The notes under the pieces: model-generated
The model's database searches: none
What the model was told of the DNA's origin: nothing
The model's input: only the letters and a program-made list of their open reading frames with translations
Shown: piece after piece, positions 1 to 64,000 of the stretch
Layout: the number at the start of each line of letters is the position of its first letter
How positions within the stretch are numbered: position 1 is the stretch's first letter
Position numbers and translations under genes: made by a program
NCBI GenBank assembly: GCA_016793805.1
Contig: JAEUIZ010000044.1
Span: 1-64,000, forward strand
DNA from: Phycisphaerae bacterium
Lineage (GTDB): Bacteria; Planctomycetota; Phycisphaerae; Phycisphaerales; UBA1924
Direction: 5' to 3'
DNA length: 64,000 bases

Positions 1-75
1 CTCGGCCCGAGACGGGGGCGGCAACAATGGTTCGATCTCTTCCCACAACGCTTCCGGGAGCAGCTCCGCCGCCAT
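1..75 (-). CDS. IS5-like transposase, N-terminus (partial)
   Basis: The first 25 codons of a transposase lie at the window edge and the rest is outside. The visible residues read MAAELLPEALWEEIEPLLPP, the usual opening of IS5-family transposases (helix with LWEEIEPLLPP). A strong ribosome-binding site (AGGAGG, minus strand, positions 82-89) precedes the ATG at 75. A terminal-repeat-like sequence follows at 130-145, fitting an insertion sequence that ends inside the window. The family call rests on the N-terminus only. Confidence 0.7.
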   Translation of the reverse strand, partial: MAAELLPEALWEEIEPLLPPPSRAE

Positions 76-129
76 GATCGTGCCTCCTTGCACTGGTGTT
101 GACGGCATTGCTCATCGGTCGATACTCAC

Positions 130-145
130 GTTCTGAAACAGCCTC
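130..145. repeat. Probable terminal inverted repeat of the IS5-like element
   Basis: On the minus strand this reads GAGGCTGTTTCAGAAC, a typical IS5-group end. It is flanked outside by CTAA (plus strand ttag, 146-149), a plausible target duplication. The other end is outside the window, so the match cannot be confirmed here. Confidence 0.6.
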
Positions 146-287
146 TTAGGGGCTCTAATCGAGAATGGGGGGGAATGGGGGTTTGGGGGAGAGCATTAGA
201 ACAAGGTTCTTTTCGGACTGGTGAGGCTGCTGCGGCGGCTGCCCTCCCTGGGCGAACCCGCCTCGCCGCTTCGGACACACACCGATC

Positions 288-863
288 GTGGACGTGCGCG
301 ATCTAGTGGAGTCGCTGGACCTAGTGAAGAGAGTGAAGCTGGTGGAGCTGCGCCGGTCACTGGGCCAGCGTCCAGCGACTCGTGCCGACGCCGCATCGTC
401 ACTACGTCTCGCCGACGCACTCTCGTCACCAGCCCGCGAGCGCCCCGCGGATCAACTAACTCCGGAGCGCGGTGCTGCCGGTGCAGTAGATCCTGTGCGG
501 CGGCGCGACCTGGGCCGGTCGGGGATACGCGGCGGATACCGCGACGGGGGCGAGTCGCCCCTCGCCGTGGACCCACTGGACCTCGGCGATGCGAATGGGG
601 CGATGGACGAGGTGGCGATGCGCCAGGTGCGAGGGACGATGGACGTGCGCGGGTCGCGGAATGTGGTGAAGCGAGCGGAGCAGGTGAAGAGAGTGAAGGA
701 GTTGGAGCAGTTGAGTTTTGATGCATTTCGGACCGGGGTGGCCCTCCCACCCATCCCAGAGGTGCACCTCGCGACGCCGTCGGTCTCACAACTTCTCGTC
801 ATGACGCGACGCGCGCGGGCGCGATTCCCGACGCCACCGGCGAAGCGTTCCGCCGCCCGCTGA
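288..863 (+). CDS. Doubtful hypothetical protein (191 codons)
   Basis: An open frame starting GTG at 288 runs 191 codons and contains two similar charged stretches (VKRVKLVELRR near residue 14 and VKRAEQVKRVKELEQ near 125). There is no clear ribosome-binding site, rare codons such as CTA, GTA and ATA are commoner than in neighbouring genes, and no family is recognised. Competing open frames exist on both strands. It may be a decayed phage gene or no gene. The stretch 150-880 holds nothing else that can be supported. Confidence 0.2.
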   Translation: MDVRDLVESLDLVKRVKLVELRRSLGQRPATRADAASSLRLADALSSPARERPADQLTPERGAAGAVDPVRRRDLGRSGIRGGYRDGGESPLAVDPLDLGDANGAMDEVAMRQVRGTMDVRGSRNVVKRAEQVKRVKELEQLSFDAFRTGVALPPIPEVHLATPSVSQLLVMTRRARARFPTPPAKRSAAR

Positions 864-880
864 CGTATGACTCTCGTAGG

Positions 881-1548
881 ATGAGCACGCTCGACGACAC
901 ACCCCGCCGCTCGATCCAGCGATCGACGACCGCCGGAAGGCCGCCTTCCTTGAGGCCCTTCGCCAAACAGGTTCATTCCGCTGGGCCGCCACCATCGCGA
1001 GCCCGCACCTTCACGGGCGGGAGCGCAAGAGCGGTCGCAGGGGCCACGGGTACGAGTCCTTCCGCGACGCGATGCGCCGCGACCCGATCTTCGCCGCCGC
1101 GGTAGAGGAGGCGCAGTCCTACGCGCTGGGGAAGGCCGAGCAGCTCCTCGCGGAGAGGATGCTCACGCCCGACACGCGCCCCATCATCGACAAAAATGGG
1201 GTCGTCGTCGCCGTCGCCACCGATCACAGGAATGCGAACACGCTGCTGCTGCGCTTCCTGGAGCGCCACTCCCCCGACCACTGGGCACCGAAGAAGCAGC
1301 TGTCGGGGACCGTCGCGCACGACCACACGCACCAGCACACCCTCGGCCCGGCCACCCCGGGCTACACCGTCACCGCCGACGACCTGCTCGCGCTGCCCGA
1401 CGACAAGCGCCGCCTGCTGGTCTCGATCCTCGACGAAGTGGAGCAGAACCGTGAGCAGCAGGAGCCCGTCGCCGCACTCCCAGCCCTCCCCGCAGCGCAG
1501 CCGCCTCTCGCTGTTCGCGATGAAGAAGCGGGCGGGCCTCGCGACTGA
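881..1548 (+). pseudogene. Terminase-small-subunit/HTH-like protein, frameshifted near its start
   Basis: The protein starting about position 915 resembles phage small-terminase/HTH proteins: KAAFLEALRQTGSFRWAA (helix-turn-helix region), then RRDPIFAAAVEEAQ, a hinge with the repeat-like turn RPIIDKNGVVVAVATD, and NTLLLRFLERHSPDHW. In such phage proteins the N-terminal HTH binds packaging-site DNA. This frame has no ATG, GTG or TTG before the internal ATG at 1072. The only good start, ATG 881 (MSTLDDTP), is in the neighbouring frame. Re-reading one base in the C run at about 904-907 joins MSTLDDTP to PLDPAIDDRRKAAF. A one-base loss, real or from sequencing, is the simplest explanation. An internal start at 1072 would remove the HTH. 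Confidence 0.6.
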
Positions 1549-1699
1549 GTCCGAGCTCGCCGCGCTCCGCAGCGCTTGGACGCTGGTGGGCGGCACCGAG
1601 CCGGGCAGCGGCGCGCTCGCCGCCCCGCCGGTGTGCGAGACCACGGAGGAGTGGCTGCAGCGGTACGGCGGGCCGCGGCGTCCCATCGAGCATTTGTGA
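1520..1699 (+). CDS. Small hypothetical protein (59 aa)
   Basis: Starts at ATG 1520, overlapping the end of the terminase-like gene by 29 bases. It encodes MKKRAGLATESELAALRSAW and ends GGPRRPIEHL. An upstream GTG at 1451, with GGAG seven bases before it, would give 82 residues, but that extension is Ser/Pro-rich and looks like out-of-frame translation. The sequence ETTEEWLQRYGG near the end is reminiscent of short phage proteins next to terminase genes. No family recognised. Confidence 0.45.
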   Translation: MKKRAGLATESELAALRSAWTLVGGTEPGSGALAAPPVCETTEEWLQRYGGPRRPIEHL

Positions 1700-1831
1700 C
1701 GAACGCGGCGCTTGTCGCGGCGGTCTCGCGGGAGAGACTTCGACGATCGCCGAGCCCACCCGGGCCGAAGGCGGCCCCTGACGGCTGGGGCCACCCGGGC
1801 AAACGGACGGACGATCCACGGAGGCTCCGCA

Positions 1832-2620
1832 ATGGACCTCGATACGATCTCGGTCGGCACGGGGCTCCCGGACCCGCAGGCCGCCGAAGCGATGGCCGCG
1901 AAAGCCGAGTCGCTCGTCAACTCGTTCCGGGCCACCATCGACAACCTGAGCAGCGCCGTGGACACGGCCCGCGCGAAGTTCGAGTCGCAGCACTCGTCCA
2001 TCGTCCCGCCCGACGTGCCGAAGTCGCAGGTGCAGGGCATCTTGGGCGCGGTGCGCGCGGCGGTGGACCGCGACACCCGCGCCTACACCGCCGACCTGCT
2101 CCGGGCGACGGAGGACAACCGCGTTGACCAGCTGCGACAGGCCAAGGCGCAGGCCGACGCGCTGGCGGCGCTGGTCTACGTCTACCCCACGCCGACCGCG
2201 TACCTCTCGGGCACGACCGTCGCCGACCCGCGCCGGGCGCAGTTCGTCGCGGCGCTGGCGCACGCCGGGCCAGCGGAGCTCTCGACCTACGCGAGGCAGG
2301 CCCTCGCGACCAACGACCGCGCCCTCGCGGCGGCGGTCGTGAGCCGCAACGACTCGCTGGGCGAGAAGGGGCGGCTGTTCTCCTCGCTGGACTTCGCGCG
2401 GAAGTTCGTGGGCGACGAGCACGACGCGCTGAGCAAGGCCACGGAGCGCGCGGCGACGGCGGTGCAGGCGATGGTCCTCGCCAACCGCAAGCTGGAGCGC
2501 GGCGGGCGCTCCGACCCCATCGGGCGCATTGCGCTGGGCCTGAGCCAGCACGCCGCGAGCGAGAAGCCCGCCGACACCGACAAGATCGCCGCGGCGATGC
2601 CCAGCCGCCGGTGGAAGTGA
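1832..2620 (+). CDS. Hypothetical phage-like helical protein (262 aa)
   Basis: The ATG at 1832 has GGAGG eight bases upstream and was preferred to an in-frame GTG-type extension from 1712, which is Arg-rich and lacks a ribosome-binding site. The protein is Ala-rich and strongly helical (AAEAMAAKAESLVNSFRAT at residues 13-31; RQAKAQADALAALVYVYP in the middle) and lacks a signal peptide or membrane segment. It sits between the small-terminase-like gene and other small phage-like genes, so a virion or scaffold role is possible, but no family is recognised. Confidence 0.6.
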   Translation: MDLDTISVGTGLPDPQAAEAMAAKAESLVNSFRATIDNLSSAVDTARAKFESQHSSIVPPDVPKSQVQGILGAVRAAVDRDTRAYTADLLRATEDNRVDQLRQAKAQADALAALVYVYPTPTAYLSGTTVADPRRAQFVAALAHAGPAELSTYARQALATNDRALAAAVVSRNDSLGEKGRLFSSLDFARKFVGDEHDALSKATERAATAVQAMVLANRKLERGGRSDPIGRIALGLSQHAASEKPADTDKIAAAMPSRRWK

Positions 2621-2651
2621 CCAGACCTCGCCCCGACAAGGAGACCCCAGC

Positions 2652-2909
2652 ATGCCGACCTACCTCATCCGCGCCGTCAGCCCCTCCGACCGCAACAGCA
2701 GCGAGCGGAACGCCGTCATCGTCACCGCGCCCAGGGAGGGCGAGGCCCGCGAACTCGCCGCGGCCAACGCGCCCGACGGCGAGACCAAGGTCCGCCCGGG
2801 CTGGGTCGCCACGCGCATCGCCGACTCCGAGGAGAGCACCGTCCTGTGGGTGCAGGGCAACGTCGTCCTCCCGGGCGACGACGGGCGAACCGTGTACCGG
2901 GGGACGTGA
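2652..2909 (+). CDS. Small hypothetical protein (85 aa)
   Basis: ATG 2652 is preceded by AAGGAG at about 2638-2643. The protein begins MPTYLIRAVSPSDRN and contains NAVIVTAPREGEARELAAAN, giving a compact alpha/beta pattern of about 85 residues with no cysteines or membrane segments. Only three bases separate its stop from the next ATG, so the two are probably co-translated. It resembles short domain-only proteins found in phage gene strings. Function unknown. Confidence 0.6.
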   Translation: MPTYLIRAVSPSDRNSSERNAVIVTAPREGEARELAAANAPDGETKVRPGWVATRIADSEESTVLWVQGNVVLPGDDGRTVYRGT

Positions 2910-2912
2910 CCG

Positions 2913-3326
2913 ATGCACGCCACCGCCGCCGACTTCGCCGAGGCCGCCGTCGCGCTGTGCATCGGAGAGCGGAACCTGCGCGCGATGGAGGAGTGCTGCC
3001 GGATGGACCGGACGATGGGCCGCGCGCGGATCGACGTCGGGCACATCGCCGAGGTCGTACGCCGCACGCCGGGCTCGCGCCTCGCCGTCGTCGCCGCGGC
3101 CTTCGGCGTGCTGCCCCACCGCGGCGAGCGCCGGGGCTGGGTGGACGTCGGCGGCGAGCGCGGCGGCGCGGGCGTCGTCCCCTCGGGCGTCGACGAGGCC
3201 GCGAGCGCGTTCGCCCTCTGGCGGGCGCTGGGCGGCAGGGTCACGCGCCCGCTGCACGTCCCGCCGACGCCCACCGAGCCCGGGAGCGACGTGCCCGTCG
3301 GCGGCCCCCGAGCCCCGGGTGACTAG
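2913..3326 (+). CDS. Hypothetical protein (137 aa)
   Basis: The gene follows the previous stop after three bases. Residues 1-60 are Ala-rich helices (AAVALCIGERNLRAMEECC) and the C-terminus is Pro/Gly-rich. Three cysteines occur near residues 16-30 but there is no recognisable zinc motif. It is the last gene of the plus-strand string and is followed by a strong hairpin at 3364-3395. Function unknown. Confidence 0.55.
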   Translation: MHATAADFAEAAVALCIGERNLRAMEECCRMDRTMGRARIDVGHIAEVVRRTPGSRLAVVAAAFGVLPHRGERRGWVDVGGERGGAGVVPSGVDEAASAFALWRALGGRVTRPLHVPPTPTEPGSDVPVGGPRAPGD

Positions 3327-3363
3327 GCAGCCCACTTCCACGCCCGGGCTCGTTGCCCGGGCA

Positions 3364-3395
3364 GCGGCCCGCCCGCGTCGTACCGGGCGGGCCGC
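3364..3395 (+). terminator. Terminator-like perfect hairpin
   Basis: Arms GCGGCCCGCCCG (3364-3375) and CGGGCGGGCCGC (3384-3395) are perfect 12-base complements around an 8-base loop, 38 bases after the last plus-strand stop. There is no long T run (ATTCTG follows), so it may act as a weak intrinsic terminator or RNA-stabilising hairpin. Confidence 0.6.
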
Positions 3396-3496
3396 ATTCT
3401 GACAGACGAAGCCGTCCCCCGCGTCCGCCGCAACAGAACGTGTCGGCCGGGGGCGGCGCTCAAGACTCACGCGCTTCGCGCCGATGATCCCGGACG

Positions 3497-3727
3497 ATGC
3501 GCAACGATCTCAGGAAGAACATTGTGCCACAGCCGGGCACCGTGCAGGCTCGCGTGCTCGCGGCCCTGCTCACCGGCGAGACCGAGGTCTCCGCCCTGTG
3601 CTCCGCCTCCGGCCTCCGCGACAAGCAAGTGCGCAGTGCGATCGACGCGCTCCGCGCTCGCGGTTGGGACATCGCGCCGCTGGGCGACTGCAACTTCCGC
3701 CTCAGCGTGCAGAGCAAGGCCGCCTAG
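3497..3727 (+). CDS. Small winged-helix-like protein (76 aa)
   Basis: ATG 3497 starts a 76-residue protein with PGTVQARVLAALLTGETEVS followed by SGLRDKQVRSAIDALRARGW, the pattern of a winged helix-turn-helix used to bind DNA, and a short C-terminal strand. A role as phage or element regulator is inferred from the fold pattern. Its TAG stop overlaps the stop of the convergent gene (3724-4287) by four bases. Confidence 0.55.
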   Translation: MRNDLRKNIVPQPGTVQARVLAALLTGETEVSALCSASGLRDKQVRSAIDALRARGWDIAPLGDCNFRLSVQSKAA

Positions 3728-4287
3728 CGACCCCGGCGCTTCGACCCCGGCTGCGCTGCCGCCCTGACCGGCTCGACCTCCGGCGCGGGGACCACGACCA
3801 CCATGCCGTCGCGGTCGGGCTCCGCCGCGTGCCACGTCTCGCCACCGTCGGCCATGTAGACGACGTAGCCGTTCGCGTGCGCCAGCAGGCGCAGGGCGTC
3901 GGCCACGTCGCGCGGCGTCCACTGGAACTCGGACCCGATCTCCGCCGCCGTCATGCCCCCGCCCATCAGCCGCGCGAGAAGGCGGCCCCTCTTGGACCCC
4001 GGACGCGGCGGGCGCAGCTCCCCGGTGGGCTGGTGGGAGGTCCGCCGGGCGGCCTTGCGAGCGGGTCTAGGACCGCCCTCTCGCCCCCGGGCGGCGCGCA
4101 CCGGGGCGGGCGCGGGGTCGGGGGCGGGCTCGCGGCTCTCGGCCTCCTCCAGGGCCGCGAAGACCCGCCGCAGGGCCGTCTCGCGGTCCGGGAACTTCCG
4201 CACCGGGCGGGCCGGGGACAGGCTGTTGTACAGGGCGGCCAGCCCCGACAGGGGCAGCTTCACGATCTGGGCGCGGTCGTGCGGCAT
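3724..4287 (-). CDS. DUF3489-like helix-turn-helix protein (187 aa)
   Basis: The N-terminus (LAALYNSLSPARPVRKFPDR, residues 16-35) matches the opening of DUF3489-type proteins, which begin with a short segment naming the protein count and a KRF.DR motif. A Pro/Ala/Arg-rich linker follows, then a wHTH core (KRGRLLARLMGGGMTAAEI and TPRDVADALRLLAHANGY, about residues 98-140). Such proteins are common in mobile regions and are presumed DNA-binding, but no role is established. The C-terminal tail is basic. The start was taken at the first ATG, 4287. Confidence 0.6.
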   Translation of the reverse strand: MPHDRAQIVKLPLSGLAALYNSLSPARPVRKFPDRETALRRVFAALEEAESREPAPDPAPAPVRAARGREGGPRPARKAARRTSHQPTGELRPPRPGSKRGRLLARLMGGGMTAAEIGSEFQWTPRDVADALRLLAHANGYVVYMADGGETWHAAEPDRDGMVVVVPAPEVEPVRAAAQPGSKRRGR

Positions 4288-4812
4288 CGTCGGACTCCTT
4301 CGCTCGGCCGCGGGCCAATCCCCGCGGCGTCGAGAGAGTCATCGCGCACGTCGGCGGTGCAGACAAGTTGTGAGGGAGAAAGCTCGCCCGACGGCTCTGC
4401 CCGGCGAGCGCGAGCGGTCTTCGCGACGTGAACTCACAGCAGTCCCCGATGAAGATGCCGCGCGTGCTACCGAACGGCGTCGGTGTCATCCACTTGGTTG
4501 GGGCATCCTCGAACTCGTCTCGGCAATCCGATCTCCCGGCTTCGCAGGGCTGCGCAGCCACCGCGCACACGGCGACGCGCCGCGTTGATTGCGTCTCGCA
4601 CGGCCTGCGATGTCCCGCCCCCGCCGCACCGCTCGGTGCAGTCGCGTGGGCGACACCTAGATCATGACCTCTGGCCGCGACGGCGCTGCCGCTCGCGACG
4701 AAGTTGTCTCGGTGGTGGGTGAGTGGGGGTAACGGCGCTTGCCTTGGCATATACTCAGAGGGCCGGTAATGCGAACCCCCAGCCGTTGTACCGAACGAAA
4801 GACGATGCCGCT
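4288..4812. other. Intergenic stretch without a supported gene
   Basis: No open frame here has a ribosome-binding site or codon pattern like the neighbours. A TATACT hexamer at 4750-4755 could be a -10 box for the methyltransferase at 4813, but no good -35 hexamer lies at the right distance. Short frames on both strands look like chance frames in GC-rich DNA. Confidence 0.4.
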
Positions 4813-5874
4813 ATGCCCAGCCTGCCCCTAGACACCATCTACCATGGCGACTGCCGCGAGCTCCTGTCATCGCTGCCAGACGCGAGCGTTGACCTAGTCG
4901 TCTCCTCACCGCCGTACAACCTCGGCAAGGAGTACGAATCGAAGGTCGCCCTGCAGCACTACGTAGACGAGCAGGCGGGCGTCCTCCGCGAGTGCGCCCG
5001 TGTGCTCAAGCGCACCGGCTCGATCTTCTGGCAGGTCGGCGCGTTCGCCGACGCCGGGATGCTGGTACCGCTCGACATCCGGTTCTTCCCGATCCTTGAG
5101 TCGCTGGGCCTGATCCCGCGGAACCGCATTGTGTGGGCGCGGCAGCACGGCCTGCACGCCAGCAAGAAGTTCTCGTGCCGTCACGAGACGATCCTCTGGT
5201 TCACGAGGTCAGACGACTACACATTCAACCTTGACGCGATCCGAGTGCCGCAGAAGTACCAGAACAAGAAGCACTACCGCGGCGACAAGAAGGGCGAGCT
5301 CTCCTGCAACCCCGATGGGAAGAACCCGGGCGACATCTGGCTGTTCCGCAACGTGAAGCACAACCACGAGGAGCAGACGATCCACCCCTGCCAGTTCCCG
5401 GAAGACCTGATCGCGCGGATCGTCCTCTCGGCGACGAAACCCGGCGACGTGATACTCGATCCGTTCATGGGCGTCGGCACGGTCGCCGTCGTCGCACGCG
5501 ACCACGGCCGCCACTTCCTCGGCGCTGAGCTCGACCCGGGCTACCACAAGGTGGCAATGCAGAGACTCTCCGGCGAGCCCGACGAGAACCGGGTGTTCCC
5601 GAACCTCAAGACGCTGCGCGACTACGTCGAGCGGACGGGCGAACCCATCGGGCGCTACCGCTTCGCCGTCCAGGTCGGCGAGCGCGCCACCGAGCGGTCC
5701 AAGGCGAAGGTGTACCCGGAAGAGCACCACCTCGCAGAGATGGAGGAGCGGCTCGCGTACGAGGAGGAGGCTTTCGCAGCCGACCTCCGCGGGCACGAGC
5801 GGCCCGTCGACCGCAAGCTCAATGGCGTCGGGCCGAAGCCGCAGCCGAGCCCCGAAGAGAAGCTGTTCGCTTAG
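4813..5874 (+). CDS. Beta-class DNA methyltransferase of a type II R-M system (SPPY, probably N4-cytosine)
   Basis: The protein (353 aa) starts at ATG 4813. The catalytic motif IV SPPY is at residues 32-35 and the SAM-binding motif I FMGVGT at 218-223, the beta-class order. SPPY is commonest among N4-cytosine methyltransferases. The central region (about 100-170) would be the target-recognition domain. The gene converges on a BglII/BstYI-like endonuclease, overlapping its stop by four bases. M.BglII is an N4-cytosine enzyme, so pairing suggests a GATC-containing target, which is inference. The methyltransferase looks intact while its partner is broken. Confidence 0.88.
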   Translation: MPSLPLDTIYHGDCRELLSSLPDASVDLVVSSPPYNLGKEYESKVALQHYVDEQAGVLRECARVLKRTGSIFWQVGAFADAGMLVPLDIRFFPILESLGLIPRNRIVWARQHGLHASKKFSCRHETILWFTRSDDYTFNLDAIRVPQKYQNKKHYRGDKKGELSCNPDGKNPGDIWLFRNVKHNHEEQTIHPCQFPEDLIARIVLSATKPGDVILDPFMGVGTVAVVARDHGRHFLGAELDPGYHKVAMQRLSGEPDENRVFPNLKTLRDYVERTGEPIGRYRFAVQVGERATERSKAKVYPEEHHLAEMEERLAYEEEAFAADLRGHERPVDRKLNGVGPKPQPSPEEKLFA

Positions 5875-6557
5875 CCCGGCCGGACCTCGTCGCCAAGTTC
5901 GATTCTGCAGCGAGAGTCGGCGCTGCGGCCAGCCCGCGCATTGGCGCAGCGGAGCGTCGCCTTGACGAGCGTTCGCGAGTAGCGGGCGGCGTGGTACTCG
6001 TTGAACCGCGCGTTGAACGTGCCGTCGGTGCGCTCGAACAGTCCGACAAGGCGGATTGGCGAGTCGAACACGTCGTTCGCAGCGAGCGAGTTCAGTTGCT
6101 TGACAGCCTGTTCGTAGTAGAGCGTGCTGTTAGAAGCGTCGAACATGTGCGCCTTGGCGATGATGACGACCGCTCGCACCGGGTGCCCGGCGAGCGGTGT
6201 CCGCGCCTTGAAGAATAGCTCCGACCGCACCACGTTGTTCAGCAGGAAGGGGTAGTTCGAGAACTGGGCCTCGACGAGCAGGCCGTTCTTGACGAAGTCC
6301 ACGTCGGTCCCGAGGAAGTCGAACTCCGCAGGGATCGGGTGGCCCGCCGTCCAGTGCCGCGCGATGAGCCCTTCCGCGATGGCGGCGTTGGTGCCGACGG
6401 GATCGAAGATCGGCGTGCCCTACTTGCCCGCCTGATCGGACGCCTTGAGGTTGAGCGGCATCGCCGTGAGCACCGCTTCGAGCTCGGCGTACTCCGCGGC
6501 GAGGTGCTGGTTGATGACGTTGTCCGCGTCGTTGTAGTCGGTGGTTCGGACGATCAC
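5871..6557 (-). pseudogene. BglII/BstYI-like restriction endonuclease interrupted by an in-frame TAG
   Basis: Reading through one TAG at 6422-6420 gives about 228 residues, close to BglII (223). Before the stop: IVRTTDYNDADNVINQHLAA to LKASDQAGK. After it: GTPIFDPVGTN and DFVKNGLLVEAQFSNYPFLL. The D-x8-E-x-Q catalytic arrangement of BglII/BstYI (D of VDFVK, then E and Q of VEAQF) is preserved. The reading frame is continuous on both sides and the sequence reads well, so a single CAG-to-TAG change would explain it. The start is unsure: GTG 6557 was chosen; a TTG at 6659 would overlap a terminator. Without readthrough no active nuclease is expected. Confidence 0.8.
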
Positions 6558-6655
6558 GTGGGGAGGGTAAGGGAAGCCGCCCCGGGCTTCCACCGCACCC
6601 GTATCCCCGGCGTATCCCCGCCCGTCACCGGGCCGCGCGGCCCGCGCCCCAAGTC

Positions 6656-6688
6656 CCAAAAGAAAGCGGCTCCCGCTGTGGGAGCCGC
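6656..6688 (-). terminator. Intrinsic terminator of tRNA-Lys type, stranded beside the tRNA fragment
   Basis: On the minus strand, GCGGCTCCC and GGGAGCCGC form a perfect 9-base stem with a 5-base loop (ACAGC), followed by TTTCTTTT. It lies about 10 bases beyond the 3' end of the tRNA-Lys fragment at 6696-6745 and points the same way, so it is probably the original terminator of the tRNA-Lys gene now at 38370-38442. Confidence 0.85.
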
Positions 6689-6695
6689 GTAAACC

Positions 6696-6745
6696 AAGTG
6701 CCCCCCGAAGGACTCGAACCTTCGACCCGCTGATTAAGAGTCAGC
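6696..6745 (-). repeat. Distal attachment site: 3' fragment of tRNA-Lys (direct repeat)
   Basis: These 50 bases are identical to 38367-38416. Bases 6699-6745 correspond to tRNA-Lys positions 27-73 (anticodon stem to discriminator base); the 5' third of the tRNA is missing. This is the expected product of integration into the 3' end of a tRNA gene. Confidence 0.92.
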
Positions 6746-6828
6746 GGGCGAAGTGCGGATTTCGGCCCAGATACCGCCATGTGTGCAACGCGCGCTGCAG
6801 TGGTCACGGCGACAGGCGTACCTTATGT

Positions 6829-6878
6829 TCGCACCACATCGCACCGGCTCGCACGAAGCCGCACCGCGTCGCGAGCGC
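6829..6878. repeat. Ten-base phased repeats TCGCACCNNN near the attachment site
   Basis: Five consecutive 10-base units start at 6829, 6839, 6849, 6859 and 6869; the first four share (T/C)CGCAC(C/G) and the fifth keeps TCGC. Exact helical spacing places all copies on one DNA face, as at cooperative protein-binding sites. They lie between the attachment site and the promoter at 7026. Confidence 0.5.
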
Positions 6879-7025
6879 GGATCGCTTGGACTCCGTGCGG
6901 CCACTCCCCCACTGCTCTCGGTTCTTGCCTGGTTTCTGGCCGCTTCGTGGGCCTCGATGGGATTGGCACGCCCGGCCGGGACGCGCGGGCGAGCCCGTCG
7001 TGAGGCTTCTCTCCTTGCATCTATA

Positions 7026-7054
7026 TTGCGTCGCATCCCGACATCGGGTACACT
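7026..7054 (+). promoter_or_regulatory. Putative sigma-70-type promoter for the ParB-methyltransferase gene
   Basis: TTGCGT (7026-7031), a 17-base spacer and TACACT (7049-7054), 55 bases upstream of ATG 7109. Matched by eye only. The stretch 6689-7108 has no convincing gene. Confidence 0.45.
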
Positions 7055-7108
7055 CATCCCAACGGTCGCAGGACGCGGCCCGCAGAGGCAATGGGAGGGG
7101 GTTGGGAC

Positions 7109-8512
7109 ATGAAGATCGAGCATCGGCCGGTTGACCAGATCAGGCCGTACGAGCAGAACCCGCGGAAGAACGACGGCGCGGTGGAGGCGGTGGCGCGGTC
7201 ATTGACGGAGTTCGGCTGGCGGCAGCCCATCGTGGTCGATGCGGAGGGCGTGATCGTCGTCGGCCACACGCGCTGGAAGGCGGCCCAGCGGCTGGGATTG
7301 GCCGAGGTGCCGGTGCACGTCGCGCGCGAACTCACGCCCGAGCAGGCGCGGGCGTACCGGATCGCGGACAACCAGACGGCGAGCATCGCGGATTGGGACA
7401 ACGGGTTGCTCCACAAAGAACTGGCGGATCTCAGGGTGCTGGACGTGGATCTCGGCACGCTCGGATTCGGTGACGATGAGCTGAAGGCGCTGTTGGCCCC
7501 GCGCGGGACGGAGGGCGAGACTGATCCTGACGACGTGCCGCAGCCGCCCGAAGCAGCGGTGACCAAGCCCGGCGACCTCATCGTTCTCGGGATTCACAGG
7601 CTTCTGTGTGGTGACTCGGCGAAGGCCGAGGACGTGGACCGGCTACTCGATGGCGCAGAGATTCATCTGGTCAACAGCGACCCGCCCTACAACGTGCGCG
7701 TCGAACCGCGCTCGAACAACGCGATCGCGGCGGGGCTCTCATCGTTCCCGGCGGCCGCGCGCAGTAGCGCGGCGAGCGACGCATCGGCGAGCGGCGATGG
7801 AACGCCATCCACACGCAGCGAGCGCCCGCACCACCAGGCCCTCGACCTGGCGCGGCATCCCGAGAAGGCCAAGGCGACGACGAAGCGCCTGCGTGCCAAG
7901 GACCGGCCGCTCGCCAACGACTTCGTGTCCGACGACGAGTTCGATCGCCTGCTCGACGCGTGGTTCGGGAACCTCGCCCGCGTGCTCAAGCCCGGCGGCT
8001 CGTTCTACATCTGGGGCGGGTACGCCAACTGCGGCAACTACCCGCCGGTCCTGAAGCGGCACGGCCTCTACTTCTCGCAGGCCGTGATCTGGCACAAGAT
8101 GCACCCGGTCCTGACGCGCAAGGACTTCATGGGCGACCACGAGTGGTGCTTCTACGGCTGGCGCGAGGGCGCGGGCCACCAGTTCCACGGGCCGAACAAC
8201 GTTCCCGATGTGTGGGACGTGAAGAAGGTCAACCCGCAGAGCATGGTGCACCTCACCGAGAAGCCTGTCGAGCTCGCCAAGCGCGCCATCGAGTACTCGT
8301 CCAGGCTGGGCCAGCACGTTCTCGACCTTTTCGGGGGCAGCGGCAGCACGCTCATCGCGGCGGAGATGACGGGGCGCCGCGCGTTCCTCATGGAACTCGA
8401 CCCGCTCTACTGCGATGTCATCGTCGCGAGGTGGGAGCAGTTCACCGGGAAGAAGGCCGAGCGGCCAGTCGCGGAACCCGTGGTGGCGAAGGTCACGGAG
8501 ACGACGCCGTGA
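7109..8512 (+). CDS. ParB-like nuclease domain fused to a DNA methyltransferase (467 aa)
   Basis: Residues 1-130 carry the ParB/sulfiredoxin-like domain, with RPYEQNPRKND and the box GHTRWKAAQRLG (52-63). The rest is an N6-adenine/N4-cytosine methyltransferase of the beta class: DPPY at 191-194 and the SAM motif FGGSGST near 408. Residues 205-250 form a poorly conserved Ser/Ala-rich insertion. Fusions of this kind are common on phages and plasmids and often act as orphan methylases that protect or mark element DNA. ATG 7109 was chosen because GGAGGGG lies about ten bases before it; an ATG at 7091 would add MGGGWD. No restriction enzyme is adjacent. Confidence 0.85.
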   Translation: MKIEHRPVDQIRPYEQNPRKNDGAVEAVARSLTEFGWRQPIVVDAEGVIVVGHTRWKAAQRLGLAEVPVHVARELTPEQARAYRIADNQTASIADWDNGLLHKELADLRVLDVDLGTLGFGDDELKALLAPRGTEGETDPDDVPQPPEAAVTKPGDLIVLGIHRLLCGDSAKAEDVDRLLDGAEIHLVNSDPPYNVRVEPRSNNAIAAGLSSFPAAARSSAASDASASGDGTPSTRSERPHHQALDLARHPEKAKATTKRLRAKDRPLANDFVSDDEFDRLLDAWFGNLARVLKPGGSFYIWGGYANCGNYPPVLKRHGLYFSQAVIWHKMHPVLTRKDFMGDHEWCFYGWREGAGHQFHGPNNVPDVWDVKKVNPQSMVHLTEKPVELAKRAIEYSSRLGQHVLDLFGGSGSTLIAAEMTGRRAFLMELDPLYCDVIVARWEQFTGKKAERPVAEPVVAKVTETTP

Positions 8513-8704
8513 GCGGCCCATCCGCCACCGTTTCCCGCGTGTCGGCCCACGTTGGGCCGCGTGGCGTTGCACGCGAGGGCGTGGACGTTGGCACGAGCGG
8601 CGGTCTGTCGCGCCTCGGGCGAACGTGGTGCGGGACGTGGGCGAGAATCGAACGCTTGGTTGTGGCGCTGCGAAGCGCCTCGTCCCGCACGCTCTCACCG
8701 GAGA

Positions 8705-8744
8705 AACGCCCCCGCGGAAGCGGAGGCGAGGGAAACGGGGCGTT
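8705..8744. terminator. Bidirectional terminator-like hairpin
   Basis: AACGCCCC (8705-8712) pairs perfectly with GGGGCGTT (8737-8744) around a 24-base loop containing a second small stem. It lies between the convergent methyltransferase gene and the zinc-ribbon gene. No clear T run. Confidence 0.4.
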
Positions 8745-8752
8745 CGATAAAG

Positions 8753-8908
8753 CTACGCGTGCGGGCTGCCCGGCTGGTAGACCGTGCCGCACATCGTGCA
8801 CTCCACGTGGTCGTCATCGATCCAGACCAACAGGTCCACGCGGCGTTCCGAGCACAGCGGGCACGCGTCGGACGGATCGACAAGGTTGTCGTCGGTGGCC
8901 ATCTGCAT
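8753..8908 (-). CDS. Tiny zinc-ribbon protein (51 aa)
   Basis: The minus strand encodes MQMATDDNLVDPSDACPLCS, then VECTMCGTVYQPGSPHA. Two CxxC knuckles (CPLC at 16-19 and CTMC at 37-40), 18 residues apart, make a classic zinc ribbon likely to bind nucleic acid or a protein partner. ATG 8908 starts two bases after the TGA of the upstream HARE-HTH gene (GTGAGCATG arrangement), so the pair is probably one transcript. An in-frame ATG two codons later (8902) is possible. Confidence 0.7.
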   Translation of the reverse strand: MQMATDDNLVDPSDACPLCSERRVDLLVWIDDDHVECTMCGTVYQPGSPHA

Positions 8909-8910
8909 GC

Positions 8911-9570
8911 TCACGCTCCCCTCGCTGCGACGAACAGCCCGCGGTCGGTCTTGCGGAAGCGCGACTCCCTGCCCTTGGCCGCGATCTCGCGGATGACGGC
9001 GGCGTAGAGCGTGGCCTGGGGCGTCCTGCCGCCGGGGGAGCGCCAGAGGCCCTTCGCCTCCATCTCGGCGACGATCTGCTTGCAGTTGAGCGGCTCCTTC
9101 GACGCGGCGAGGACGGTCGCGGCGGCGTCCAGCGCGCTCGTGCGCTTAGGCTTTGCGTCCTTCTTCGCGCAACCCGTCTTCGCGTCGCTGGCTTTGTTGC
9201 CCTTCGCCTTCGCGGCCTGCTTGCTCTTCCGCGGCTTGGGCGAACCGGCCGTTACAACGACCTCGCCGCCGTTGGCCGCCAATTCGCCCACGTTGGCGGC
9301 CGTGGCGTCCGACGCGGGTGGCGTGGCCTCGGCGTGGGTAGCCGTTGCGCTCGCGGCCGCGACGTTGCCGCCCGTGGCCTTGTCGCCGACCTCGCGCCGC
9401 AGCCGCTGCGCGCTCTTGACGCGAATCGAGCGGCCCGTTGTCACGTTCGTCGCAACCCAACCCGCGTGCTTGTCGCCGTTCCACTTCTCGCTCGTGATGC
9501 GCACCGGCACGACCTGCGTGCCGACCTTCGCGGTGTAGACGCCGCCAACCTGAACTTCGTCCTTCTTCAT
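8911..9570 (-). CDS. HARE-HTH domain protein (219 aa)
   Basis: Residues 1-60 form a small beta domain (VQVGGVYTAKVGTQVVPVRI). A long Ala/Lys-rich linker follows (60-145, with PKPRKSKQAAKAKGNK). The C-terminal 145-216 is a HARE-HTH winged helix: LDAAATVLAASKEPLNCKQI, a GRTPQATLYAAVIREI helix and a closing FRKTDRGLFVA. HARE-HTH domains occur in restriction endonucleases, RNA polymerase delta and chromatin proteins and bind DNA; here it is probably a regulator or accessory DNA-binding protein. ATG 9570 has GGAG seven bases upstream. A CCGCCGC/GCGGCGG inverted repeat (9600-9618) lies in the leader. Confidence 0.8.
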   Translation of the reverse strand: MKKDEVQVGGVYTAKVGTQVVPVRITSEKWNGDKHAGWVATNVTTGRSIRVKSAQRLRREVGDKATGGNVAAASATATHAEATPPASDATAANVGELAANGGEVVVTAGSPKPRKSKQAAKAKGNKASDAKTGCAKKDAKPKRTSALDAAATVLAASKEPLNCKQIVAEMEAKGLWRSPGGRTPQATLYAAVIREIAAKGRESRFRKTDRGLFVAARGA

Positions 9571-9766
9571 GGCATGCTCCAACTCGGTGTTGATGAACCC
9601 CGCCGCAACACGCGGCGGACGATGCACATGAAGGGGCAAGAACCGCTGGATTGCAAGGCAATTCCAAGCACATTCGAGCAGGTCGGAGCAGATTCGCGCG
9701 CCCCCGTTCGGCTCATCCGGGCGTGCGCCTAACGGGAGCCAAGTCGCCCGACGGAGATGTCCGGGA

Positions 9767-10177
9767 ATGTCCGAAGAGACATCCACAACGCTGAATCCCG
9801 CGCAGGAGCAGTGCATCGTGGCGCTGCTCAACGAGCCGAACATCCGGCGCGTGGCCGAGGTCATCGGCGTCAACGAGAAGACGGTCCACCGCTGGCTGGA
9901 CGACCCCGTGTTCAACGCCGCCTACCGCAAGGCCCGCCGCGAGGCGTTCAAGCAGGCCGTCGGCATGGTGCAGAAATACACGCCGGTGGCCGTGCAGACC
10001 CTGGCGAGCATCGCCGTGGACAAGAGCGCGCCGCACTCGTCGCGGGTGTCCGCATCAACGGCGCTCCTCAAGTTCAGCCGCGACTCGATCGAGCTTGATG
10101 ACCTCGCCGCACGCGTGGAGACGCTGGAGCAGGCGGCCAAGACAACCCAGCACTCAGGCTTCGGAGCCATCCCGTGA
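9767..10177 (+). CDS. Phage-type helix-turn-helix protein (136 aa)
   Basis: The N-terminal half is an HTH: RRVAEVIGVNEKTVHRWLDD (residues 26-45), followed by the helix PVFNAAYRKARREAFKQAV. Proteins of this layout are widespread in bacterial genomes and prophages and resemble small terminase subunits, which bind DNA through the HTH and oligomerise through the following helix. Here no large terminase gene is nearby, so a regulator role is equally likely. The C-terminal part ends in a predicted coiled helix (LAARVETLEQAAK). It heads a five-gene chain in which each stop overlaps the next start by four bases. Confidence 0.7.
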   Translation: MSEETSTTLNPAQEQCIVALLNEPNIRRVAEVIGVNEKTVHRWLDDPVFNAAYRKARREAFKQAVGMVQKYTPVAVQTLASIAVDKSAPHSSRVSASTALLKFSRDSIELDDLAARVETLEQAAKTTQHSGFGAIP

Positions 10178-10383
10178 CCGTGCGCGTGGCATCACGCGTG
10201 CAGCGACTGGAGCGCTCCCACGGCGGCCGCCCGTGCCCGGGCTGCCGACTCGTGAAACGCCACGTCATGATCAGGAAGGGCGAGCCGAGGCCCGCGCTCC
10301 AACCCTGCGCTGTCTGCGGCAGACTTCCCACCGGCCCCGTCCGCGTGGTCGTGCTCGACGCCGCACCGGAGGTTGCGCCGTGA
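10174..10383 (+). CDS. Small zinc-ribbon protein with RVxRLER N-terminus (69 aa)
   Basis: Starts at GTG 10174 inside the GTGA overlap with the previous stop. The N-terminal helix SRVQRLERS is followed by CPGC (residues 20-23) and CAVCG (44-48), a zinc-ribbon arrangement with 20 residues between the pairs. The ribosome may reinitiate here. Similar N-terminal motifs recur in the next three genes. Function unknown; nucleic-acid or protein binding is likely. Confidence 0.6.
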   Translation: MTVRVASRVQRLERSHGGRPCPGCRLVKRHVMIRKGEPRPALQPCAVCGRLPTGPVRVVVLDAAPEVAP

Positions 10384-10574
10384 ACATCATCGCCCGCGTT
10401 TCGAAGCTCGAACGCTCACCCAACGAACGACGCTGCGTGGCGTGCGCCACCGAGCGCGTCGTCCTTGTGCCCGACATGGCCGCAGCCCAAGACCGCAAGC
10501 TCACTCGCTGTGACCGCTGCGGCAGGCCCGCGGTCGTCAAGATTCTCGTCGGCGACGCGTGGAGCAGCGTATGA
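10380..10574 (+). CDS. Small zinc-ribbon protein with RVSKLER N-terminus (64 aa)
   Basis: GTG 10380 overlaps the preceding TGA (GTGA). The protein begins MNIIARVSKLERSPNERR, with CVAC (residues 19-22) and CDRCG (45-49). This is the same plan as the preceding 69-residue protein: amphipathic helix plus two cysteine pairs. Probably a paralogue, diverged outside the motifs. Function unknown. Confidence 0.55.
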   Translation: MNIIARVSKLERSPNERRCVACATERVVLVPDMAAAQDRKLTRCDRCGRPAVVKILVGDAWSSV

Positions 10575-11002
10575 ACCGCCTCACGCACCGCGTCAGCCGG
10601 CTCGCCGCCCGCGCCCGCGAGCGCGACGACAGCCACAACAACCTGATGCGCACCATGTGCCGGACCGTCTGCGCCCTGGACGAGCGGATCATGCTCGTGG
10701 AGCCCGGCGACACCGACCCCGCGACCTACGCGGACATCGAGTGGAGTCGCGCCATGGCCAAGGGCGACTTCGCGCTCGCGGAGAAGCTTCGGAAGGAGTT
10801 CCCCCACCCCGAGCCGCCGCCCGAGATCGCGGCCGACCCCAAGAAGCACGCGCCGTGGCTCATGGCCGGGTGCCCCGAGCGCAGCCGGGCCCGCGAACGC
10901 GCCCTCGCCGCCGCCGAGCGCCGCGTCAGGCGAGCGACACGAAACGAGCGCGCCGCGCAGGCGGCACTATCGAATCGCACCACGCGGCGAAAGCAGCCAT
11001 GA
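10571..11002 (+). CDS. Hypothetical helical protein with RVSRL N-terminus (143 aa)
   Basis: ATG 10571 overlaps the preceding TGA (ATGA). It begins MNRLTHRVSRLAARARERDD, echoing the N-terminus of its neighbours, but has no cysteine pairs in a ribbon arrangement. The remainder is charged and helical with a basic Arg-rich tail (RRVRRATRNERAAQ). No family recognised; the tail suggests nucleic-acid binding. Confidence 0.55.
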   Translation: MNRLTHRVSRLAARARERDDSHNNLMRTMCRTVCALDERIMLVEPGDTDPATYADIEWSRAMAKGDFALAEKLRKEFPHPEPPPEIAADPKKHAPWLMAGCPERSRARERALAAAERRVRRATRNERAAQAALSNRTTRRKQP

Positions 11003-11403
11003 CGCTCGCCGCGCGCATCGACCGGCTCACCAAGCTCCAGGCGCCCGCGCTCGAAGCGGCCCGGCTCGCGCGGCTCGACGCGGTCATCCTCTCCGACCCG
11101 GTGATCGTGGCGCACGCCAAGGTGCTCAAAGCGGTGAAGGACGCCAACCCCAAGTCCCCGGAGTGGTACGGCGACGACCTGCACTGGTACCTGCACGTCT
11201 GGCTCCAGGACGAGCGCGCGAGGCCGGCGCTCCGCGCCGCCCAGACCCGGGCGCACTGGCTCCGCACGGGCGAACTCAAGAACTTCGACCAGCGGTTCCA
11301 CGGGCCGCCCAAGGGCGTGAGCGCCGAAGAGGTCGCGCGCGGGCACGGGGCCGCCCTCGCCGAGGCCGAAGCCCTCGCTCGCGAAGCCGGCGACGCCGCG
11401 TAA
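10999..11403 (+). CDS. Hypothetical protein (134 aa), last of the overlapping chain
   Basis: ATG 10999 overlaps the preceding TGA (ATGA). The protein begins MTLAARIDRLTKLQAPALEA, again a helix of the RxxRL type, and contains WYGDDLHWYLHVWLQ, a conspicuous aromatic cluster, and NFDQRFHGPPKGVSAEEVAR. No cysteines. It is the end of the plus-strand chain; the next gene is convergent. Function unknown. Confidence 0.55.
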   Translation: MTLAARIDRLTKLQAPALEAARLARLDAVILSDPVIVAHAKVLKAVKDANPKSPEWYGDDLHWYLHVWLQDERARPALRAAQTRAHWLRTGELKNFDQRFHGPPKGVSAEEVARGHGAALAEAEALAREAGDAA

Positions 11404-11469
11404 CGCCGGCCTCATCCCAGCTGCGCTCTTTCTACGGACCGTAGCGGGGATGGCTGGCGGTCGTACCTT

Positions 11470-12096
11470 TCACTTGCCGCATAGCGCGAGTTGGCGTTGG
11501 GCCCAGTCGCGCCAGGCGGGGTCGTCGACCTGGAGGGCGATGGTCTGGAGGCGGGCGCGCGTGCCGTCGGAGGGCGTGCCGCGGCGGAGTTCGAGGCGAG
11601 TGAGGCCCATCAGCGCGGGGAGGGAGTCGGGCGCGGCGTCGAGGGCGGCGTGGTAGGACGCGAGGGCGTCGGCGGCCCGGCCGGCGCGCTCGAGCGTCAG
11701 CGCCAGGTTCACGCGCGGGTCGGGGTGCCCGGGCATGAGCCGCTTGGCCCACTCGAACTCGCCGGCGGCCTCGTACAACTTGCTTTGTTGCAGATACAAT
11801 ACGCCGAGGTTGTTATGCGCGGGGCCGTGGTAGAGATCGGCGGCGAGGGCCTCGCGGAGGAGGCGCTCGGCGCGGGCGGGATCGGCGTCGATGAGCGGTG
11901 CGGCGCGCTGCGTGAGCGACTGCGCCTTGATCGAGTCGCGCGCGGACTCGGGCTGCACGGCGTAGGGGCTCGACGAAGGCCGGGCGACGCAGGCTGACAA
12001 GAGACTCAGCGCGAGGAGAGCGGGAGCGCGGACCATCGGTCGGTGGGCGCTCCTGGGCGTGGTGATGACGCGGCAGCGGGCGATCGATTGGCTCAT
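11470..12096 (-). CDS. TPR lipoprotein of the T2SS-like operon (208 aa)
   Basis: A signal peptide ending in the lipobox LLSAC (hydrophobic stretch APALLALSLLSAC) predicts lipidation. The start at 12096 overlaps the preceding TGA; ATG 12036 would put the signal peptide at the very N-terminus and may be the true start. The mature part contains TPR motifs (RAERLLREALAADLYHGPAH, NNLGVLYLQQSKLYEAAGEF, RAADALASYHAALDAAPDS). TPR lipoproteins such as PilF/TadD help assemble secretins in the outer membrane, so it may be the pilotin. It is the last gene of the operon, placed after the GspM-like gene. Confidence 0.7.
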   Translation of the reverse strand: MSQSIARCRVITTPRSAHRPMVRAPALLALSLLSACVARPSSSPYAVQPESARDSIKAQSLTQRAAPLIDADPARAERLLREALAADLYHGPAHNNLGVLYLQQSKLYEAAGEFEWAKRLMPGHPDPRVNLALTLERAGRAADALASYHAALDAAPDSLPALMGLTRLELRRGTPSDGTRARLQTIALQVDDPAWRDWAQRQLALCGK

Positions 12097-12638
12097 GGCG
12101 CGGCTCCGGATTCGGTGACGAAGCGTGCGTCGGGCTCGACGGCGTAGGCGCACTCGAGTTGGATCACGGCGCGAAGCGGAAGGTCGCCCGAGGCGTCGCG
12201 GCTCGCCGAGCCGGCTTGGCTCAGGTCGATTGATGTAGCCGTCCAGTCGGGCTCGGCCTCGCGCCAGGCGGCCAGGACCGCGCCGAGGTGGGGAAGCGTG
12301 ATGGGCGCGAGGACAAGCGTGGCGCGCTGGGCGCGGCGGCCCGGGCCGGCGGGGGCTTCGGGCTCGGGCGCGAGGCTGGCGAGCGTCGAGGCGGGCAGGC
12401 CGCGCGAGGCGAGCACGGCGGCGAGGCGGGGCTGGAGGCCCGAGGACGGCCGGCGCGGCGCGGGCGGCGCGGCGGCGCGGAGGCGCGCGAGTTCGCGCGC
12501 GTCGGCGAGCGTTGCGTTGAGCACGGCGCGGGCGGATGAGAAGTCGCCGTGGGCGTTCGCGGCGGAGCGTGCGGCGAGCCCCACGCCGACGCCGGCGGCG
12601 ATCGTGACGGACGCGGCGATGGTGGCGGCGGCGTTCAT
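12093..12638 (-). CDS. GspM-like inner-membrane protein (181 aa)
   Basis: A short cytoplasmic start and one membrane segment (residues 4-25, ASVTIAAGVGVGLAARSAAN), then a periplasmic coiled part rich in LARLRAA and a C-terminal alpha/beta domain containing RLAAVLASRGLPASTLASL and LPHLGAVLAAWREAEPDW. This matches the layout of GspM/PilO proteins, which pair with GspL/PilN to hold the T2SS platform. Sequence similarity is weak and the call rests on layout and position. ATG 12638 overlaps the preceding TGA. Confidence 0.55.
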   Translation of the reverse strand: MNAAATIAASVTIAAGVGVGLAARSAANAHGDFSSARAVLNATLADARELARLRAAAPPAPRRPSSGLQPRLAAVLASRGLPASTLASLAPEPEAPAGPGRRAQRATLVLAPITLPHLGAVLAAWREAEPDWTATSIDLSQAGSASRDASGDLPLRAVIQLECAYAVEPDARFVTESGAAP

Positions 12639-13549
12639 GGGCGGCGCAGGCGGATCGCGAGACGAGTGACGGCATCGGCGGTGTTCAGGCGCGGCTCGTC
12701 CATCGTCCAGCCCGGCGGCGTGGCGAGGGCGCGGAGGAACGGCGCGGGGTCGCCGGGGATTGCGACCGCGATGGACGCGCCCTCTGGCCCGACGCCGATG
12801 GACTGGGCGCGGCAGGCGGCGTCGCGCGGCCAGGCGGCGAGGACGGCGGCGAGCGCGAGCGAGGCGTCGGGGGCGCGGCGCGCGTCGGGGCGGGTGACGC
12901 GGAGCGTGGCGAGTTCGTTGGTGAGTTGGGCCGCGCTGCCGCCGGGAAGCACCGCCTCGACAGCGGCCGCCTGGGCGTGGCGCATCGCGGCGGCGAGGGA
13001 GCGATCCCGTTCGGCGCGGCGGAAGAGGCCCAGCGAGGCCAGCGCGGCGCAGAGGAGCACGGTGGCGAGGGCGAGCGTGAGCGAGCGGCGGCGCGCGCCG
13101 CGAACAGCGCGGGGCTCGAACTCGCCGACGAGGAGGTTGAAGGCGGCGGGGTTCGGCGGTTCGGCGCGCTCCGCGACGAACGGGGGCAGGGACTCGGGGC
13201 AGAGGCTCAGCGGCGCGGCGTCCGCGGGCGACTCCGCGAGGAGCCGCATGAGATCATCGCGGCGCGCGGCGCACACGAGGAGCGTGCCGTCCGCGAGGGG
13301 CGCACCGAGCGAGTGGACCTCGTCGCCGGGGAGGTCGTCGTCGAGCGCAGCGCGAAGGCCAATCGGCACGGGGCATGGGTGCCCGCGAGATTGGCGTCGC
13401 GACGCGAGGCCCTCGGCCGGAAGCATGGACCAATAGAAGCGATCCGCGGGCCAGCGGAGGTGGCGCGGGTCCATCGCGCGGTTCACCTGTCCTTCGAGAG
13501 CGCGGGGAGGGAGGGCGTCGGGGGCGAGCGTGGGAGAGGGGGGCGTCAT
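12635..13549 (-). CDS. GspL/PilN-like inner-membrane protein (304 aa)
   Basis: ATG 13549 overlaps the preceding TGA. The N-terminal 170 residues are cytoplasmic (contains LPGDEVHSLGAPLADGTLL and an R-D-D-LMRLL helix); one membrane segment follows (SLTLALATVLLCAALASLGLF, about 180-200); the periplasmic part has a helix RDRSLAAAMRHAQAAAVEAV and ends DAVTRLAIRLRRP. This is the usual layout of GspL, which contacts GspE with the cytoplasmic domain. Family identity is inferred from layout and the flanking gspE and GspM-like genes. Confidence 0.55.
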   Translation of the reverse strand: MTPPSPTLAPDALPPRALEGQVNRAMDPRHLRWPADRFYWSMLPAEGLASRRQSRGHPCPVPIGLRAALDDDLPGDEVHSLGAPLADGTLLVCAARRDDLMRLLAESPADAAPLSLCPESLPPFVAERAEPPNPAAFNLLVGEFEPRAVRGARRRSLTLALATVLLCAALASLGLFRRAERDRSLAAAMRHAQAAAVEAVLPGGSAAQLTNELATLRVTRPDARRAPDASLALAAVLAAWPRDAACRAQSIGVGPEGASIAVAIPGDPAPFLRALATPPGWTMDEPRLNTADAVTRLAIRLRRP

Positions 13550-14127
13550 CGGCTGCCCCCCATCTCGCGCGGCGGGTCGCGGAGGGAGAGCGTGCGCGGT
13601 CCGGCCTCGTCGCGGAGGTGAACGGCGTCGGGCTCGACGCGTTCGACGGCGCGAGTGCCGACGGTGTCGCCCGCGGCGACGACGTGGAGGCGATCGGTGT
13701 CGGGGTCGTAGAGCGTGGCGCGGAGCGTGCCGGCGTCGCGGACGATCGCCAGCAGTTGCAGGCGCAGGGGCGGCGGGAGCGCGGCGGGCGGCGGTGGGGC
13801 CGGTGGTGGTGGGGGTGGGGGCTCGGCGACCCAGATCGGGGCTCGGAAGGCGTCGAGGTCGAGCGCGGCGAGTCGCGCGGGCGCGGCGGACGCCGGCGCT
13901 GAGAGATCGACTCGGGGCGGCGCGGGACGGTCGAGCGGCGCGAGCGCGAATCCGAGCGAGGCCAGAACCGCGGCGGCGCTGGCGAGAATCAGGGCCACGG
14001 GAACGCGCGTGCGGCCGACGCACGGGCCGAACAGGCGGGACGCCTGTGCCACCGAAGACGGCGATGGAACCACGCCAGATGGATCCGCGCCAGGCGGAAC
14101 CATGCTTGATGGAACGGGAGTGGTCAC
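13546..14127 (-). CDS. GspC/PilP-like protein with Pro-rich linker (193 aa)
   Basis: Starts at GTG 14127, which overlaps the TGA of gspE (GTGA). A Pro-rich N-terminus encoded by a 15-base tandem repeat (14065-14110; five-residue units of the VPPGA type) precedes one membrane segment (VALILASAAAVLASLGFAL, about 50-70). Then come a Pro stretch (EPPPPPPPAPPPP) and a C-terminal domain (RLQLLAIVRDAGTLRATLYD ... VVAAGDTV) with the pattern of the homology region of GspC, which links the platform to GspD. A palindrome ACAGGCG-GGA-CGCCTGT lies at 14031-14047 within the gene. Confidence 0.55.
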   Translation of the reverse strand: MTTPVPSSMVPPGADPSGVVPSPSSVAQASRLFGPCVGRTRVPVALILASAAAVLASLGFALAPLDRPAPPRVDLSAPASAAPARLAALDLDAFRAPIWVAEPPPPPPPAPPPPAALPPPLRLQLLAIVRDAGTLRATLYDPDTDRLHVVAAGDTVGTRAVERVEPDAVHLRDEAGPRTLSLRDPPREMGGSR

Positions 14128-15710
14128 GCGTCCACCTCGATGGACTCGACGACGCGGGCGACCTCGGCGCTGGTGGTGACGCCGTCGCGTACGAGGCGCG
14201 TGGCGGCCTCGCGGAGCGTGACCATGCCGGCGCGCTGCGCGGCGTCCTTGATCTCGACGGCCGAGGCGCGGCGGGCGACCAGTTCGCGGATCGCGTGGTC
14301 GAGGACGAGGAGTTCGAAGACGCCGGTGCGTCCGCGGAAGCCGGTGCGGAGGCACTCGTCGCACCCGTGGCCCGCGCAGGGCGCGTGCGTGCGGCGCACG
14401 AGGCGCTGGGCAAGCACCGCCGAGAGCGACGAGGCGACGAGGAACGGCTCGACGCCCAGGTCGATGAGGCGCGCCACGGCGCTGGGCGCGTCGCTGGTGT
14501 GGAGCGTGGAGAGGACGAGGTGCCCGGTCAGCGAGGCCTGGACGGCGATCCGGGCGGTCTCTTGGTCGCGGACCTCGCCGACCATGATGACGTCCGGGTC
14601 CTGGCGCAGGATGTGGCGGAGGCCCGAGGCGAAGGTGACGCTCTTCTTGGGATCGACCTGCGTCTGGCTGACCGCCAGCCCGCCGTCTCCAGTTCCTGCG
14701 GCGCCTGCCAGGTCGTACTCGACGGGGTCCTCGATGGTCATCATGTTGAGTTCGCAGCCGCGCGATCCGGCGTGGGCGTTGCTGAGCCAGGCGAGGGTGG
14801 TGTAGAGAGTCGTGGTCTTGCCGCTGCCGGTGGGCCCGGTGGCGAGGACGATCCCGCTGGGCCGACCGACCTGGGCGAGGTAGTCGCGCTCGACGGCGGG
14901 GGGCATGCCCAGGCCCGTGAACGAGGCGAGGTAGGCGGAGCGCGCGGGGTCGAGCAGACGCACGACGACGCGCTCGCCGTAGGTCGACGGGAGCGTGCCC
15001 ACGCGCAGGTCCACGCGCCGTTCCGAGAGCGCGCCCGAGCCGCCGATGGTGACGGTCGCGCGCCCGTCCTGCGGCGCGCGGGACTCGGCGACGTCGAGCC
15101 GGGCCATGACCTTGATACGGCTGACGACGGCGGCGGCAAGGGACGCGGGCAGTTCGCGCACCGTATGCAGGACTCCGTCGAGGCGGTAGCGGACCAGCGT
15201 TCGGCCACGCAGCGGCTGGACATGCACGTCGCTGGCGGAGCGGGTCAGGGCCTCGAAGAGGATGAGGTCCACCAGGCGGACCGCGGGCGCCTTGCCCCCC
15301 GTGTGCAGGAGGTCGGCGTCGCGGATCGCGGCGGCGAGGTCGGCGCTCACGTCGGTCGAGCCGGTCACCACCACCCGCTCCTCGCGAGAGCCCTCAGCGG
15401 CAGTCCCGCCTGATCCGCCGCGGGTTGCGTTCGACTCCGCGTAGGCCGCGTCGATCTCGACGGCGATCACCTCCGCGGGTTCCGCGGCGGCGGTTGTCGC
15501 GCGGCCCAGACGGACGCCGACGTTGTGGACGATCCAGGGGGGGGTTCGCTCCGCGACGGCGAGGCGCTCGACGCCGCACTCGCACCCGCGGCTGAGCACC
15601 AGGTGGCGGCGCGCAAACTCGTGCGGGATGCGGGCCAGGAACTCGGGCGATGGCGCCACGCCCGCCTCGCGGAGCGTCTTCGCCTCGATCTGGCTCGGCG
15701 CGTGGGGCAT
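14124..15710 (-). CDS. gspE: T2SS assembly ATPase GspE
   Basis: The protein (528 aa) is a clear GspE/PilB ATPase: DVHVQPLRGRTLVRYRLDG (residues near 180), Walker A GPTGSGKTTTLY (about 291-302), an Asp box in MMTIEDPVEY, a Walker B region DVIMVGEVRD and the His box HLVLSTLHTSD. It would power pseudopilus growth in the cytoplasm, bound to GspL. The zinc loop near 442-453 reads CAGHGCDEC and has three cysteines, whereas most GspE proteins have four. The N-terminal 100 residues are a short GspE-N-like domain. It follows gspD after a three-base gap. Confidence 0.92.
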   Translation of the reverse strand: MPHAPSQIEAKTLREAGVAPSPEFLARIPHEFARRHLVLSRGCECGVERLAVAERTPPWIVHNVGVRLGRATTAAAEPAEVIAVEIDAAYAESNATRGGSGGTAAEGSREERVVVTGSTDVSADLAAAIRDADLLHTGGKAPAVRLVDLILFEALTRSASDVHVQPLRGRTLVRYRLDGVLHTVRELPASLAAAVVSRIKVMARLDVAESRAPQDGRATVTIGGSGALSERRVDLRVGTLPSTYGERVVVRLLDPARSAYLASFTGLGMPPAVERDYLAQVGRPSGIVLATGPTGSGKTTTLYTTLAWLSNAHAGSRGCELNMMTIEDPVEYDLAGAAGTGDGGLAVSQTQVDPKKSVTFASGLRHILRQDPDVIMVGEVRDQETARIAVQASLTGHLVLSTLHTSDAPSAVARLIDLGVEPFLVASSLSAVLAQRLVRRTHAPCAGHGCDECLRTGFRGRTGVFELLVLDHAIRELVARRASAVEIKDAAQRAGMVTLREAATRLVRDGVTTSAEVARVVESIEVDA

Positions 15711-15713
15711 GGT

Positions 15714-18332
15714 CTAGCGGATCACGCGGGGTCGGAGCACGGGCCAGCCATCGTCGACGCCCGCCTCGGCCGTCGCGGCGTCGCTGGCGTACTTGAGGTC
15801 CTCGTACCCGTCGGCACGCATGACCGTCGCGCGGATGAAGACGTAGAACCGCGTGCGGCTGGTGGTGCTCGAGCGGCTCTTGAACGCCTCGCCGAGGATC
15901 GGGATGCTGCCCAGGCCCGGGACCTGCGACGTGCCCTTGCCGTCGGTGTCGAGGTCGATCCCTCCGACGACGACGGTGTACCCGTCGGGCAGGCTCGCGG
16001 AGGACTGCACGCGGTTCTCCTGGCGCGGGGGTGGGAGGTTCGCGCTCGCGGCAGCGCCGACGAACGACGAGAGCGAGATGGAGTACTCGAGGTTGAGGTG
16101 CTCGCCCAGACGGACGCCGGCGCTGCCGTGCCCGGCCTCCGCGTCGCCCTCGCTCCGCGCCGCCGACCACCCCCCGACGATCTGGGGCTTGAGCGAGATC
16201 TGCGTCCCGGCCTGCTGCGAGCCGCCGAAGGAGGTGGTGGTCACCGTGTTCGAGGCGTTGGTGCTGGCGTAGGGCTGGTCGAGCGTCGAGTTCAGCGTCG
16301 CCTGCTGGTTGTTCGCCACCAGGAGCCGCGGCATCGAGAGCGAGCGGCCGCGGTTGATCGTCTGCAGCGCGCGCACGACGATCGAGAAGTCGCCGGGGCT
16401 GAGCACGAGGCCCGTAAGGCCCGCGCCGTTGCCGACGAGCGGCTCGCCCGCGCCCGACCGGCCCGAGAGCCCGAAGAGCGAGGAAAGGCGGAACGACGTG
16501 TTGCCATTCAGCGTGAGTTTGTCGAGTTCGACGCCCAGATCGGTCTTCTGCGAGTCGCTCAGGCTCACCAGCAGCACCTCGAGCATCACCTGCGGCTGGC
16601 GCACATCGAGCGTCGGCAAGAGGGCCTCAACCTGCGCGAGCGTGCGCGGATCGGCCATGACGATCAGCGTGTTCGTGCCGTCGTCGGTGGTCAATCGGAG
16701 CGGCGAGTCGTCACGCGGCCCACGTTGCGCATCCCATCCGCCGGCGCGAGCGGGGCTGCTCGGCATGTGTCCGGCGACCGGCCTCTGGGCGCTGGGCGTG
16801 GCCACGCTCGTCGGTCCGGATGTTGGCGTGGCGCTCGCTGGTGGCGTGCCTGCCGGGCGTGCCTCCGCCGGCGGCCAGGGCGAGGCGCCGCCCGACGGGC
16901 CGGACGACGACCCGGGAGGACCGCTGTCAGTCGTCACGTCGCCGATCAGCCCGGCACCGGCCATGTCTTCGAGGATCGCGCGGACCTCCGCGACTGGCCG
17001 GTTGCGGATGGCGAAGGAGCGCGCCGGCCGTCGGGCCGCCGCGGGCGTGGCGTCGAGGCGCTCGACGAGCGCCCGGATCGACTCGTGCTGGCTCGGGGTG
17101 GCGGTGATCACGAGCGTGCCCGTGAGTTCATCCGCGACCACGCGCCAGCGGTCGTCCGTCGGCACGCCCGGCGGGTCCTTGATCGTCTGCTCGACCAGGT
17201 CCGCGACCTCGCGCGGCGAGAACGAACGCGGCGCGTACGTCACGGTCTCGACCCGCTCGCGACGGTCCAGTCGCTCGACCAGGTCGCGCCAGTACGCGAC
17301 CCGATCCGCCGGCGCGACGACCAGCACCGCGTTGCCCGCGGGCGAGGCGAGCACCTCGCCCGGCACCTTCTCGCGGGCCACGAGTTCGCGCTTGGCCGCC
17401 ACCTGCGCCACGAGCGTCGCGAGCGCCGGAGCCGTGAGATTCCGCACCGGCACCTCGATCACGTCCGTCGCTCCGGCGGGGACATCCAGGAGCGCGAGCA
17501 TGGCGAGAGATTGGTCCAGCCGCGAGGCCAGATCGGACAGCAGGAGCAGCCCGCCGCCCTCGTCGAGCGCGATCGCGCCCGATGCGGTGCCGCCGCCCGC
17601 GCCGCGAGCGAGCACGCGGCCCAGGGCGTCAGCCAGTTCCTTGGCGGGCCGGTGCATGGCACGGACCACGACCGTCTCGAACCCCGCGGGCGGAGCCACG
17701 CCCGATCCAGCGGCGGTCAGTGGCCGCCCGGCTGGCGTTGAACCCGGCGCGAACTCGCGCTGGAGCGCCACCTCCGGCAACACGACGACCGCGAGCGCGT
17801 CCGTCGTCTTCACGACCGCGTAGCTCGGGCGTCGAGGGGCGTCGAATGCCCCGTCGCGGCCCGGGTCCGCGGGCTCTCCAGGCGGCCGGACCTCTGCCGG
17901 TCGCGGCGCGTCCTGTGGCCGCGCCGGCCCGCCCGGTGCTCCCGACCGGCTCGCGCCGTCCACGCGGACCGTGGTGAACCCCCGCATCGCCAGCACGCGG
18001 TTCATCAGCGACCACAGTTCCGCGTCGGAGAGGCCCGCGTCGGCCCGCAGCGTGATCGAGCCCGCCGCGCGGAGAGCCGCCGCGTCGTACTCCACGTTCA
18101 CGCCGAGCCGGCCCGCCGCCACGTCCACCAGCCGCGTCACCTCGATCTGCCCGGCCAGCAGCGTGGGGGCCGGCTCGCCCGCCACGGGCTGGGCCGGCTC
18201 GCGCGGATCAGGCTGTGCGACGAGACGAGTCGATGCGGTGAGCACGAGCATGCACCCGAGCCAAACCCCGCTCGAGCGCGACGGTTCTCTTCGATCGAAC
18301 ACCGGCATGTGCTTCCTCGGCTCACCGCTCAC
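15714..18332 (-). CDS. gspD: T2SS outer-membrane secretin GspD
   Basis: The 872-residue protein starts at GTG 18332, overlapping the TGA of the upstream gene; a signal peptide with core GVWLGCMLVLTAS precedes cleavage near LVAQ. N0/N1-type repeats occupy about 60-450 (VIEVPVRNLTAPALATLVAQ, ETVTYAPRSFSPREVADLVEQ-like segments). A Gly/Pro/Ser-rich linker of about 80 residues follows at 470-550, longer than usual. The secretin domain carries VPGLGSIPILGEAF near 802, the family hallmark. It would form the outer-membrane channel. Confidence 0.92.
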   Translation of the reverse strand: MSGEPRKHMPVFDRREPSRSSGVWLGCMLVLTASTRLVAQPDPREPAQPVAGEPAPTLLAGQIEVTRLVDVAAGRLGVNVEYDAAALRAAGSITLRADAGLSDAELWSLMNRVLAMRGFTTVRVDGASRSGAPGGPARPQDAPRPAEVRPPGEPADPGRDGAFDAPRRPSYAVVKTTDALAVVVLPEVALQREFAPGSTPAGRPLTAAGSGVAPPAGFETVVVRAMHRPAKELADALGRVLARGAGGGTASGAIALDEGGGLLLLSDLASRLDQSLAMLALLDVPAGATDVIEVPVRNLTAPALATLVAQVAAKRELVAREKVPGEVLASPAGNAVLVVAPADRVAYWRDLVERLDRRERVETVTYAPRSFSPREVADLVEQTIKDPPGVPTDDRWRVVADELTGTLVITATPSQHESIRALVERLDATPAAARRPARSFAIRNRPVAEVRAILEDMAGAGLIGDVTTDSGPPGSSSGPSGGASPWPPAEARPAGTPPASATPTSGPTSVATPSAQRPVAGHMPSSPARAGGWDAQRGPRDDSPLRLTTDDGTNTLIVMADPRTLAQVEALLPTLDVRQPQVMLEVLLVSLSDSQKTDLGVELDKLTLNGNTSFRLSSLFGLSGRSGAGEPLVGNGAGLTGLVLSPGDFSIVVRALQTINRGRSLSMPRLLVANNQQATLNSTLDQPYASTNASNTVTTTSFGGSQQAGTQISLKPQIVGGWSAARSEGDAEAGHGSAGVRLGEHLNLEYSISLSSFVGAAASANLPPPRQENRVQSSASLPDGYTVVVGGIDLDTDGKGTSQVPGLGSIPILGEAFKSRSSTTSRTRFYVFIRATVMRADGYEDLKYASDAATAEAGVDDGWPVLRPRVIR

Positions 18333-19096
18333 GGGAAGACGATGGCATTCCAGGCGAGGTGGACGGCGGTCAAGTCGTTTAACCCCGCAGACGCGGCGGC
18401 GACGGCGGAGTTGGCGTTGGCTTCGGTGACGACGGCGGCGTGTGCCGCACTGGGCGATGATCCGAGCCGCTCAGCGATTCTCTGAGCGCTTAGGGCGTCG
18501 CGGAGCGCCACCAGATCGCGTTCGCTGCGACTGACGACCGCGTATTGCACAGGCAATCCACCGTCGCGGTTCGTGGCGATGGTGGCGAGCGCTGTTCTGC
18601 TGCTAAGCGAGAGACCCTCCGTGGCTGCCGCGAACGCCGCCTGGAGTGCGGCCTGCTCCTGTGAGACGGCTAGGCGTTCGGCCGCGAGGGCAGTCTGGAA
18701 CGCCTGAACTTCGTCGTGTCGACCGGAGGCCACGGCCCGCCCCAATGCCTGGGTTGCCGCGGCCATCTCGGACCGCCGAGTCATCGCCTGTTTGAGCGCG
18801 GGCAGGTTCTGTTGCAGATGGAGGTCGAGCGCGGTCATGCACGCCGTTGCGCCCGAGGCCGTCACTCCGGCCGCGGCCAGGTGCTCGGGGATCAGCCCAA
18901 TGCGGGCGGCGATCTGTACGCGGTCCTCTCGCGTCGGCGCGTCCTCCATGGTCATCACGGCGGGGACCGACGCAACCGCCCGAGGAGCCTTCGTTCGGGC
19001 AGCGGCAGCCACTCCCGCCCAAGCGATGGACGCGAGAGCCGCGGTGGAAAGGACCACGCAGCACACCGACCGATGACGGCGCTTCGTTGCTTCCAT
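18329..19096 (-). CDS. Secreted helical protein heading the T2SS operon (255 aa)
   Basis: ATG 19096 has GGAGGAT six bases upstream; an ATG at 19135 would add a stretch without a signal peptide. A Sec signal peptide (CCVVLSTAALASIAWAGVAAA, cleaved about residue 33) precedes Ala-rich helices: PTREDRVQIAARIGLIPEHL, PALKQAMTRRSEMAAATQAL and AAERLAVSQEQAALQAAFAA. It may be a periplasmic helical bundle, possibly like Spy/CpxP chaperones, but no motif of that family (LTxxQ) is visible. Being first in the operon and adjacent to gspD, it may assist secretin or the secreted substrate. Confidence 0.6.
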   Translation of the reverse strand: MEATKRRHRSVCCVVLSTAALASIAWAGVAAAARTKAPRAVASVPAVMTMEDAPTREDRVQIAARIGLIPEHLAAAGVTASGATACMTALDLHLQQNLPALKQAMTRRSEMAAATQALGRAVASGRHDEVQAFQTALAAERLAVSQEQAALQAAFAAATEGLSLSSRTALATIATNRDGGLPVQYAVVSRSERDLVALRDALSAQRIAERLGSSPSAAHAAVVTEANANSAVAAASAGLNDLTAVHLAWNAIVFP

Positions 19097-19125
19097 GGCG
19101 ATCCTCCGGATGCGGGGACTCGATG

Positions 19126-19155
19126 AGTAGATCAACCCGTGCCCCGCATGTCAAG
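19126..19155 (-). promoter_or_regulatory. Putative promoter of the T2SS operon (minus strand)
   Basis: On the minus strand: TTGACA (19154-19149), a 17-base spacer, then TCTACT (19131-19126), 30 bases upstream of ATG 19096. The -35 box is the left arm of the inverted repeat TGTCAAG-CCCCC-CTTGACA. Confidence 0.55.
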
Positions 19156-19190
19156 CCCCCCTTGACAGACCGGATGTTCCGAGGTAGGTT
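19149..19190 (+). promoter_or_regulatory. Symmetric operator and promoter of the RHS gene (plus strand)
   Basis: TTGACA (19162-19167), 17 bases, then TAGGTT (19185-19190), 48 bases before ATG 19238. A perfect inverted repeat, TGTCAAG (19149-19155) and CTTGACA (19161-19167), holds the -35 boxes of both divergent promoters, so one repressor dimer could switch both units. Confidence 0.6.
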
Positions 19191-19237
19191 GCGGCGAGCC
19201 CGTGCCTGCGTGCGCGGCGCGGCACAAGGAGCATTCC

Positions 19238-22200
19238 ATGTCACGTGCCCTCGCTGGCGTCGTGGTGGGCTTTGCGAGCCTTGTCCAGGCCCAGATCCTC
19301 CAACTCAACACCGACTCGATCACCACGCGCCGCATGCCCGCCGCAACGGGCGTGCAGGGCGTCTGGCCGATCGTCGGCCATCGAGGGGTGAACCTCGACG
19401 GCACGCTGCGCGAGCCCCCGAACTTTGACTGGGCGATCGCGGGGAACCCCTTCGGTGAGCCGTGGAACGACAACATCCGCCGCGGCGCGGTTCGCCTCGA
19501 CCTCGGAACGTGGACTGCGAGCGAGACCGACCTCGAGTTGCCCGCCCCGGCGTTCACGTGGCCGATCGGTCGGAGTTACAACGCACGCCAGTACGGCGCT
19601 TCCGGCTATCAGGACAGCAACGGCTACCAGGGGTACAACTGGACGCAGAACTCCCAGCCGGAGCTCTCGTTCTACGACACGGACAGCAACTCTTCGACCA
19701 AAGAGGCCACCGACCTCCTCTTCCTTGTGGCGGGCGCGGACCGGTTCTTCGAGTACAAGCGCAAGGGAACGACCGGGGATGACGCCGACATCTTCATCGG
19801 CGTCAACGGGGCGGGCGGCGCGATGCGCTGGGTGACCGACGGCAGCGGGCCCGACCTCATCCTCTTCTACGACCAGACGGGCCTGGAGGTGTCGTTCTTC
19901 GCGTTCAACGACTCCTCCCACATCGCCACGGCCAAGCAGGGCCAACTCTGGCGGATGGTCCGCCGCGGCACCAACGCCTCGTCGGACTCCGACGACTACT
20001 TCGCGTACGTCGGCGACAAGACTGACAAATCGACCGCTCTCTCGGGCTACGACTCCTCAGGCCGGATGCTGACCGCGTACGACACCGCCGGGAGGAAGTA
20101 CGAGTACAGCTACACGAGCGGACGGCTGACGAGCGTGATCGTCAAAGTGTGGTCCGGGAGCGCCTGGGTGGCCACCGGCGACAAGGTCGAGTACGCCTAT
20201 TACGGGTCGAGCGAGTCGCACGGCTTGGAGGGCGACCTTAAGCTCGCGACCACGACCCGCCAGACCAGCGACTCGACACGCAAGGTCGTCGCCAAGACCT
20301 ACTACCGCTACTACACCACCACCTGGACCAACGCCGACGGCCAGCGCGTCCACCCGCACTGCCTCAAGATGGTCGTCGGGCCGAACGGCACGCGCGCGTA
20401 CGACTTTGGTGAGGGCGGAACCGAGACTCCTGCGGTCCTCGACGACGGGTTCCTGACGGCAGCGGACTCTGTACTCAAGCCCTATGCCGACGCGTGGTTC
20501 GAGGCGTACGACCAGGCCGATCGCCGGATCACCAAGGCGTTCTTCGCCGGCGAGTGCACATGCTCCGGAGGCGGCCTGGTCAACGGCCTGACGGAGTTCG
20601 CCTACGAGAACAACGGCGGGTTCAGTAACACCTCCGGGTATGACACCGTGTGGCACAACCGCACGGTCGTGACGCTCCCTCCGCACGAGTACGCACTCGA
20701 CAGCTACGCCCAGCCCATGACGTACCAAGCGCTGCTCGTACAGTACTTCGATGAGACCGGGCAGTGCCTCTCGCGCGTCACCGCCGAGAGCAGCCTGAGC
20801 GCCACGCCGTACTGGCCCAAACTGGTCGTCCGCGATTCGTCGGGACGCATCGAGTGGATCCACTGGCCCGCGAACATCACGTCGTACACGCACTCGTCGG
20901 CCTCGTTTGCGACCAGCACCTCCGCGGGCCTGGTGCGGAAGTTCATCCGCGAGACCAGCGGCACGTACACCGGGTTCCTTCGGTCCATCACGTACCAGTC
21001 CGGCTACAACGCCTCGTCCCAGCCGACCTCCTATTACGAGCTGACGAAGGAGTACCTGAGCGCGCCCTCGCTCACCCCGTCCACCGGGTTCACGATCGTG
21101 CGGCCGCTCCTGCAATACGAGTGGGCCTACACCGAGGCCAGTTCCACGGCCGCCAGCCACGGCGGGAGTTCCGTCTCCGGCGCGTACGAGACCCAGCACG
21201 CCTACACGATGTGGACGGGCGACGCGGCGCTGTCGCTCAAGCGCGTGACGACGACGCACCCCGCCGTCGCTACGACGAAGAACGGGTCGGGGAGCGCCGC
21301 CACCCACGACACGTACTCCCGGACCGATGGAACGGCCGCGTTCGAGAAGGCGGACGACGGTGCGTACACCTACACGTCCTACAGCGGCGGGCTGCTCGTG
21401 AAGCGCGTCGATGATGCCGACATCTCGCACAGCAGCGAGTTCGGCACCGAGGACCCCTATGGCACGTTCGGCATCAACGAGTCCGGCGCGTACGGGCTGC
21501 ACGTGGTCACGACCTACGCCTACGTGGGCGATGGCCTCCTCGACACGACAGTGATGTACGCGGGCTCGGCCGACGCGGTGACGCAGCGGACGTTCCACAC
21601 CGTCCTCGACGATGGCCGGCCGGTCGAGCTCTTCTCACCCAAGATCAACACGACCCCGAACCCCGATGTCTATTACGGCCCCGTGTCGTACCGCGTCCGG
21701 AACTTGTCGGGCAATCTGGAGGCCGACGCGACGGTATCGCTATCGAGCGGGAGCACAACGACCGATCCGTCGAGCTGGATCAACACGAGCACGAGCACCC
21801 CGATCGGCGACCCGATCGCCGCGTTCAGCTCATCGGTCGGCTCGTTACTGAGGTACAAGACAACCGTCTTCGACAAGCCCGGTCTTCGCAAGACCGAGGA
21901 CCGCGTCTACCACACCGTGCCGTCCTCGGGCGCCGGGGCCTGGCAGACCAACTACGACCAGACGCTCTACAAGTACGACGACGCCGGGAATCGCGTGCGG
22001 ACGGTTGACCCGTCGGGAACGATCCTCAGAGTTATGCATGAGGGGCGAGGGCTTCCGCTGATGGCCCAGATGGGGACCGATGACTCCACCATCATCGGCC
22101 TTGGGCCCACCAACAACATGCGCTGGATCTGGGCCAGTTCGTACAACGGCGGGCAGCACCCCACGAGCAACAGCGGCATCGGGTTCCCGGGCAACCTCGG

Positions 22201-25200
22201 CGGCTCGGGCGAGGGCACGGGCGACGGCGAGAAGACCGGCGGCGCGTGCTGCGGGGACGTCGACGAGACGGACCTCTATCTCTACTGCTGGGACGACGAG
22301 AGCGACAGTCCCGGCGCGTTCACGAGCGTCTGGCGCGACGTGCGAGGATTCCCAATCGTCGTGCACGCCCCCTCAGCGCCCCACATGCTCTATATCCGCG
22401 ACAACCTCGGGCGGCCCACCGTCGTCGGCCTGTACAGCAGCACCACTGGCCTCGACATGAGCGACAACCCCACGACGCTCACCACGAACCGCGTCGGGCT
22501 CGTTGAGATCTTCTACGACGAGCGCGGCCGGGTGTGGAAGCGGGTCGTGCACAAGATCAACCCCGCCGACGGCTCCGACACGAGCGGGGCCGAGATCACC
22601 GAGCTCTCGTGGTACGACGACGAGGGGCGGCTGATCAAGCGGTCCGGCCCGCAACTCTTCAAGGTCCAGTACGACGGCCTGGGCCGCGAAACCAACCGCT
22701 ACATCCTCGCCAAGGCCAACGACACGACCTACAGCGGGCTCTACACGGCGAGTTCGAGGACCACGCTCGTCACGAATGACATCGTGCTCGAGGAGCACCA
22801 GTCGAACCGCAACCTCAAGACGGGCGACGTGCTGCTCTCGGTCGTGATCCGCCGGCACCACAACGACTACGGATCGAGCGAGACAACCGGCGCGCTCGAC
22901 ACCAACGCCGACGCGGATCGCCTGAAGGTCACGGCCGCCAACCTCAAGGGCCGGGCTCAGATCACCGCGTCCTGGTTCGACGACCTGCGGCGTGAGACGA
23001 CGCGATCGAACTACGGCACCAACGCCGGCTCCGACTTCGACCGCACCGGCCTCTCCGCGCCCACCTCCTCCACCAGCGGCCGACTGGTGACGGCCTGGTC
23101 CTACGACAGCGCCGGGGCGCTCTACGAGTTCACCGACGCCCGCGGCTCGAAGACCCGCTACGAGTACGACCACGCCGGCCGCCAGACCGTGGTGACCGAG
23201 AACTACACCAACGGGACGCCGGGGGGCGGATCGGACAACGACGAGGACCGGGTCACGAGATACACCTACTCCTACCCGCCCAGCGAGGCCCCGGGCCTGA
23301 TTCGCACGATCGTCGCCGACCGCGACGGAACCGACGACGACCAGACGACCACCTACACCTACGGCACGGTCAACACCGGCACCGGCGACATGATCTCCCA
23401 GATCGCAACGGGCCATCTCCTGAGCAAGATCAAGTACCCGGACTCGTCCGGCTCCAGCGACGTGGTCGAACTGGCCTACAACCTGGGGCGGGTCGTGACC
23501 AAGGTCCGCGACCAGGCGGGCAACATCACCGAGATCACCTACGACGGCCGGCGACGCGAGAAGAGCCGCACCGTCTCCACGCTGGCGAGCGGGTTCGACG
23601 GCGCGGTGCGATCGATCCACACCACCTACACCGGCCTCGGCCAGATCGACACCGTGACCCAGAAGGACGGCTCGTCGACGCCGGTCGTGACCGATCAGGT
23701 CAAGTTCTCCTGGGACGGCTGGGGCCAGCTCACGCAGTTCGACCAGGACTGGGATTCCACGGTCGGCGGCAGCGGCGGCATCTCGACCCGCAGCGTCACC
23801 TACGCCTACGAGCGCTCCACCGCGGGCCGCACGACCGTCCGGCGCACGTCCGCGACCTACCCCACCGGCAACGACGTGGTCTACAAGTACCTATCGAGCG
23901 GCGGCCGCCACGACGACGAGGCCAGCCGCGTCACGCGGGTCACGCTCTACAACCCCGCCACGGACAGCGAACTCGACATCCTCGCCTACGAGTACCTCGG
24001 CGCCGAGCGCGTCGTCGGCACCGACTACCTCGAACCCAACACCTGGAACCACCTCTACGGCACCAGTTCCGGCTCCTACCCCGACCTCGACCAGTTCGAC
24101 CGCGTCACCACAGACAAGTGGACGCGGACGACCGGCTACTCGGGTCTTCCGACGGTCAACCCCTACGAGGCCGCGGTCACCTACGACTCCAACTCCAACC
24201 CCACGCTCTCGGACGACAAGGTCCACGCCACCACGTTCGACGCCAAGTTCGACGTCGACAACCTCAACCGCCTCCAGCGGGCCCAGGAGGGCGAGTGGGG
24301 CGGCTCCTCGTTCACCACCACCTCGCGCGACGAGCGATGGGACCTCGGCCCCACGGGCAACTGGACCGTCCACAAACTCGACCTCAACGGCGACGGCGAC
24401 TTCGTCGACACGAACGAACTGGACGAGAACAACCCCGACACCGGGAGCACGCCCAACTTCAACAAGGCCAACGAGCAGACCGGCCGCAACACCAACAACA
24501 GCGGCGGCAACGAGCACACGCTCGTCTACGACGCGGTGGGTAACATGACCAACGACGGCAAGGACTACAAGTACGTCTACGACGCCTTTGGTCGCCTGCG
24601 AAAGGTGCTGAATCGCTCGAACGACGCGCTGGTCGCCGAGTACCGCTACAACGGCCTGGGGTACCGGATCGCGTGGCACTACGACACCACGGACGGCAGC
24701 ACGGGCGAGCCCGATGGGGACGTCGATTCCGACGACCCCTGGTACTACTTCCTCTACGACGAGCACTGGCGGGTGATCGCCACGGTGCGGGGCAACGGGG
24801 CGGGGACATCGGCGGACTCGTCGGCCAAGGAGCGGTTCATCCACCACGCGGCGGGGTACGACGGCGACGGAGGGGGCTCGTACATCGACGCCATCGCCCT
24901 GCGCGACCGGGACGGCACGAACGGGTGGGCCGGGGCGGCGGATGGTACACTGGAGCAGCGGCACTACCTCTTCCAGAACTGGCGGCACGACGTGGTGATG
25001 GTCCTCAAGCCCAACGCGGAGCAGGTCGAGCAGACGCGGTACTCCGCGTACGGCGTGCCCTTCGGGCTGCCCGCGGCCGACGCGAACTCCAACGGCATGG
25101 TCGATGCCGCGGACCTGACGCTGATCTACAACATGTACTCGGGCACGTACGGCGTCCTGGGCGACATCAACCTCAACGGCATGATCGATGTCAACGACCT

Positions 25201-26284
25201 GACGCTGGCCTACAACCTCTCGGCCGCCGGGCACACCCTCGGCCGCGGCGTGCTGTCGCGGTCGGACGTGGGTCTGCGGAGAGGGTACGCGGGGTACGAG
25301 TGGGATCCGGCCGTCTCGCGGTACCACGTCCGCAACCGCGTCTACGCGCCGGAACTGGGGAGGTGGTTGGCAAGGGACCCGATCGAGTATGTTGTCGTGG
25401 CAAGTCTCTATCACTATGCAGACCAAAGGCCGATGTTTTGGGTTGATCCCCTCGGACTCTTGGGCGAGCCAACCACGCCACCAAGCACAACTCGACCTCC
25501 CGGCATTCCACGCCCACCCGGAGTGATGGATCCTGGATACACAATCGAGCCCGGAGACTCGCCACAGGACATTGTCAAGAAGCAACAAGGAGTCATCAGA
25601 GATCGCAATCGCGGAAAGCACCTGAACACGAAGGAGATGGATTGTTGTTTCAGCATCGCCGACGGCATGCAGGATGCGACCGATGGGTCCTTCAAGACTG
25701 ACTACGACGGCGCATTGAGGGAGTTAAAGGATCAGACCAAGAGCGAGATGATTGGCTATGCCGCCGTCGGCGGCGCGATGGTTGCCGCAGGCTGCTGTGA
25801 ACTGGGGGCGGCGGCACGCGGAGCGGGGGGTGCGGCGGACGACTTGGGCGGTGGGATTGCGAAGACACCAGGAAAGGGACCTCCTGGCCGTCCAAAGCCG
25901 CCTTGGGGACCTCGAACGTTCCCTGAGTCACCTAGTGTAAAGCCGCCTGGATACGACCCAAAGTGGGAAGTCACTCCAATTCCGAATAGCACTCCTCGTT
26001 ACACGGATCCGGCCACGGGCAACAATTGGCGATGCCATCTCCCTGATGCCGGGCACAAGAACTGGCACTGGGACTTCCAGCCAGGCAAGGATCGGCCGTG
26101 GATAAACCTTGATCCAAGTGATCTGCGGCCGCTTCCTGGACAGGAGGACAAAGTCAAGATGATACCCAAGAGCTGGCCCGTACCATGGTCGTTCCTGACT
26201 GAGCCCGACTTGCCATGGACGTGCGCGGGAGAGCGGCTGTTCGCGCGTTCCCCCGCAGGTGGACATCTCGCGCAGTGCAGTTAG
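19238..26284 (+). CDS. Giant secreted RHS/YD-repeat protein with C-terminal toxin-like tip (2348 aa)
   Basis: Starts at ATG 19238 with AAGGAG nine bases upstream. A signal peptide (MSRALAGVVVGFASLVQA) directs Sec export. Numerous YD repeats follow (YDDAGNRVRTVDPSGTI, YEYDHAGRQTVVTENY, YDSNSNPTLSD), building the RHS shell. Near residues 1945-2000 lie two dockerin-type EF-hand motifs (DANSNGMVDAADLTLI and DINLNGMIDVNDLTLAYN) inside the RHS core. The core ends at PELGRWLARDPIEY and VDPLGLLG (to about 2075). The last 270 residues have different, lower-GC composition and contain DPATGNNWRCHLPDAGHK and WHWDFQ; this is the variable tip of a polymorphic-toxin layout, its activity unknown. Gene 26309-26737 is the candidate immunity gene. 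Confidence 0.88.
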   Translation: MSRALAGVVVGFASLVQAQILQLNTDSITTRRMPAATGVQGVWPIVGHRGVNLDGTLREPPNFDWAIAGNPFGEPWNDNIRRGAVRLDLGTWTASETDLELPAPAFTWPIGRSYNARQYGASGYQDSNGYQGYNWTQNSQPELSFYDTDSNSSTKEATDLLFLVAGADRFFEYKRKGTTGDDADIFIGVNGAGGAMRWVTDGSGPDLILFYDQTGLEVSFFAFNDSSHIATAKQGQLWRMVRRGTNASSDSDDYFAYVGDKTDKSTALSGYDSSGRMLTAYDTAGRKYEYSYTSGRLTSVIVKVWSGSAWVATGDKVEYAYYGSSESHGLEGDLKLATTTRQTSDSTRKVVAKTYYRYYTTTWTNADGQRVHPHCLKMVVGPNGTRAYDFGEGGTETPAVLDDGFLTAADSVLKPYADAWFEAYDQADRRITKAFFAGECTCSGGGLVNGLTEFAYENNGGFSNTSGYDTVWHNRTVVTLPPHEYALDSYAQPMTYQALLVQYFDETGQCLSRVTAESSLSATPYWPKLVVRDSSGRIEWIHWPANITSYTHSSASFATSTSAGLVRKFIRETSGTYTGFLRSITYQSGYNASSQPTSYYELTKEYLSAPSLTPSTGFTIVRPLLQYEWAYTEASSTAASHGGSSVSGAYETQHAYTMWTGDAALSLKRVTTTHPAVATTKNGSGSAATHDTYSRTDGTAAFEKADDGAYTYTSYSGGLLVKRVDDADISHSSEFGTEDPYGTFGINESGAYGLHVVTTYAYVGDGLLDTTVMYAGSADAVTQRTFHTVLDDGRPVELFSPKINTTPNPDVYYGPVSYRVRNLSGNLEADATVSLSSGSTTTDPSSWINTSTSTPIGDPIAAFSSSVGSLLRYKTTVFDKPGLRKTEDRVYHTVPSSGAGAWQTNYDQTLYKYDDAGNRVRTVDPSGTILRVMHEGRGLPLMAQMGTDDSTIIGLGPTNNMRWIWASSYNGGQHPTSNSGIGFPGNLGGSGEGTGDGEKTGGACCGDVDETDLYLYCWDDESDSPGAFTSVWRDVRGFPIVVHAPSAPHMLYIRDNLGRPTVVGLYSSTTGLDMSDNPTTLTTNRVGLVEIFYDERGRVWKRVVHKINPADGSDTSGAEITELSWYDDEGRLIKRSGPQLFKVQYDGLGRETNRYILAKANDTTYSGLYTASSRTTLVTNDIVLEEHQSNRNLKTGDVLLSVVIRRHHNDYGSSETTGALDTNADADRLKVTAANLKGRAQITASWFDDLRRETTRSNYGTNAGSDFDRTGLSAPTSSTSGRLVTAWSYDSAGALYEFTDARGSKTRYEYDHAGRQTVVTENYTNGTPGGGSDNDEDRVTRYTYSYPPSEAPGLIRTIVADRDGTDDDQTTTYTYGTVNTGTGDMISQIATGHLLSKIKYPDSSGSSDVVELAYNLGRVVTKVRDQAGNITEITYDGRRREKSRTVSTLASGFDGAVRSIHTTYTGLGQIDTVTQKDGSSTPVVTDQVKFSWDGWGQLTQFDQDWDSTVGGSGGISTRSVTYAYERSTAGRTTVRRTSATYPTGNDVVYKYLSSGGRHDDEASRVTRVTLYNPATDSELDILAYEYLGAERVVGTDYLEPNTWNHLYGTSSGSYPDLDQFDRVTTDKWTRTTGYSGLPTVNPYEAAVTYDSNSNPTLSDDKVHATTFDAKFDVDNLNRLQRAQEGEWGGSSFTTTSRDERWDLGPTGNWTVHKLDLNGDGDFVDTNELDENNPDTGSTPNFNKANEQTGRNTNNSGGNEHTLVYDAVGNMTNDGKDYKYVYDAFGRLRKVLNRSNDALVAEYRYNGLGYRIAWHYDTTDGSTGEPDGDVDSDDPWYYFLYDEHWRVIATVRGNGAGTSADSSAKERFIHHAAGYDGDGGGSYIDAIALRDRDGTNGWAGAADGTLEQRHYLFQNWRHDVVMVLKPNAEQVEQTRYSAYGVPFGLPAADANSNGMVDAADLTLIYNMYSGTYGVLGDINLNGMIDVNDLTLAYNLSAAGHTLGRGVLSRSDVGLRRGYAGYEWDPAVSRYHVRNRVYAPELGRWLARDPIEYVVVASLYHYADQRPMFWVDPLGLLGEPTTPPSTTRPPGIPRPPGVMDPGYTIEPGDSPQDIVKKQQGVIRDRNRGKHLNTKEMDCCFSIADGMQDATDGSFKTDYDGALRELKDQTKSEMIGYAAVGGAMVAAGCCELGAAARGAGGAADDLGGGIAKTPGKGPPGRPKPPWGPRTFPESPSVKPPGYDPKWEVTPIPNSTPRYTDPATGNNWRCHLPDAGHKNWHWDFQPGKDRPWINLDPSDLRPLPGQEDKVKMIPKSWPVPWSFLTEPDLPWTCAGERLFARSPAGGHLAQCS
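24902..25366 (+). repeat. RHS core repeat, copy 1
   Basis: This 465-bp stretch of the RHS gene aligns without gaps to 26767-27231 and, from 24841 to 25091, to 28469-28719. It covers the end of the RHS core and the dockerin-like motifs. Copies 1 and 2 differ at scattered positions. Identity drops just after the PELGRW motif, where the tips begin. Confidence 0.9.
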
Positions 26285-26308
26285 GCCCAGCCATTCAGAG
26301 GATATGCA

Positions 26309-26737
26309 ATGACATCAACAGATCTGTCGCAACTGAGTATTTACTCGTCAGAACCCTACGCAACACGACACTACCGAGTGTATTGGCATACAGTTGATTC
26401 GGGCGCTGTATGTCGCTTGCTGGACATCTTTTCTCGCCTCCATGCTATTGGAGGAGAGTGTGATCTCTTGGTGTTTTCGCCCGTTCTTCACTGGCCAATT
26501 GAGTCCTTTGATCTGAGAACCATTGAGTTGTCCGAGCATCGAGAGTCGAGACTGCTTGCTAGCGATGACGGCAGACGCTGGTGCTGGGAGGGCAATAGTC
26601 GAACTTGGTTGGACAGCGCCAACAAGCTTGAGCAAATCATCAAATACGCGCGCCCGTCCCATCATGTGTTAGTCTGGCCTACCCAGATCTCTGCCGAACT
26701 GGTCTTTGAGTACAAGGAACAGTCAGATTTCGCCTGA
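26309..26737 (+). CDS. Candidate immunity protein for the first RHS tip (142 aa)
   Basis: ATG 26309 starts 24 bases after the RHS stop. The protein, MTSTDLSQLSIYSSEPYATR onward, is acidic, with no signal peptide, and is clearly lower in GC than the RHS core. Its placement directly after a polymorphic-toxin-type tip is the usual one for the cognate immunity gene. No family recognised. The stop at 26735-26737 sits right before RHS cassette copy 2. Confidence 0.5.
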   Translation: MTSTDLSQLSIYSSEPYATRHYRVYWHTVDSGAVCRLLDIFSRLHAIGGECDLLVFSPVLHWPIESFDLRTIELSEHRESRLLASDDGRRWCWEGNSRTWLDSANKLEQIIKYARPSHHVLVWPTQISAELVFEYKEQSDFA

Positions 26738-27951
26738 CGGCTACCCGCAGAAATCGGGACGCCTTCCGCGATCGGGACGACACGAACGGGTGGGCCGGCT
26801 CGGCGGATGGTACACTGGAGCAGCGGCACTATGTGTTCCAGAACTGGCGGCACGACGTGGTAATGGTCCTCAAGCCCAACGCGGAGCAGGTCGAGCAGAC
26901 GCGGTACTCGTCCTATGGCGTGCCCTTCGGCCTGCCAGCGGCGGACGCGAACTCCAACGGCATGGTCGATGCCGCGGACCTGACGCTGATCTACAACATG
27001 TACTCGGGGACGTACGGCGTCCTGGGCGACATCAACCTCAACGGCATGATCGACGTGACCGACCTGACTTTGGCCTACAACCTCTCCGCCGCGGGGCACT
27101 CGCTCGGCCGCGGCGTGCTGTCGCGGTCGGACGTCGGCCTGAGACGCGGCTATGCGGGATACGAGTGGGACCCGGCCGTCAGCCGGTACCACGTCCGCAA
27201 CCGCGTCTATGCACCGGAGTTGGGGAGGTGGACGAATAGAGATCCTTTGCTCAACTTTCATCGAAGCAATAGCTCATACGAGTACTCCAGCAACTCGCCC
27301 GTCAGCAGATTGGATTCGCTTGGCTTGTTTGATGATCCGCTCATCGATCGACCTACGCGTCCGCCGTCAACTCAGGACACATACAGGTGCTGGAAGACTG
27401 AGAATTGCCAGCCCCTCGATGGCATCTCTGGAAAGCGCATAGACTCCACAAATGGCCTGTCCATGGTAGCCAACGATGTGGCGTCTCGACATTGTATGTA
27501 TGCCGATATTCAGTGCCACGCTAGAGGTGGATCCCCAGATATCTCTGATGGTAGCGCGTATCCTACTCGAGGAACCCTGCGCGAAATCGAACGCAGACGT
27601 GGCATTCCTGGCTGGGACAAAGTCGACCCAAAGACGGACAACTTCAAGCACTTAGATAACACGCTAAAGACGATTGAGGCCGGGACTGACGAAGTGCATT
27701 GGGGCTGTTGCAGCGTCTTTGCAGGTCCGGGGGGGAAGGAGTTCAAGGACCTGCTCGAGAGGCTGTACCCCGGTACAAAGTGGTCTGGACCGGAAGTACC
27801 GGTTTGGACCACTCCCGGCGTGAACTGGGAGTTGTACTTTCCGTGGGAGAAAGCTAAGACAAAGGGAGGCGACAAGGGTGGCGGAGGAGCGTGCCCACCG
27901 TCTGGGGGCGAACCGCCAAGCGTGCGTGGCAGCGAACTGCTGATGTCGTAG
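26710..27951 (+). pseudogene. Displaced RHS tip cassette: core repeat copy 2 plus second tip
   Basis: An open frame without a proper start encodes the core repeat (26767-27231, same residues as 1888-2043 of the RHS protein, ending PELGRW) and then a different tip of about 240 residues that begins TNRDPLLNFHRSNSS and includes RLDSLGLFDDP. Tip 2 has cysteines (CWKTENC, HWGCCSVF) and ends in a Gly/Lys-rich tail. A GTG at 26833 is the first in-frame start, too far inside to give a full core. This looks like a silent orphan cassette that recombination could place on the RHS gene. Low GC in the tip again suggests acquisition. Confidence 0.7.
26767..27231 (+). repeat. RHS core repeat, copy 2
   Basis: Colinear with 24902-25366 at a constant offset of 1865 bases. 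It is fused behind the immunity-like gene with no start codon of its own. Codes for the RHS core end and dockerin-like motifs. Confidence 0.9.
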
Positions 27952-27962
27952 TGACTATTGCC

Positions 27963-28448
27963 ATGCGTACAAATGCCAAGCACAAATTGCTGGTTCTAGC
28001 GATCCTTGTCAGCACCGCCGCTTCAGTCGTGCTGTATTTGGCGGCACGGCGACCGACGAAGTGGTTATTCGGTGACGACGGGCATACGTTTCAAGTCACA
28101 TGCGATGAGTGGGTATTCACCAGCAAGGAACTAGCAAGCGAGTACCTACGTGAGCACGATGACCCGGAGTCACGTAGGACGTCGGGGTGGAGCGAGAGAA
28201 TGCGCGCTGGTATCCCAGTCTGCCCACTATGCGGCGCACTGTTGCATTTCGATCCCAACATTGCGCACTGGGCTTTCGGCGCTGAGCGAGACGGAGTGCC
28301 CCTCGTCGGTTGCCCACGAGTCCACCGCTATTCTGAGCGGCAAGGCGGGCCAGCGGCTGGGTACTGGGTCGTGGATGGATATCACAATCGTCATTTTCTT
28401 CGGCTGGACGTTGCTCCTCGGTGGCTGCTTGACGCAGATGCACAATGA
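27963..28448 (+). CDS. Candidate immunity or membrane protein for the second tip (161 aa)
   Basis: ATG 27963 starts 11 bases after the tip-2 stop; GTG 27951 overlapping the TAG is also possible. The N-terminus has one membrane segment (LLVLAILVSTAASVVLYLAA, about 7-26). The body has CPLCGALLHFD, a single cysteine pair. Position after tip 2 suggests immunity, the membrane segment suggests protection at the membrane. The last ten bases are followed in the same frame by the RHS copy 3. No family recognised. Confidence 0.45.
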   Translation: MRTNAKHKLLVLAILVSTAASVVLYLAARRPTKWLFGDDGHTFQVTCDEWVFTSKELASEYLREHDDPESRRTSGWSERMRAGIPVCPLCGALLHFDPNIAHWAFGAERDGVPLVGCPRVHRYSERQGGPAAGYWVVDGYHNRHFLRLDVAPRWLLDADAQ

Positions 28449-28724
28449 TACACTGCAGTCCGACTCGTCCACCACGCGGCCGGGTACGACGGCGGGGGCG
28501 GGGGGTCGTACATCGACGCTGTGGCCCTGCGTGACCGGGACGACACGAGCGGGTGGGCCGGGGCGGCGGATGGTACACTGGAGCAGCGGCACTATGTGTT
28601 CCAGAACTGGCGGCACGACGTGGTGATGGTCCTCAAGCCCAGCGCGGAGCAGGTCGAGCAGACGCGGTACTCCGCGTATGGCGTGCCCTTCGGCCTGCCC
28701 GCGGCGGCCGCGAACTCCATGTGA
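28449..28724 (+). pseudogene. RHS core fragment, copy 3 (truncated)
   Basis: The frame continues from the preceding stop and encodes HHAAGYDGGGGGSYIDAVAL and on to PFGLPAAAANSM, ending in TGA. It matches RHS residues about 1868-1951 and stops just where the dockerin-like motifs start in copies 1 and 2. No tip follows; the sequence joins another YD fragment at 28720. Confidence 0.75.
28469..28719 (+). repeat. RHS core repeat, copy 3 (251 bp)
   Basis: Colinear with 24841-25091 at a constant offset of 3628 bases. It extends further upstream than copy 2 and ends earlier. Confidence 0.85.
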
Positions 28725-29130
28725 TGTGGACGGCAACCGCACCTCCGGCGGCCGGTAGGAGTACACCTGGGACGGGGAGAACCGCTTGGTGGCGATGCAG
28801 ACGAGGAGCGGACTGCCGACGGGGCTGCCGATCCGGCGACTGGAGTTCACCTATGACTTTCTGTTGCGGCGGGCGACGAAGGAGGTCTTCGAGCCCACGG
28901 CGGCGCCGCCCAGCGACGACGACGAGGACCAGGACGGCGGGTCGGGCGGGGTCACGGGCGACGACGGCGGGGGCTCGGGCGTCGCGCCCCACGGTTGGAC
29001 GAGCCTGGGCTGGGTTGAACGCCTCGGCATCCCCGCTACGTTCCGGTGCAAAGCCGCAGGCGGGATGGGCCTCGCCCGACACGGTCACTGTCCGACGGCT
29101 TCAAAGCCTATCGACCCGGTTCTGCAGTAG
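28720..29130 (+). pseudogene. YD-repeat fragment of an older RHS gene, with in-frame TAG
   Basis: The frame CDVDGNRTSGGR-stop-EYTWDGENRLVAMQT is a YD repeat (DVDGNRT, YTWDGENRL) in which a TAG at 28756-28758 replaces what is probably a Tyr or Phe codon. It continues as RRLEFTYDFLLRRATKEVFE and then an Asp/Gly-rich tail. It is unrelated to copies 1-3 in detail, so it comes from a different RHS gene. The 3' end (29101-29130) overlaps the end of the minus-strand SIR2-like gene. Confidence 0.6.
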
Positions 29131-30018
29131 GGTCAGGCAATCCTCTGTCTGATCGCCCAACTTTGCATCAGCGTCCAGCGTTTCACGAACCCGCCGCTGC
29201 TCCGATCCGGAGAGTCGAAAAGCAGTGCCGATGACCCTTCGCTTGCGCCCGGTCCACTGAGGGAACTCTTTCCCGATTCCCAGCCGGCGCAAGTTGGTGG
29301 GATCGAATGCGAAGCCCAGGAAGATGAGCTGATCGGCCTTCCAAACTCGCTCTCTGTATCCGGTGTTCTCGAGGCGTTCCCGATCATCCGCGAGCTGAAG
29401 GTGGTGGTGCCAGAACTCAGCACCCGTGCGAGGACGCCTCGTCAGCACCGTCAGATCCTGTTCGCTCACACCCCATGTCAGTGCGCCGTACACGTGTTGG
29501 ACATTCCAGCCGCCCACCTGCTCGATGGCCTGGTCACGACTGGTGGCCAGGGAGTTGGTCAGCATCTGAACAAGCGCCCATTCGAGCAGGCAATCGTAGT
29601 TGAAGGTGACCACGGCCACTTCTCGGGAGTCCAATCGACCCCGCCTCTTCAACTGCCCAAAGAGCCAGGCGTGCCAGTCACCCGAGAGGATTGGGTCTCC
29701 GTACAACCCCACCTCAAAGGGAAGGAGAGTCGCAGCGATCGCAAACGTGCCGTAACGGCGCGCCCATGCACTCGGATGAGAACCGAGCCAGGCATCGACC
29801 GTCGCGTCACCGGAACGCGACAACTCTTCCGCGAATCTCTCCTTGCTCCACCCGAGACTTTGCTCCATTGCCACCTTCTGGTCAAAGGTCGGGTACGACA
29901 GAAAGTCCCGGGGTGGGTCGGGTGGGTTCTCAACGATTAGAGCCTTGAGCCCGCTTGAAGTGGGTAGGCCGAACGGCACGCTCGCGCCCGCTCCCACCAC
30001 GATCGTTGTTGATGGCAT
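29101..30018 (-). CDS. SIR2-like protein, candidate anti-phage NADase (305 aa)
   Basis: A Rossmann nucleotide-binding start, TIVVGAGASVPFGLP (GAGAS at 9-13), is followed by the SIR2-like signatures VVTFNYDCLLEW (near 138) and QHVYG (near 174, the candidate catalytic His), and IFLGFAFDPTNLRRL near 232. These fit the SIR2_2 group of stand-alone SIR2-like proteins, many of which deplete NAD during phage infection. The Cys4 zinc site of deacylases is absent, in contrast with the true sirtuin at 48166-48951. There is no obvious partner gene, so a defence role is inferred from family and mobile context. Confidence 0.7.
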   Translation of the reverse strand: MPSTTIVVGAGASVPFGLPTSSGLKALIVENPPDPPRDFLSYPTFDQKVAMEQSLGWSKERFAEELSRSGDATVDAWLGSHPSAWARRYGTFAIAATLLPFEVGLYGDPILSGDWHAWLFGQLKRRGRLDSREVAVVTFNYDCLLEWALVQMLTNSLATSRDQAIEQVGGWNVQHVYGALTWGVSEQDLTVLTRRPRTGAEFWHHHLQLADDRERLENTGYRERVWKADQLIFLGFAFDPTNLRRLGIGKEFPQWTGRKRRVIGTAFRLSGSEQRRVRETLDADAKLGDQTEDCLTLLQNRVDRL

Positions 30019-30252
30019 CTGTCAAACTTCCGTGACAAGCGAGAATGCCTGCAGCGGTCCTTGCGAACCGTCGCGACGATTGGCTTACTACGCCATGCCA
30101 GACGTCGCCTCACCGTACCAAGCTTGGCCTTGTCCAATCAAATGATACACTCGCCACACGCACAACCTGCGCGATTGATTAGGGCCGATCGATGCCTTGC
30201 GTTCATGCTGCGACTTGCGGTAACTGTGCGACACGGGGGCCGGAGCTTCGTC

Positions 30253-30900
30253 ATGCTCACCGCCGCCCACAGTCGCAATGCTGAAACATCCCCGATCCAC
30301 GGGATATCTCGCCGCCGTCGCCCCAAGCGCCGCCTCCCGCCCGAGGTTCTCACCGACGCCGAGGTTCGCGCGCTGATGAGCGCCTGCGGGCGCTCGGCGA
30401 CGGGGCTGCGCAACCAGGCGCTGATCGCGCTGCTGTACCGGTCCGGCCTCCGCATCCGCGAGGCGCTCGAACTGCGGCCCAAGGACCTCGACCTCGCCGC
30501 CGGCGCCGTCCGCGTCCTGTACGGCAAGGGCGGCACCTCGCGTACGGCGGGCCTCGATGCCGGCGCCGCGGCGGTCGTCACGCGCTGGCTCGACGTGCGC
30601 GCCTGCCACGGCGCGACCGGCCTCGCGCCCGTGTTCTGCACGCTGCGGGCGCGAAGACTTACGGAGGCGTACGTCCGCGTGCTGCTGCCGCGTCTTGCCC
30701 GCCGCGCCGGCATCGAGAAGCGTGTCCATGCCCACGGCCTTCGCCACACCCACGCCGCCCAGCTCCGCGCCGAGGGCATGGACATCGGGCTGATCAGCAA
30801 GCAACTGGGGCACCGAAGCATCGCTACGACGGCGAGGTATTTGGACCACATCGCGCCGGCGGCGGTGGTCGAGGCGATTGGGGCGAGGGTGTGGGGGTGA
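30253..30900 (+). CDS. Short tyrosine recombinase (215 aa)
   Basis: ATG 30253 has GGAG eight bases upstream; a longer reading from 30061 adds residues without family character. The catalytic set is complete: R in SGLRIREALELRPKDLD, K in YGKGG, HGLRHTHA (HxxR), LGHRS and Y in ATTARYLDHI. The N-terminal SAM-like core-binding domain seen in XerC/D and phage integrases is nearly missing, since only about 40 residues precede the catalytic domain. It may act on another protein's DNA contacts or be a reduced integron-type or IS-type recombinase. It sits between SIR2-like and ISP-remnant genes. Confidence 0.75.
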   Translation: MLTAAHSRNAETSPIHGISRRRRPKRRLPPEVLTDAEVRALMSACGRSATGLRNQALIALLYRSGLRIREALELRPKDLDLAAGAVRVLYGKGGTSRTAGLDAGAAAVVTRWLDVRACHGATGLAPVFCTLRARRLTEAYVRVLLPRLARRAGIEKRVHAHGLRHTHAAQLRAEGMDIGLISKQLGHRSIATTARYLDHIAPAAVVEAIGARVWG

Positions 30901-31020
30901 TCGGTCCGACGTTTGCAAGCGCCGCCGACGGTGATCCAGGGCTCCCATTCGACACAGGGTAATGTCCGTGGTCCAAGTCGCGGCAGCGACCGTCGCTGCC
31001 CAATGGGGGACGGTGGCGGC

Positions 31021-31460
31021 TTAGGTCCGTTCGTTGAGCGCGGGGAGCGTCTTGACGATCATTACCGTCTCGACACTCACCCGCACCACCCGCTTGACGA
31101 GGTCGATGATGTAGCGGGGCTGCTTGTGCTCCTTGGCCCAGTCGTTGGGGTCGTTGCGGATGCCGCTGTCTTTGTCCACCGTGACCTGGTAGCGCTCCAG
31201 GACCCATTCGAGGGCGGGTACGCGCCGGTGGCCCGCTCCTTGGCGACGATGTCGATGCCGGTATCCCCAATCCGGCCCTTGTCGGGCCAGTCGTTGAAGA
31301 GCCACACATCGGAGAACTTGTCCGCGTAAAGGGGGTCGCTGCGCAAGAAGGCGGCGGTAAGGCGTTCAAAGCGGTTGCCAAGATCACGCTTGTGACGGGC
31401 ATCCTCCCGCAGGGTGTCGAGGATTAAGTCGAGTGGGCTGGGCGTCGGTGCGTCAGGCAT
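31021..31460 (-). pseudogene. Type ISP restriction-modification enzyme remnant (internal deletion)
   Basis: The first 80 residues, from ATG 31460, match the N-terminus of type ISP/LlaGI-like enzymes: LGNRFERLTAAFLRSDPLYA, FSDVWLFNDWPDKGRIGDTG and IDIVAKERATG (Mrr-like nuclease domain). In another frame the last part reads ALEWVLERYQVTVDKDSG and NDPNDWAKEHKQPRYIIDL, then RVVRVSVETVMIVKTLPALN, the usual C-terminus of the same large enzyme. A single deletion joining near 31215 (microhomology about CGTACCC) explains both, removing helicase and methylase domains of a protein of roughly 1500 residues. Only the two ends remain. Confidence 0.75.
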
Positions 31461-31892
31461 GTGGCCGGTACTGTAACTGGCCCCGCTGGCCAATGCTGTG
31501 GCAGCCGCATCCGGCACCGCACTCAAGGCGCTCGGAATGTATGACCAGCGCCACGGACATTTCTTGCTGGCGGGGACGGTGCGGGGGAGTGCGAAACATG
31601 CGGGCGGAACGCCCACTGGGGGGGTACCTCGGCGGCCAAGCCATCTCTGAACGAAGCCGACGGATCCGGCGGTTTCGGAAGCATGCACGGAATCGCCTTC
31701 GATGCCCCTGGCGCACCAATTCGGTCGCACCGCGCGGGTGCGCTACGCCAGCGACTTCGCACCTGCAAAGAACGGGATGATCGGCTGTTGCCGAAGGCCA
31801 GCACAGCCATTGCGCTGCGGCCCTGTCGCCCCGACATTGCTGGTCCCCAATAGTCATGCGTGCCGCAGGAACCTGGCTAGAACGGAACCACA
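31461..31892. other. Stretch without a supported gene
   Basis: Frames on both strands are short or lack ribosome-binding sites and coding composition. No repeats, tRNA or clear promoter were seen. It separates the ISP remnant from the gene at 31893. Confidence 0.4.
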
Positions 31893-33431
31893 GTGTTTCA
31901 GTACCGGTCTACACGGACGTTGTTTCTGGCGCTCGTTCAGGTCGGCATCGCGTCCGGCCACCTTGTCGAGTGTCTTGAGCCGATTCTGAAAGAAGTGACA
32001 GTGCCGCCTCCGCCCGACGACTTGGACTACCTCGAGCCGCCGGAGTTTGACTGGCCGCCGGGCCAGTTGTCGGACACCACCAATGCCGCGATCATCGACC
32101 GCCGCAACGCGGCGCCGGCGCATCACAGGCGTTGGTTCCACGCGTACGACATCTACCATCGGGCGCACTTTCGATGGCGAACGGCCATCGAGGGTGCTCG
32201 CGCTGCCTTGCCGGACGCGCAAAGCGAGCTTGATGCCGGTCCGACTTCTCCCTTTGACCGACCCACTATCCAGATCGCATCGATCCTGAGCGCCATGGGT
32301 GGCGCGATTGTTAACCCGATGATGGCCGGTCCGTATCCGACCATGAACTCGCCGAATGCGCCAGCCGAGCTGCGCCGGCGTGCTTCCGAACTGACAACAT
32401 GGGAGAACAAACTCCGGCCGCTGGCGCACATGAAGAAATCAGAACGAACACCAGAAGCCAACGCTATTTCAAGTGGTCAGGCAGATCTTCAGCAACATCC
32501 AACCATCCGCCTGTTTCACGCCCTCAACGGCCTGCACCAGGTCTGCGTCAACGTCGGCGCGTTCCGTGATCTCAGCGAGGGGCGGAAGAGCAAGCGGAAG
32601 GCATGGATCGATGCACAGAACGCGCTGGCCAAGATAGACGTTAGAGCAGCAGTGGAGCGGGCGGACGAGCCCCCGCCCATGACCGAGCCTGCCGAGAACA
32701 CGCGCGTTCTGCGCGAGTTGCTGACGTCCGGGTTGCAGTTTTGTTCACAAGCGAACGAGGCACTCGCGGCGAAGGGCGGCGAGGCGCTCGACGCGGCGTT
32801 GGCGCCGGGCACGTCCGTACACGCGACCGAGATCGGCATGAAGGTGAACGACGCCGAGGATCTGTTCGTTCGCCTTGACTCGGCGCTGCGCGATCCGACT
32901 GTGGTCATGGACTCGTCTCTCGAAGAGATGTCGAAGCTGGAAGATTGGTTTGCGTCCGCCCGCGAGCGGCTTGGCGTCGTGATGGCGCAGCGGGGACTCG
33001 TCATGACGCCGGAGGTCAAGCGTCAACGAAAGCGGCGTGCAAAGCGGACTCCAACAAAAAAGAAACGGAAGCCGAAGCGCTCGCGTAAGCCAAAGCCCCG
33101 CGCCGGTCGCGGCGCGTCGCGGTCCAAGCCCGCCAAGAAGGGCCTGCCGAAAGACAAGCAACAAGAGCTGAACGAACTCGACAAACGCACGCCCCCGTTG
33201 ACGAAGGGCGATGGCAAGTGGGTGCCATCGAAAGTCGCGGCGAAAATGGAAGGCGTCGAGGTGGGGACGCTCGCCACGTACCGCCATCTCGGCCTAAAGA
33301 ACGATGCACTGACGCTGGGACAGGATCGTGACGGCCGGGTCTGGCGCAAGGTGGGTGGCAAGTCGGCACGGCCGTGGTACTTCAAGCCGACACTACAGAA
33401 TGCGGGTAAAAAAAGCCCGCCGCAACCATAG
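31893..33431 (+). CDS. Large hypothetical protein with Lys-rich linker and C-terminal HTH-like end (512 aa)
   Basis: Starts at GTG 31893 (ribosome-binding site not clear). The first 350 residues are helical with no recognised family (contains RHLLEC-like LVECLEPILKEVTVPPP and TEPAENTRVLRELLTSGLQF). A Lys/Arg-rich stretch near 375-410 (RQRKRRAKRTPTKKKRKPKR) could bind nucleic acid. The C-terminus contains WVPSKVAAKMEGVEVGTLAT, a helix-turn-helix-like element, and YFKPTLQNAGKK. It may be a DNA-binding protein of the element; no function can be named. Confidence 0.6.
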   Translation: MFQYRSTRTLFLALVQVGIASGHLVECLEPILKEVTVPPPPDDLDYLEPPEFDWPPGQLSDTTNAAIIDRRNAAPAHHRRWFHAYDIYHRAHFRWRTAIEGARAALPDAQSELDAGPTSPFDRPTIQIASILSAMGGAIVNPMMAGPYPTMNSPNAPAELRRRASELTTWENKLRPLAHMKKSERTPEANAISSGQADLQQHPTIRLFHALNGLHQVCVNVGAFRDLSEGRKSKRKAWIDAQNALAKIDVRAAVERADEPPPMTEPAENTRVLRELLTSGLQFCSQANEALAAKGGEALDAALAPGTSVHATEIGMKVNDAEDLFVRLDSALRDPTVVMDSSLEEMSKLEDWFASARERLGVVMAQRGLVMTPEVKRQRKRRAKRTPTKKKRKPKRSRKPKPRAGRGASRSKPAKKGLPKDKQQELNELDKRTPPLTKGDGKWVPSKVAAKMEGVEVGTLATYRHLGLKNDALTLGQDRDGRVWRKVGGKSARPWYFKPTLQNAGKKSPPQP

Positions 33432-33543
33432 AAAAAGCATGGAATCCATGGATTCCATGGTTCGCTTCGGCTCGCTTCATTGCTGATGCTCGTGCGTTCG
33501 CGGGGACCGGCCCCGCGTGGAACGCACTCGTTTGGAGCATCAC

Positions 33544-33804
33544 GTGACTCAGCATCGCCAACAGCAAACTTCATCCTCGGTGGACCCGGAAACTCTCGCG
33601 CCGCGGCTCGTTGACACCAACGGCGCCACTCAGATCCTCGGCGGCATCTCCGCCCGCCATCTCTGGCAACTCGCCGATGACGGCGTCATCCCGCGCGTGA
33701 GGCTCGGTCGCCGCGTGCTTTTCGACGTTCGCGATCTCAACGCCGCCATCAGCGCGGCGAAGCACGCCGCTTATGCGCCGGCTCGTGGTCGCTCGTCGCG
33801 CTGA
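33544..33804 (+). CDS. HTH/excisionase-like protein (86 aa)
   Basis: GTG 33544 has GGAG six bases upstream; an in-frame GTG at 33517 adds nine residues. The core reads ISARHLWQLADDGVIPRVRL, then GRRVLFDVRDLNAAIS, the MerR/HTH_17-type winged helix of phage excisionases. It precedes the primase and integrase genes, where element regulators or excisionases sit, and could control integration direction. Only one HTH is present. Confidence 0.72.
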   Translation: MTQHRQQQTSSSVDPETLAPRLVDTNGATQILGGISARHLWQLADDGVIPRVRLGRRVLFDVRDLNAAISAAKHAAYAPARGRSSR

Positions 33805-34094
33805 TGAACACCGCACAAGCCGCGCGATCGCCTCTCACAGTGCCGCGCGGCGGGAACTTGAACATGCAAAGTGTAACGAACGATACACCCCACGGCTTTC
33901 CCATTTCACTCCTGACCTCGTGCTACCACTGCGGGCGCCCGGCCGCTCGGGCCATCGCGTACCCCAACCCGCGCAACTCGATGCTGATCGCCATCGCGTT
34001 CTGCGACGCGCACGAGGCGGAAGCCGTTGCGGAGATGGGGGGCGTGCTCCAGACCGCGGCCGCCATGACGGGCGCCGAGGGAGGCGAGGGATGA
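33804..34094 (+). CDS. Small hypothetical protein with one CxxC (96 aa)
   Basis: ATG 33804 shares its first base with the previous stop (TGATG). The body contains CYHCGRPAARAIAYP and a second pair at FCDAHEAEAV, which may form a small Cys/His zinc knuckle. The stop overlaps the ATG of the primase gene by four bases, so it is part of the same transcript. Function unknown; it may bind DNA or the primase. Confidence 0.55.
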   Translation: MNTAQAARSPLTVPRGGNLNMQSVTNDTPHGFPISLLTSCYHCGRPAARAIAYPNPRNSMLIAIAFCDAHEAEAVAEMGGVLQTAAAMTGAEGGEG

Positions 34095-36829
34095 GCGCCG
34101 AGGCGAACGCCAATCGGCCAGCCTCCCCGCCGATCCCAACCGCCGACATGCTCCCGCCCGAACTGGTCGCGCTGCCGCAGTGGGTCTGCTGGCGCTACGA
34201 ACTCCAGGGCAACCGATGGACCAAGCCGCCGCTGCGGATGGACGGCCGCCGGGCGAGTTCGACGAACGCCGCGCGATGGACCGACTTCGACACGGCCAGA
34301 CGTGTGGCCTCGGAGAAGGGCTTCGACGGCGTCGGCTTCGTGTTCGCCGCGGGCGACCCGTACTGCGGCGTGGACCTCGACGACGCACTCGATGAGAACG
34401 GCGTCCCGCTGCCGTGGGCCGCCGAGATCATCGCCGCGATGGCGAGCTACACGGAGATCAGCCCGAGCGGCGCGGGCGTCAAGATCTGGGTGAAGGCCAG
34501 CCTGGGAGGGCGGGCCGGCACGCACGCTTCGACGCCGCACGGCATCGAGATCTACGACCGCGCGCGTTATTTCACGGTCACGGGGCGGCGGCTGCACGGC
34601 ACGCCGTTCGAGATCGCGGCGCGACAGAAGGAAGTCGACGATCTCTACGCGCGGCTGATCGACGCGCAGCAAGAGAAGACCGGATCGGCCGACACGCCCG
34701 CATCATCTCCATCATCGCCGCCGCCGCCACTGGATGTGCCCGACGAGCAGCTCCTCGACGTCGCGCGGGGGGCAAAGAACGGCGCGAAGCTCGCCTCGCT
34801 CTGGGGCGGCAGCACCGAGGGCTACGGCAGCGCGAGCGAGGCCGACCTCGCGCTCGCGTCGATCCTCGCGTTCTACGCCGGCCCCGATCCCGCGCGCATC
34901 GAGCGGCTCATGCGGCAATCCGGCCTGGTCCGCGACAAGTGGACGAAGAACAAGCAGTATCTCGCACGGACGATCGCCACGGCGCTCAAGGGCAAGACCG
35001 AGTTCTACAGGCCCACCACCACCGACATCACCATTCGAGACGACCTGTGCCTCGTCGGCACGCAGACGGGGGCGCAGCGCCCCAAGGAGACGAGGAAGGA
35101 CAGCTACACCATTTACAACCTCACCGATCTCGGCAACGCGCAGCGGCTGGCCGACCACTTCGAGCCGTCCCTTCGCTACTGCGCCGCCAGCGGGCAGTGG
35201 CTGGTCTGGGACGGCCGCCGGTGGAAGGACGACGACACGTGCGCGGTCGTCCGCGCCGCCTGCGAGCTTCCCGCGATCATCCGACGCGAGGCCAAGGGGT
35301 GCGGGAACGCGAAGCTGGCGAAGGCGATCATGGGATGGGCGAGCATCTCCGAAGGCCGCACGCGGGTCGAAGCCGCGGTGGCGCTGGCGCGGGCGCAGAT
35401 GTCGCTCGTGGTCCGGCTCGCGGACCTCGACGCCGACGACTGGGCGCTGTGCGTCCTGAATGGCACCATCGATCTCCGCACCGGCACGCTCCGCCCGCAC
35501 CGGCGCGAGGACTACATCACGAAGATGGCCCCGGTCGAGTACGACCCGCAAGCGGCCTGCCCGCTCTTCCTGAAGTTCCTGGACCGCGTCTTCGCCGGCG
35601 ACGCGTCGCTCATCTCGTACGTGCTGCAGTTCTTCGGCGTGGCGATGACCGGCGACGTCACCGAGCAGATCATGCCGCTCTTCTGGGGCGGCGGCGCGAA
35701 CGGCAAGTCGGTCTTGATCGACACCGTCAAGAGCGTCTTCGGCGACTACGCCACCGACGCGCCGCCGGGCTTGCTGGTTGAGACCGGTCAGGACCGGCAC
35801 CCGACCGAGATCGCCGACCTGCAAGGGAGACGCCTCGTCGTCGCGTCCGAGACCGAGCAGGGCGCGAGCCTCAAGCTGCAGCTCGTCAAGCGGCTCACCG
35901 GCGACGCGACGCTCAAGGGCCGGCGCATGCGGCAGGACTTCTTCGAGTTCCGCCGCACGCACAAACTACTGATGGTCACGAACAACCGGCCGAGGGTGAA
36001 GGAGAACTCGGAGGCGGCGTGGCGGCGGCTGCCGCTCGTGCCGTTCACCGTCACGATCCCGTTGGCCGAGCGCGATCCCAAGCTCCTGGAGAAGCTGCGG
36101 ACGGAAGGACCCGGCATCCTGGCGCTGTGCGTTCAAGCGTGCCTTGAGTGGCAGCGTGAGGGGCTCCGCGCGCCGCGTGCGGTGAGCGCGGCCACGCACG
36201 AGTACCGCGCCGAAGAGGACATCATCGGCCGCTGGATCGAGGAGCGGTGCCACGTCGGCGGCGAGGTGTACGCGACGTACTCCAGCCTTCGCGCCGATTA
36301 CGGGCGGTGGTGCGACGAGGTCGGCGAGCGGCCGCTCGGGGGACGTGCCTTTGGCGAGGCGCTGGACAAAAAGGGAATCAGGTCGGGCAGCAAGCGGGTC
36401 GGGGCGAAGGCGGCGAAGGTCCGTCTCGGGATCGCCCTGCGCGCCCCCACGGACGACGAGCCCGCGGTGCCCGAGGACCTTCGGATCGACCCGCCACCGG
36501 GCGATGCGGCCACGGGGGATGCGTTACCCGTTACCGGTGTTACTCAATTCTCCCATTATGCGCGCCCCGCGCGCGCGCACGAGAGCGCAAACCTAGAGAA
36601 TCGGGTAACACCGGTAACGGGTAACGCCCCGCCCGCGTGTCGGTCGTCCCCGGGCACGGCCGAGGCACCCCAGACCCCGTGCAACGCCTGCCACCGCACC
36701 GCGTGGTGGCGCTTCGCCGCCGAGCGCGGGCCGGGCTGCTGGACGTGCCAGACGTGCCACCCCTTCGCGGGCGACCGCGGCGCCGCCGTGTTCGCGGGGC
36801 CGGCGGACACGCAGGAGGCCTGCGCATGA
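34091..36829 (+). CDS. P4-type primase-helicase (912 aa)
   Basis: ATG 34091 overlaps the preceding TGA. The N-terminal 200 residues resemble primase-polymerase-like domains (PYCGVDLDDALDENG, SPSGAGVKIWVK). The region 370-500 is D5_N-like (DADDWALCVLNGTIDLRTG), and a superfamily-3 helicase follows: Walker A GGGANGKSVL (about 533), HKLLMVTNNRPRV. The C-terminal tail has a Cys cluster (CNACHRTAWW, CWTCQTCHP). P4-family proteins prime and unwind DNA at the origin of satellite phages and plasmids, so this is the replication initiator of the element. A perfect 23-bp inverted repeat lies in the tail-coding region. Confidence 0.85.
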   Translation: MSAEANANRPASPPIPTADMLPPELVALPQWVCWRYELQGNRWTKPPLRMDGRRASSTNAARWTDFDTARRVASEKGFDGVGFVFAAGDPYCGVDLDDALDENGVPLPWAAEIIAAMASYTEISPSGAGVKIWVKASLGGRAGTHASTPHGIEIYDRARYFTVTGRRLHGTPFEIAARQKEVDDLYARLIDAQQEKTGSADTPASSPSSPPPPLDVPDEQLLDVARGAKNGAKLASLWGGSTEGYGSASEADLALASILAFYAGPDPARIERLMRQSGLVRDKWTKNKQYLARTIATALKGKTEFYRPTTTDITIRDDLCLVGTQTGAQRPKETRKDSYTIYNLTDLGNAQRLADHFEPSLRYCAASGQWLVWDGRRWKDDDTCAVVRAACELPAIIRREAKGCGNAKLAKAIMGWASISEGRTRVEAAVALARAQMSLVVRLADLDADDWALCVLNGTIDLRTGTLRPHRREDYITKMAPVEYDPQAACPLFLKFLDRVFAGDASLISYVLQFFGVAMTGDVTEQIMPLFWGGGANGKSVLIDTVKSVFGDYATDAPPGLLVETGQDRHPTEIADLQGRRLVVASETEQGASLKLQLVKRLTGDATLKGRRMRQDFFEFRRTHKLLMVTNNRPRVKENSEAAWRRLPLVPFTVTIPLAERDPKLLEKLRTEGPGILALCVQACLEWQREGLRAPRAVSAATHEYRAEEDIIGRWIEERCHVGGEVYATYSSLRADYGRWCDEVGERPLGGRAFGEALDKKGIRSGSKRVGAKAAKVRLGIALRAPTDDEPAVPEDLRIDPPPGDAATGDALPVTGVTQFSHYARPARAHESANLENRVTPVTGNAPPACRSSPGTAEAPQTPCNACHRTAWWRFAAERGPGCWTCQTCHPFAGDRGAAVFAGPADTQEACA
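36521..36627. repeat. Perfect 23-bp inverted repeat within the primase gene
   Basis: Arms 36521-36543 (GCGTTACCCGTTACCGGTGT...) and 36605-36627 are exact complements, 61 bases apart. Each arm contains repeats of GTTACC/GTTAC. Encoded residues LPVTGVTQFS and NRVTPVTGN echo each other. Confidence 0.6.
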
Positions 36830-36960
36830 CCGACCAGTCAGACACCGGCGTCGCATGGGATTTGGCCCGCATCACGCCTTGCCTCGCGCCGCAGTTCGGC
36901 CTTGATGGTTGGCGCCCAACGCGGCAACGAACCGCACCGGGCCGCACGGAGGTGCGCTGA
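36826..36960 (+). CDS. Tiny hypothetical protein between primase and integrase (44 aa)
   Basis: ATG 36826 overlaps the primase TGA; its own TGA at 36958 is followed immediately by the integrase ATG. It encodes MTDQSDTGVAWDLARITPCL and ends with a basic tail (RPTRQRTAPGRTEVR). It may be a small regulator coupling the two genes, or a translation spacer. Function unknown. Confidence 0.45.
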   Translation: MTDQSDTGVAWDLARITPCLAPQFGLDGWRPTRQRTAPGRTEVR

Positions 36961-38100
36961 ATGGCAACGCTGTTCTCGAAGGCCGAGCGAGGTCGTGAGG
37001 TTCGGATGATTCAGATCCTCGTCTCCGGCGGCCGCAGAACGATCCGCCTCGGCCCGGTCAATGAACGCTCGGCGCAGCGGTTCCGCGATCGCATCGAGGC
37101 CCTCGTCGGCTACCGGCGGCTGAACCAGCAACCCGACGCCGACATGACGAAGTGGCTGAGCGGACTCGACCCCGGCATGCACCGGCAACTTGCCAACGCG
37201 GGCCTCGTCGAGGGCCGTGAGCACGACGTCTCCACGCTCGGTGCGTTCGTCGCGCGGTACATCTCGATGAAGGAGCGCGACCTCGCACCGGCGAGCATTC
37301 GATCGCTGCGGTTGACGGAGGCGAGGCTCGTCGCACGCTTCGGTTCGCAGACGCGGCTCGACCGCATCACCTCGCACCTGGCCGCCGACTGGCGGGCCGC
37401 GATGCTCGATGAGGAACTGTCGGAGGCTTCGGTCAGGGTCCACACTCGCAACGCCCGCGCGTTCTTCAACGCCGCCATCGAGGCCGAGATCATCACAAAG
37501 AACCCGATCCGCGGCCTGCCGACCGGCTCCGTCGCGGCCAACCGCGAGCGGTACGTGACGACTGAAGAAGCCGACAGGGTCCTCGCGGCGCTACCCGACG
37601 CGCAATGGCGTGCGCTCTTCGGCCTGGCGCGGTTCGCCGGCCTGCGCTGCCCGTCCGAGACGCACGGTCTCCGCTGGACAGACATTGACCTCGCACGCGG
37701 CCGCATGAGCGTTTACGCGACCAAGACTCGCACCACACGCGTCGTGCCGATCGTGCCGCGATTGCGGACAATCCTCGACGAGGCGTTCAAGGCTCGCGAG
37801 CCTGACATTGAAGAAGTCATTGCACTCAGCATGAACAACCTGCACCGCACCGTCATCGAGGCGATCGAGAAGGCTGGCTTGAGTCGTTGGCCCGACCTGT
37901 TCCAGACGCTCCGTCGCAGCGCCGAGACCGACTTCGCGATGATGAACGTCCCGCAGCATGCCGTCAGCGCGTGGATCGGCCACAGCGTCGCCGTCAGCGT
38001 GCGACATTACCTGCAGGTTCCCGCCGAGTTGTACGAGCGCGCGGCGGGGATCACGGACCAGAACCGCCTCCGTATCGCCGACAGCGGCAGCGCGGCGTAG
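36961..38100 (+). CDS. Tyrosine integrase of the tRNA-Lys element (379 aa)
   Basis: An N-terminal arm and SAM-like core (DLAPASIRSLRLTEARLVAR) precede the catalytic domain. Visible catalytic elements: R in FAGLRCPSETHGLRW (about 225-235), the Lys-bearing TKTRTTRVVPIV, LFQTLRRSAETDF (family replaces the usual HxxR histidine with Gln), WIGHS, and Y in VRHYLQVP (about 350). This variant is typical of planctomycete phage/element integrases. The gene ends 267 bases from the tRNA-Lys 3' end and points to it, as expected for the enzyme that made the 50-bp repeats. It follows the primase in one operon. Confidence 0.85.
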   Translation: MATLFSKAERGREVRMIQILVSGGRRTIRLGPVNERSAQRFRDRIEALVGYRRLNQQPDADMTKWLSGLDPGMHRQLANAGLVEGREHDVSTLGAFVARYISMKERDLAPASIRSLRLTEARLVARFGSQTRLDRITSHLAADWRAAMLDEELSEASVRVHTRNARAFFNAAIEAEIITKNPIRGLPTGSVAANRERYVTTEEADRVLAALPDAQWRALFGLARFAGLRCPSETHGLRWTDIDLARGRMSVYATKTRTTRVVPIVPRLRTILDEAFKAREPDIEEVIALSMNNLHRTVIEAIEKAGLSRWPDLFQTLRRSAETDFAMMNVPQHAVSAWIGHSVAVSVRHYLQVPAELYERAAGITDQNRLRIADSGSAA

Positions 38101-38366
38101 GGACGACGTCGCACAGTGCGAACCGCACGCACCAGCCAATCATGAGCAGCTGATTCTTCGCTGGTCCTGTCGAGATGCGACCATGTGAACTCGGGCTGTT
38201 TTCGCCCCTCTTGGTCAGCAGCGCGCTGCAAATGCGCTGCAGCACCGCCACGCAGGACGTCGCACGGAGCCGCAATCGTCGCGGCAACGCCAAATCTGCT
38301 GTCTTGAAGAACCTCGCGCAACTCCGCCCGGTGCAAAGCCTTGCGGCCACCTGCGACGTCCTGCGA

Positions 38367-38432
<66 letters not shown>

Positions 38433-38442
<10 letters not shown>

Positions 38443-38729
38443 AACGCGTCGGAATACCGGCGCGGCAGCCCGGCTTCCCGGGCGTGCAGATAGTCTACCC
38501 GCCTCGTGCGGGCGGTCCAGTGCCGGCGACGTTGGCGGGGGCGATGCCGGGGCGGCGGGTCGGTGCGCGGCGAAAGATCCACGACCAGGCCACTGTCGTC
38601 GTCGCACCACGGCTTGCCGCGTGACGGCGCACCGGGCGGGCGCCCCGGCCCGCTGACCTCGACGACACGGCGCTCGTGCAGGAGCCTCGGTCCGATCGCG
38701 CCGACGACGAGGGCCTGATTCGCGGGCAC
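38433..38729 (-). CDS. Doubtful hypothetical protein (98 aa)
   Basis: A minus-strand frame starts MPANQALVVGAIGPRLLHER and has GC-rich third positions like real genes here, but it ends inside the tRNA-Lys gene (TAG in its acceptor region) and lacks a clear ribosome-binding site. No family. It may be a chance frame. Confidence 0.25.
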
Positions 38730-39122
38730 CCCGGTCGGCTCGTGCCGTGGACTCGGGCCTCACGCAGGGCGATTCCACTCTCGCTCATCATCGGCACCGA
38801 GCGGCTTTGCGCTTCCACTGGTGCCGCACGGCCGGCCGCACCTTGTGGAGAGGACCCGCGATCACGGCGCGCGTCACGTCGGGCGGGCAGTTCACCCGGG
38901 GCCAGGGCATCTACGCCTCGGGGCAAGGTGGCCCCTCTCTGCCGATGAGCGCGACGCCGCGCGGCGTTTCAAGCCCATGGCCGCGTTCAGGGCGAAGGTT
39001 CGATGGGATCTGCCTCGCGCTGGCCTCGCGGCGAGATCGCCACCGCCACTCACGTCCCCGTGTCGACCACGAACCGTAGGGGCGCCCGCTGTGCGAACGA
39101 ACCGATCGGAGGGCACGAGTTG
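38730..39122. other. Stretch without a supported gene
   Basis: GC-rich; frames on both strands overlap and none shows a convincing start. The last bases hold the ribosome-binding site (GGAGGG, 39108-39113) of the DnaJ-like gene. Confidence 0.4.
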
Positions 39123-40073
39123 ATGGCACCGCACCGCCGGCTCCCTCCGTACGATTCCGCGATGGCCAAGCGCGACTATTACGATGTTCTGGGCGTTGCC
39201 AGGTCCGCGTCCGCCGACCAGATCAAGTCGGCATATCGAGCGCTGGCGCGCAAACTGCACCCGGACGTGAACAAGGCGTCGGACGCAGCGGCGAGGTTTG
39301 CCGAGGTGCAGGAGGCGTACGACGTTCTGAGCGATCCTGCGAGGCGGCGCCACTACGACCAACGCGGCCATGCGCCGCCGGAGCCGGGCGGGCAGCACTA
39401 TACCTGGTCGAGTGTCGGGCGCGAGGGCGTGGGCACCCCGATGGGTGCGGAGGACCTCAGCGAGATGTTCGAGGCGTTGTTTGGCGGGGGCGGGCAGCGG
39501 ACACGGGCGCGCAAGTCACGTGCCGCCCGTGCCGAGCCGCCGCCCACCGAAGTCGACCTGCCGATCACGTTTCTGACGGCGGCCAGGGGAGGGACGGAGT
39601 CGATCCGGCTGGAGCGTGACGGGCAGACGCAGACGGTGGAGGTGCGTGTGCCGGCGGGGGTGCGTCAGGGGGCGAAACTTCGCGCTCGAGGCCCGGACGG
39701 CGATCTGCTGTTGACCGTGCGGATCGGGCAGCACCCGATCTTCCGCCGCACCGAGGGCAAGTCAGATGAGCAGGAGGGCCTCGATCTGTACCTCGATCTG
39801 CCGTTGACGATCGCCGAGGCGACGCTGGGCGCGCGGGTGCTGGTTCCGACGCTGGAGAGCCCAGTGGAACTCCTGGTTCCCGCTGGCACGTCGAGTGGGC
39901 GCAAACTCCGGCTCCGAGGCCGAGGGATCAGCGACGCCTCGGGCGCGACGGGCGACCTGTTCGCGATCGCCCGGATCGTGGTGCCTCAAGCCGACTCGCT
40001 GACTCCCGCCGAGCGTGATATGCTGGAGCGGCTGTCGGCGCGAGCGGGGTCGCCGCGGGCACACTGGCACTAG
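39123..40073 (+). CDS. CbpA-like J-domain co-chaperone (316 aa)
   Basis: ATG 39123 lies nine bases after GGAGGG; ATG 39162 is an alternative that starts directly at [11 protein letters not shown]. The J domain contains HPD (46-48) and [21 protein letters not shown] Gly/Phe-poor linker and two C-terminal beta domains follow ([40 protein letters not shown]). The zinc-finger cysteines of DnaJ are absent, so it is the CbpA/DjlA-like class that stimulates Hsp70 (DnaK) in the cytoplasm. It is adjacent to the tRNA and ordinary chromosomal genes. Confidence 0.85.
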
Positions 40074-40171
40074 CGGCCGGGGTGCGGAATCCCGCTCACG
40101 CCCCGCACGGAGGCACGCCCGTCGCTGCGACCCAGGCGGCGGGCCCAGCCCGCGCAAGGAGAGCCAGGCGG

Positions 40172-41650
40172 ATGCTCAAGCAACAACACCAACTCTTCGT
40201 GGCCCTGCTGGCCGCGGCTGACGGCGTGGTTATCGCGCTCGCGTGCCTCGTCGCCTGGCTCTGCCGGATGAGCGTCGCCGAGCGGTATCTCCCGCGGAGT
40301 TGGGAGGATTGGATCAAGGGCCCGCTGGTCATTTTCGCGGTGCCGGTGGCGCTGACGACGATGTGGGGCCTGGGGCTCTACCGTCCGCGGCGTGATCGCT
40401 CGCTGTTCATGGAGCAGGGCGCGATCTTCCGCGCGTCGCTCGCTGCCGTTGCGGCCCTGGTGATCGCGCTCTGGGCGGTGGAGCACTCGGTCGCGACCGG
40501 GAAGCACGCCTCGGGGGTGCCGGTCGCCAAGGCCCATGTGTGGGGCATGGTGATCGACGGCGGGCGGCTGCAACTCGCGCTCCTGGCGTTTTTCCTGCCT
40601 GTAGCGCTGGGCGTGCATCGCGCCGTGTTTCGCATGCTGGTGCGGGCGGTGCGGCGTCGCGGCCGGAACCTCCGTCACGTCGCCATCATCGGCGTAGGCC
40701 GACTCGGGCAGATCGTGGAGCGGACGCTCTCCCGCAACTCGTGGACGGGGCTCAACGTCGCGTACTTCATCTCCCACCACCCGCAGACGAAGAAGCGGAC
40801 GTGCCTCTCGCATCCCGTCCTGGGCGGGATCGACAACCTGGAAGCGATCCTCGACGCCAACCGCGTGGATGCCGTGTACCTGGCGATTCCCAACGCCCAG
40901 GCCGCACTGATGCCGCCGCTGCTGGCGCGTCTGGACCGCTTCGCGGTGGACGTCCGCATCATCCCGGACGTGCACCCGCGGTTTGTGCCGCAGAGCATGG
41001 TCGTCAACGAACTCGACGGGATGCCGATCCTGAGTTACCGCGAGTGCCCCTCGTCCGGGCTCGGTGGATTCTCGAAGCGCATGCTCGACATCGTGGGTTC
41101 GCTCGCGGCTCTGGTGATTTTCTCTCCCGTGCTGCTGGCCGCGATGCTGGCCGTGCGCGTCAGTTCACCCGGCCCGGTGATCTTCAAGCAGCGTCGCGTG
41201 AGCCTCGGGGGTCGCGTCTTCAAGATCTACAAACTCCGCACGATGCGGCATGTCGAGGACGAACTCTGGGCCCAACTCAAGGACTCGTGGACGCTGCGCG
41301 ACGATCCGCGAATCACCCGCGTGGGCCGATTCCTTCGGCGGACCAGCCTCGACGAACTCCCGCAACTCATCAACGTGCTCAAGGGGCAGATGTCGCTTGT
41401 CGGACCTCGCCCCGAGCGCCCCGAACTCATCGAGCGCTTTCGGGAGGATTGGCGCGGCTACATGATCCGCCAGCACGTCAAGGCCGGGATCACGGGATGG
41501 GCCCAGGTCAATGGCCTCCGCGGGCAGACGAGCCTTCGCAAGCGGCTCCAGTACGACCTGTTCTACATCCGACACTGGTCGCTGGGCTTTGACCTCCGCA
41601 TCCTCTGGCTCACGCTGTTCCGTGGGTTCATCCACCGCAACGCGCACTGA
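40172..41650 (+). CDS. Undecaprenyl-phosphate sugar-phosphate transferase (WcaJ/EpsE-type)
   Basis: ATG 40172 has AAGGAG eleven bases upstream. The 492-residue protein has several N-terminal membrane segments ([39 protein letters not shown]), a nucleotide-binding middle domain ([18 protein letters not shown]), and the PglC-like catalytic C-terminus: [57 protein letters not shown] and WAQVNGLRG. It transfers hexose-1-phosphate from a nucleotide sugar to undecaprenyl phosphate, starting exopolysaccharide synthesis at the membrane. No other polysaccharide genes are adjacent. Confidence 0.9.
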
Positions 41651-41690
41651 CCTCGCCCTACGATCCTCCGTCCCACACGGAGGTCCTCGC

Positions 41691-43442
41691 GTGAACTCAG
41701 GCAGAGCGCTGTACCAGGGCGGACTCTTCGGAATCCTCGGCGTCGCCGTCGTCGGGTCCACCCTCGCCCTTTCCAGGCCCGACTACTCGTTCTTCGACCC
41801 CATCATCGACGTGGAGCGCATCATCGCCCAGCGCTACGTCTCTGACCCCGACCGCGACGCGATGCGGCTCGCCGCGATCAATGGCATGGTCGAGTCGCTC
41901 AACGACCCCTACACCGTCTATGTCCCGCCCACCCAGACCCGCAACTTCACCAAGGACCTCACCGGCGACTTCGTCGGCATCGGGGTTCAGATCGGCGCCC
42001 GCGACGGCGTCCTGACCGTCATCACCCCGCTCGAGGACACGCCCGCCTATCGCGCCGGCGTCCTGGCCAACGATCGCATCGTCGAGATCAGCGGCACCAG
42101 CACCGCCGGGCTCTCACCGGACCAGTGCGTGGACCTGCTCACCGGCGAGCCGGGAACGGAGGTCTCGTTCGTCGTGGAGCGCGACGGCCAGCGCATCCCG
42201 TTCAAGGTCACGCGGGAGCGCATCGTCGCCAAGACCGTCAAGGGATTCCACTGGCAGGCACCGAAGCCCGCCGACGCGCCCTCCGCCGATCCCGGTGTTC
42301 CGCCCGCCTCGGGCCGACCCGACGCCGCCAAGGATGCCGGCGCCTGGCAGTCGTTCATCGACCCCGCGCGCCGGATCGCGTACATCCGCCTCACGCAGTT
42401 CACCCCGACCAGCGGCGATGAGATCGCGTCGACGCTCGACACGCTCGGTGCGCGAGAGGGCAAGGTTGGCGGGCTCATCCTGGACCTCCGCTTCAACCCG
42501 GGCGGCGTCCTGGCGGATGCCATCCAGATCGCGGACCTCTTCCTCAAGGACGGCACGATCGTCTCCACGAAGGGCCGCGCCCACGACGAGGAGGTCGCCC
42601 GGGCCGTCGCCGATGGGACCCTGCCCGACTTCCCGCTCGCCGTGCTCATCAATGGCGGGAGCGCCAGCGCGAGCGAGGTCCTGGCCGGCGCCCTGGTGGA
42701 GAACAAGCGGGCGATCATCGTCGGCACCCGCTCCTTCGGCAAGGGCCTGGTGCAGTCGGTGATCTCCCTCCCATCGGGCCACGGACAACTCAAGATCACG
42801 GAGCAGAAGTACTACCTGCCGTCGGGCCGGTGCATCCAGCGCGACGACGCGTCGCCCGAGTGGGGTGTCGATCCCACGCCCGGGTTCTACGTCCCCATGA
42901 CCGACGACGAGACCGCCGAGTTCCTCCGCGTTCGCCGCGAGGAAGAGATCATCGGCGGCGACCGCCACGGCGGGACGGAGGAGCGGTGGTCCGACCCCGC
43001 GTGGATCATCGAGCGGCTCAAGGACAAGCAACTGGCGGCCGCACTCAAGGCCGTGCAACTCAAACTCGACGCCGGACCCGCCGCGGACTGGACGGCCACG
43101 GGTGAAGCCCTCCCCGCCGGAGCCTCGCTCTCCTCGGGCGAACTCTCGCGCGTCGGCAAACTCCGCGACCGCCTCGAGCGTGAACTCTCCCGCCTCGATC
43201 GACGAATCGCCCAACTCGAGTCCGCCTCCGGCAGCATCGCGGCCCAGCCGCCGGACCTCTGGCCCGACGACGCCGACCTCACCGGTGGCGCGGTCGAGGT
43301 CTTCGACAAGACCGGCAAACGCGTTGCGCGCCTCAGCATCACCGGCCCGGACGTGGAGCGCTGGCTCGCAGAGGCCGACGTCAAGCCTGACGAGCCAGCG
43401 GCGGACGCTCCGGCGAACGCCGACCCCGCCTCCAAGCCCTAG
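41691..43442 (+). CDS. C-terminal processing peptidase, S41 family (583 aa)
   Basis: GTG 41691 follows CGGAGG. A membrane/signal segment (LFGILGVAVVGSTLALS) anchors or exports it. A PDZ domain follows (VGIGVQIGARDGVLTVITPL, AGVLANDRIVEISG). The S41 core has the Ser in NGGSASASEV (near 326) and the Lys in SFGKGLVQ (near 351), 25 residues apart as in tail-specific proteases. It also carries LILDLRFNPGGVL. The last 150 residues are a coiled, charged extension (RLERELSRLDRRIAQLESAS). CtpA-like enzymes trim periplasmic proteins. Confidence 0.9.
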   Translation: MNSGRALYQGGLFGILGVAVVGSTLALSRPDYSFFDPIIDVERIIAQRYVSDPDRDAMRLAAINGMVESLNDPYTVYVPPTQTRNFTKDLTGDFVGIGVQIGARDGVLTVITPLEDTPAYRAGVLANDRIVEISGTSTAGLSPDQCVDLLTGEPGTEVSFVVERDGQRIPFKVTRERIVAKTVKGFHWQAPKPADAPSADPGVPPASGRPDAAKDAGAWQSFIDPARRIAYIRLTQFTPTSGDEIASTLDTLGAREGKVGGLILDLRFNPGGVLADAIQIADLFLKDGTIVSTKGRAHDEEVARAVADGTLPDFPLAVLINGGSASASEVLAGALVENKRAIIVGTRSFGKGLVQSVISLPSGHGQLKITEQKYYLPSGRCIQRDDASPEWGVDPTPGFYVPMTDDETAEFLRVRREEEIIGGDRHGGTEERWSDPAWIIERLKDKQLAAALKAVQLKLDAGPAADWTATGEALPAGASLSSGELSRVGKLRDRLERELSRLDRRIAQLESASGSIAAQPPDLWPDDADLTGGAVEVFDKTGKRVARLSITGPDVERWLAEADVKPDEPAADAPANADPASKP

Positions 43443-43550
43443 TGCCGCACGGCCTGGACCCATGACCGATTCCTTCCGAGTCGCCTTCTGCCTCCGCCTT
43501 TCCTTGCGTGCATGGTTGCGTTCCCTCGTCGTTTCATCCCCGCGGCCTCC

Positions 43551-44639
43551 ATGCTGATCCTCGGCATCGAATCTTCCTGCGACGAGACCGCCGCCGCCGT
43601 CGTCGAGTCGGGCCGATTCATCCGCTCGAACGTCATCGCCTCGCAGAACGACCTCCACGCCGAGTTCCGGGGCGTGGTCCCCGAACTCGCCAGCCGTGCG
43701 CACGCGGAGCGCATCCTTCCGGTGGTCCGTGCCGCGCTCCATGACGCCCGCGCCACGCTTGGGGATCTCAACGCCATCGCCGTCGGCAACCGCCCGGGCC
43801 TCATCGGCTCCCTGCTCGTCGGCGTCGCAGCGGCCAAGGCCCTCTCCTGGTCGCTCGACAAGCCGCTCGTGGCCGTCGATCACGTCCACGCCCACCTCTA
43901 TTCGGGGCTGCTCAGGTCCACATCCGTCCACGACGCTGGTCCCTCTGAGCAGGGCTTCTTCGACGACTTCCCCGCACTTGGCCTCGTCGTCAGCGGCGGA
44001 CATACCGCCCTGTATCGCCTCGACTCCCCCACCACTCTCCGCCGACTCGGCGGCACCATCGACGACGCCCTCGGCGAGGCCTTTGACAAGGCCGCCACCA
44101 TCCTCGGCCTGCCCTATCCCGGCGGGCCCAACCTCGACCGACTTGCCCAGACGGCCGGCGCCAACCCCCGCGCTCACGACTTCCCCATCAGCCGCCTCAG
44201 CCCCGACTCGCTCGACTTCTCGTTTTCTGGCCTCAAGACCTCGCTGCTGTATCGAGTCCGCGGCCTGCCCGCGCCCGGCGGCGTCTTTGCGCGCGACCAC
44301 ACGTCGCTGGCCGACGGCGAGCAAGCGGACCTGGCCGCGAGTTTCCAGCACGCCGCCGTCCAGGCCGTCGTTCTCAAGATCGAGCGTGCCCTCGATCGCT
44401 GGCCCGCGAGCGAACCGCCGCCGCGCTCGCTCCTGATCGGCGGGGGCGTTTCGGCGAACTCCCGGCTGCGTGCCGAACTGGCTCGGATCGCCGCCGCGCG
44501 CCGTCTCCGCCTCGTCCTTCCGGCCCCGGCGCTGTGCGTCGACAACGCCGCGATGATCGCCGGACTTGCGTTCCACCTGCACGCCGCGGGCCTCACCGCG
44601 GACCTCCACCTCCAAGCGATGCCCACGACGGCTTGCTAG
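43551..44639 (+). CDS. tsaD: tRNA threonylcarbamoyladenosine synthase subunit TsaD
   Basis: ATG 43551 gives the typical start MLILGIESSCDETAAAVVE; ATG 43512 would add 13 residues. Metal-binding histidines lie in DHVHAHLYS (H111 and H115). Other hallmarks: VSGGHTALY, EAFDKAATILGLPYPGGP, FSFSGLKT, and GGGVSANSRLR. The protein (362 aa) is close to the family's usual length. It transfers the threonylcarbamoyl group to A37 of ANN-reading tRNAs, with TsaB and TsaE. The gene is alone here. Confidence 0.95.
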   Translation: MLILGIESSCDETAAAVVESGRFIRSNVIASQNDLHAEFRGVVPELASRAHAERILPVVRAALHDARATLGDLNAIAVGNRPGLIGSLLVGVAAAKALSWSLDKPLVAVDHVHAHLYSGLLRSTSVHDAGPSEQGFFDDFPALGLVVSGGHTALYRLDSPTTLRRLGGTIDDALGEAFDKAATILGLPYPGGPNLDRLAQTAGANPRAHDFPISRLSPDSLDFSFSGLKTSLLYRVRGLPAPGGVFARDHTSLADGEQADLAASFQHAAVQAVVLKIERALDRWPASEPPPRSLLIGGGVSANSRLRAELARIAAARRLRLVLPAPALCVDNAAMIAGLAFHLHAAGLTADLHLQAMPTTAC

Positions 44640-44770
44640 CCCGTACCGCTGCGCTCTCAAGAGGGAGGGCATCACCCACGCACCTCAGCCTCCTCGGACC
44701 GGCTCGCTCGCTCACTCGCCTCCCTCTTGATGCCCCGCTGGACTCGTACTCTGCCGATCCGAGGATTCCC

Positions 44771-45277
44771 GTGCACCCCGCTGCTCTCGCAGATTCCGAC
44801 CTGCTCAAGCACTGCCGACTCACCCGCGGCCGCGCGTCCGGTCCCGGCGGCCAGCACCGCAACAACGTGCAGACGAAGGTGACGTACACGCACGAGCCCT
44901 CCGGGATCCAAGCCCATGCCGCGGAGCGTCGCAGCCCCGCCGCCAACGCACGCGTCGCGCTCTTCCGACTGCGGCTCGCACTCGCCGTGGGCGTGCGTGC
45001 GGCTGTCCCGCCGGGCGACGCCCGCTCGGACACTTGGCGTTCCCGGTGTTCGCCCGAAGGCCGGATCGCGTGCAACCCCGCGCATCCGGACTTCCCCGCG
45101 CTGCTCGCCGAGGCCCTCGACATGCTCCACGCCTGTCGTGCCGACCATGCCAAGGCCGCGATCCGCCTGTGCTGCACGCCCTCGCAACTCGTCAAACTGC
45201 TCGCCAGGCACCCGCCCGCGCTGGTGCTCGCCAATCGCTGGCGCGATGAGCAGTCCCTGCACCCGCTCTCACCGTGA
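44771..45277 (+). CDS. ArfB-like release-factor-domain protein (168 aa)
   Basis: GTG 44771 starts the RF-1 domain: SGPGGQHRNNVQT (GGQ at 26-28, the catalytic peptidyl-tRNA hydrolysis motif) followed by a basic tail-like region. There is no codon-recognition domain, as in ArfB/YaeJ and related 'release-factor-like' proteins that free stalled ribosomes. The C-terminal 100 residues (LLAEALDMLHACRADHAKAA, PSQLVKLLARHP) are an extension not found in ArfB. Its 3' end overlaps the convergent methyltransferase gene by nine bases. Confidence 0.8.
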   Translation: MHPAALADSDLLKHCRLTRGRASGPGGQHRNNVQTKVTYTHEPSGIQAHAAERRSPAANARVALFRLRLALAVGVRAAVPPGDARSDTWRSRCSPEGRIACNPAHPDFPALLAEALDMLHACRADHAKAAIRLCCTPSQLVKLLARHPPALVLANRWRDEQSLHPLSP

Positions 45278-48010
45278 CGCGCGCACGGGCTTTCTCGCGG
45301 AGCCCGATCGGGCTGCGGTCAGCCTCCCCCACCACCACTCCAGCATGCCGCCGCTGTTGGCGACGCCCGACGCCTCGACCATCGCCTCGCCCATGCGACG
45401 CAGCGCCGCGAGCCTCGCGGCCTCGCTCCGCGCGCTGCTGGCCGCACGAAACGCGATTGCGCCCTCGTCCCACGCACGACCGACACACGGCGTCGGTAGC
45501 GACAGCAACTGCCGCGCTGACACCTTGATCACGCCCGGCGTCAGCCCCGTTCCGCCGTACAGCCTTGCCGCCACGGCGCACGCCACGGGCGACGAGACGG
45601 CCGCGGCCACATGCCACAGCCTCGCGGGCTCCCGCGGCATGACGCTCACCACGGGCGTCGTCGGCGCCCACTCCCCACGCTCGTCCACGACCGCTTCGAT
45701 CACTCGTGTCTGCGTCGCTACGAGCACCTTCGGCACCAGCCGCGCACCGAGCCAACACCCCAGCGTGCCCTCGGCTTCCATACGACGGCGATCCAGCCGA
45801 GGCGCTCGCCACGCCGACTTGTGAAGCCGCGTCGAGTCCTGACCCCACAGGCACGCCGCCGGCTCGATCAGCCCTGCCGTGATCAGCCGCGGAAATTCAC
45901 GCTCCATTGCAGGATCCTCGCCGCGCTGGTGGTCGCCGTCCACGACGAACCCGACCAGGCCGTAATACTCATCGCGAAAGTCCGCGGCAGCGGTCGCGTG
46001 GGCCTCGATCGTCGCCAGTGGCTTCACCTCGACGATGGGCACGTCGCCGGCCGCGAGCGCGGCCCACGACTCGGCCAGGACGCGAGTCTCGACCTCGACC
46101 ACCGATCGCCGGCGCTCTCCCTTCGCCGCGCGCGTCACCTCGACCGCGATACGGCGCGCGTCTGGCGTCGCAGTGTGCGCCGGATCGGTCGCGAGCCGCC
46201 GCAGCGTCGGCGCGCACGCGTAGACGCTCGCCGCGGTGAAGGCGTGCCCGTCGGCGATCCACAGCGTCTCCAACCTCGCCGCTTTCAGCAAGCGCTCCCG
46301 GACCCACCCGGCGTCGCGCGCCGCCAGGAAAGACCGCGGCAGGACCATGGCCACACGTCCACCCGGGCGTGCCAGGCGTTCTGCGTCGAGCAGGAACACG
46401 GCGGACAGATCCGCGTACCCCCCGCGCCCGTGCCGAGCCGCGATGAGGTTCGCCAGTCCTCGCTCAGCCGTGGTCGCCCGAGACAACTGGCTGAGGAACG
46501 GCGGGTTGCCGAGCACCACGTCGAAGCCCCTCGGCCGACCCGCCGTGCCGAGCACCTCGGGGAACTCAAGCGGCCAATGGAAGAAACGCCGTTGTCTCGC
46601 GCACGCGCGCGCCCACTCGATCGCGCTCAGCACACCCGCGGGCCACCTTCGCCGCGAGCCCGCGCCGAGGGCAAGAGTCTCGCTGGTGATTCCCGGTTGG
46701 GTTGGCGACATCGGTTGAAAGAAGGCCGCCGTCCACACGTCGCAGAGGGCCCGCACGCGACCCACCCCCGACCGGGGTCCGACACGCCCCTCGTGCCCCC
46801 GGCCCACGCCCGCGCCAAGAACCTCTGCGATGCGTGCGCTCTCGCTCCCCCACTTCGCCGAGGAGAGCGCACGCCGGTTCGATCGAGCGAGTTCACGCGC
46901 GTGCGCACGATCGTCGCCGGCCCGCGCCGCGAATGCCACCTCGGGGACGCCGTTGGCCACCGCCGACAGGTCATGCACGCCCGCGAGCGCATCGCCGCAG
47001 CGGATCGTGCTCTCCAGATCGAGCATCGGCCGCCCCGGTTCGTGCACCTCCAGCGCGAGCGACAGCCGGCACACGTCCACCGCGAGCGGATCGAGATCCA
47101 CGCCATAGACGCACCTCGCCAGGACGTCTCGCATCGCGCGCCGCAACGCGGCGACGCGGGGTTCGGACTCGCCGGTGCGTGCGCAAGCGACCTCCAGCGC
47201 GAGCCGCCGAGCGGCAGCGATCAGGAAGCACCCGCCCCCGCACGCCGGATCGCAGATGCGAATGGCCAGCAGCGCGCGAGCGCGAGCGGCCGGCGACGCG
47301 CCCGCCAGCCGCTCCGCCATTGTTGGCTCCAGCGACGTGCGGATGAGTTCGGCCACCACCTCGGGCGGCGTGTAGTACGCGCCCGTCGCCTTTCGCGCGG
47401 GATCAGTCGTCAGCGACACCTCCGCCGACCCATCCGCACGCCACCGGATCGCCAGCCGGCTCGCGAGGAGCCGCTCGTGCGCCAAGCCCAGATTGTCGAT
47501 CATGCTCGCTCGGGCGCTCGCGTCGGCGTCATGCGCCGAGGGCAGGCCGTCGAGCGCCGCGAGGGCGTCACGGACCGCGTTGTCCTCGACGCGCCACCTC
47601 GCCATGCCGGGCACGGCGGCGAACAGTCGCGGGCCATGCGAACCGGGGCGGGACATCCGGGCCAGGACAGGCTGAGTGCTCGCGAGCGCTCGCCACCGCG
47701 CACGCAGGTGAGCCCATGGAGCGCGGCGAGGAGGCACGGCACTCGCGACGGTTGGACGCTCGAGCCAGCGAAGGACCACGAGCCGCCACGCCTGCCGCGC
47801 CGCGTGCGTGTGGATCGCTTCTGCGTCGATGGCCCCGGCGGATCGCGGCGGGAGTCGGAGACGGTGCCGAAGTTCCGTGTTGGCCGGGTGCGCCAGCATG
47901 CCTCGCGCCAACGCTACGGCGCACGCCTCGAGCCGCTCGCCGAGGTCGGTTCGTGGTGATGGCGACACGTCTGGTCCGGGCGGTGCGAGCACTCGCGAGC
48001 AGTATGGCAT
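45269..48010 (-). CDS. Eco57I-type N6-adenine DNA methyltransferase (913 aa)
   Basis: SAM motif ICDPACGGGCFLIAAARRL (near residues 255-273), a VDLDPLAVDVCRLSLALE box and catalytic NPPF in DVVLGNPPFLSQLS. The C-terminal half (DEYYGLVGFVVDG, VLVATQTRVIEAVVDERG) resembles the target-recognition part of type IIG enzymes. The N-terminus (about 200 residues) has no visible PD-(D/E)xK nuclease motif, so restriction activity is uncertain; it may be a housekeeping or orphan methyltransferase. ATG 48010 was chosen, since an extension to a GTG at 48121 is of low quality. No partner genes nearby. Confidence 0.8.
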   Translation of the reverse strand: MPYCSRVLAPPGPDVSPSPRTDLGERLEACAVALARGMLAHPANTELRHRLRLPPRSAGAIDAEAIHTHAARQAWRLVVLRWLERPTVASAVPPRRAPWAHLRARWRALASTQPVLARMSRPGSHGPRLFAAVPGMARWRVEDNAVRDALAALDGLPSAHDADASARASMIDNLGLAHERLLASRLAIRWRADGSAEVSLTTDPARKATGAYYTPPEVVAELIRTSLEPTMAERLAGASPAARARALLAIRICDPACGGGCFLIAAARRLALEVACARTGESEPRVAALRRAMRDVLARCVYGVDLDPLAVDVCRLSLALEVHEPGRPMLDLESTIRCGDALAGVHDLSAVANGVPEVAFAARAGDDRAHARELARSNRRALSSAKWGSESARIAEVLGAGVGRGHEGRVGPRSGVGRVRALCDVWTAAFFQPMSPTQPGITSETLALGAGSRRRWPAGVLSAIEWARACARQRRFFHWPLEFPEVLGTAGRPRGFDVVLGNPPFLSQLSRATTAERGLANLIAARHGRGGYADLSAVFLLDAERLARPGGRVAMVLPRSFLAARDAGWVRERLLKAARLETLWIADGHAFTAASVYACAPTLRRLATDPAHTATPDARRIAVEVTRAAKGERRRSVVEVETRVLAESWAALAAGDVPIVEVKPLATIEAHATAAADFRDEYYGLVGFVVDGDHQRGEDPAMEREFPRLITAGLIEPAACLWGQDSTRLHKSAWRAPRLDRRRMEAEGTLGCWLGARLVPKVLVATQTRVIEAVVDERGEWAPTTPVVSVMPREPARLWHVAAAVSSPVACAVAARLYGGTGLTPGVIKVSARQLLSLPTPCVGRAWDEGAIAFRAASSARSEAARLAALRRMGEAMVEASGVANSGGMLEWWWGRLTAARSGSARKPVRASR

Positions 48011-48165
48011 CGGCTGATTGTCGCGACAAGCGCGAGGGCCGGCCCGGCGACGCGCGTGCCGATCCGCCGCACCGAGCTCCCCGATGATCCCCACGGTGGG
48101 CGAGGCGATGCCGCTGAGCACGCGGGCCGTTCACGTCATGTCGTGGAGCGAGAGTCGGCTGCGCG

Positions 48166-48951
48166 TCATCCCCACGCGCGCTCCACGATCCGCGGGAGGA
48201 TCGTCCCGCTCGACCCGCGCAGCGCCCAATCGACCGCGCCGCTGGCCGGCGTCTCTTCGACGTTCACCTCGACGGTCGTCGCGCCCGCGCTCGACGCGAC
48301 GCCGACGAGGCTCGCCGCGGGTTGCACGATGGCGCTCGTCCCGACGGCGAAGAACACCTCCGCGGTTTGCGCGGCATCCCACGCGGCCCGGATCGCCTGC
48401 TCGGGCAGCATCTCGCCAAACCACACGACATCCGGCCGGAGCAGCGCCCCGCAGCAGGCCGTGCGCATCGGGTGCGCGGGCATGGGCTCCGGCGCGGGGG
48501 TGGAGCGAATGCCACACGCCAGGCAACGCCAGTCGATGATCGTGCCGTGAAGTTCGACAACGCGTCGGCAGCCGGCCCTCTGGTGCAGCCGATCGACGTT
48601 CTGTGTGATGACGACACACTCGCCGCCCCCGGCTTCAAGCCGACGCTGCATCTCGGCCAGCGCCAAGTGCCCGGCATTGGGCTCGGCGGCCAGGCACCCA
48701 AGCCGCCGCCAGTCGTACCACTTCGAGACCATCGCGGGATCGTCGGCGAAGGCCTCGGGCGTGGCCAGTTTCATCGGGTCGAACTCGGCCCACAGCGCTC
48801 GCATGTCGGCGGGCAGGTCGGCGGCGGTCGCGCCGCGGAATGTTCTCAACCCGGACTCGGCGGAGACGCCCGCGCCCGTCAGCACCGCGACTCGCCGGGC
48901 GGCCCGCAGCGCCATGGCGACGCGGTCGATGGCGTCCTGTTGCTCGTCCAC
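48166..48951 (-). CDS. Sir2-family NAD-dependent deacylase (261 aa)
   Basis: GTG 48951 begins VDEQQDAIDRVAMALRAARR. Motifs: LTGAGVSAESGLRTFRG, ITQNVDRLHQRAG, VELHG (catalytic His), CLACG and LLRPDVVWFGEMLPE. The second zinc pair is unusual: ACCG, where CxxC is expected, so the metal site may be altered. It should remove acyl groups from protein lysines in the cytoplasm. It is distinct from the SIR2-like defence candidate at 29101-30018. Confidence 0.88.
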   Translation of the reverse strand: MDEQQDAIDRVAMALRAARRVAVLTGAGVSAESGLRTFRGATAADLPADMRALWAEFDPMKLATPEAFADDPAMVSKWYDWRRLGCLAAEPNAGHLALAEMQRRLEAGGGECVVITQNVDRLHQRAGCRRVVELHGTIIDWRCLACGIRSTPAPEPMPAHPMRTACCGALLRPDVVWFGEMLPEQAIRAAWDAAQTAEVFFAVGTSAIVQPAASLVGVASSAGATTVEVNVEETPASGAVDWALRGSSGTILPRIVERAWG

Positions 48952-49003
48952 GTCAGCAACTCCCGTGGGTGGCCCTGGCCAACGGAGCGTAGCCCGGGCT
49001 CGA

Positions 49004-49942
49004 CTATCGCGCCCGAGTAGTCCGCCGCGCGAGTTCCGCCTCCGCGGCGATGAACCCGAATGCGGGCCACGATGGCCCATCGACCACGCCGCGCCACGCC
49101 TGCTCGGCCCGCTGGGGATCGCCGCGGAGGAGCCAGTACACCCCCACGCCATAGCCGATGGTCGCGTCACCGATGCCGCCCGCGTCGTCCGTGCGTGCGA
49201 CCGCCTCCGGCGTCAGGTCGCCCTTGAAGAGCAGCAACAGGCGGTGGTATGCCGAGTTCTCGAGGATCTCCATGTTGGGCGTGATCGTCGCCAGGTGCTC
49301 CGCGGCCTCGGCATCGCGCCCAAGCCTTCGCTCAGCGAGGTACAACCAGTACGTCGTGGCCACGAGCATGTCATCGTTCACTCTCGCGAAGCGCAGCCCC
49401 TCGAGGTACGCCAGCCGGGCCTCGGCGTATCGGCCGCGCAGGTACTCCGCGAGCCCCAGGTGGTAGTAGATGTTCGACTGGGTGGTGCTCCGCGGGACAT
49501 TCGCGGGGTTGGGCGCGCCGTTGGGCTCGATCTCGTCGGGTCGGCCGACGGCGAGGGAGGCGGCATGGGTCAGGTCGGCGACGGCCCGATCGAACTCGCG
49601 CAGCGTGATCCACCGATGCCCGCGGTGACGGAGCAGGCGGTAACTCCTCGGGTGCGTCGCCAGGGCGCTCGAGAACGCGTCGATGGCGTCACGATAGCGG
49701 CCGAGGTACGCCAGCCGACGACCGACCCAAATCGCGGCGTCCTCATCGCGCGGTGAGGCGGCGAGCGCGGCTTGAGCGGAGCGAAGATCGGCCTCGAGCG
49801 CCACGCGGCGGTCCGCCGGCAACTCGGGAGTCCGCAGCGGTCGGGCCAGGAGCGACCAGCCCTGGAATCGCTCCAGCCGGGCGCAGCCGCCGACGGCCAC
49901 GAGCGTACACACCACACCGACGGCCACTGTTAGGGCTTGCAT
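49004..49942 (-). CDS. TPR lipoprotein (312 aa)
   Basis: A lipoprotein signal ends in VAVGGC (start ATG 49942). The mature protein has TPR-like helices (WVGRRLAYLGRYRDAIDAFS, NIYYHLGLAEYLRGRYAEAR) and ends in AFGFIAAEAELARRTTRAR. It is probably attached to a membrane as a protein-interaction scaffold. No specific partner is seen; it sits between Sir2 and a secreted protein gene. Confidence 0.7.
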   Translation of the reverse strand: MQALTVAVGVVCTLVAVGGCARLERFQGWSLLARPLRTPELPADRRVALEADLRSAQAALAASPRDEDAAIWVGRRLAYLGRYRDAIDAFSSALATHPRSYRLLRHRGHRWITLREFDRAVADLTHAASLAVGRPDEIEPNGAPNPANVPRSTTQSNIYYHLGLAEYLRGRYAEARLAYLEGLRFARVNDDMLVATTYWLYLAERRLGRDAEAAEHLATITPNMEILENSAYHRLLLLFKGDLTPEAVARTDDAGGIGDATIGYGVGVYWLLRGDPQRAEQAWRGVVDGPSWPAFGFIAAEAELARRTTRAR

Positions 49943-49974
49943 CGCGGCAGTCTAGCGGGCGGCGTCGCGTGGCC

Positions 49975-51240
49975 TCAAGGGGCAAGCGCACGGGCCATCG
50001 CGGCCGCCACTTCTCCGGCTTTGTCGAATCGCCCGTCGAGGGAGACGATCTCGCGCACGCTGCGGTCGGGTCCCACCACGACGATCATCGCGTCAGCCTT
50101 CACCGCGAAACGCTCGAGCGATGACGCCGCCGATGCGGCCCACAGGAGGTCATCCGCCCCGATTCGTGCCGGGCCGGGCGTGGACCTCCCTCGCGCCACC
50201 AGCCCCCACCCCCGCGCCGCCTCGTCCAGCCGCTCGGGGCGATACTCGCCCAACTCAATCACTGCCGCGGCGATCGAATCGAACTCCAGCGGCGGACCCG
50301 GCGCGTCCATCCCGGGAACCACGTGCCCGAGTCGCAGTGCTCGGAGCACCGCGAGGCCGGTCCGCGCGTCGCGGGCGATTCCCGCCGCTCGCTCCGGGTC
50401 CGCGGGGCTGCGGAAGAGGATGATCGCCAACGGGGCCGTTCCTCCGGGCGGCAATGCGCCGTGCAGCGACCATCCCGTCATGTCGCGGCGGGTGAGCAGC
50501 AAGTCGGGGGCGAGATCGCCGACGCCGGCGCGCGCGGGCGCCCGTGGCGCGATCAGTTCATCGAGCCTCGCGACCACGCGCCGGCCTTCGGGCTTGATCT
50601 CCCACGAGCCCGGGTCGCCCGGGTCGATCCCGCGCACCTCGAAGTCGAGCGTGGCGACGCCCTCTCCCGTGCGAACGGTTGCGGTCACGCGCCGGAGGCG
50701 GGCCGACGCCAAGTCGGCAACCACTCGGACCGGCCCGTACGCGCTCGTGCCCTCCAGCGTCATCGTTCCCGGGCGCGCCCGCTCGTCGGCGCTGGCCGAC
50801 GTCCACGAGACGGGTCCGGTCTGTTGCAGGAACATTGGCCCGCGCGAGAGGAGCCCCAGGTGTGGCGCCGGCACCGGCGGCACCACGCGCGAGATCGCTC
50901 CGAGCGAGATCCCGCCCTCGTACGAGCCCTCGAGCACGAGATCCGGCGCCGAGGCCACGGTCCCGACGATCCGCCCCCCGCCCAGCCACAGCCGCAGCGG
51001 GCCGAGTTCGAGCAGCATCGCGGTGGGCGCCTCGGCCTGGTCCGGAGTGTGCAGGCGCACGACGAAGGACTCGCTCCGCTCGCGCGCGCCGACGCGGACG
51101 GTCACGGTGACCTCGTCGGCGATCGTGCCCATGCAGGCCCCGCGGATGTCGTCGAGTACGGCTGGCACGGGAAGCGGCAGGGGTGACGCGACCTGGCCAG
51201 CAACCGTCACGCCGAGGGCGACGTGGAAGGGCGCGATCAT
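49975..51240 (-). CDS. Secreted hypothetical protein (421 aa)
   Basis: ATG 51240 overlaps the folK stop by four bases. It has a signal peptide (MIAPFHVALGVTVAGQVASP). The middle is beta-rich (LLELGPLRLWLGGGRIVG; EGVATLDFEVRG). A C-terminal region (VGDLAPDLLLTRRDMTGWSL; PLAIILFRSPADPE) has the outline of a thioredoxin-like fold without active-site cysteines. No family is recognised firmly. The coupling to folK is by overlap only. Confidence 0.55.
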   Translation of the reverse strand: MIAPFHVALGVTVAGQVASPLPLPVPAVLDDIRGACMGTIADEVTVTVRVGARERSESFVVRLHTPDQAEAPTAMLLELGPLRLWLGGGRIVGTVASAPDLVLEGSYEGGISLGAISRVVPPVPAPHLGLLSRGPMFLQQTGPVSWTSASADERARPGTMTLEGTSAYGPVRVVADLASARLRRVTATVRTGEGVATLDFEVRGIDPGDPGSWEIKPEGRRVVARLDELIAPRAPARAGVGDLAPDLLLTRRDMTGWSLHGALPPGGTAPLAIILFRSPADPERAAGIARDARTGLAVLRALRLGHVVPGMDAPGPPLEFDSIAAAVIELGEYRPERLDEAARGWGLVARGRSTPGPARIGADDLLWAASAASSLERFAVKADAMIVVVGPDRSVREIVSLDGRFDKAGEVAAAMARALAP

Positions 51241-51734
51241 GACGACTGCACCTGCGCCATCGGAAGGGCCGCGAGCAGGTCGCGCACCGATCGACCAACG
51301 CCGGGCACGACGACCTGAGGCGCGATCTCGGCCAGCGGGACGAGCACGAACGCCCGCTCGGCGAGGCGCGGGTGCGGGACGATCAGGCCGGGCTCGGTGA
51401 TCTCGCGCGATCCGTGGAGCAAGAGGTCCAGGTCGAGCGTGCGCGAGCCCCATCGCTGCTCGCGAGCGCGGTCGCGCCCGTGGCGTCGCTCGATCTCCAG
51501 CAGCGAGTCCAGGAGCGCACGGGGCGTGAGGGTGGTACGAAGTTCCGCGGCCGCGTTCAGGAAGTTGCCCTCGGCCACGCCCCCGACTGGCTCGGTCTCG
51601 ATGAGCGAGGACCGCCGGACAACACGCACTCCCGGCAGTCGCGAGAGCGCGTCGATAGCCGCGAGGATGGTCGCGCGGCGATCACCCAGATTGGAGCCCA
51701 GACCCACGAACGCACGCTCGGGACGCGTCGCCAC
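51237..51734 (-). CDS. folK: 2-amino-4-hydroxy-6-hydroxymethyldihydropteridine pyrophosphokinase FolK
   Basis: The 165-residue protein has FVGLGSNLGDRRATILAAID, the family's VVRRSSLIETEPVGG, NFLNAAAELRTTL, RWGSRTLDLDLLL (the Asp-bearing DLDLLL) and PHPRLAERAFVLVPL. It transfers pyrophosphate from ATP to a pterin in folate synthesis. GTG 51734 was taken as start; a TTG two codons upstream is possible. Confidence 0.9.
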   Translation of the reverse strand: MATRPERAFVGLGSNLGDRRATILAAIDALSRLPGVRVVRRSSLIETEPVGGVAEGNFLNAAAELRTTLTPRALLDSLLEIERRHGRDRAREQRWGSRTLDLDLLLHGSREITEPGLIVPHPRLAERAFVLVPLAEIAPQVVVPGVGRSVRDLLAALPMAQVQSS

Positions 51735-51755
51735 GCCCAACGGTAGCCGGGCGGG

Positions 51756-52619
51756 TTACTCGACGGGCTCGAGTTCCGGGGATCGGTTCTGCATGTGGCT
51801 CTTGAGCCGCTGGAGGATCGAACTGTGCATCTGGCTGACGCGCGACTCGGAGAGCGCGAGCGTGAGCCCGATCTCCTTCATCGTCATGCCCTCGTAGTAG
51901 TAGAGGATGACGATGAGGCGCTCGGCACGGCTCAGGCCCCGGGTGATGAGGTCCTTGATGTCGCGCCGCTGCATCTCCTTCAAAGGGTTGCCCTCGTCGT
52001 CCTCGCGGACGATGTCGATCTCGCGGGTCTCGCGGGTGCCGTCGCCGGAGTTGAACTTGCGCGTGATGCTGTGGGTGCTCACGGCCGACCCGTCGCGGAG
52101 CACCTTGTCGAACTCCTCGGCGGGCAGCCGGAGGTGCTCGGCGAGTTCGGCATCGGTGGGCCAGCGGCCGTGGCGCATGTGGAACTTCTGCCGCGCCGAC
52201 TCGACCTTGGCGGTACGGTGCCGGACCAGCCGGGGAACCCAGTCCATGTTGCGCAGTTCGTCGAGGATCGCGCCGCGGATGCGCTGGGCGCAATAGGTCT
52301 CGAACTTCACGTTGCGTCCGAGGTCGAAGGTCTCGATCGCCTCGCGGAGGCCGAAAACCCCGACGGACATGAGGTCCTCGACATCGACCTCATTGGGCAG
52401 TCGCGTGTGGATGCGTTCCGCGTTGTACTTCACGAGCGGGAGGTACCGCTCGAGGAGGAAGTTGCGGATCGGATGGAGGCGTTCCTCCTCGCCGCGGCAG
52501 CGATCGAACTCGCGCCAGACGTCCTGAATAGGCCGAAGGGCCAACGGCACCGCTTTCTTCGGGGCGCTCGGCCGGCTGACTTTGGTGGGAACACGCTTCG
52601 ACTGCCGTGTCGCTGTCAT
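51756..52619 (-). CDS. Flagellar-type sigma factor of the FliA/WhiG family
   Basis: ATG 52619 lies six bases after AAGGAG (an upstream ATG at 52637 is less well placed). The protein has region 2 (RYLPLVKYNAERIHTRLPNE, DLMSVGVFGLREAIETFD, NVKFETYCAQRIRGAILDEL, RNMDWVPRLVR), region 3 (RWPTDAELAEHLRLPAEE) and region 4 HTH (MTMKEIGLTLALSESRVSQM). It resembles FliA/WhiG of group 3, which direct RNA polymerase to late flagellar genes. It lies next to flhG/flhF. Promoter at 52711-52738. Confidence 0.88.
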   Translation of the reverse strand: MTATRQSKRVPTKVSRPSAPKKAVPLALRPIQDVWREFDRCRGEEERLHPIRNFLLERYLPLVKYNAERIHTRLPNEVDVEDLMSVGVFGLREAIETFDLGRNVKFETYCAQRIRGAILDELRNMDWVPRLVRHRTAKVESARQKFHMRHGRWPTDAELAEHLRLPAEEFDKVLRDGSAVSTHSITRKFNSGDGTRETREIDIVREDDEGNPLKEMQRRDIKDLITRGLSRAERLIVILYYYEGMTMKEIGLTLALSESRVSQMHSSILQRLKSHMQNRSPELEPVE

Positions 52620-52710
52620 GGTCCGCTCCTTGACCATTGGTCGCGTTGTCGGCCGCGTGATGCGGCCCTCAGATCATCCGTGCCAACCGACCCGTCCTGG
52701 GTCGGCGAGC

Positions 52711-52738
52711 AGTATACCAACTCCTCCGGGGATGCAAG
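52711..52738 (-). promoter_or_regulatory. Putative promoter of the sigma-factor gene
   Basis: Minus strand: CTTGCA (52738-52733), 16 bases, TATACT (52716-52711), 92 bases before ATG 52619. A similar CTTGCA-N17-TATGCT lies before flhF. Confidence 0.5.
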
Positions 52739-52746
52739 CCCTTTTT

Positions 52747-53007
52747 CTAGGCCGAGGCGGCTCCCGCCTTTCGACCGCTCGTCTCACCCATCGAGGACTT
52801 GCGTCGTTCGACATGCTCGGTCACCACTCGCTCCAGCACCAACCCCACCGCCAACCCAACACCAAAGCACCCACCCAGGCACAGAATCGCCTGCCGCAGC
52901 ACCACCTCCGCCGGGTTGCCCACGGCCATTCCACAGACGACGGCGATGGCGAAGGCGGCGAGCGCAAAGATGGCCGCCATGACCCTCGCCGAAACGCCCA
53001 GACTCAT
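52747..53007 (-). CDS. Small two-helix membrane protein (86 aa)
   Basis: ATG 53007 follows AAGGAG nine bases upstream. Two hydrophobic segments, MAAIFALAAFAIAVVCGMAV and AILCLGGCFGVGLAVGLVLE (about residues 10-30 and 40-60), are followed by a basic tail (RVVTEHVERRKSS). It is located between flhG and the sigma gene on the same strand and may belong to the flagellar cluster. No family recognised; a role in membrane placement is only a guess. Confidence 0.55.
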   Translation of the reverse strand: MSLGVSARVMAAIFALAAFAIAVVCGMAVGNPAEVVLRQAILCLGGCFGVGLAVGLVLERVVTEHVERRKSSMGETSGRKAGAASA

Positions 53008-53149
53008 GCGTCATCGCTCCTTCGTGCCGAGAACCGGCGCAACGATCCCACCGGCTACTTGATCGTCACATCGCCCTTCTACATTCAATATCCGTGTCCA
53101 TCGAACATGCCCTCGCCGAACATTTCGGGGTCGTCGCCCCATGCAACCG

Positions 53150-54103
53150 CTACGACCGGCACAGCCCGAGTCTGGCCCACACGCCGGTGGGCCGCTCCTG
53201 GTGCCCCCCCTCTTCTTTGCCCCACAGGTGCCCGGCGATCACACGCCCGGCCTCACGCAAGTTCTTGGCAAACTGGGACTTTGATTCGTCGGCGAGCAGA
53301 GGCCGACGACGCCGGACCGAGCGCCCGACTTCCGCATCGACAGGTAGCCATCCCCAGGACACGGGTGCGAATCCTAAGAACCGCGTCGAAACCGCCGAGA
53401 TTCGGGCGTGCACGGCCGTCCCCTCTGCCGCACTCACTGCCTCGTTGACGAGGATGCCCAGACTGCCCTTTCTGGGGAGGGTGGGGTCCGCCAGCGCGGC
53501 ACACTTGACGAGTGCGTAGGCATCGGCGAGGGAGGTGGGTTCGGGCGTGGCGACGACGACCGCGGCGTGGGCGAGGCTCATGAGCATCAGGACCTCGGGC
53601 CCCAGGCCGGCACCGGCATCGACGATCAGCGCGTCGGCATGGTCGTCGAGGTCCTCGAGCGCGCGCACAAACCTGAGCCGTTCCTCTGGGCGAAGGTCGG
53701 CGACGCGAGCGACCCCCGCGGCGCCGGGGATGAGCCGGAACCCCCCGGGGGCGTCGATCGCGATGTCGGCCAAACCGAGGGCGTCGGGCGCACCCCCCCC
53801 CTCGCCTCGGAGGGCTCGCGTCTGGTCGAGGCGTCGGGCGGGTGTAAGCCCGCAGAGCACGTCGGCATTGGCCATCCCGAGATCGGCGTCGAGCAGCATC
53901 ACGCGTTTGCCCGCCCGCGCGAGGAGAATCGAGAGATTGACGGCGATGCTGGTCTTGCCGACGCCGCCCTTGCCGGAGGAGACGGTGACGATGCGCAGGC
54001 GTGACGCCGCGGGATCGCGCGAGGGCGCGACGATGGCGCGGAGTCGGGCGGCCTGATCGCCCGGGATGACGCCGAGGCGTGACATGGACGGGGCCCGGGT
54101 CAT
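53150..54103 (-). CDS. flhG: FlhG/FleN (MinD-like ATPase controlling flagellar number)
   Basis: ATG 54103 overlaps the flhF stop by four bases. The N-terminus contains the deviant Walker A VSSGKGGVGKTSIAVNLSIL (near 40-59); then DADLGMANADVLCGL and the switch region VDAGAGLGPEVL. It ends in a basic Gly-rich tail. With FlhF it sets flagellar number and position at the membrane pole. The N-terminal MSRLGVIPGDQAARLRAIV is a short activation helix of the FlhF GTPase in other bacteria. Position directly after flhF is typical. Confidence 0.88.
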   Translation of the reverse strand: MTRAPSMSRLGVIPGDQAARLRAIVAPSRDPAASRLRIVTVSSGKGGVGKTSIAVNLSILLARAGKRVMLLDADLGMANADVLCGLTPARRLDQTRALRGEGGGAPDALGLADIAIDAPGGFRLIPGAAGVARVADLRPEERLRFVRALEDLDDHADALIVDAGAGLGPEVLMLMSLAHAAVVVATPEPTSLADAYALVKCAALADPTLPRKGSLGILVNEAVSAAEGTAVHARISAVSTRFLGFAPVSWGWLPVDAEVGRSVRRRRPLLADESKSQFAKNLREAGRVIAGHLWGKEEGGHQERPTGVWARLGLCRS

Positions 54104-55473
54104 CGCGTCTCCGGTCCGTCGAGCACGAGGCGTGCGAGCCGTTCGGGATCGCCGGCCTCGATGTGGTCCGGCACCTCCTGGCCCGTGGTGACGAAACTGA
54201 ATCGGAGCGAGAGCCGCTGCGCGACGGTCATCAGGACGCCGTAGTTCACGGCCTCGTCGAGTTTGGTCATGATCACGCGGTTGGGCCCGATGGGACGGAA
54301 TCGCTCGGCGGCCTCCAGCACCACGCCCTCGCTGGCGGCGCTGGAAAGCACGAGGTGCGTCTGATGCGGGCGGGCGGCGTCGATGAACCCGCGAAGTTCG
54401 TCGAGCCGGGCGGCATCGCGCGGGGGCCTGCCGGCCGTGTCGATCAGCACGACCTCGCACCCCGCGAGCGCCTCGCAGGTCGGCCCCATGTCACGCGGGG
54501 TCAGCACCACCTTCAGCGGCAGGCCGATGATCTCGGCGTAGGTGCGCAACTGGTCCACCGCGGCGATGCGGTAGGTGTCCGTGGTGATGAGCCCGACGCG
54601 GCGACCCTGCCGGAGTTTGTAGGCGGCGGCGAGTTTGGCGACCGTGGTCGTCTTGCCGACTCCGGTGGGCCCGATGAGCGCGATGGTGAGGGGACGGCCG
54701 TCGGCGGGACGGGCGATCGGCGCGGTGCCGTCGCCCGGCAGCATCGCGGCGATTCGCTTGAGAATGGCCTCGCGGACAGCGGACTCATCGCGGAGTTCGG
54801 CGGCGGAGAGTTCGTCGCGCACGCTCGCGACGATGCCGTCGGCGAGTTCGGTCGCGACCTGTCCCTCCAGCAGCCGCAGGTACCCGTGCATGAGGGCATC
54901 GGGCATGGCGGGCGAGGGCCTCGCGCGGTCGGACACGACGCACCTGGTGGCCTGGAGCACCTGGCCGACCATCCGCTTGATGGCCGCGAGTTCGGTGTCG
55001 AGCCCCTGGCGGATCGTCCCGACGGCGACGGAATCGGGCTCGGATCGACCGATGACCGGCAGTGTGGCGGGGCGCTCGACGCGCCGATCGGGCGAAGGCC
55101 GCATGGGGATCGGCCTCTCGACCGCCACCCGCGCCGGGCGGTCGGCGACCTCAACCGCATCGGCGACTGCGGCTGCCCGAGCCGCGGCGCTGCGATCGGC
55201 AGACTCGGGCGCGCGCACGTCGGCGGCACGAGCGCCGGCTTGCGGGGACACGGGCCGGCGTGCGGGCTCCGCGGGCGGAGCGGGGCGCTGCCGACGCGCG
55301 AGGCCCGCGTCGTCCGAGGCCGTCACTTCCACGACGGAGCGACCGCCGAGCCCGAGCCAGCCGCCGATGGTGAGCGTTCGGGTGTGCAGGATGACGGCGT
55401 CCTTGCCGAGGTCTCGTTTGACCTCGGCGAGCGCATCGCCGATCGTCCGTGCCCGATAGGTTTTGAGGTTCAT
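54100..55473 (-). CDS. flhF: FlhF, flagellar SRP-type GTPase
   Basis: The B domain begins MNLKTYRARTIGDALAEVKR and DLGKDAVILHTRTLT, the standard FlhF start. After a Pro/Arg-rich linker comes the NG GTPase: GPTGVGKTTTVAKLAAAYK (near 268), DTYRIAAVDQLRTYAEI, IDTAGRPPRD, and TKLDEAVNYG. The protein is 457 aa. It recruits the flagellar machinery to the pole. Upstream there is a putative promoter; downstream flhG overlaps by four bases. Confidence 0.9.
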   Translation of the reverse strand: MNLKTYRARTIGDALAEVKRDLGKDAVILHTRTLTIGGWLGLGGRSVVEVTASDDAGLARRQRPAPPAEPARRPVSPQAGARAADVRAPESADRSAAARAAAVADAVEVADRPARVAVERPIPMRPSPDRRVERPATLPVIGRSEPDSVAVGTIRQGLDTELAAIKRMVGQVLQATRCVVSDRARPSPAMPDALMHGYLRLLEGQVATELADGIVASVRDELSAAELRDESAVREAILKRIAAMLPGDGTAPIARPADGRPLTIALIGPTGVGKTTTVAKLAAAYKLRQGRRVGLITTDTYRIAAVDQLRTYAEIIGLPLKVVLTPRDMGPTCEALAGCEVVLIDTAGRPPRDAARLDELRGFIDAARPHQTHLVLSSAASEGVVLEAAERFRPIGPNRVIMTKLDEAVNYGVLMTVAQRLSLRFSFVTTGQEVPDHIEAGDPERLARLVLDGPETR

Positions 55474-55526
55474 TCACGCCATCCTGGCCAAGCGAACCGT
55501 GCCCAGCCTCCTGCCGGGGAAGGTCC

Positions 55527-55555
55527 AGCATAGCAAGCCGTCCGCGGATTGCAAG
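55527..55555 (-). promoter_or_regulatory. Putative promoter before flhF
   Basis: Minus strand: CTTGCA (55555-55550), 17 bases, TATGCT (55532-55527), 54 bases upstream of the flhF ATG. Resembles the sigma gene promoter. Confidence 0.5.
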
Positions 55556-55607
55556 TCAACCTCGTTGCTGCGTCCATGCCGGCGAGGGTGGCTGAAGCGA
55601 GACCTTG

Positions 55608-57797
55608 CTAGGCCGCCCTGACCGCCGCGCCTTGCACCTCCTCTGCCGTGACGAGCGCCATGGAATCGACCTCGACCGTCGGGACGATCTCGTTGTACCC
55701 GAGGACAGTCACGCCCGGGACGTGTGGCTCGACGATCTGCCGGACGGTGGCGCGGACCGAGGGCGAGGCGATGACGACCGCCGCGTGGCCCGCCGTGGTC
55801 AACTTCCCGAGCGCCGCGGCGATGGCCCTGGCGACCGCGCCGCTGACCTGCGAGGGCATGCGGAGGATCGTCCCGCTGCCGGTGCGCTCGATGTATCCCT
55901 CGACGAGGTCGTCGAGCGCGGGATCGAGCGTGACGCACACGAGCCGCTGCTTGCGCGGATCGTTGGGCGACGGGGCGGCGTGCAACTGGCAGATGGTCCG
56001 CCGAAGCGCGTTGCGGACGTACTCCGTGAGCACGTCGAGGTCCTTGGACTTGGGCGCCCAGTCGGCCAGGGTCTCGACGATCGTCTCCATGTCTCGGATC
56101 GGCACCCGCTCGCGGAGGAGGTTCTGGAGCACCTTCTGGAGTTCGCCCGGCTTGACGAGAGCGGGCACGGCCTCTTCGACGAGTTTGGGGCTCCGCTGCT
56201 TGAGTTGCTCGACGAGGTTGACGACCTCCTCGCGGGTCAGGAGTTCCGCCGCGTGCCGCTTCACGACCTCGGCCAGGTGCGTCCCGAGCACGCTGACGGC
56301 ATCGACGACGGTGTAGTTCATGGTCTCGGCCCGTTGTCGCTGCGCGGGCTCGATCCACTTCGCTTCGAGGCCAAAGGCGGGCTCGCGCGTGGCCTCGCCC
56401 TCGATGGGCCCGCTGGCCAGGCCCGAGTCCATCGCCAGGAGTTTGCCCGGCATGGTCTGGCCTTCGGCGACGGCGCTCCCGCGGACCTTGATGCGGTAAT
56501 CCGTCGCGTCGAGTTGCATGTTGTCGCGGATGCGGACGGGCGGGAGCACCATGCCCAGTTCGGAGGCCAACTGTCGGCGGATGGCGGCGATGCGGCCGAG
56601 CAGGTCGCCGCCCTGGGCCGCGTCGACCAGCGAGACGAGCCCATAGCCCAGTTCGAGTTCGAGCACGTCGACCTTGAGCAGGCTCTCGACGGGCGGGCCG
56701 TCGGCACGGTCCTTGGTCGCCGCCGCCTCCTGCTCCTCGCGCTTGGCGGTCTCGGTTCGGCGGCGGGTGCGCGACATCGCCCAGGCGAGGGTGGCCAGCC
56801 CGCCCCCCGTGACGACCAGCGGGATGGTGGGCAGGGGTGTCAGGGCCAGGAGCATGAGGAACCCGGCGGTGAGCGTGAGCCCCTTGGGCTGGCTGATGAG
56901 TTGGTCGGTCAGTTCGTCGCCGAGTTGCTGCTTGGAGCCGGACCGCGTGACGATGAGCGCGGAGGCGATGGCGACGACGAAGGAGGGGATCTGGGAGGCG
57001 AGCCCGTCGCCGATGGTCAGTCGCGTGAAGACCTCGGCGGTCTGCATCGGGCTGTCCCATCCGCGGAGGATCATCCCCACGGCGAAGCCGCCGAGGACGT
57101 TGATCGCCGTGATGATGAGGCCCGCGACGGCATCGCCCCGGACGAACTTGCTGGCGCCGTCCATCGCGCCGAAGAAGTCGGCCTCCTGCCGGATCTGCTC
57201 GCGGCGGCGCCTCGCCTCGCCCTCGTTGATGATCCCCGCGTTCAGGTCGCTGTCGATCGCCATCTGCTTCCCGGGCATCGCGTCGAGAGTGAAGCGGGCG
57301 GCGACCTCGCTGATGCGCGTGGCGCCCTTGGTGATGACGACGAACTGCACGATGACCAGGATGAGGAAAATGACGACGCCGACGAACAGCGAGTCGCCGG
57401 CCACAAAGTCGCCGAAGGCCTGGATGACGTGCCCCGCGGTCCCCGTGGCCTCCTCGGGCGTGGTCGCCTTCGTCGAGAGGATCAGCCGCGTCGAGGCGAT
57501 GTTGAGCACCAGCCGCAGCATCGTCAGCGCCAGCAACAGCGAGGGGAACACGCTGAAGTCCAGCGGATGGTCCATGTAGATCGTCGTGAGCAGCACGATC
57601 ACCGCGATCGTGATGTTCAGGCAGATCAGGATGTCCATCACCCATGTCGGGAGCGGGACCAGCAGCACCGCCAGGAGCGACACGAACCCGATCGGCACCA
57701 GCAGCCCGCGCTGCGCCCGGAGCCGGTGCATCCATTCGGGGAGCACCGTGCCCGCGAGTTTCGATCCCGTCGTCGGCCTGATGGTGGGTGGTGGCAT
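55608..57797 (-). CDS. flhA: Flagellar export gate protein FlhA
   Basis: The 729-residue protein has an N-terminal membrane region with several segments (VPIGFVSLLAVLLVPLPTWV, ILICLNITIAVIVLLTTIYM), the FHIPEP-type motif region (TKGATRISEVAARFTLDAMP, GKQMAIDSDLNAGIINEGEA) and a cytoplasmic domain ending in the export-substrate platform (SEAVLRRTICQL-type segment, IVPTVEVDSMALVTAEEVQG). FlhA guides flagellar substrates to the export gate. The gene follows flhB after three bases. Confidence 0.93.
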   Translation of the reverse strand: MPPPTIRPTTGSKLAGTVLPEWMHRLRAQRGLLVPIGFVSLLAVLLVPLPTWVMDILICLNITIAVIVLLTTIYMDHPLDFSVFPSLLLALTMLRLVLNIASTRLILSTKATTPEEATGTAGHVIQAFGDFVAGDSLFVGVVIFLILVIVQFVVITKGATRISEVAARFTLDAMPGKQMAIDSDLNAGIINEGEARRRREQIRQEADFFGAMDGASKFVRGDAVAGLIITAINVLGGFAVGMILRGWDSPMQTAEVFTRLTIGDGLASQIPSFVVAIASALIVTRSGSKQQLGDELTDQLISQPKGLTLTAGFLMLLALTPLPTIPLVVTGGGLATLAWAMSRTRRRTETAKREEQEAAATKDRADGPPVESLLKVDVLELELGYGLVSLVDAAQGGDLLGRIAAIRRQLASELGMVLPPVRIRDNMQLDATDYRIKVRGSAVAEGQTMPGKLLAMDSGLASGPIEGEATREPAFGLEAKWIEPAQRQRAETMNYTVVDAVSVLGTHLAEVVKRHAAELLTREEVVNLVEQLKQRSPKLVEEAVPALVKPGELQKVLQNLLRERVPIRDMETIVETLADWAPKSKDLDVLTEYVRNALRRTICQLHAAPSPNDPRKQRLVCVTLDPALDDLVEGYIERTGSGTILRMPSQVSGAVARAIAAALGKLTTAGHAAVVIASPSVRATVRQIVEPHVPGVTVLGYNEIVPTVEVDSMALVTAEEVQGAAVRAA

Positions 57798-57800
57798 GGG

Positions 57801-58868
57801 TTAGGCCGCCCGTCCGTTGATGCGGTACACGTACGCCAGGACTTCGGCGACGGCCTCGTAGAACTCCGCGGGCACCTCGCGGCCCAGATCGACCTCCCAA
57901 TACAGCGCCCGCGCCAGCGGTGGACGCTCCACGATCGTCACGCCCGAGGCGATGGCCACCCGGCGGATGTGGAAGGCCAGGTCGTCCGCGCCCTTGGCCA
58001 CCACCTTGGGCGCCCGCATCTTCGCCGGGTCGTACCGCAGCGCGACCGAGAAGTGCGTCGGGTTCGTGACGATCACGTCGGCCTTGGGCACCTCGGCCTG
58101 GATGCGGTGCAGCGCGATCTCACGGGCCATGCGGAACCGCCTCGACTTGATCTCCGGGTCGCCCTCCATCGACCGGCGCTCGTCCTTGACCTCCTGCCGG
58201 GTCATCCGCAGGTCCTGCGTGTGCCGCCAGCGCTGGACGATGAAGTCCACGATGCCCATGAGGATGAGGGTGGCGAGCAACCAGAGCGTGAGTTCGAGCG
58301 CGAGTTGCAGGACCATGTAGACCCCGCCCAGGATCGTGAGCCCCGGGAGGGCCACGACCAACTCGAGGTCTTTCCAGAGCACGAGCCCCGCGACGAGCGA
58401 GACCACGACGAGTTTCAGGGAGTTCATCCCCGAGCGGATGAGGCCCCGGACGCCGAAGATGCGCTTGAGCCCGGCCGCGGGGCTGAGTTTGTTGAGGTTG
58501 GGCGTGATCGGCTTGAGCGTGAGGAGCCAGCCGACCTGGAGGAACTGCGCGAGGTACGCCACGACGAACATGACGGCCAGCGCCGGGCCGAGCACCCAGG
58601 CCCCGGCCAGACCGGCGTTGATGACCGCGTCGCGCACGGTCCGCATGTCGATCGGGCCGCCCGCGAGTTCGTGCTGAAGGCCGTGGCGCAGGAGGGACCC
58701 GAGCACGCTCGCACCCGCGGAGCCCATGATCGCCAGCAGGGCGACGCCCGCGGCGAGTTCGACCGCCGCGGAGAGGTCGGTGCTCTTGGGCACCTGCCCG
58801 CGCGAGCGAGCCTCGGAGCGGCGCCGCGCCGTTGGGAGTTCGGTTTTGTCGCCCAGGTCCTCGGCCAT
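57801..58868 (-). CDS. flhB: Flagellar export switch protein FlhB
   Basis: 355 residues with four membrane segments (SAAVELAAGVALLAIMGSAG, GLAGAWVLGPALAVMFVVAY), followed by the cytoplasmic FlhB-C with the self-cleavage site NPTH at N269-H272 (IVTNPTHFSVALRYD). Autocleavage there switches export from hook to filament. N-terminal EDLGDKTELPTARRRSEARS is the usual FlhB start. Located between fliR and flhA. Confidence 0.93.
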   Translation of the reverse strand: MAEDLGDKTELPTARRRSEARSRGQVPKSTDLSAAVELAAGVALLAIMGSAGASVLGSLLRHGLQHELAGGPIDMRTVRDAVINAGLAGAWVLGPALAVMFVVAYLAQFLQVGWLLTLKPITPNLNKLSPAAGLKRIFGVRGLIRSGMNSLKLVVVSLVAGLVLWKDLELVVALPGLTILGGVYMVLQLALELTLWLLATLILMGIVDFIVQRWRHTQDLRMTRQEVKDERRSMEGDPEIKSRRFRMAREIALHRIQAEVPKADVIVTNPTHFSVALRYDPAKMRAPKVVAKGADDLAFHIRRVAIASGVTIVERPPLARALYWEVDLGREVPAEFYEAVAEVLAYVYRINGRAA

Positions 58869-58881
58869 CGATCCCTCGTGC

Positions 58882-59664
58882 CTATGCCGCCCTCGCCCAT
58901 TGGTCCAGGGCCGTGAGCACCCGTTGCAGTTCGTCGGTCACCGCGTCGCGCGTCGCCGGGAGCGAGCCCGCGAGCATCGCCAAGCCCGCCAGGATCTTCA
59001 CGATGAATCCGATGCTCATGACGTTGATCTGGGGCATGGTCTTGCCCAGGAATCCCAGCGCGATCATGACGAGGAAGATGATGCCCGTGACCGGTGCCGC
59101 GACCCGGACGGCGAGTTCCATGCCCGCGGCCATGACGTTCAGGACGATGTCCAAGGGGGCCCTCGCCGGCGCGAGCCCCCCGATCGGGATCGTCTCGAAC
59201 GTCCGCATGAGGATGAGCACCAGGGCCTCGAGACCGCCGATCGCGAGGAACACGCCGATCCCGATGTACATGAGGACCTGCCCGATCACCTCGGAGTCGG
59301 TCCCGGCCTCGGGGTTGAAGACCCGCGCAAGGCCCAGGCCCATCTGGTGACCCATGATGTACCCCGCGAGTTCCAGTGCCAGGATCGGCAGAGCGGCGAT
59401 CAGGCCCATCGACCACCCGATGAGCGCCTCGCGCACGGTCATGGCCGCCAGGCCGAACATATCGACGTCCGTGGTCGGGGTCATCACCGCGAGCGCGCCG
59501 GGATAGAGCGCCGCCCCGAGCGCCACGGCCAGGAGCGCGCGGAACCTCGCGGGCGCCATGCGGTTGCCGAGCACGGGCGCGAGCAGGAACAGCCCCGCGA
59601 CGCGCGCCACCACGAGGAGGAGCGGGACGAGGTGCGGGAGCAAAATGCTGAGGAAGTCGTTCAT
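58882..59664 (-). CDS. fliR: Flagellar export gate protein FliR
   Basis: ATG 59664 gives 260 residues with six hydrophobic segments (PHLVPLLLVVARVAGLFLLA; PARAPLDIVLNVMAAGMELA; ARVAAPVTGIIFLVMIALGF). The start was chosen at MNDFLSILLP, with the upstream extension to 59742 lacking family character. FliR, with FliP and FliQ, forms the membrane export gate. 13-14 bases separate it from fliQ and flhB. Confidence 0.9.
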   Translation of the reverse strand: MNDFLSILLPHLVPLLLVVARVAGLFLLAPVLGNRMAPARFRALLAVALGAALYPGALAVMTPTTDVDMFGLAAMTVREALIGWSMGLIAALPILALELAGYIMGHQMGLGLARVFNPEAGTDSEVIGQVLMYIGIGVFLAIGGLEALVLILMRTFETIPIGGLAPARAPLDIVLNVMAAGMELAVRVAAPVTGIIFLVMIALGFLGKTMPQINVMSIGFIVKILAGLAMLAGSLPATRDAVTDELQRVLTALDQWARAA

Positions 59665-59678
59665 GGCCGCAAGCCCCG

Positions 59679-59945
59679 CTACGCCCCGCTCGCCAGCGAG
59701 AGCAACTGCCCGGCGTACGCGACGAGTTTGGCAACGATCCACGGCAGGAGGAGCGCGGCGGCGGCGATCATCGCCACGATCTTGGGGACGAAACTGAGGG
59801 TCTGATCCTGGATCGAGGTGATCGACTGCACGAGGCTGACGAGGAGCCCGATGATCAGGCCCGCGCCGAGGATGGGAGCCGCGATCTTGAGCGTGATCAG
59901 GAGCATCTCCCGCGCCAGCGACACCGCCTGCTCGTCGTAGTGCAT
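59679..59945 (-). CDS. fliQ: Flagellar export gate protein FliQ
   Basis: The 88-residue protein begins MHYDEQAVSLAREMLLITLK and has two membrane segments with the loop QSITSIQDQTLSFVPKI, characteristic of FliQ. It lies between fliP and fliR with gaps of 13 and 14 bases. Confidence 0.92.
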   Translation of the reverse strand: MHYDEQAVSLAREMLLITLKIAAPILGAGLIIGLLVSLVQSITSIQDQTLSFVPKIVAMIAAAALLLPWIVAKLVAYAGQLLSLASGA

Positions 59946-59958
59946 CGCGCCGCCTCCT

Positions 59959-60909
59959 CTACGCGTACCCAAGCACGAAGTTGACCGCCGCGGTCGCCAC
60001 GTCCGGCCGCGCGAAACTCCCCATCAGGCTCCCGACCACCAGCGCCCACCCATCGACGAGCACGAACAGCAGCAACTTGAACGGGAGCGTCACCAGCACC
60101 GGGGGCAGCATCATCATGCTCATCGAGATCAGCATCGTCGCGATCACCATGTCGATGACCAGGAACGGGAGATACAGCCGGAATCCCATCATGAACGCCG
60201 CCCGCAACTCGCTGAGCATGAACGCCGGCACGAGCGAGACCATGTCCACGTCCGCGCGGGTCAGTCGCGACGGGTCGCTCACGTCGATCCCGCGGTGCGA
60301 CATCACCATGTACAGGCTCGACCAGTTCCCGGTCGCCTCGATCTGCGCGAACATGAAGTCGCGCATCGGCTGCTTCGCCTTGTCCCACAGCGTGCGGTAG
60401 TCCGTGATCTCGCCCGCGCGGAACGGCACCACCGCCTCCTTGTACACCCGATCCACCGTCGGCGCCATCACCACCATCGTCGCCATCAGCGAGAGGCTCA
60501 CCGTCACCTGCGGCGGCGGGAGCGAGCCCGTGCCCATCGCCTGCCGCAGCAGCCCCAGCACCACCAGGATGCGGATGAAGCACGTCCCCATGAGCACGAT
60601 CGACGGGGCGAGCGTGATCACCGTCAGCAGGAGCATGATGTTCAGCACGGGGGAGAGCCCCCGGGGCCGATCCGAGTCCTTCGTGCCCGCGCCAGCCGCC
60701 CCCGCGTACGCCCCGCCCAAGGCGTCGCCCGCGGCGGCCATGACCTCAAGGGGATTCAGGCTGCCGGGGTCCGCCGGCGGCGCAAGCCTCGCGCGGAGCG
60801 CGGCCGGACCGGCCTCGATCGCGTCCGGAACGTCATAGGAACTCGGCGTCTGCCCCCGCGCCGGCAGCACGGCCAAGACCAGCAGCAGGATGCACGCGAG
60901 GCGCCTCAT
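59959..60909 (-). CDS. fliP: Flagellar export gate protein FliP
   Basis: A cleavable signal peptide (RRLACILLLVLAVLPARGQ) is followed by a Pro/Ala-rich stretch and then the FliP core: LLLTVITLAPSIVLMGTCFI, RILVVLGLLRQAMGTGSLPP, MATMVVMAPTVDRVY and LVPAFMLSELRAAFMMGF, ending with FKLLLFVLVDGWALVVGSLM. The protein is 316 aa. ATG 60909 overlaps the fliO stop. Confidence 0.93.
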   Translation of the reverse strand: MRRLACILLLVLAVLPARGQTPSSYDVPDAIEAGPAALRARLAPPADPGSLNPLEVMAAAGDALGGAYAGAAGAGTKDSDRPRGLSPVLNIMLLLTVITLAPSIVLMGTCFIRILVVLGLLRQAMGTGSLPPPQVTVSLSLMATMVVMAPTVDRVYKEAVVPFRAGEITDYRTLWDKAKQPMRDFMFAQIEATGNWSSLYMVMSHRGIDVSDPSRLTRADVDMVSLVPAFMLSELRAAFMMGFRLYLPFLVIDMVIATMLISMSMMMLPPVLVTLPFKLLLFVLVDGWALVVGSLMGSFARPDVATAAVNFVLGYA

Positions 60910-61604
60910 GCGGCACTCCCTCGCCCTCGCACCGAGGCGAGACGCCGCGCCAGCAGGCCCTGGGGCGATCCCCGTCGCGTCAAGTCGACCACCGGGATCC
61001 CGCCTCGGGTGGTCTCCGCGGCGCCGCGACCGAGGACCGACGCCCGCTCCGCGCCCGCCGAGCCGCGATCGAATCGCTCCAGGAGCGACTGGAATCGCTT
61101 CGACATCGATTCGCCGGCGTCGTCGCGCGCCTTGGTGAGGATCGAGGCCACATCGTCCGCGTCCACCATCTCGCACAGCGTGGTGAAACTCGACGAGAGC
61201 CCGAGCCGCCCCCCGCTGGTCTGCGACAGGAGCAGCACGCGGCGATCCACACGCAGGAGCACCAGGGTCGCGCCGCGGGCGACCGGATATCGGCCGAGCA
61301 CCTCGAGCACGCCCGCGGGCGCCCGTCCGCCCGCGCCGAGCGCCGCACGCAGCCCCGGGCTCCGCCGGGCCACGGCCTTGAGCCCGACGCCGACGCCGAG
61401 CGCGAGGATGACGACGACGGCCAGCGATCCGACGACCCGACCCGCACCGACTGCGGACCCGCCGTCGCGCGCGTCTCCCCGTGCCGCGTCCTGCTCGGGC
61501 GTTCGCCCCGGCGTGCCGAGCGGCACGCGCTCGATCGCGGGCGCCTGGCCGAGCGCCGCTGTCGCCGTGCATGCCGCCGCCGCGATTGCCGCGATCCGTC
61601 GCAC
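60906..61604 (-). CDS. fliO: Flagellar biogenesis protein FliO
   Basis: GTG 61604. A signal peptide (AAIAAAACTATAALG) and one membrane segment (VVGSLAVVVILALGVGVGL, about 58-76) precede the FliO domain: APAGVLEVLGRYPVARGATL and VLLRVDRRVLLLSQTSGGRL. The gene is 232 codons, longer than most FliO because of the C-terminal basic tail. It stabilises FliP assembly. Between fliN and fliP. Confidence 0.85.
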   Translation of the reverse strand: MRRIAAIAAAACTATAALGQAPAIERVPLGTPGRTPEQDAARGDARDGGSAVGAGRVVGSLAVVVILALGVGVGLKAVARRSPGLRAALGAGGRAPAGVLEVLGRYPVARGATLVLLRVDRRVLLLSQTSGGRLGLSSSFTTLCEMVDADDVASILTKARDDAGESMSKRFQSLLERFDRGSAGAERASVLGRGAAETTRGGIPVVDLTRRGSPQGLLARRLASVRGRGSAA

Positions 61605-61643
61605 CGTGGCCCTCCTGGCCGAATCCGGGAACTCCGTTCCCGC

Positions 61644-62156
61644 CTAACCCTTGGCGTGCTTTCCTTTCGCCTGCGGGGGCTTCTGCTCGGCTTCCGCGCC
61701 GATGATCTCGTGGATGCGGACGCAGAAGTTATCGTTGAGGACGAGCACCTCGCCCCGGGCGATGTGCCGATGGTTCACGTACACGTCCACCGGGTCGCCC
61801 GCGAGCTTGTCGAGCTCGACGACCGCGCCCTCCCCGAGTTTGAGCACGTCCTCGACGAGCATCCGCGTGCGGCCGAGCTCGATCGTGACGTTGAGATCGA
61901 CGTCCGAGAGCAACTCGATGCCCTTGCCCGCGTCGCCCCCGGCTCCCGGCCCGAACTTCTCGAGTGTCACGGGCTGGGCCTGCGCGGCCATCGCTTCCGC
62001 CATGGCCGCCGCCACGGGGTCTTCCACCGCCGCCGAGGCCGGCGCTGGCGCGGGATCGGGCGTCGGATCGTTCAGGCTGGCGATCGCGGCCTGCGCCGCC
62101 GCCAGGGCCGCCTCCGCTGCCGCGCTCGCCGCCTTGTTGTCGCTCGGCTCTGCCAT
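61644..62156 (-). CDS. fliN: Flagellar motor switch protein FliN (Ala/Pro-rich N-terminus)
   Basis: 170 residues. The N-terminal 80 are Ala/Pro/Asp-rich with no visible fold; the C-terminal SpoA domain has [40 protein letters not shown] and [20 protein letters not shown]. It is a C-ring component that contacts FliM and CheY. ATG 62156 starts MAEPSDNKA. The upstream gene is GH15, so this is the first gene of the export cluster here. Confidence 0.9.
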
Positions 62157-62278
62157 CCTGGCCTTCCACGCAAACCCAGGGACGCTCCGGTCCCGTGTGG
62201 TTCGCTCATCGGATATCGGCCCGCCGTCGCGCTACTTTTGGCCCGGCTCGCGCAAGACTTGCCGAATCCGCGCGGGAC

Positions 62279-64000
62279 CTACGGGAGGGCGCTCATCTCG
62301 GTCTCGACCTCGGCCGAACCGGGCCCGCGGGCCGTCCCGCGCGTCAGTTCCTGATGCTTCCGCAGGTACTCCGTCACCACCGTGACCACCGTCGCGTGGC
62401 TCCAGGTCAGCGGGCTCACCCCCAAGGGCTGGCCCGTGTACGGATGGAACTGCTCCGCGAGCACGCCCGACTCCAGGGCCCGGCCCGCGGTCCACTCCAG
62501 GTACGCCAGCGCCTCGCGCAACTCGGCCAGATTCAGCGCCCGCGCGATCCGGTGCTGCGCGTGCCAGAGCGTGCAGATCACCCACGGATTCCCCGGCACC
62601 TCCGCGATCCGCTCCCGCTCGACCTGGTGGAAGTAGTCGTGCTCGTAGCGGGCGCACCCCCCCACGTCCGTCTTGATCCACAGCCGCTCGCGGATCGAGG
62701 CCATCTCGGCCTCGACCATCGGATCGCGGGCGTGCATCGCGCCAAACGCGAACAGCGCGAAGTTCGCCGAGTCGCGCGTCAGGTCGAGCCGATACCCCCC
62801 GCCGGGGAGCGGTGTGGCCATCCGCGCGAACCGCTGCCGATCCGGAACCCAGAGGTGCTTCTTGATCGCGCGGACCATCCGCTCGGCGTGCTCGGCATAG
62901 CGGGCCGCGCGGTCGGGCTCCCCGAAGTCCTGCGCGAACGCCGCCGCCGCCCGCAGCGCCCCCACCACCGACGCGACCGTGAACGTGTGGACCCCGCGAC
63001 GCTCCTCCCACAAGTCCCACGACGGCAGCGGGAGCCCGTTCTCATCCTGATACGAGATCATCCACTCCGCCGGGCGGACCACCAGCGCCTCGTACAGCGG
63101 CTTGACGAACTCGACCTCGCGGAACGCCTCGAAGTGCCGGCGGAGCGCCCACACCACCAGCGCCGTCTCGTCCTCCTGGATCGGGAGCACCCGCTGCCCC
63201 TCGATCACCCAGGGGTGCCACGAACTGGCCAACTGGCCCAGCGGGGTGTACTTGTGGAGGAAGTACCCGTCGCGCTCGATGACGCGAGCGGCAAACTCGA
63301 AGAACCGCCGCGACACCTCGCCGTGGTTCGAGAGCGTCAGCGCGTGCGAGACCAGCGCCCCGTCCCGCATCCAGCAGTAACTGTAGTGGTCGCCGCCAAA
63401 GGCCGTCACGTCGCTGTCGTTCGCCGCGACGATCGCCCCGCGGTTGTCGATCTGCGTCCGCATCACCAACTGCGACCGTGCGTACAACTGCCGGATCGCC
63501 GAGGGCAGCGGCGACGTGTCCACCGCCTCGCGCCGGCACCACAGCCGCCAATACGCCTCGGTCCGCGCGATCATCCGCTCCGGGCCCACCTCCACCACCC
63601 GACGGTTCAACTGCTTGACCGCCTGGTACGACGGCCCGCACACCGCCCAGAGCGTCGCGCTCCCCTGCTCGTGCGCTCGAACGGGAACGTGCAGCCCGAC
63701 CGTCGCGTCCACCGATCCCTGGCTGATCGCGTTCCGACCCAGCACCCCGTCCTCGGCATCGCGCCACGTCCCCTCCGCACCGCCCAGCCGCTTCGTGCCG
63801 ATCGCCCAGTGGTCGATCCCCAGTTTGTGCTCGTCGCGCGCGCACACCAGGAAGTACGAGTCGTCCTTATAGATGATGACCGAGTTGGTCGCCGGGTCGT
63901 AGTTCGCCGTGTCACCAACCGCCGTCCCGCGAATCGAAAGGTCAAAGTGGAAGAACAGCCGGACATCCCGCGGCTTGCCCAAAAGGTCCCGAACCAGGCA
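62279..64000 (-). CDS. Glycoside hydrolase family 15 (glucoamylase-like), N-terminus cut by the window
   Basis: The frame runs to the window edge, so the start is outside. Visible: N-terminal beta domain (DVRLFFHFDLSIRGTAVGD), then the GH15 alpha/alpha barrel with FGGDHYSYCWMRDGALVSHA, SSWHPWVIEGQRVLPIQEDE, SWDLWEERRGVHTFT (first catalytic Glu region) and SGVLAEQFHPYTGQPLG (second catalytic Glu). GH15 enzymes release glucose from the non-reducing ends of alpha-glucans such as starch, or act on related disaccharides. No signal peptide can be judged. It is on the same strand as fliN, 122 bases away. Confidence 0.88.
   Translation of the reverse strand, partial: CLVRDLLGKPRDVRLFFHFDLSIRGTAVGDTANYDPATNSVIIYKDDSYFLVCARDEHKLGIDHWAIGTKRLGGAEGTWRDAEDGVLGRNAISQGSVDATVGLHVPVRAHEQGSATLWAVCGPSYQAVKQLNRRVVEVGPERMIARTEAYWRLWCRREAVDTSPLPSAIRQLYARSQLVMRTQIDNRGAIVAANDSDVTAFGGDHYSYCWMRDGALVSHALTLSNHGEVSRRFFEFAARVIERDGYFLHKYTPLGQLASSWHPWVIEGQRVLPIQEDETALVVWALRRHFEAFREVEFVKPLYEALVVRPAEWMISYQDENGLPLPSWDLWEERRGVHTFTVASVVGALRAAAAFAQDFGEPDRAARYAEHAERMVRAIKKHLWVPDRQRFARMATPLPGGGYRLDLTRDSANFALFAFGAMHARDPMVEAEMASIRERLWIKTDVGGCARYEHDYFHQVERERIAEVPGNPWVICTLWHAQHRIARALNLAELREALAYLEWTAGRALESGVLAEQFHPYTGQPLGVSPLTWSHATVVTVVTEYLRKHQELTRGTARGPGSAEVETEMSALP

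Follow-up and report, generated by a model that had tools for sequence, protein, structure and literature searches.

A planctomycete Rhs locus with repeated core ends and a probable orphan tip-immunity cassette

Orphan rhs-CT/rhsI modules (C-terminal displacement) are known from enterobacteria (Jackson 2009, PMC2935791; Poole 2011, PMC3150448; Koskiniemi 2014, PMC3967940). In those loci, core fragments that lack a start lie behind a full-length rhs gene, each with a different low-GC tip and a small gene after it, an arrangement shared by the locus described here. Tipless core fragments were noted in two E. coli strains (Jackson 2009, PMC2935791), and in Salmonella, recombination can install an orphan tip once a duplication has preserved the previous immunity gene (PMC3967940). 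The account of polymorphic toxins by Zhang 2012 (PMC3482391) lists RHS, planctomycetes and caspase-like toxin domains. We analyzed a 64,000-nucleotide stretch of DNA, denoted as the window, from a draft genome of 59 contigs. The preliminary description of the window, made from its sequence, had spoken of a planctomycete-like element, and the host indeed belongs to Phycisphaerales (Planctomycetota). The locus is very probably an Rhs polymorphic-toxin gene accompanied by one spare (orphan) tip-immunity cassette.

Repeated core ends and their tips

The features of the locus are as follows.

19202-26284, + strand: main Rhs gene, 2360 aa (open reading frame; PF05593, E 6e-7; TIGR03696 Rhs_assc_core, 50.6 bits)
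24895-25366, + strand: core end, copy 1, with an embedded dockerin-like EF-hand pair at about 25079-25220 (self-blastn)
25367-26284, + strand: tip 1, attached, 305 aa, its own DPLGL and then a toxin-candidate region, up to the end of the reading frame at 26284
26309-26737, + strand: candidate immunity gene 1, 142 aa, 25 nt past the tip 1 stop and 23 nt ahead of copy 2
26710-27951, + strand: open frame of copy 2 and tip 2, preceded by TGA at 26707, first in-frame start GTG at 26833 inside the core
26760-27231, + strand: core end, copy 2, 90.7% identical to copy 1, in the same phase, dS 0.355, dN 0.030
27232-27951, + strand: tip 2, orphan, 239 aa, with the variant DSLGL (homologs at L111:6005-6664(-), E 7e-10, and L116:1920-2603(-))
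27963-28448, + strand: candidate immunity gene 2, 161 aa, with an N-terminal hydrophobic segment and CPLCG, 12 nt past the tip 2 stop
28465-28719, + strand: copy 3, the 5' part of the core end, terminal and without a tip, 92.2% identical to copy 1
28720-29110, + strand: broken piece of another YD/Rhs repeat region, seen in translations

The main gene was assigned to Rhs by PF05593 (30.1 bits against a cut-off of 22) and by TIGR03696 (cut-off 32.5 bits), and its product is probably an antibacterial weapon. The protein begins with a signal-peptide-like segment at its N-terminus and continues through RHS/YD repeats and the core end to DPLGL and tip 1; the DPxGL motif between core and tip is thus present as DPLGL in the main gene and as the variant DSLGL in tip 2. 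A CDI system, with a haemagglutinin-repeat CdiA and a CdiB partner, was considered and rejected, the 2360-aa protein matching RHS models only. The EF-hand pair embedded in the core end scored 22.6 bits against the Dockerin_1 cut-off of 22.9, with half of the profile aligned. Its D..G..D columns are invariant in 10 relatives that are otherwise about 45% identical, and the stretch is a helix pair in a low-confidence structure model. Such a pair may make the shell end calcium-dependent.

When the region was compared with itself by blastn, three core copies and no more were found, at positions that agree with those of the preliminary description to within a few bases. Copy 1 (24895-25366) matches copy 2 (26760-27231) without gaps over 472 nt at 90.7% identity (E 3e-172, offset 1865), and the 5' part of copy 1 (24837-25091) matches copy 3 (28465-28719) without gaps over 255 nt at 92.2% (E 1e-93, offset 3628), while copies 2 and 3 are 92.9% identical over 196 nt. 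With E-values of 1e-93 and below, the repeats cannot have arisen by chance. The first two copies follow each other head to tail on the same strand and have a common codon phase; their core-end proteins are 94% identical, and the longest stretch of perfect identity measures 65 nt. Their homology stops at the GRW codons (25366 and 27231), about 30 residues ahead of the DPxGL motif, and the segment with DPLGL or DSLGL therefore belongs to each cassette itself. Behind each of these two tipped copies a different low-GC tip follows in frame, and then one small gene. The core has a GC content of 0.65-0.70, the tips have about 0.53-0.60 and the small genes 0.49-0.60. The next core copy begins about 20 nt past each small ORF. 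The earlier claim that a different low-GC tip or immunity-like gene lies behind each break holds for copies 1 and 2 but not for copy 3, which is in frame and stop-free as far as its broken end inside the core and is followed from 28720 by an unrelated, high-GC, frame-broken YD/Rhs piece.

Copy 2 has no proper start, as had been claimed: there is no in-frame ATG, GTG or TTG ahead of 26833, which itself lies inside the core. The frame remains open over 413 codons, and it holds neither a signal peptide nor an Rhs shell; GTG 26833 and ATG 26863 are possible internal starts. Considering the lack of a start and of an export signal, the copy 2 cassette is probably not made.

Neither tip matched a named toxin family in Pfam, NCBIfam, PHROGs or the PDB, by sequence or by fold; for tip 1, Pfam and the PDB gave no match and NCBIfam gave only a remnant of the Rhs core. 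Candidate immunity gene 1 had no family match above cut-off, and candidate immunity gene 2 had no family match. The fold model of tip 2 had a mean pLDDT of 48, and its Foldseek matches were meaningless. A profile search with tip 2 that included the core end was swamped by the common GRW-DPxGL segment, and without that segment it gave one weak match. The tip 2 homolog in L111 matched DUF4347 at E 0.003, below the cut-off, and tip 2 itself possibly contains a DUF4347-like domain with a His near 27519 and a Cys near 27711. From its position, 26309-26737 is probably immunity gene 1, and the putative immunity gene at 27963-28448 likely protects against tip 2. We infer the toxicity of the tips, the immunity role of the small genes and the silence of copy 2.

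Related arrays, selection and the terminal fragment

Of 61 genomes sampled from the host family, 49 contain a relative of the core end, a count that includes weaker matches to the dockerin-like stretch alone and exceeds the number of true Rhs loci. The named core relatives are draft genomes of Phycisphaerales and other Planctomycetota. In many genomes of the family, one large ORF is followed by start-less ORFs of 350-500 aa on the same strand, and most of 41 intervals in related arrays have the order of tip, small gene and next core copy; the orphan-tip layout is common in the family and occurs in many of its genera. One genome assembled as a single 3.26-Mb contig (G079) has several loci with a large ORF and start-less ORFs, and on the single contig of a more distant planctomycete (G602) the GRW-DPxGL segment is matched seven times in a stretch of 19 kb.

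The tip 1 family, attached in the window, occurs as an orphan in G006 (58% over 67 aa), with a related tip in G307. Relatives of tip 2 come from two other genera, represented by G307 (29% over 168 aa, E 7e-10) and by G299; those found so far are orphans, none of them on a full-length gene. In the congeners G006 and G307, cores are about 90% identical between species and 92-96% within, and the tips are mostly different. Since tip families stand on different cores and in different genera, tips move between cores. The preliminary description would have been contradicted by uniform tips among the relatives; instead, tips differ on homologous cores, and one tip family is attached in one genus and orphan in another. 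On one G307 contig that has no full-length Rhs gene (L111, G307:C9), three orphan tips lie directly past ffh; a transposase-like ORF marks the far end of this array, and one of its core copies is preceded by some 195 nt of matching sequence. Phycisphaerales-like Rhs genes were also seen in drafts named Acidimicrobiia and Opitutae (L174 and L191), which are either misbinned contigs or cases of transfer.

Over 157 codons, copies 1 and 2 are separated by 33.5 synonymous and 10.5 amino-acid changes (dS 0.355, dN 0.030, omega 0.09). Since unexpressed, drifting tandem copies would not give such values, the two either diverged as parts of working genes, with copy 2 imported or displaced, or are refreshed by exchange. 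The tip behind copy 2 had been described as probably a spare; its anatomy is indeed that of an orphan tip, but the constrained core, with an omega of 0.09, does not fit a simple silent local duplicate. In related arrays, omega between full copies is mostly low, at about 0.05-0.25 with few higher values, and that of tipless fragments is somewhat above full copies on the whole. Two core copies of G084 match at 99.75% identity for 801 nt, as far as DPMGL, but have unrelated tips beyond, which points to recent exchange.

A tipless core fragment like copy 3 forms the right end in 17 of 20 arrays with a judgeable right end, in a set that had been picked for containing repeats. In a census that was not repeat-selected, covering 16 full-length Rhs genes followed by 2 kb or more of sequence (the window included, some genomes being shared with the 20-array set), a downstream core copy was present in 8 of the 16, and the last copy was tipless in 8 of these 8. 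One conserved cut site was rejected for the terminal fragment, as its end points vary between loci and between congeners. The fragments may have been left behind as scars when tips were displaced, or they may be arms that allow the last cassette to be excised, which the circular model of Jackson 2009 requires. A more far-reaching proposal, which we put forward tentatively and consider rather doubtful, is that the tipless fragment is a kept right-hand homology arm, and that all tip-immunity pairs, including one that is attached and alone, are bracketed by core repeats and can enter or leave as circles through ordinary recombination; this would be a recombinase-free cassette system across planctomycete genera, here on a tRNA-integrated island.

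The island and its neighboring genes

Three further features describe the surroundings of the Rhs gene.

6696-6745, no strand: left direct repeat (attL-like), 50 bp, identical to 38367-38416
38367-38416, no strand: right direct repeat (attR-like), formed by the 3' part of tRNA-Lys(CTT) at 38369-38442(-)
14124-19135, - strand: secretion genes divergent from the Rhs gene, with a GspE-like ATPase (14124-15710), a GspD-like secretin (15714-18332) and a partner (18329-19135)

The Rhs locus sits in a 31.7-kb integrated island, based on the perfect 50-bp tRNA-Lys direct repeats and on a tyrosine recombinase (integrase; 36961-38100) and a D5-type primase (33773-36829) beside the right copy. Just inside the left repeat, a ParB-N domain is fused to an N6/N4 DNA methylase (7091-8512). 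A second, XerC-like tyrosine recombinase (30061-30900) lies 1.3 kb to the right of the array end, and XerC-like genes near Rhs were also found in G002, G073, G082 and PNC22. The idea that an integrase always accompanies the arrays was rejected, as one lies near only a handful of loci. Adjoining the array, a SIR2-like gene (29101-30018; weak match to PF13289, E 0.004) is possibly a defence gene. No RNA families were found at 18-34 kb.

Relatives of the GspE-like, GspD-like and 268-aa partner proteins all adjoin Rhs in three other genera (G028, G006 and G074). The partner protein alone is near several further Rhs genes, including one on a second Rhs contig of the host genome (C36). Because these genes stand beside Rhs genes, a T2SS-like export route for the Rhs protein is plausible.

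Proposed tip exchange, alternative origins and known systems

With a repeated core, different tips, one small gene behind each tip and a start-less copy 2, the orphan-tip reading is supported by the anatomy of the locus. According to this reading, the main gene would encode a secreted Rhs shell ending in tip 1, adjoined by its probable immunity gene, and core copy 2, tip 2 and the second small gene would be a displaced or imported cassette. Homologous recombination of copy 1 with copy 2 would place tip 2 in frame at the end of the main gene and would loop out 1865 bp with tip 1 and immunity gene 1; the reverse process, with circles from related strains, would add tips and shift old ones downstream. 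The terminal tipless fragment would serve as the homologous arm for the right side of the last cassette. From the arrangement of the repeats, we infer that tips can be switched by recombination in the host organism. A direct swap, as drawn in the preliminary description, would delete immunity gene 1 and expose the cell to its siblings, and the Salmonella work suggests that duplication comes first.

The start-less frame of copy 2, together with the truncated copy 3 and the frame-broken YD fragment behind it, could also be read as decaying debris, in which both copies are dead Rhs remnants left by insertions and deletions and have no role as spare parts. We consider this improbable, since copy 2 keeps an open frame of 413 codons with an omega of 0.09 relative to copy 1, tip 2 and its small gene are intact, and the ordered layout of tip, gene and core recurs across genera. 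It is also unlikely, though conceivable, that copy 2 is expressed as a short core-tip protein that starts within the core, stays inside the cell and forms a toxin-antitoxin-like pair with 27963-28448. The in-frame GTG at 26833 has a GGAG 12 nt upstream, and the title of PMC7043789 reports Salmonella Rhs elements as toxin-antitoxin modules. However, that GGAG falls in a conserved coding part of the core, and the sole promoter-like match in 25300-29300 is on the opposite strand and no better than chance. The head-to-tail order of the copies on one strand would also suit a single core-tip unit that was duplicated in tandem and whose tips then diverged fast. This origin is highly improbable, because the cores are about 90% identical under purifying selection while the tips lack any similarity, and tips 1 and 2 have separate relatives in other genera.

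The warhead-swapping Rhs layout worked out in enterobacteria is thus also common among planctomycetes of a family that has received little attention in research on bacterial warfare. Its many array-bearing genera, including long-contig genomes, make it possible to test the circular-intermediate model of tip displacement that was proposed long ago, since a tipless core fragment closes nearly every array and the model must either make use of it or account for it. The GspD/GspE-like neighbors link these Rhs genes to a possible export route.

Compared with other cassette systems, the locus resembles integron gene cassettes as an array of exchangeable cassettes between repeats, but its repeats are hundreds of bases of coding core and not attC sites. 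An integron with an IntI-type integrase was rejected: the XerC-like protein of 30061-30900 scores 89 bits on TIGR02249, against a cut-off of 265. The silent cassettes of Neisseria mafB likewise comprise a complete gene and, behind it, variable C-terminal pieces with conserved sequence on either side, whereas the protein family is unrelated according to PMC2935791. Polymorphic toxins with cassettes (Zhang 2012, PMC3482391) share replaceable C-terminal domains and neighboring standalone toxin cassettes; the word dockerin is absent from that text. Closest are the enterobacterial orphan rhs-CT/rhsI modules, in which, as here, core copies are alike within a locus and tips are common to several species; main and orphan copies in Salmonella share 522 bp at 95%, against 472 bp at 91% in the window. 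Unlike in enterobacteria, the host is a planctomycete, GspD/GspE-like secretion genes adjoin the locus, the core end carries a dockerin-like insert, and homology ends at GRW ahead of DPxGL, in the window and in several related arrays. A tipless fragment usually closes the arrays described here, but is an exception in enterobacteria. Taken together, the orphan-tip layout has been known from enterobacteria since 2009, and to it are now added another host group, an end fragment that recurs between arrays, a dockerin-like module embedded in the core end, and secretion genes as neighbors.
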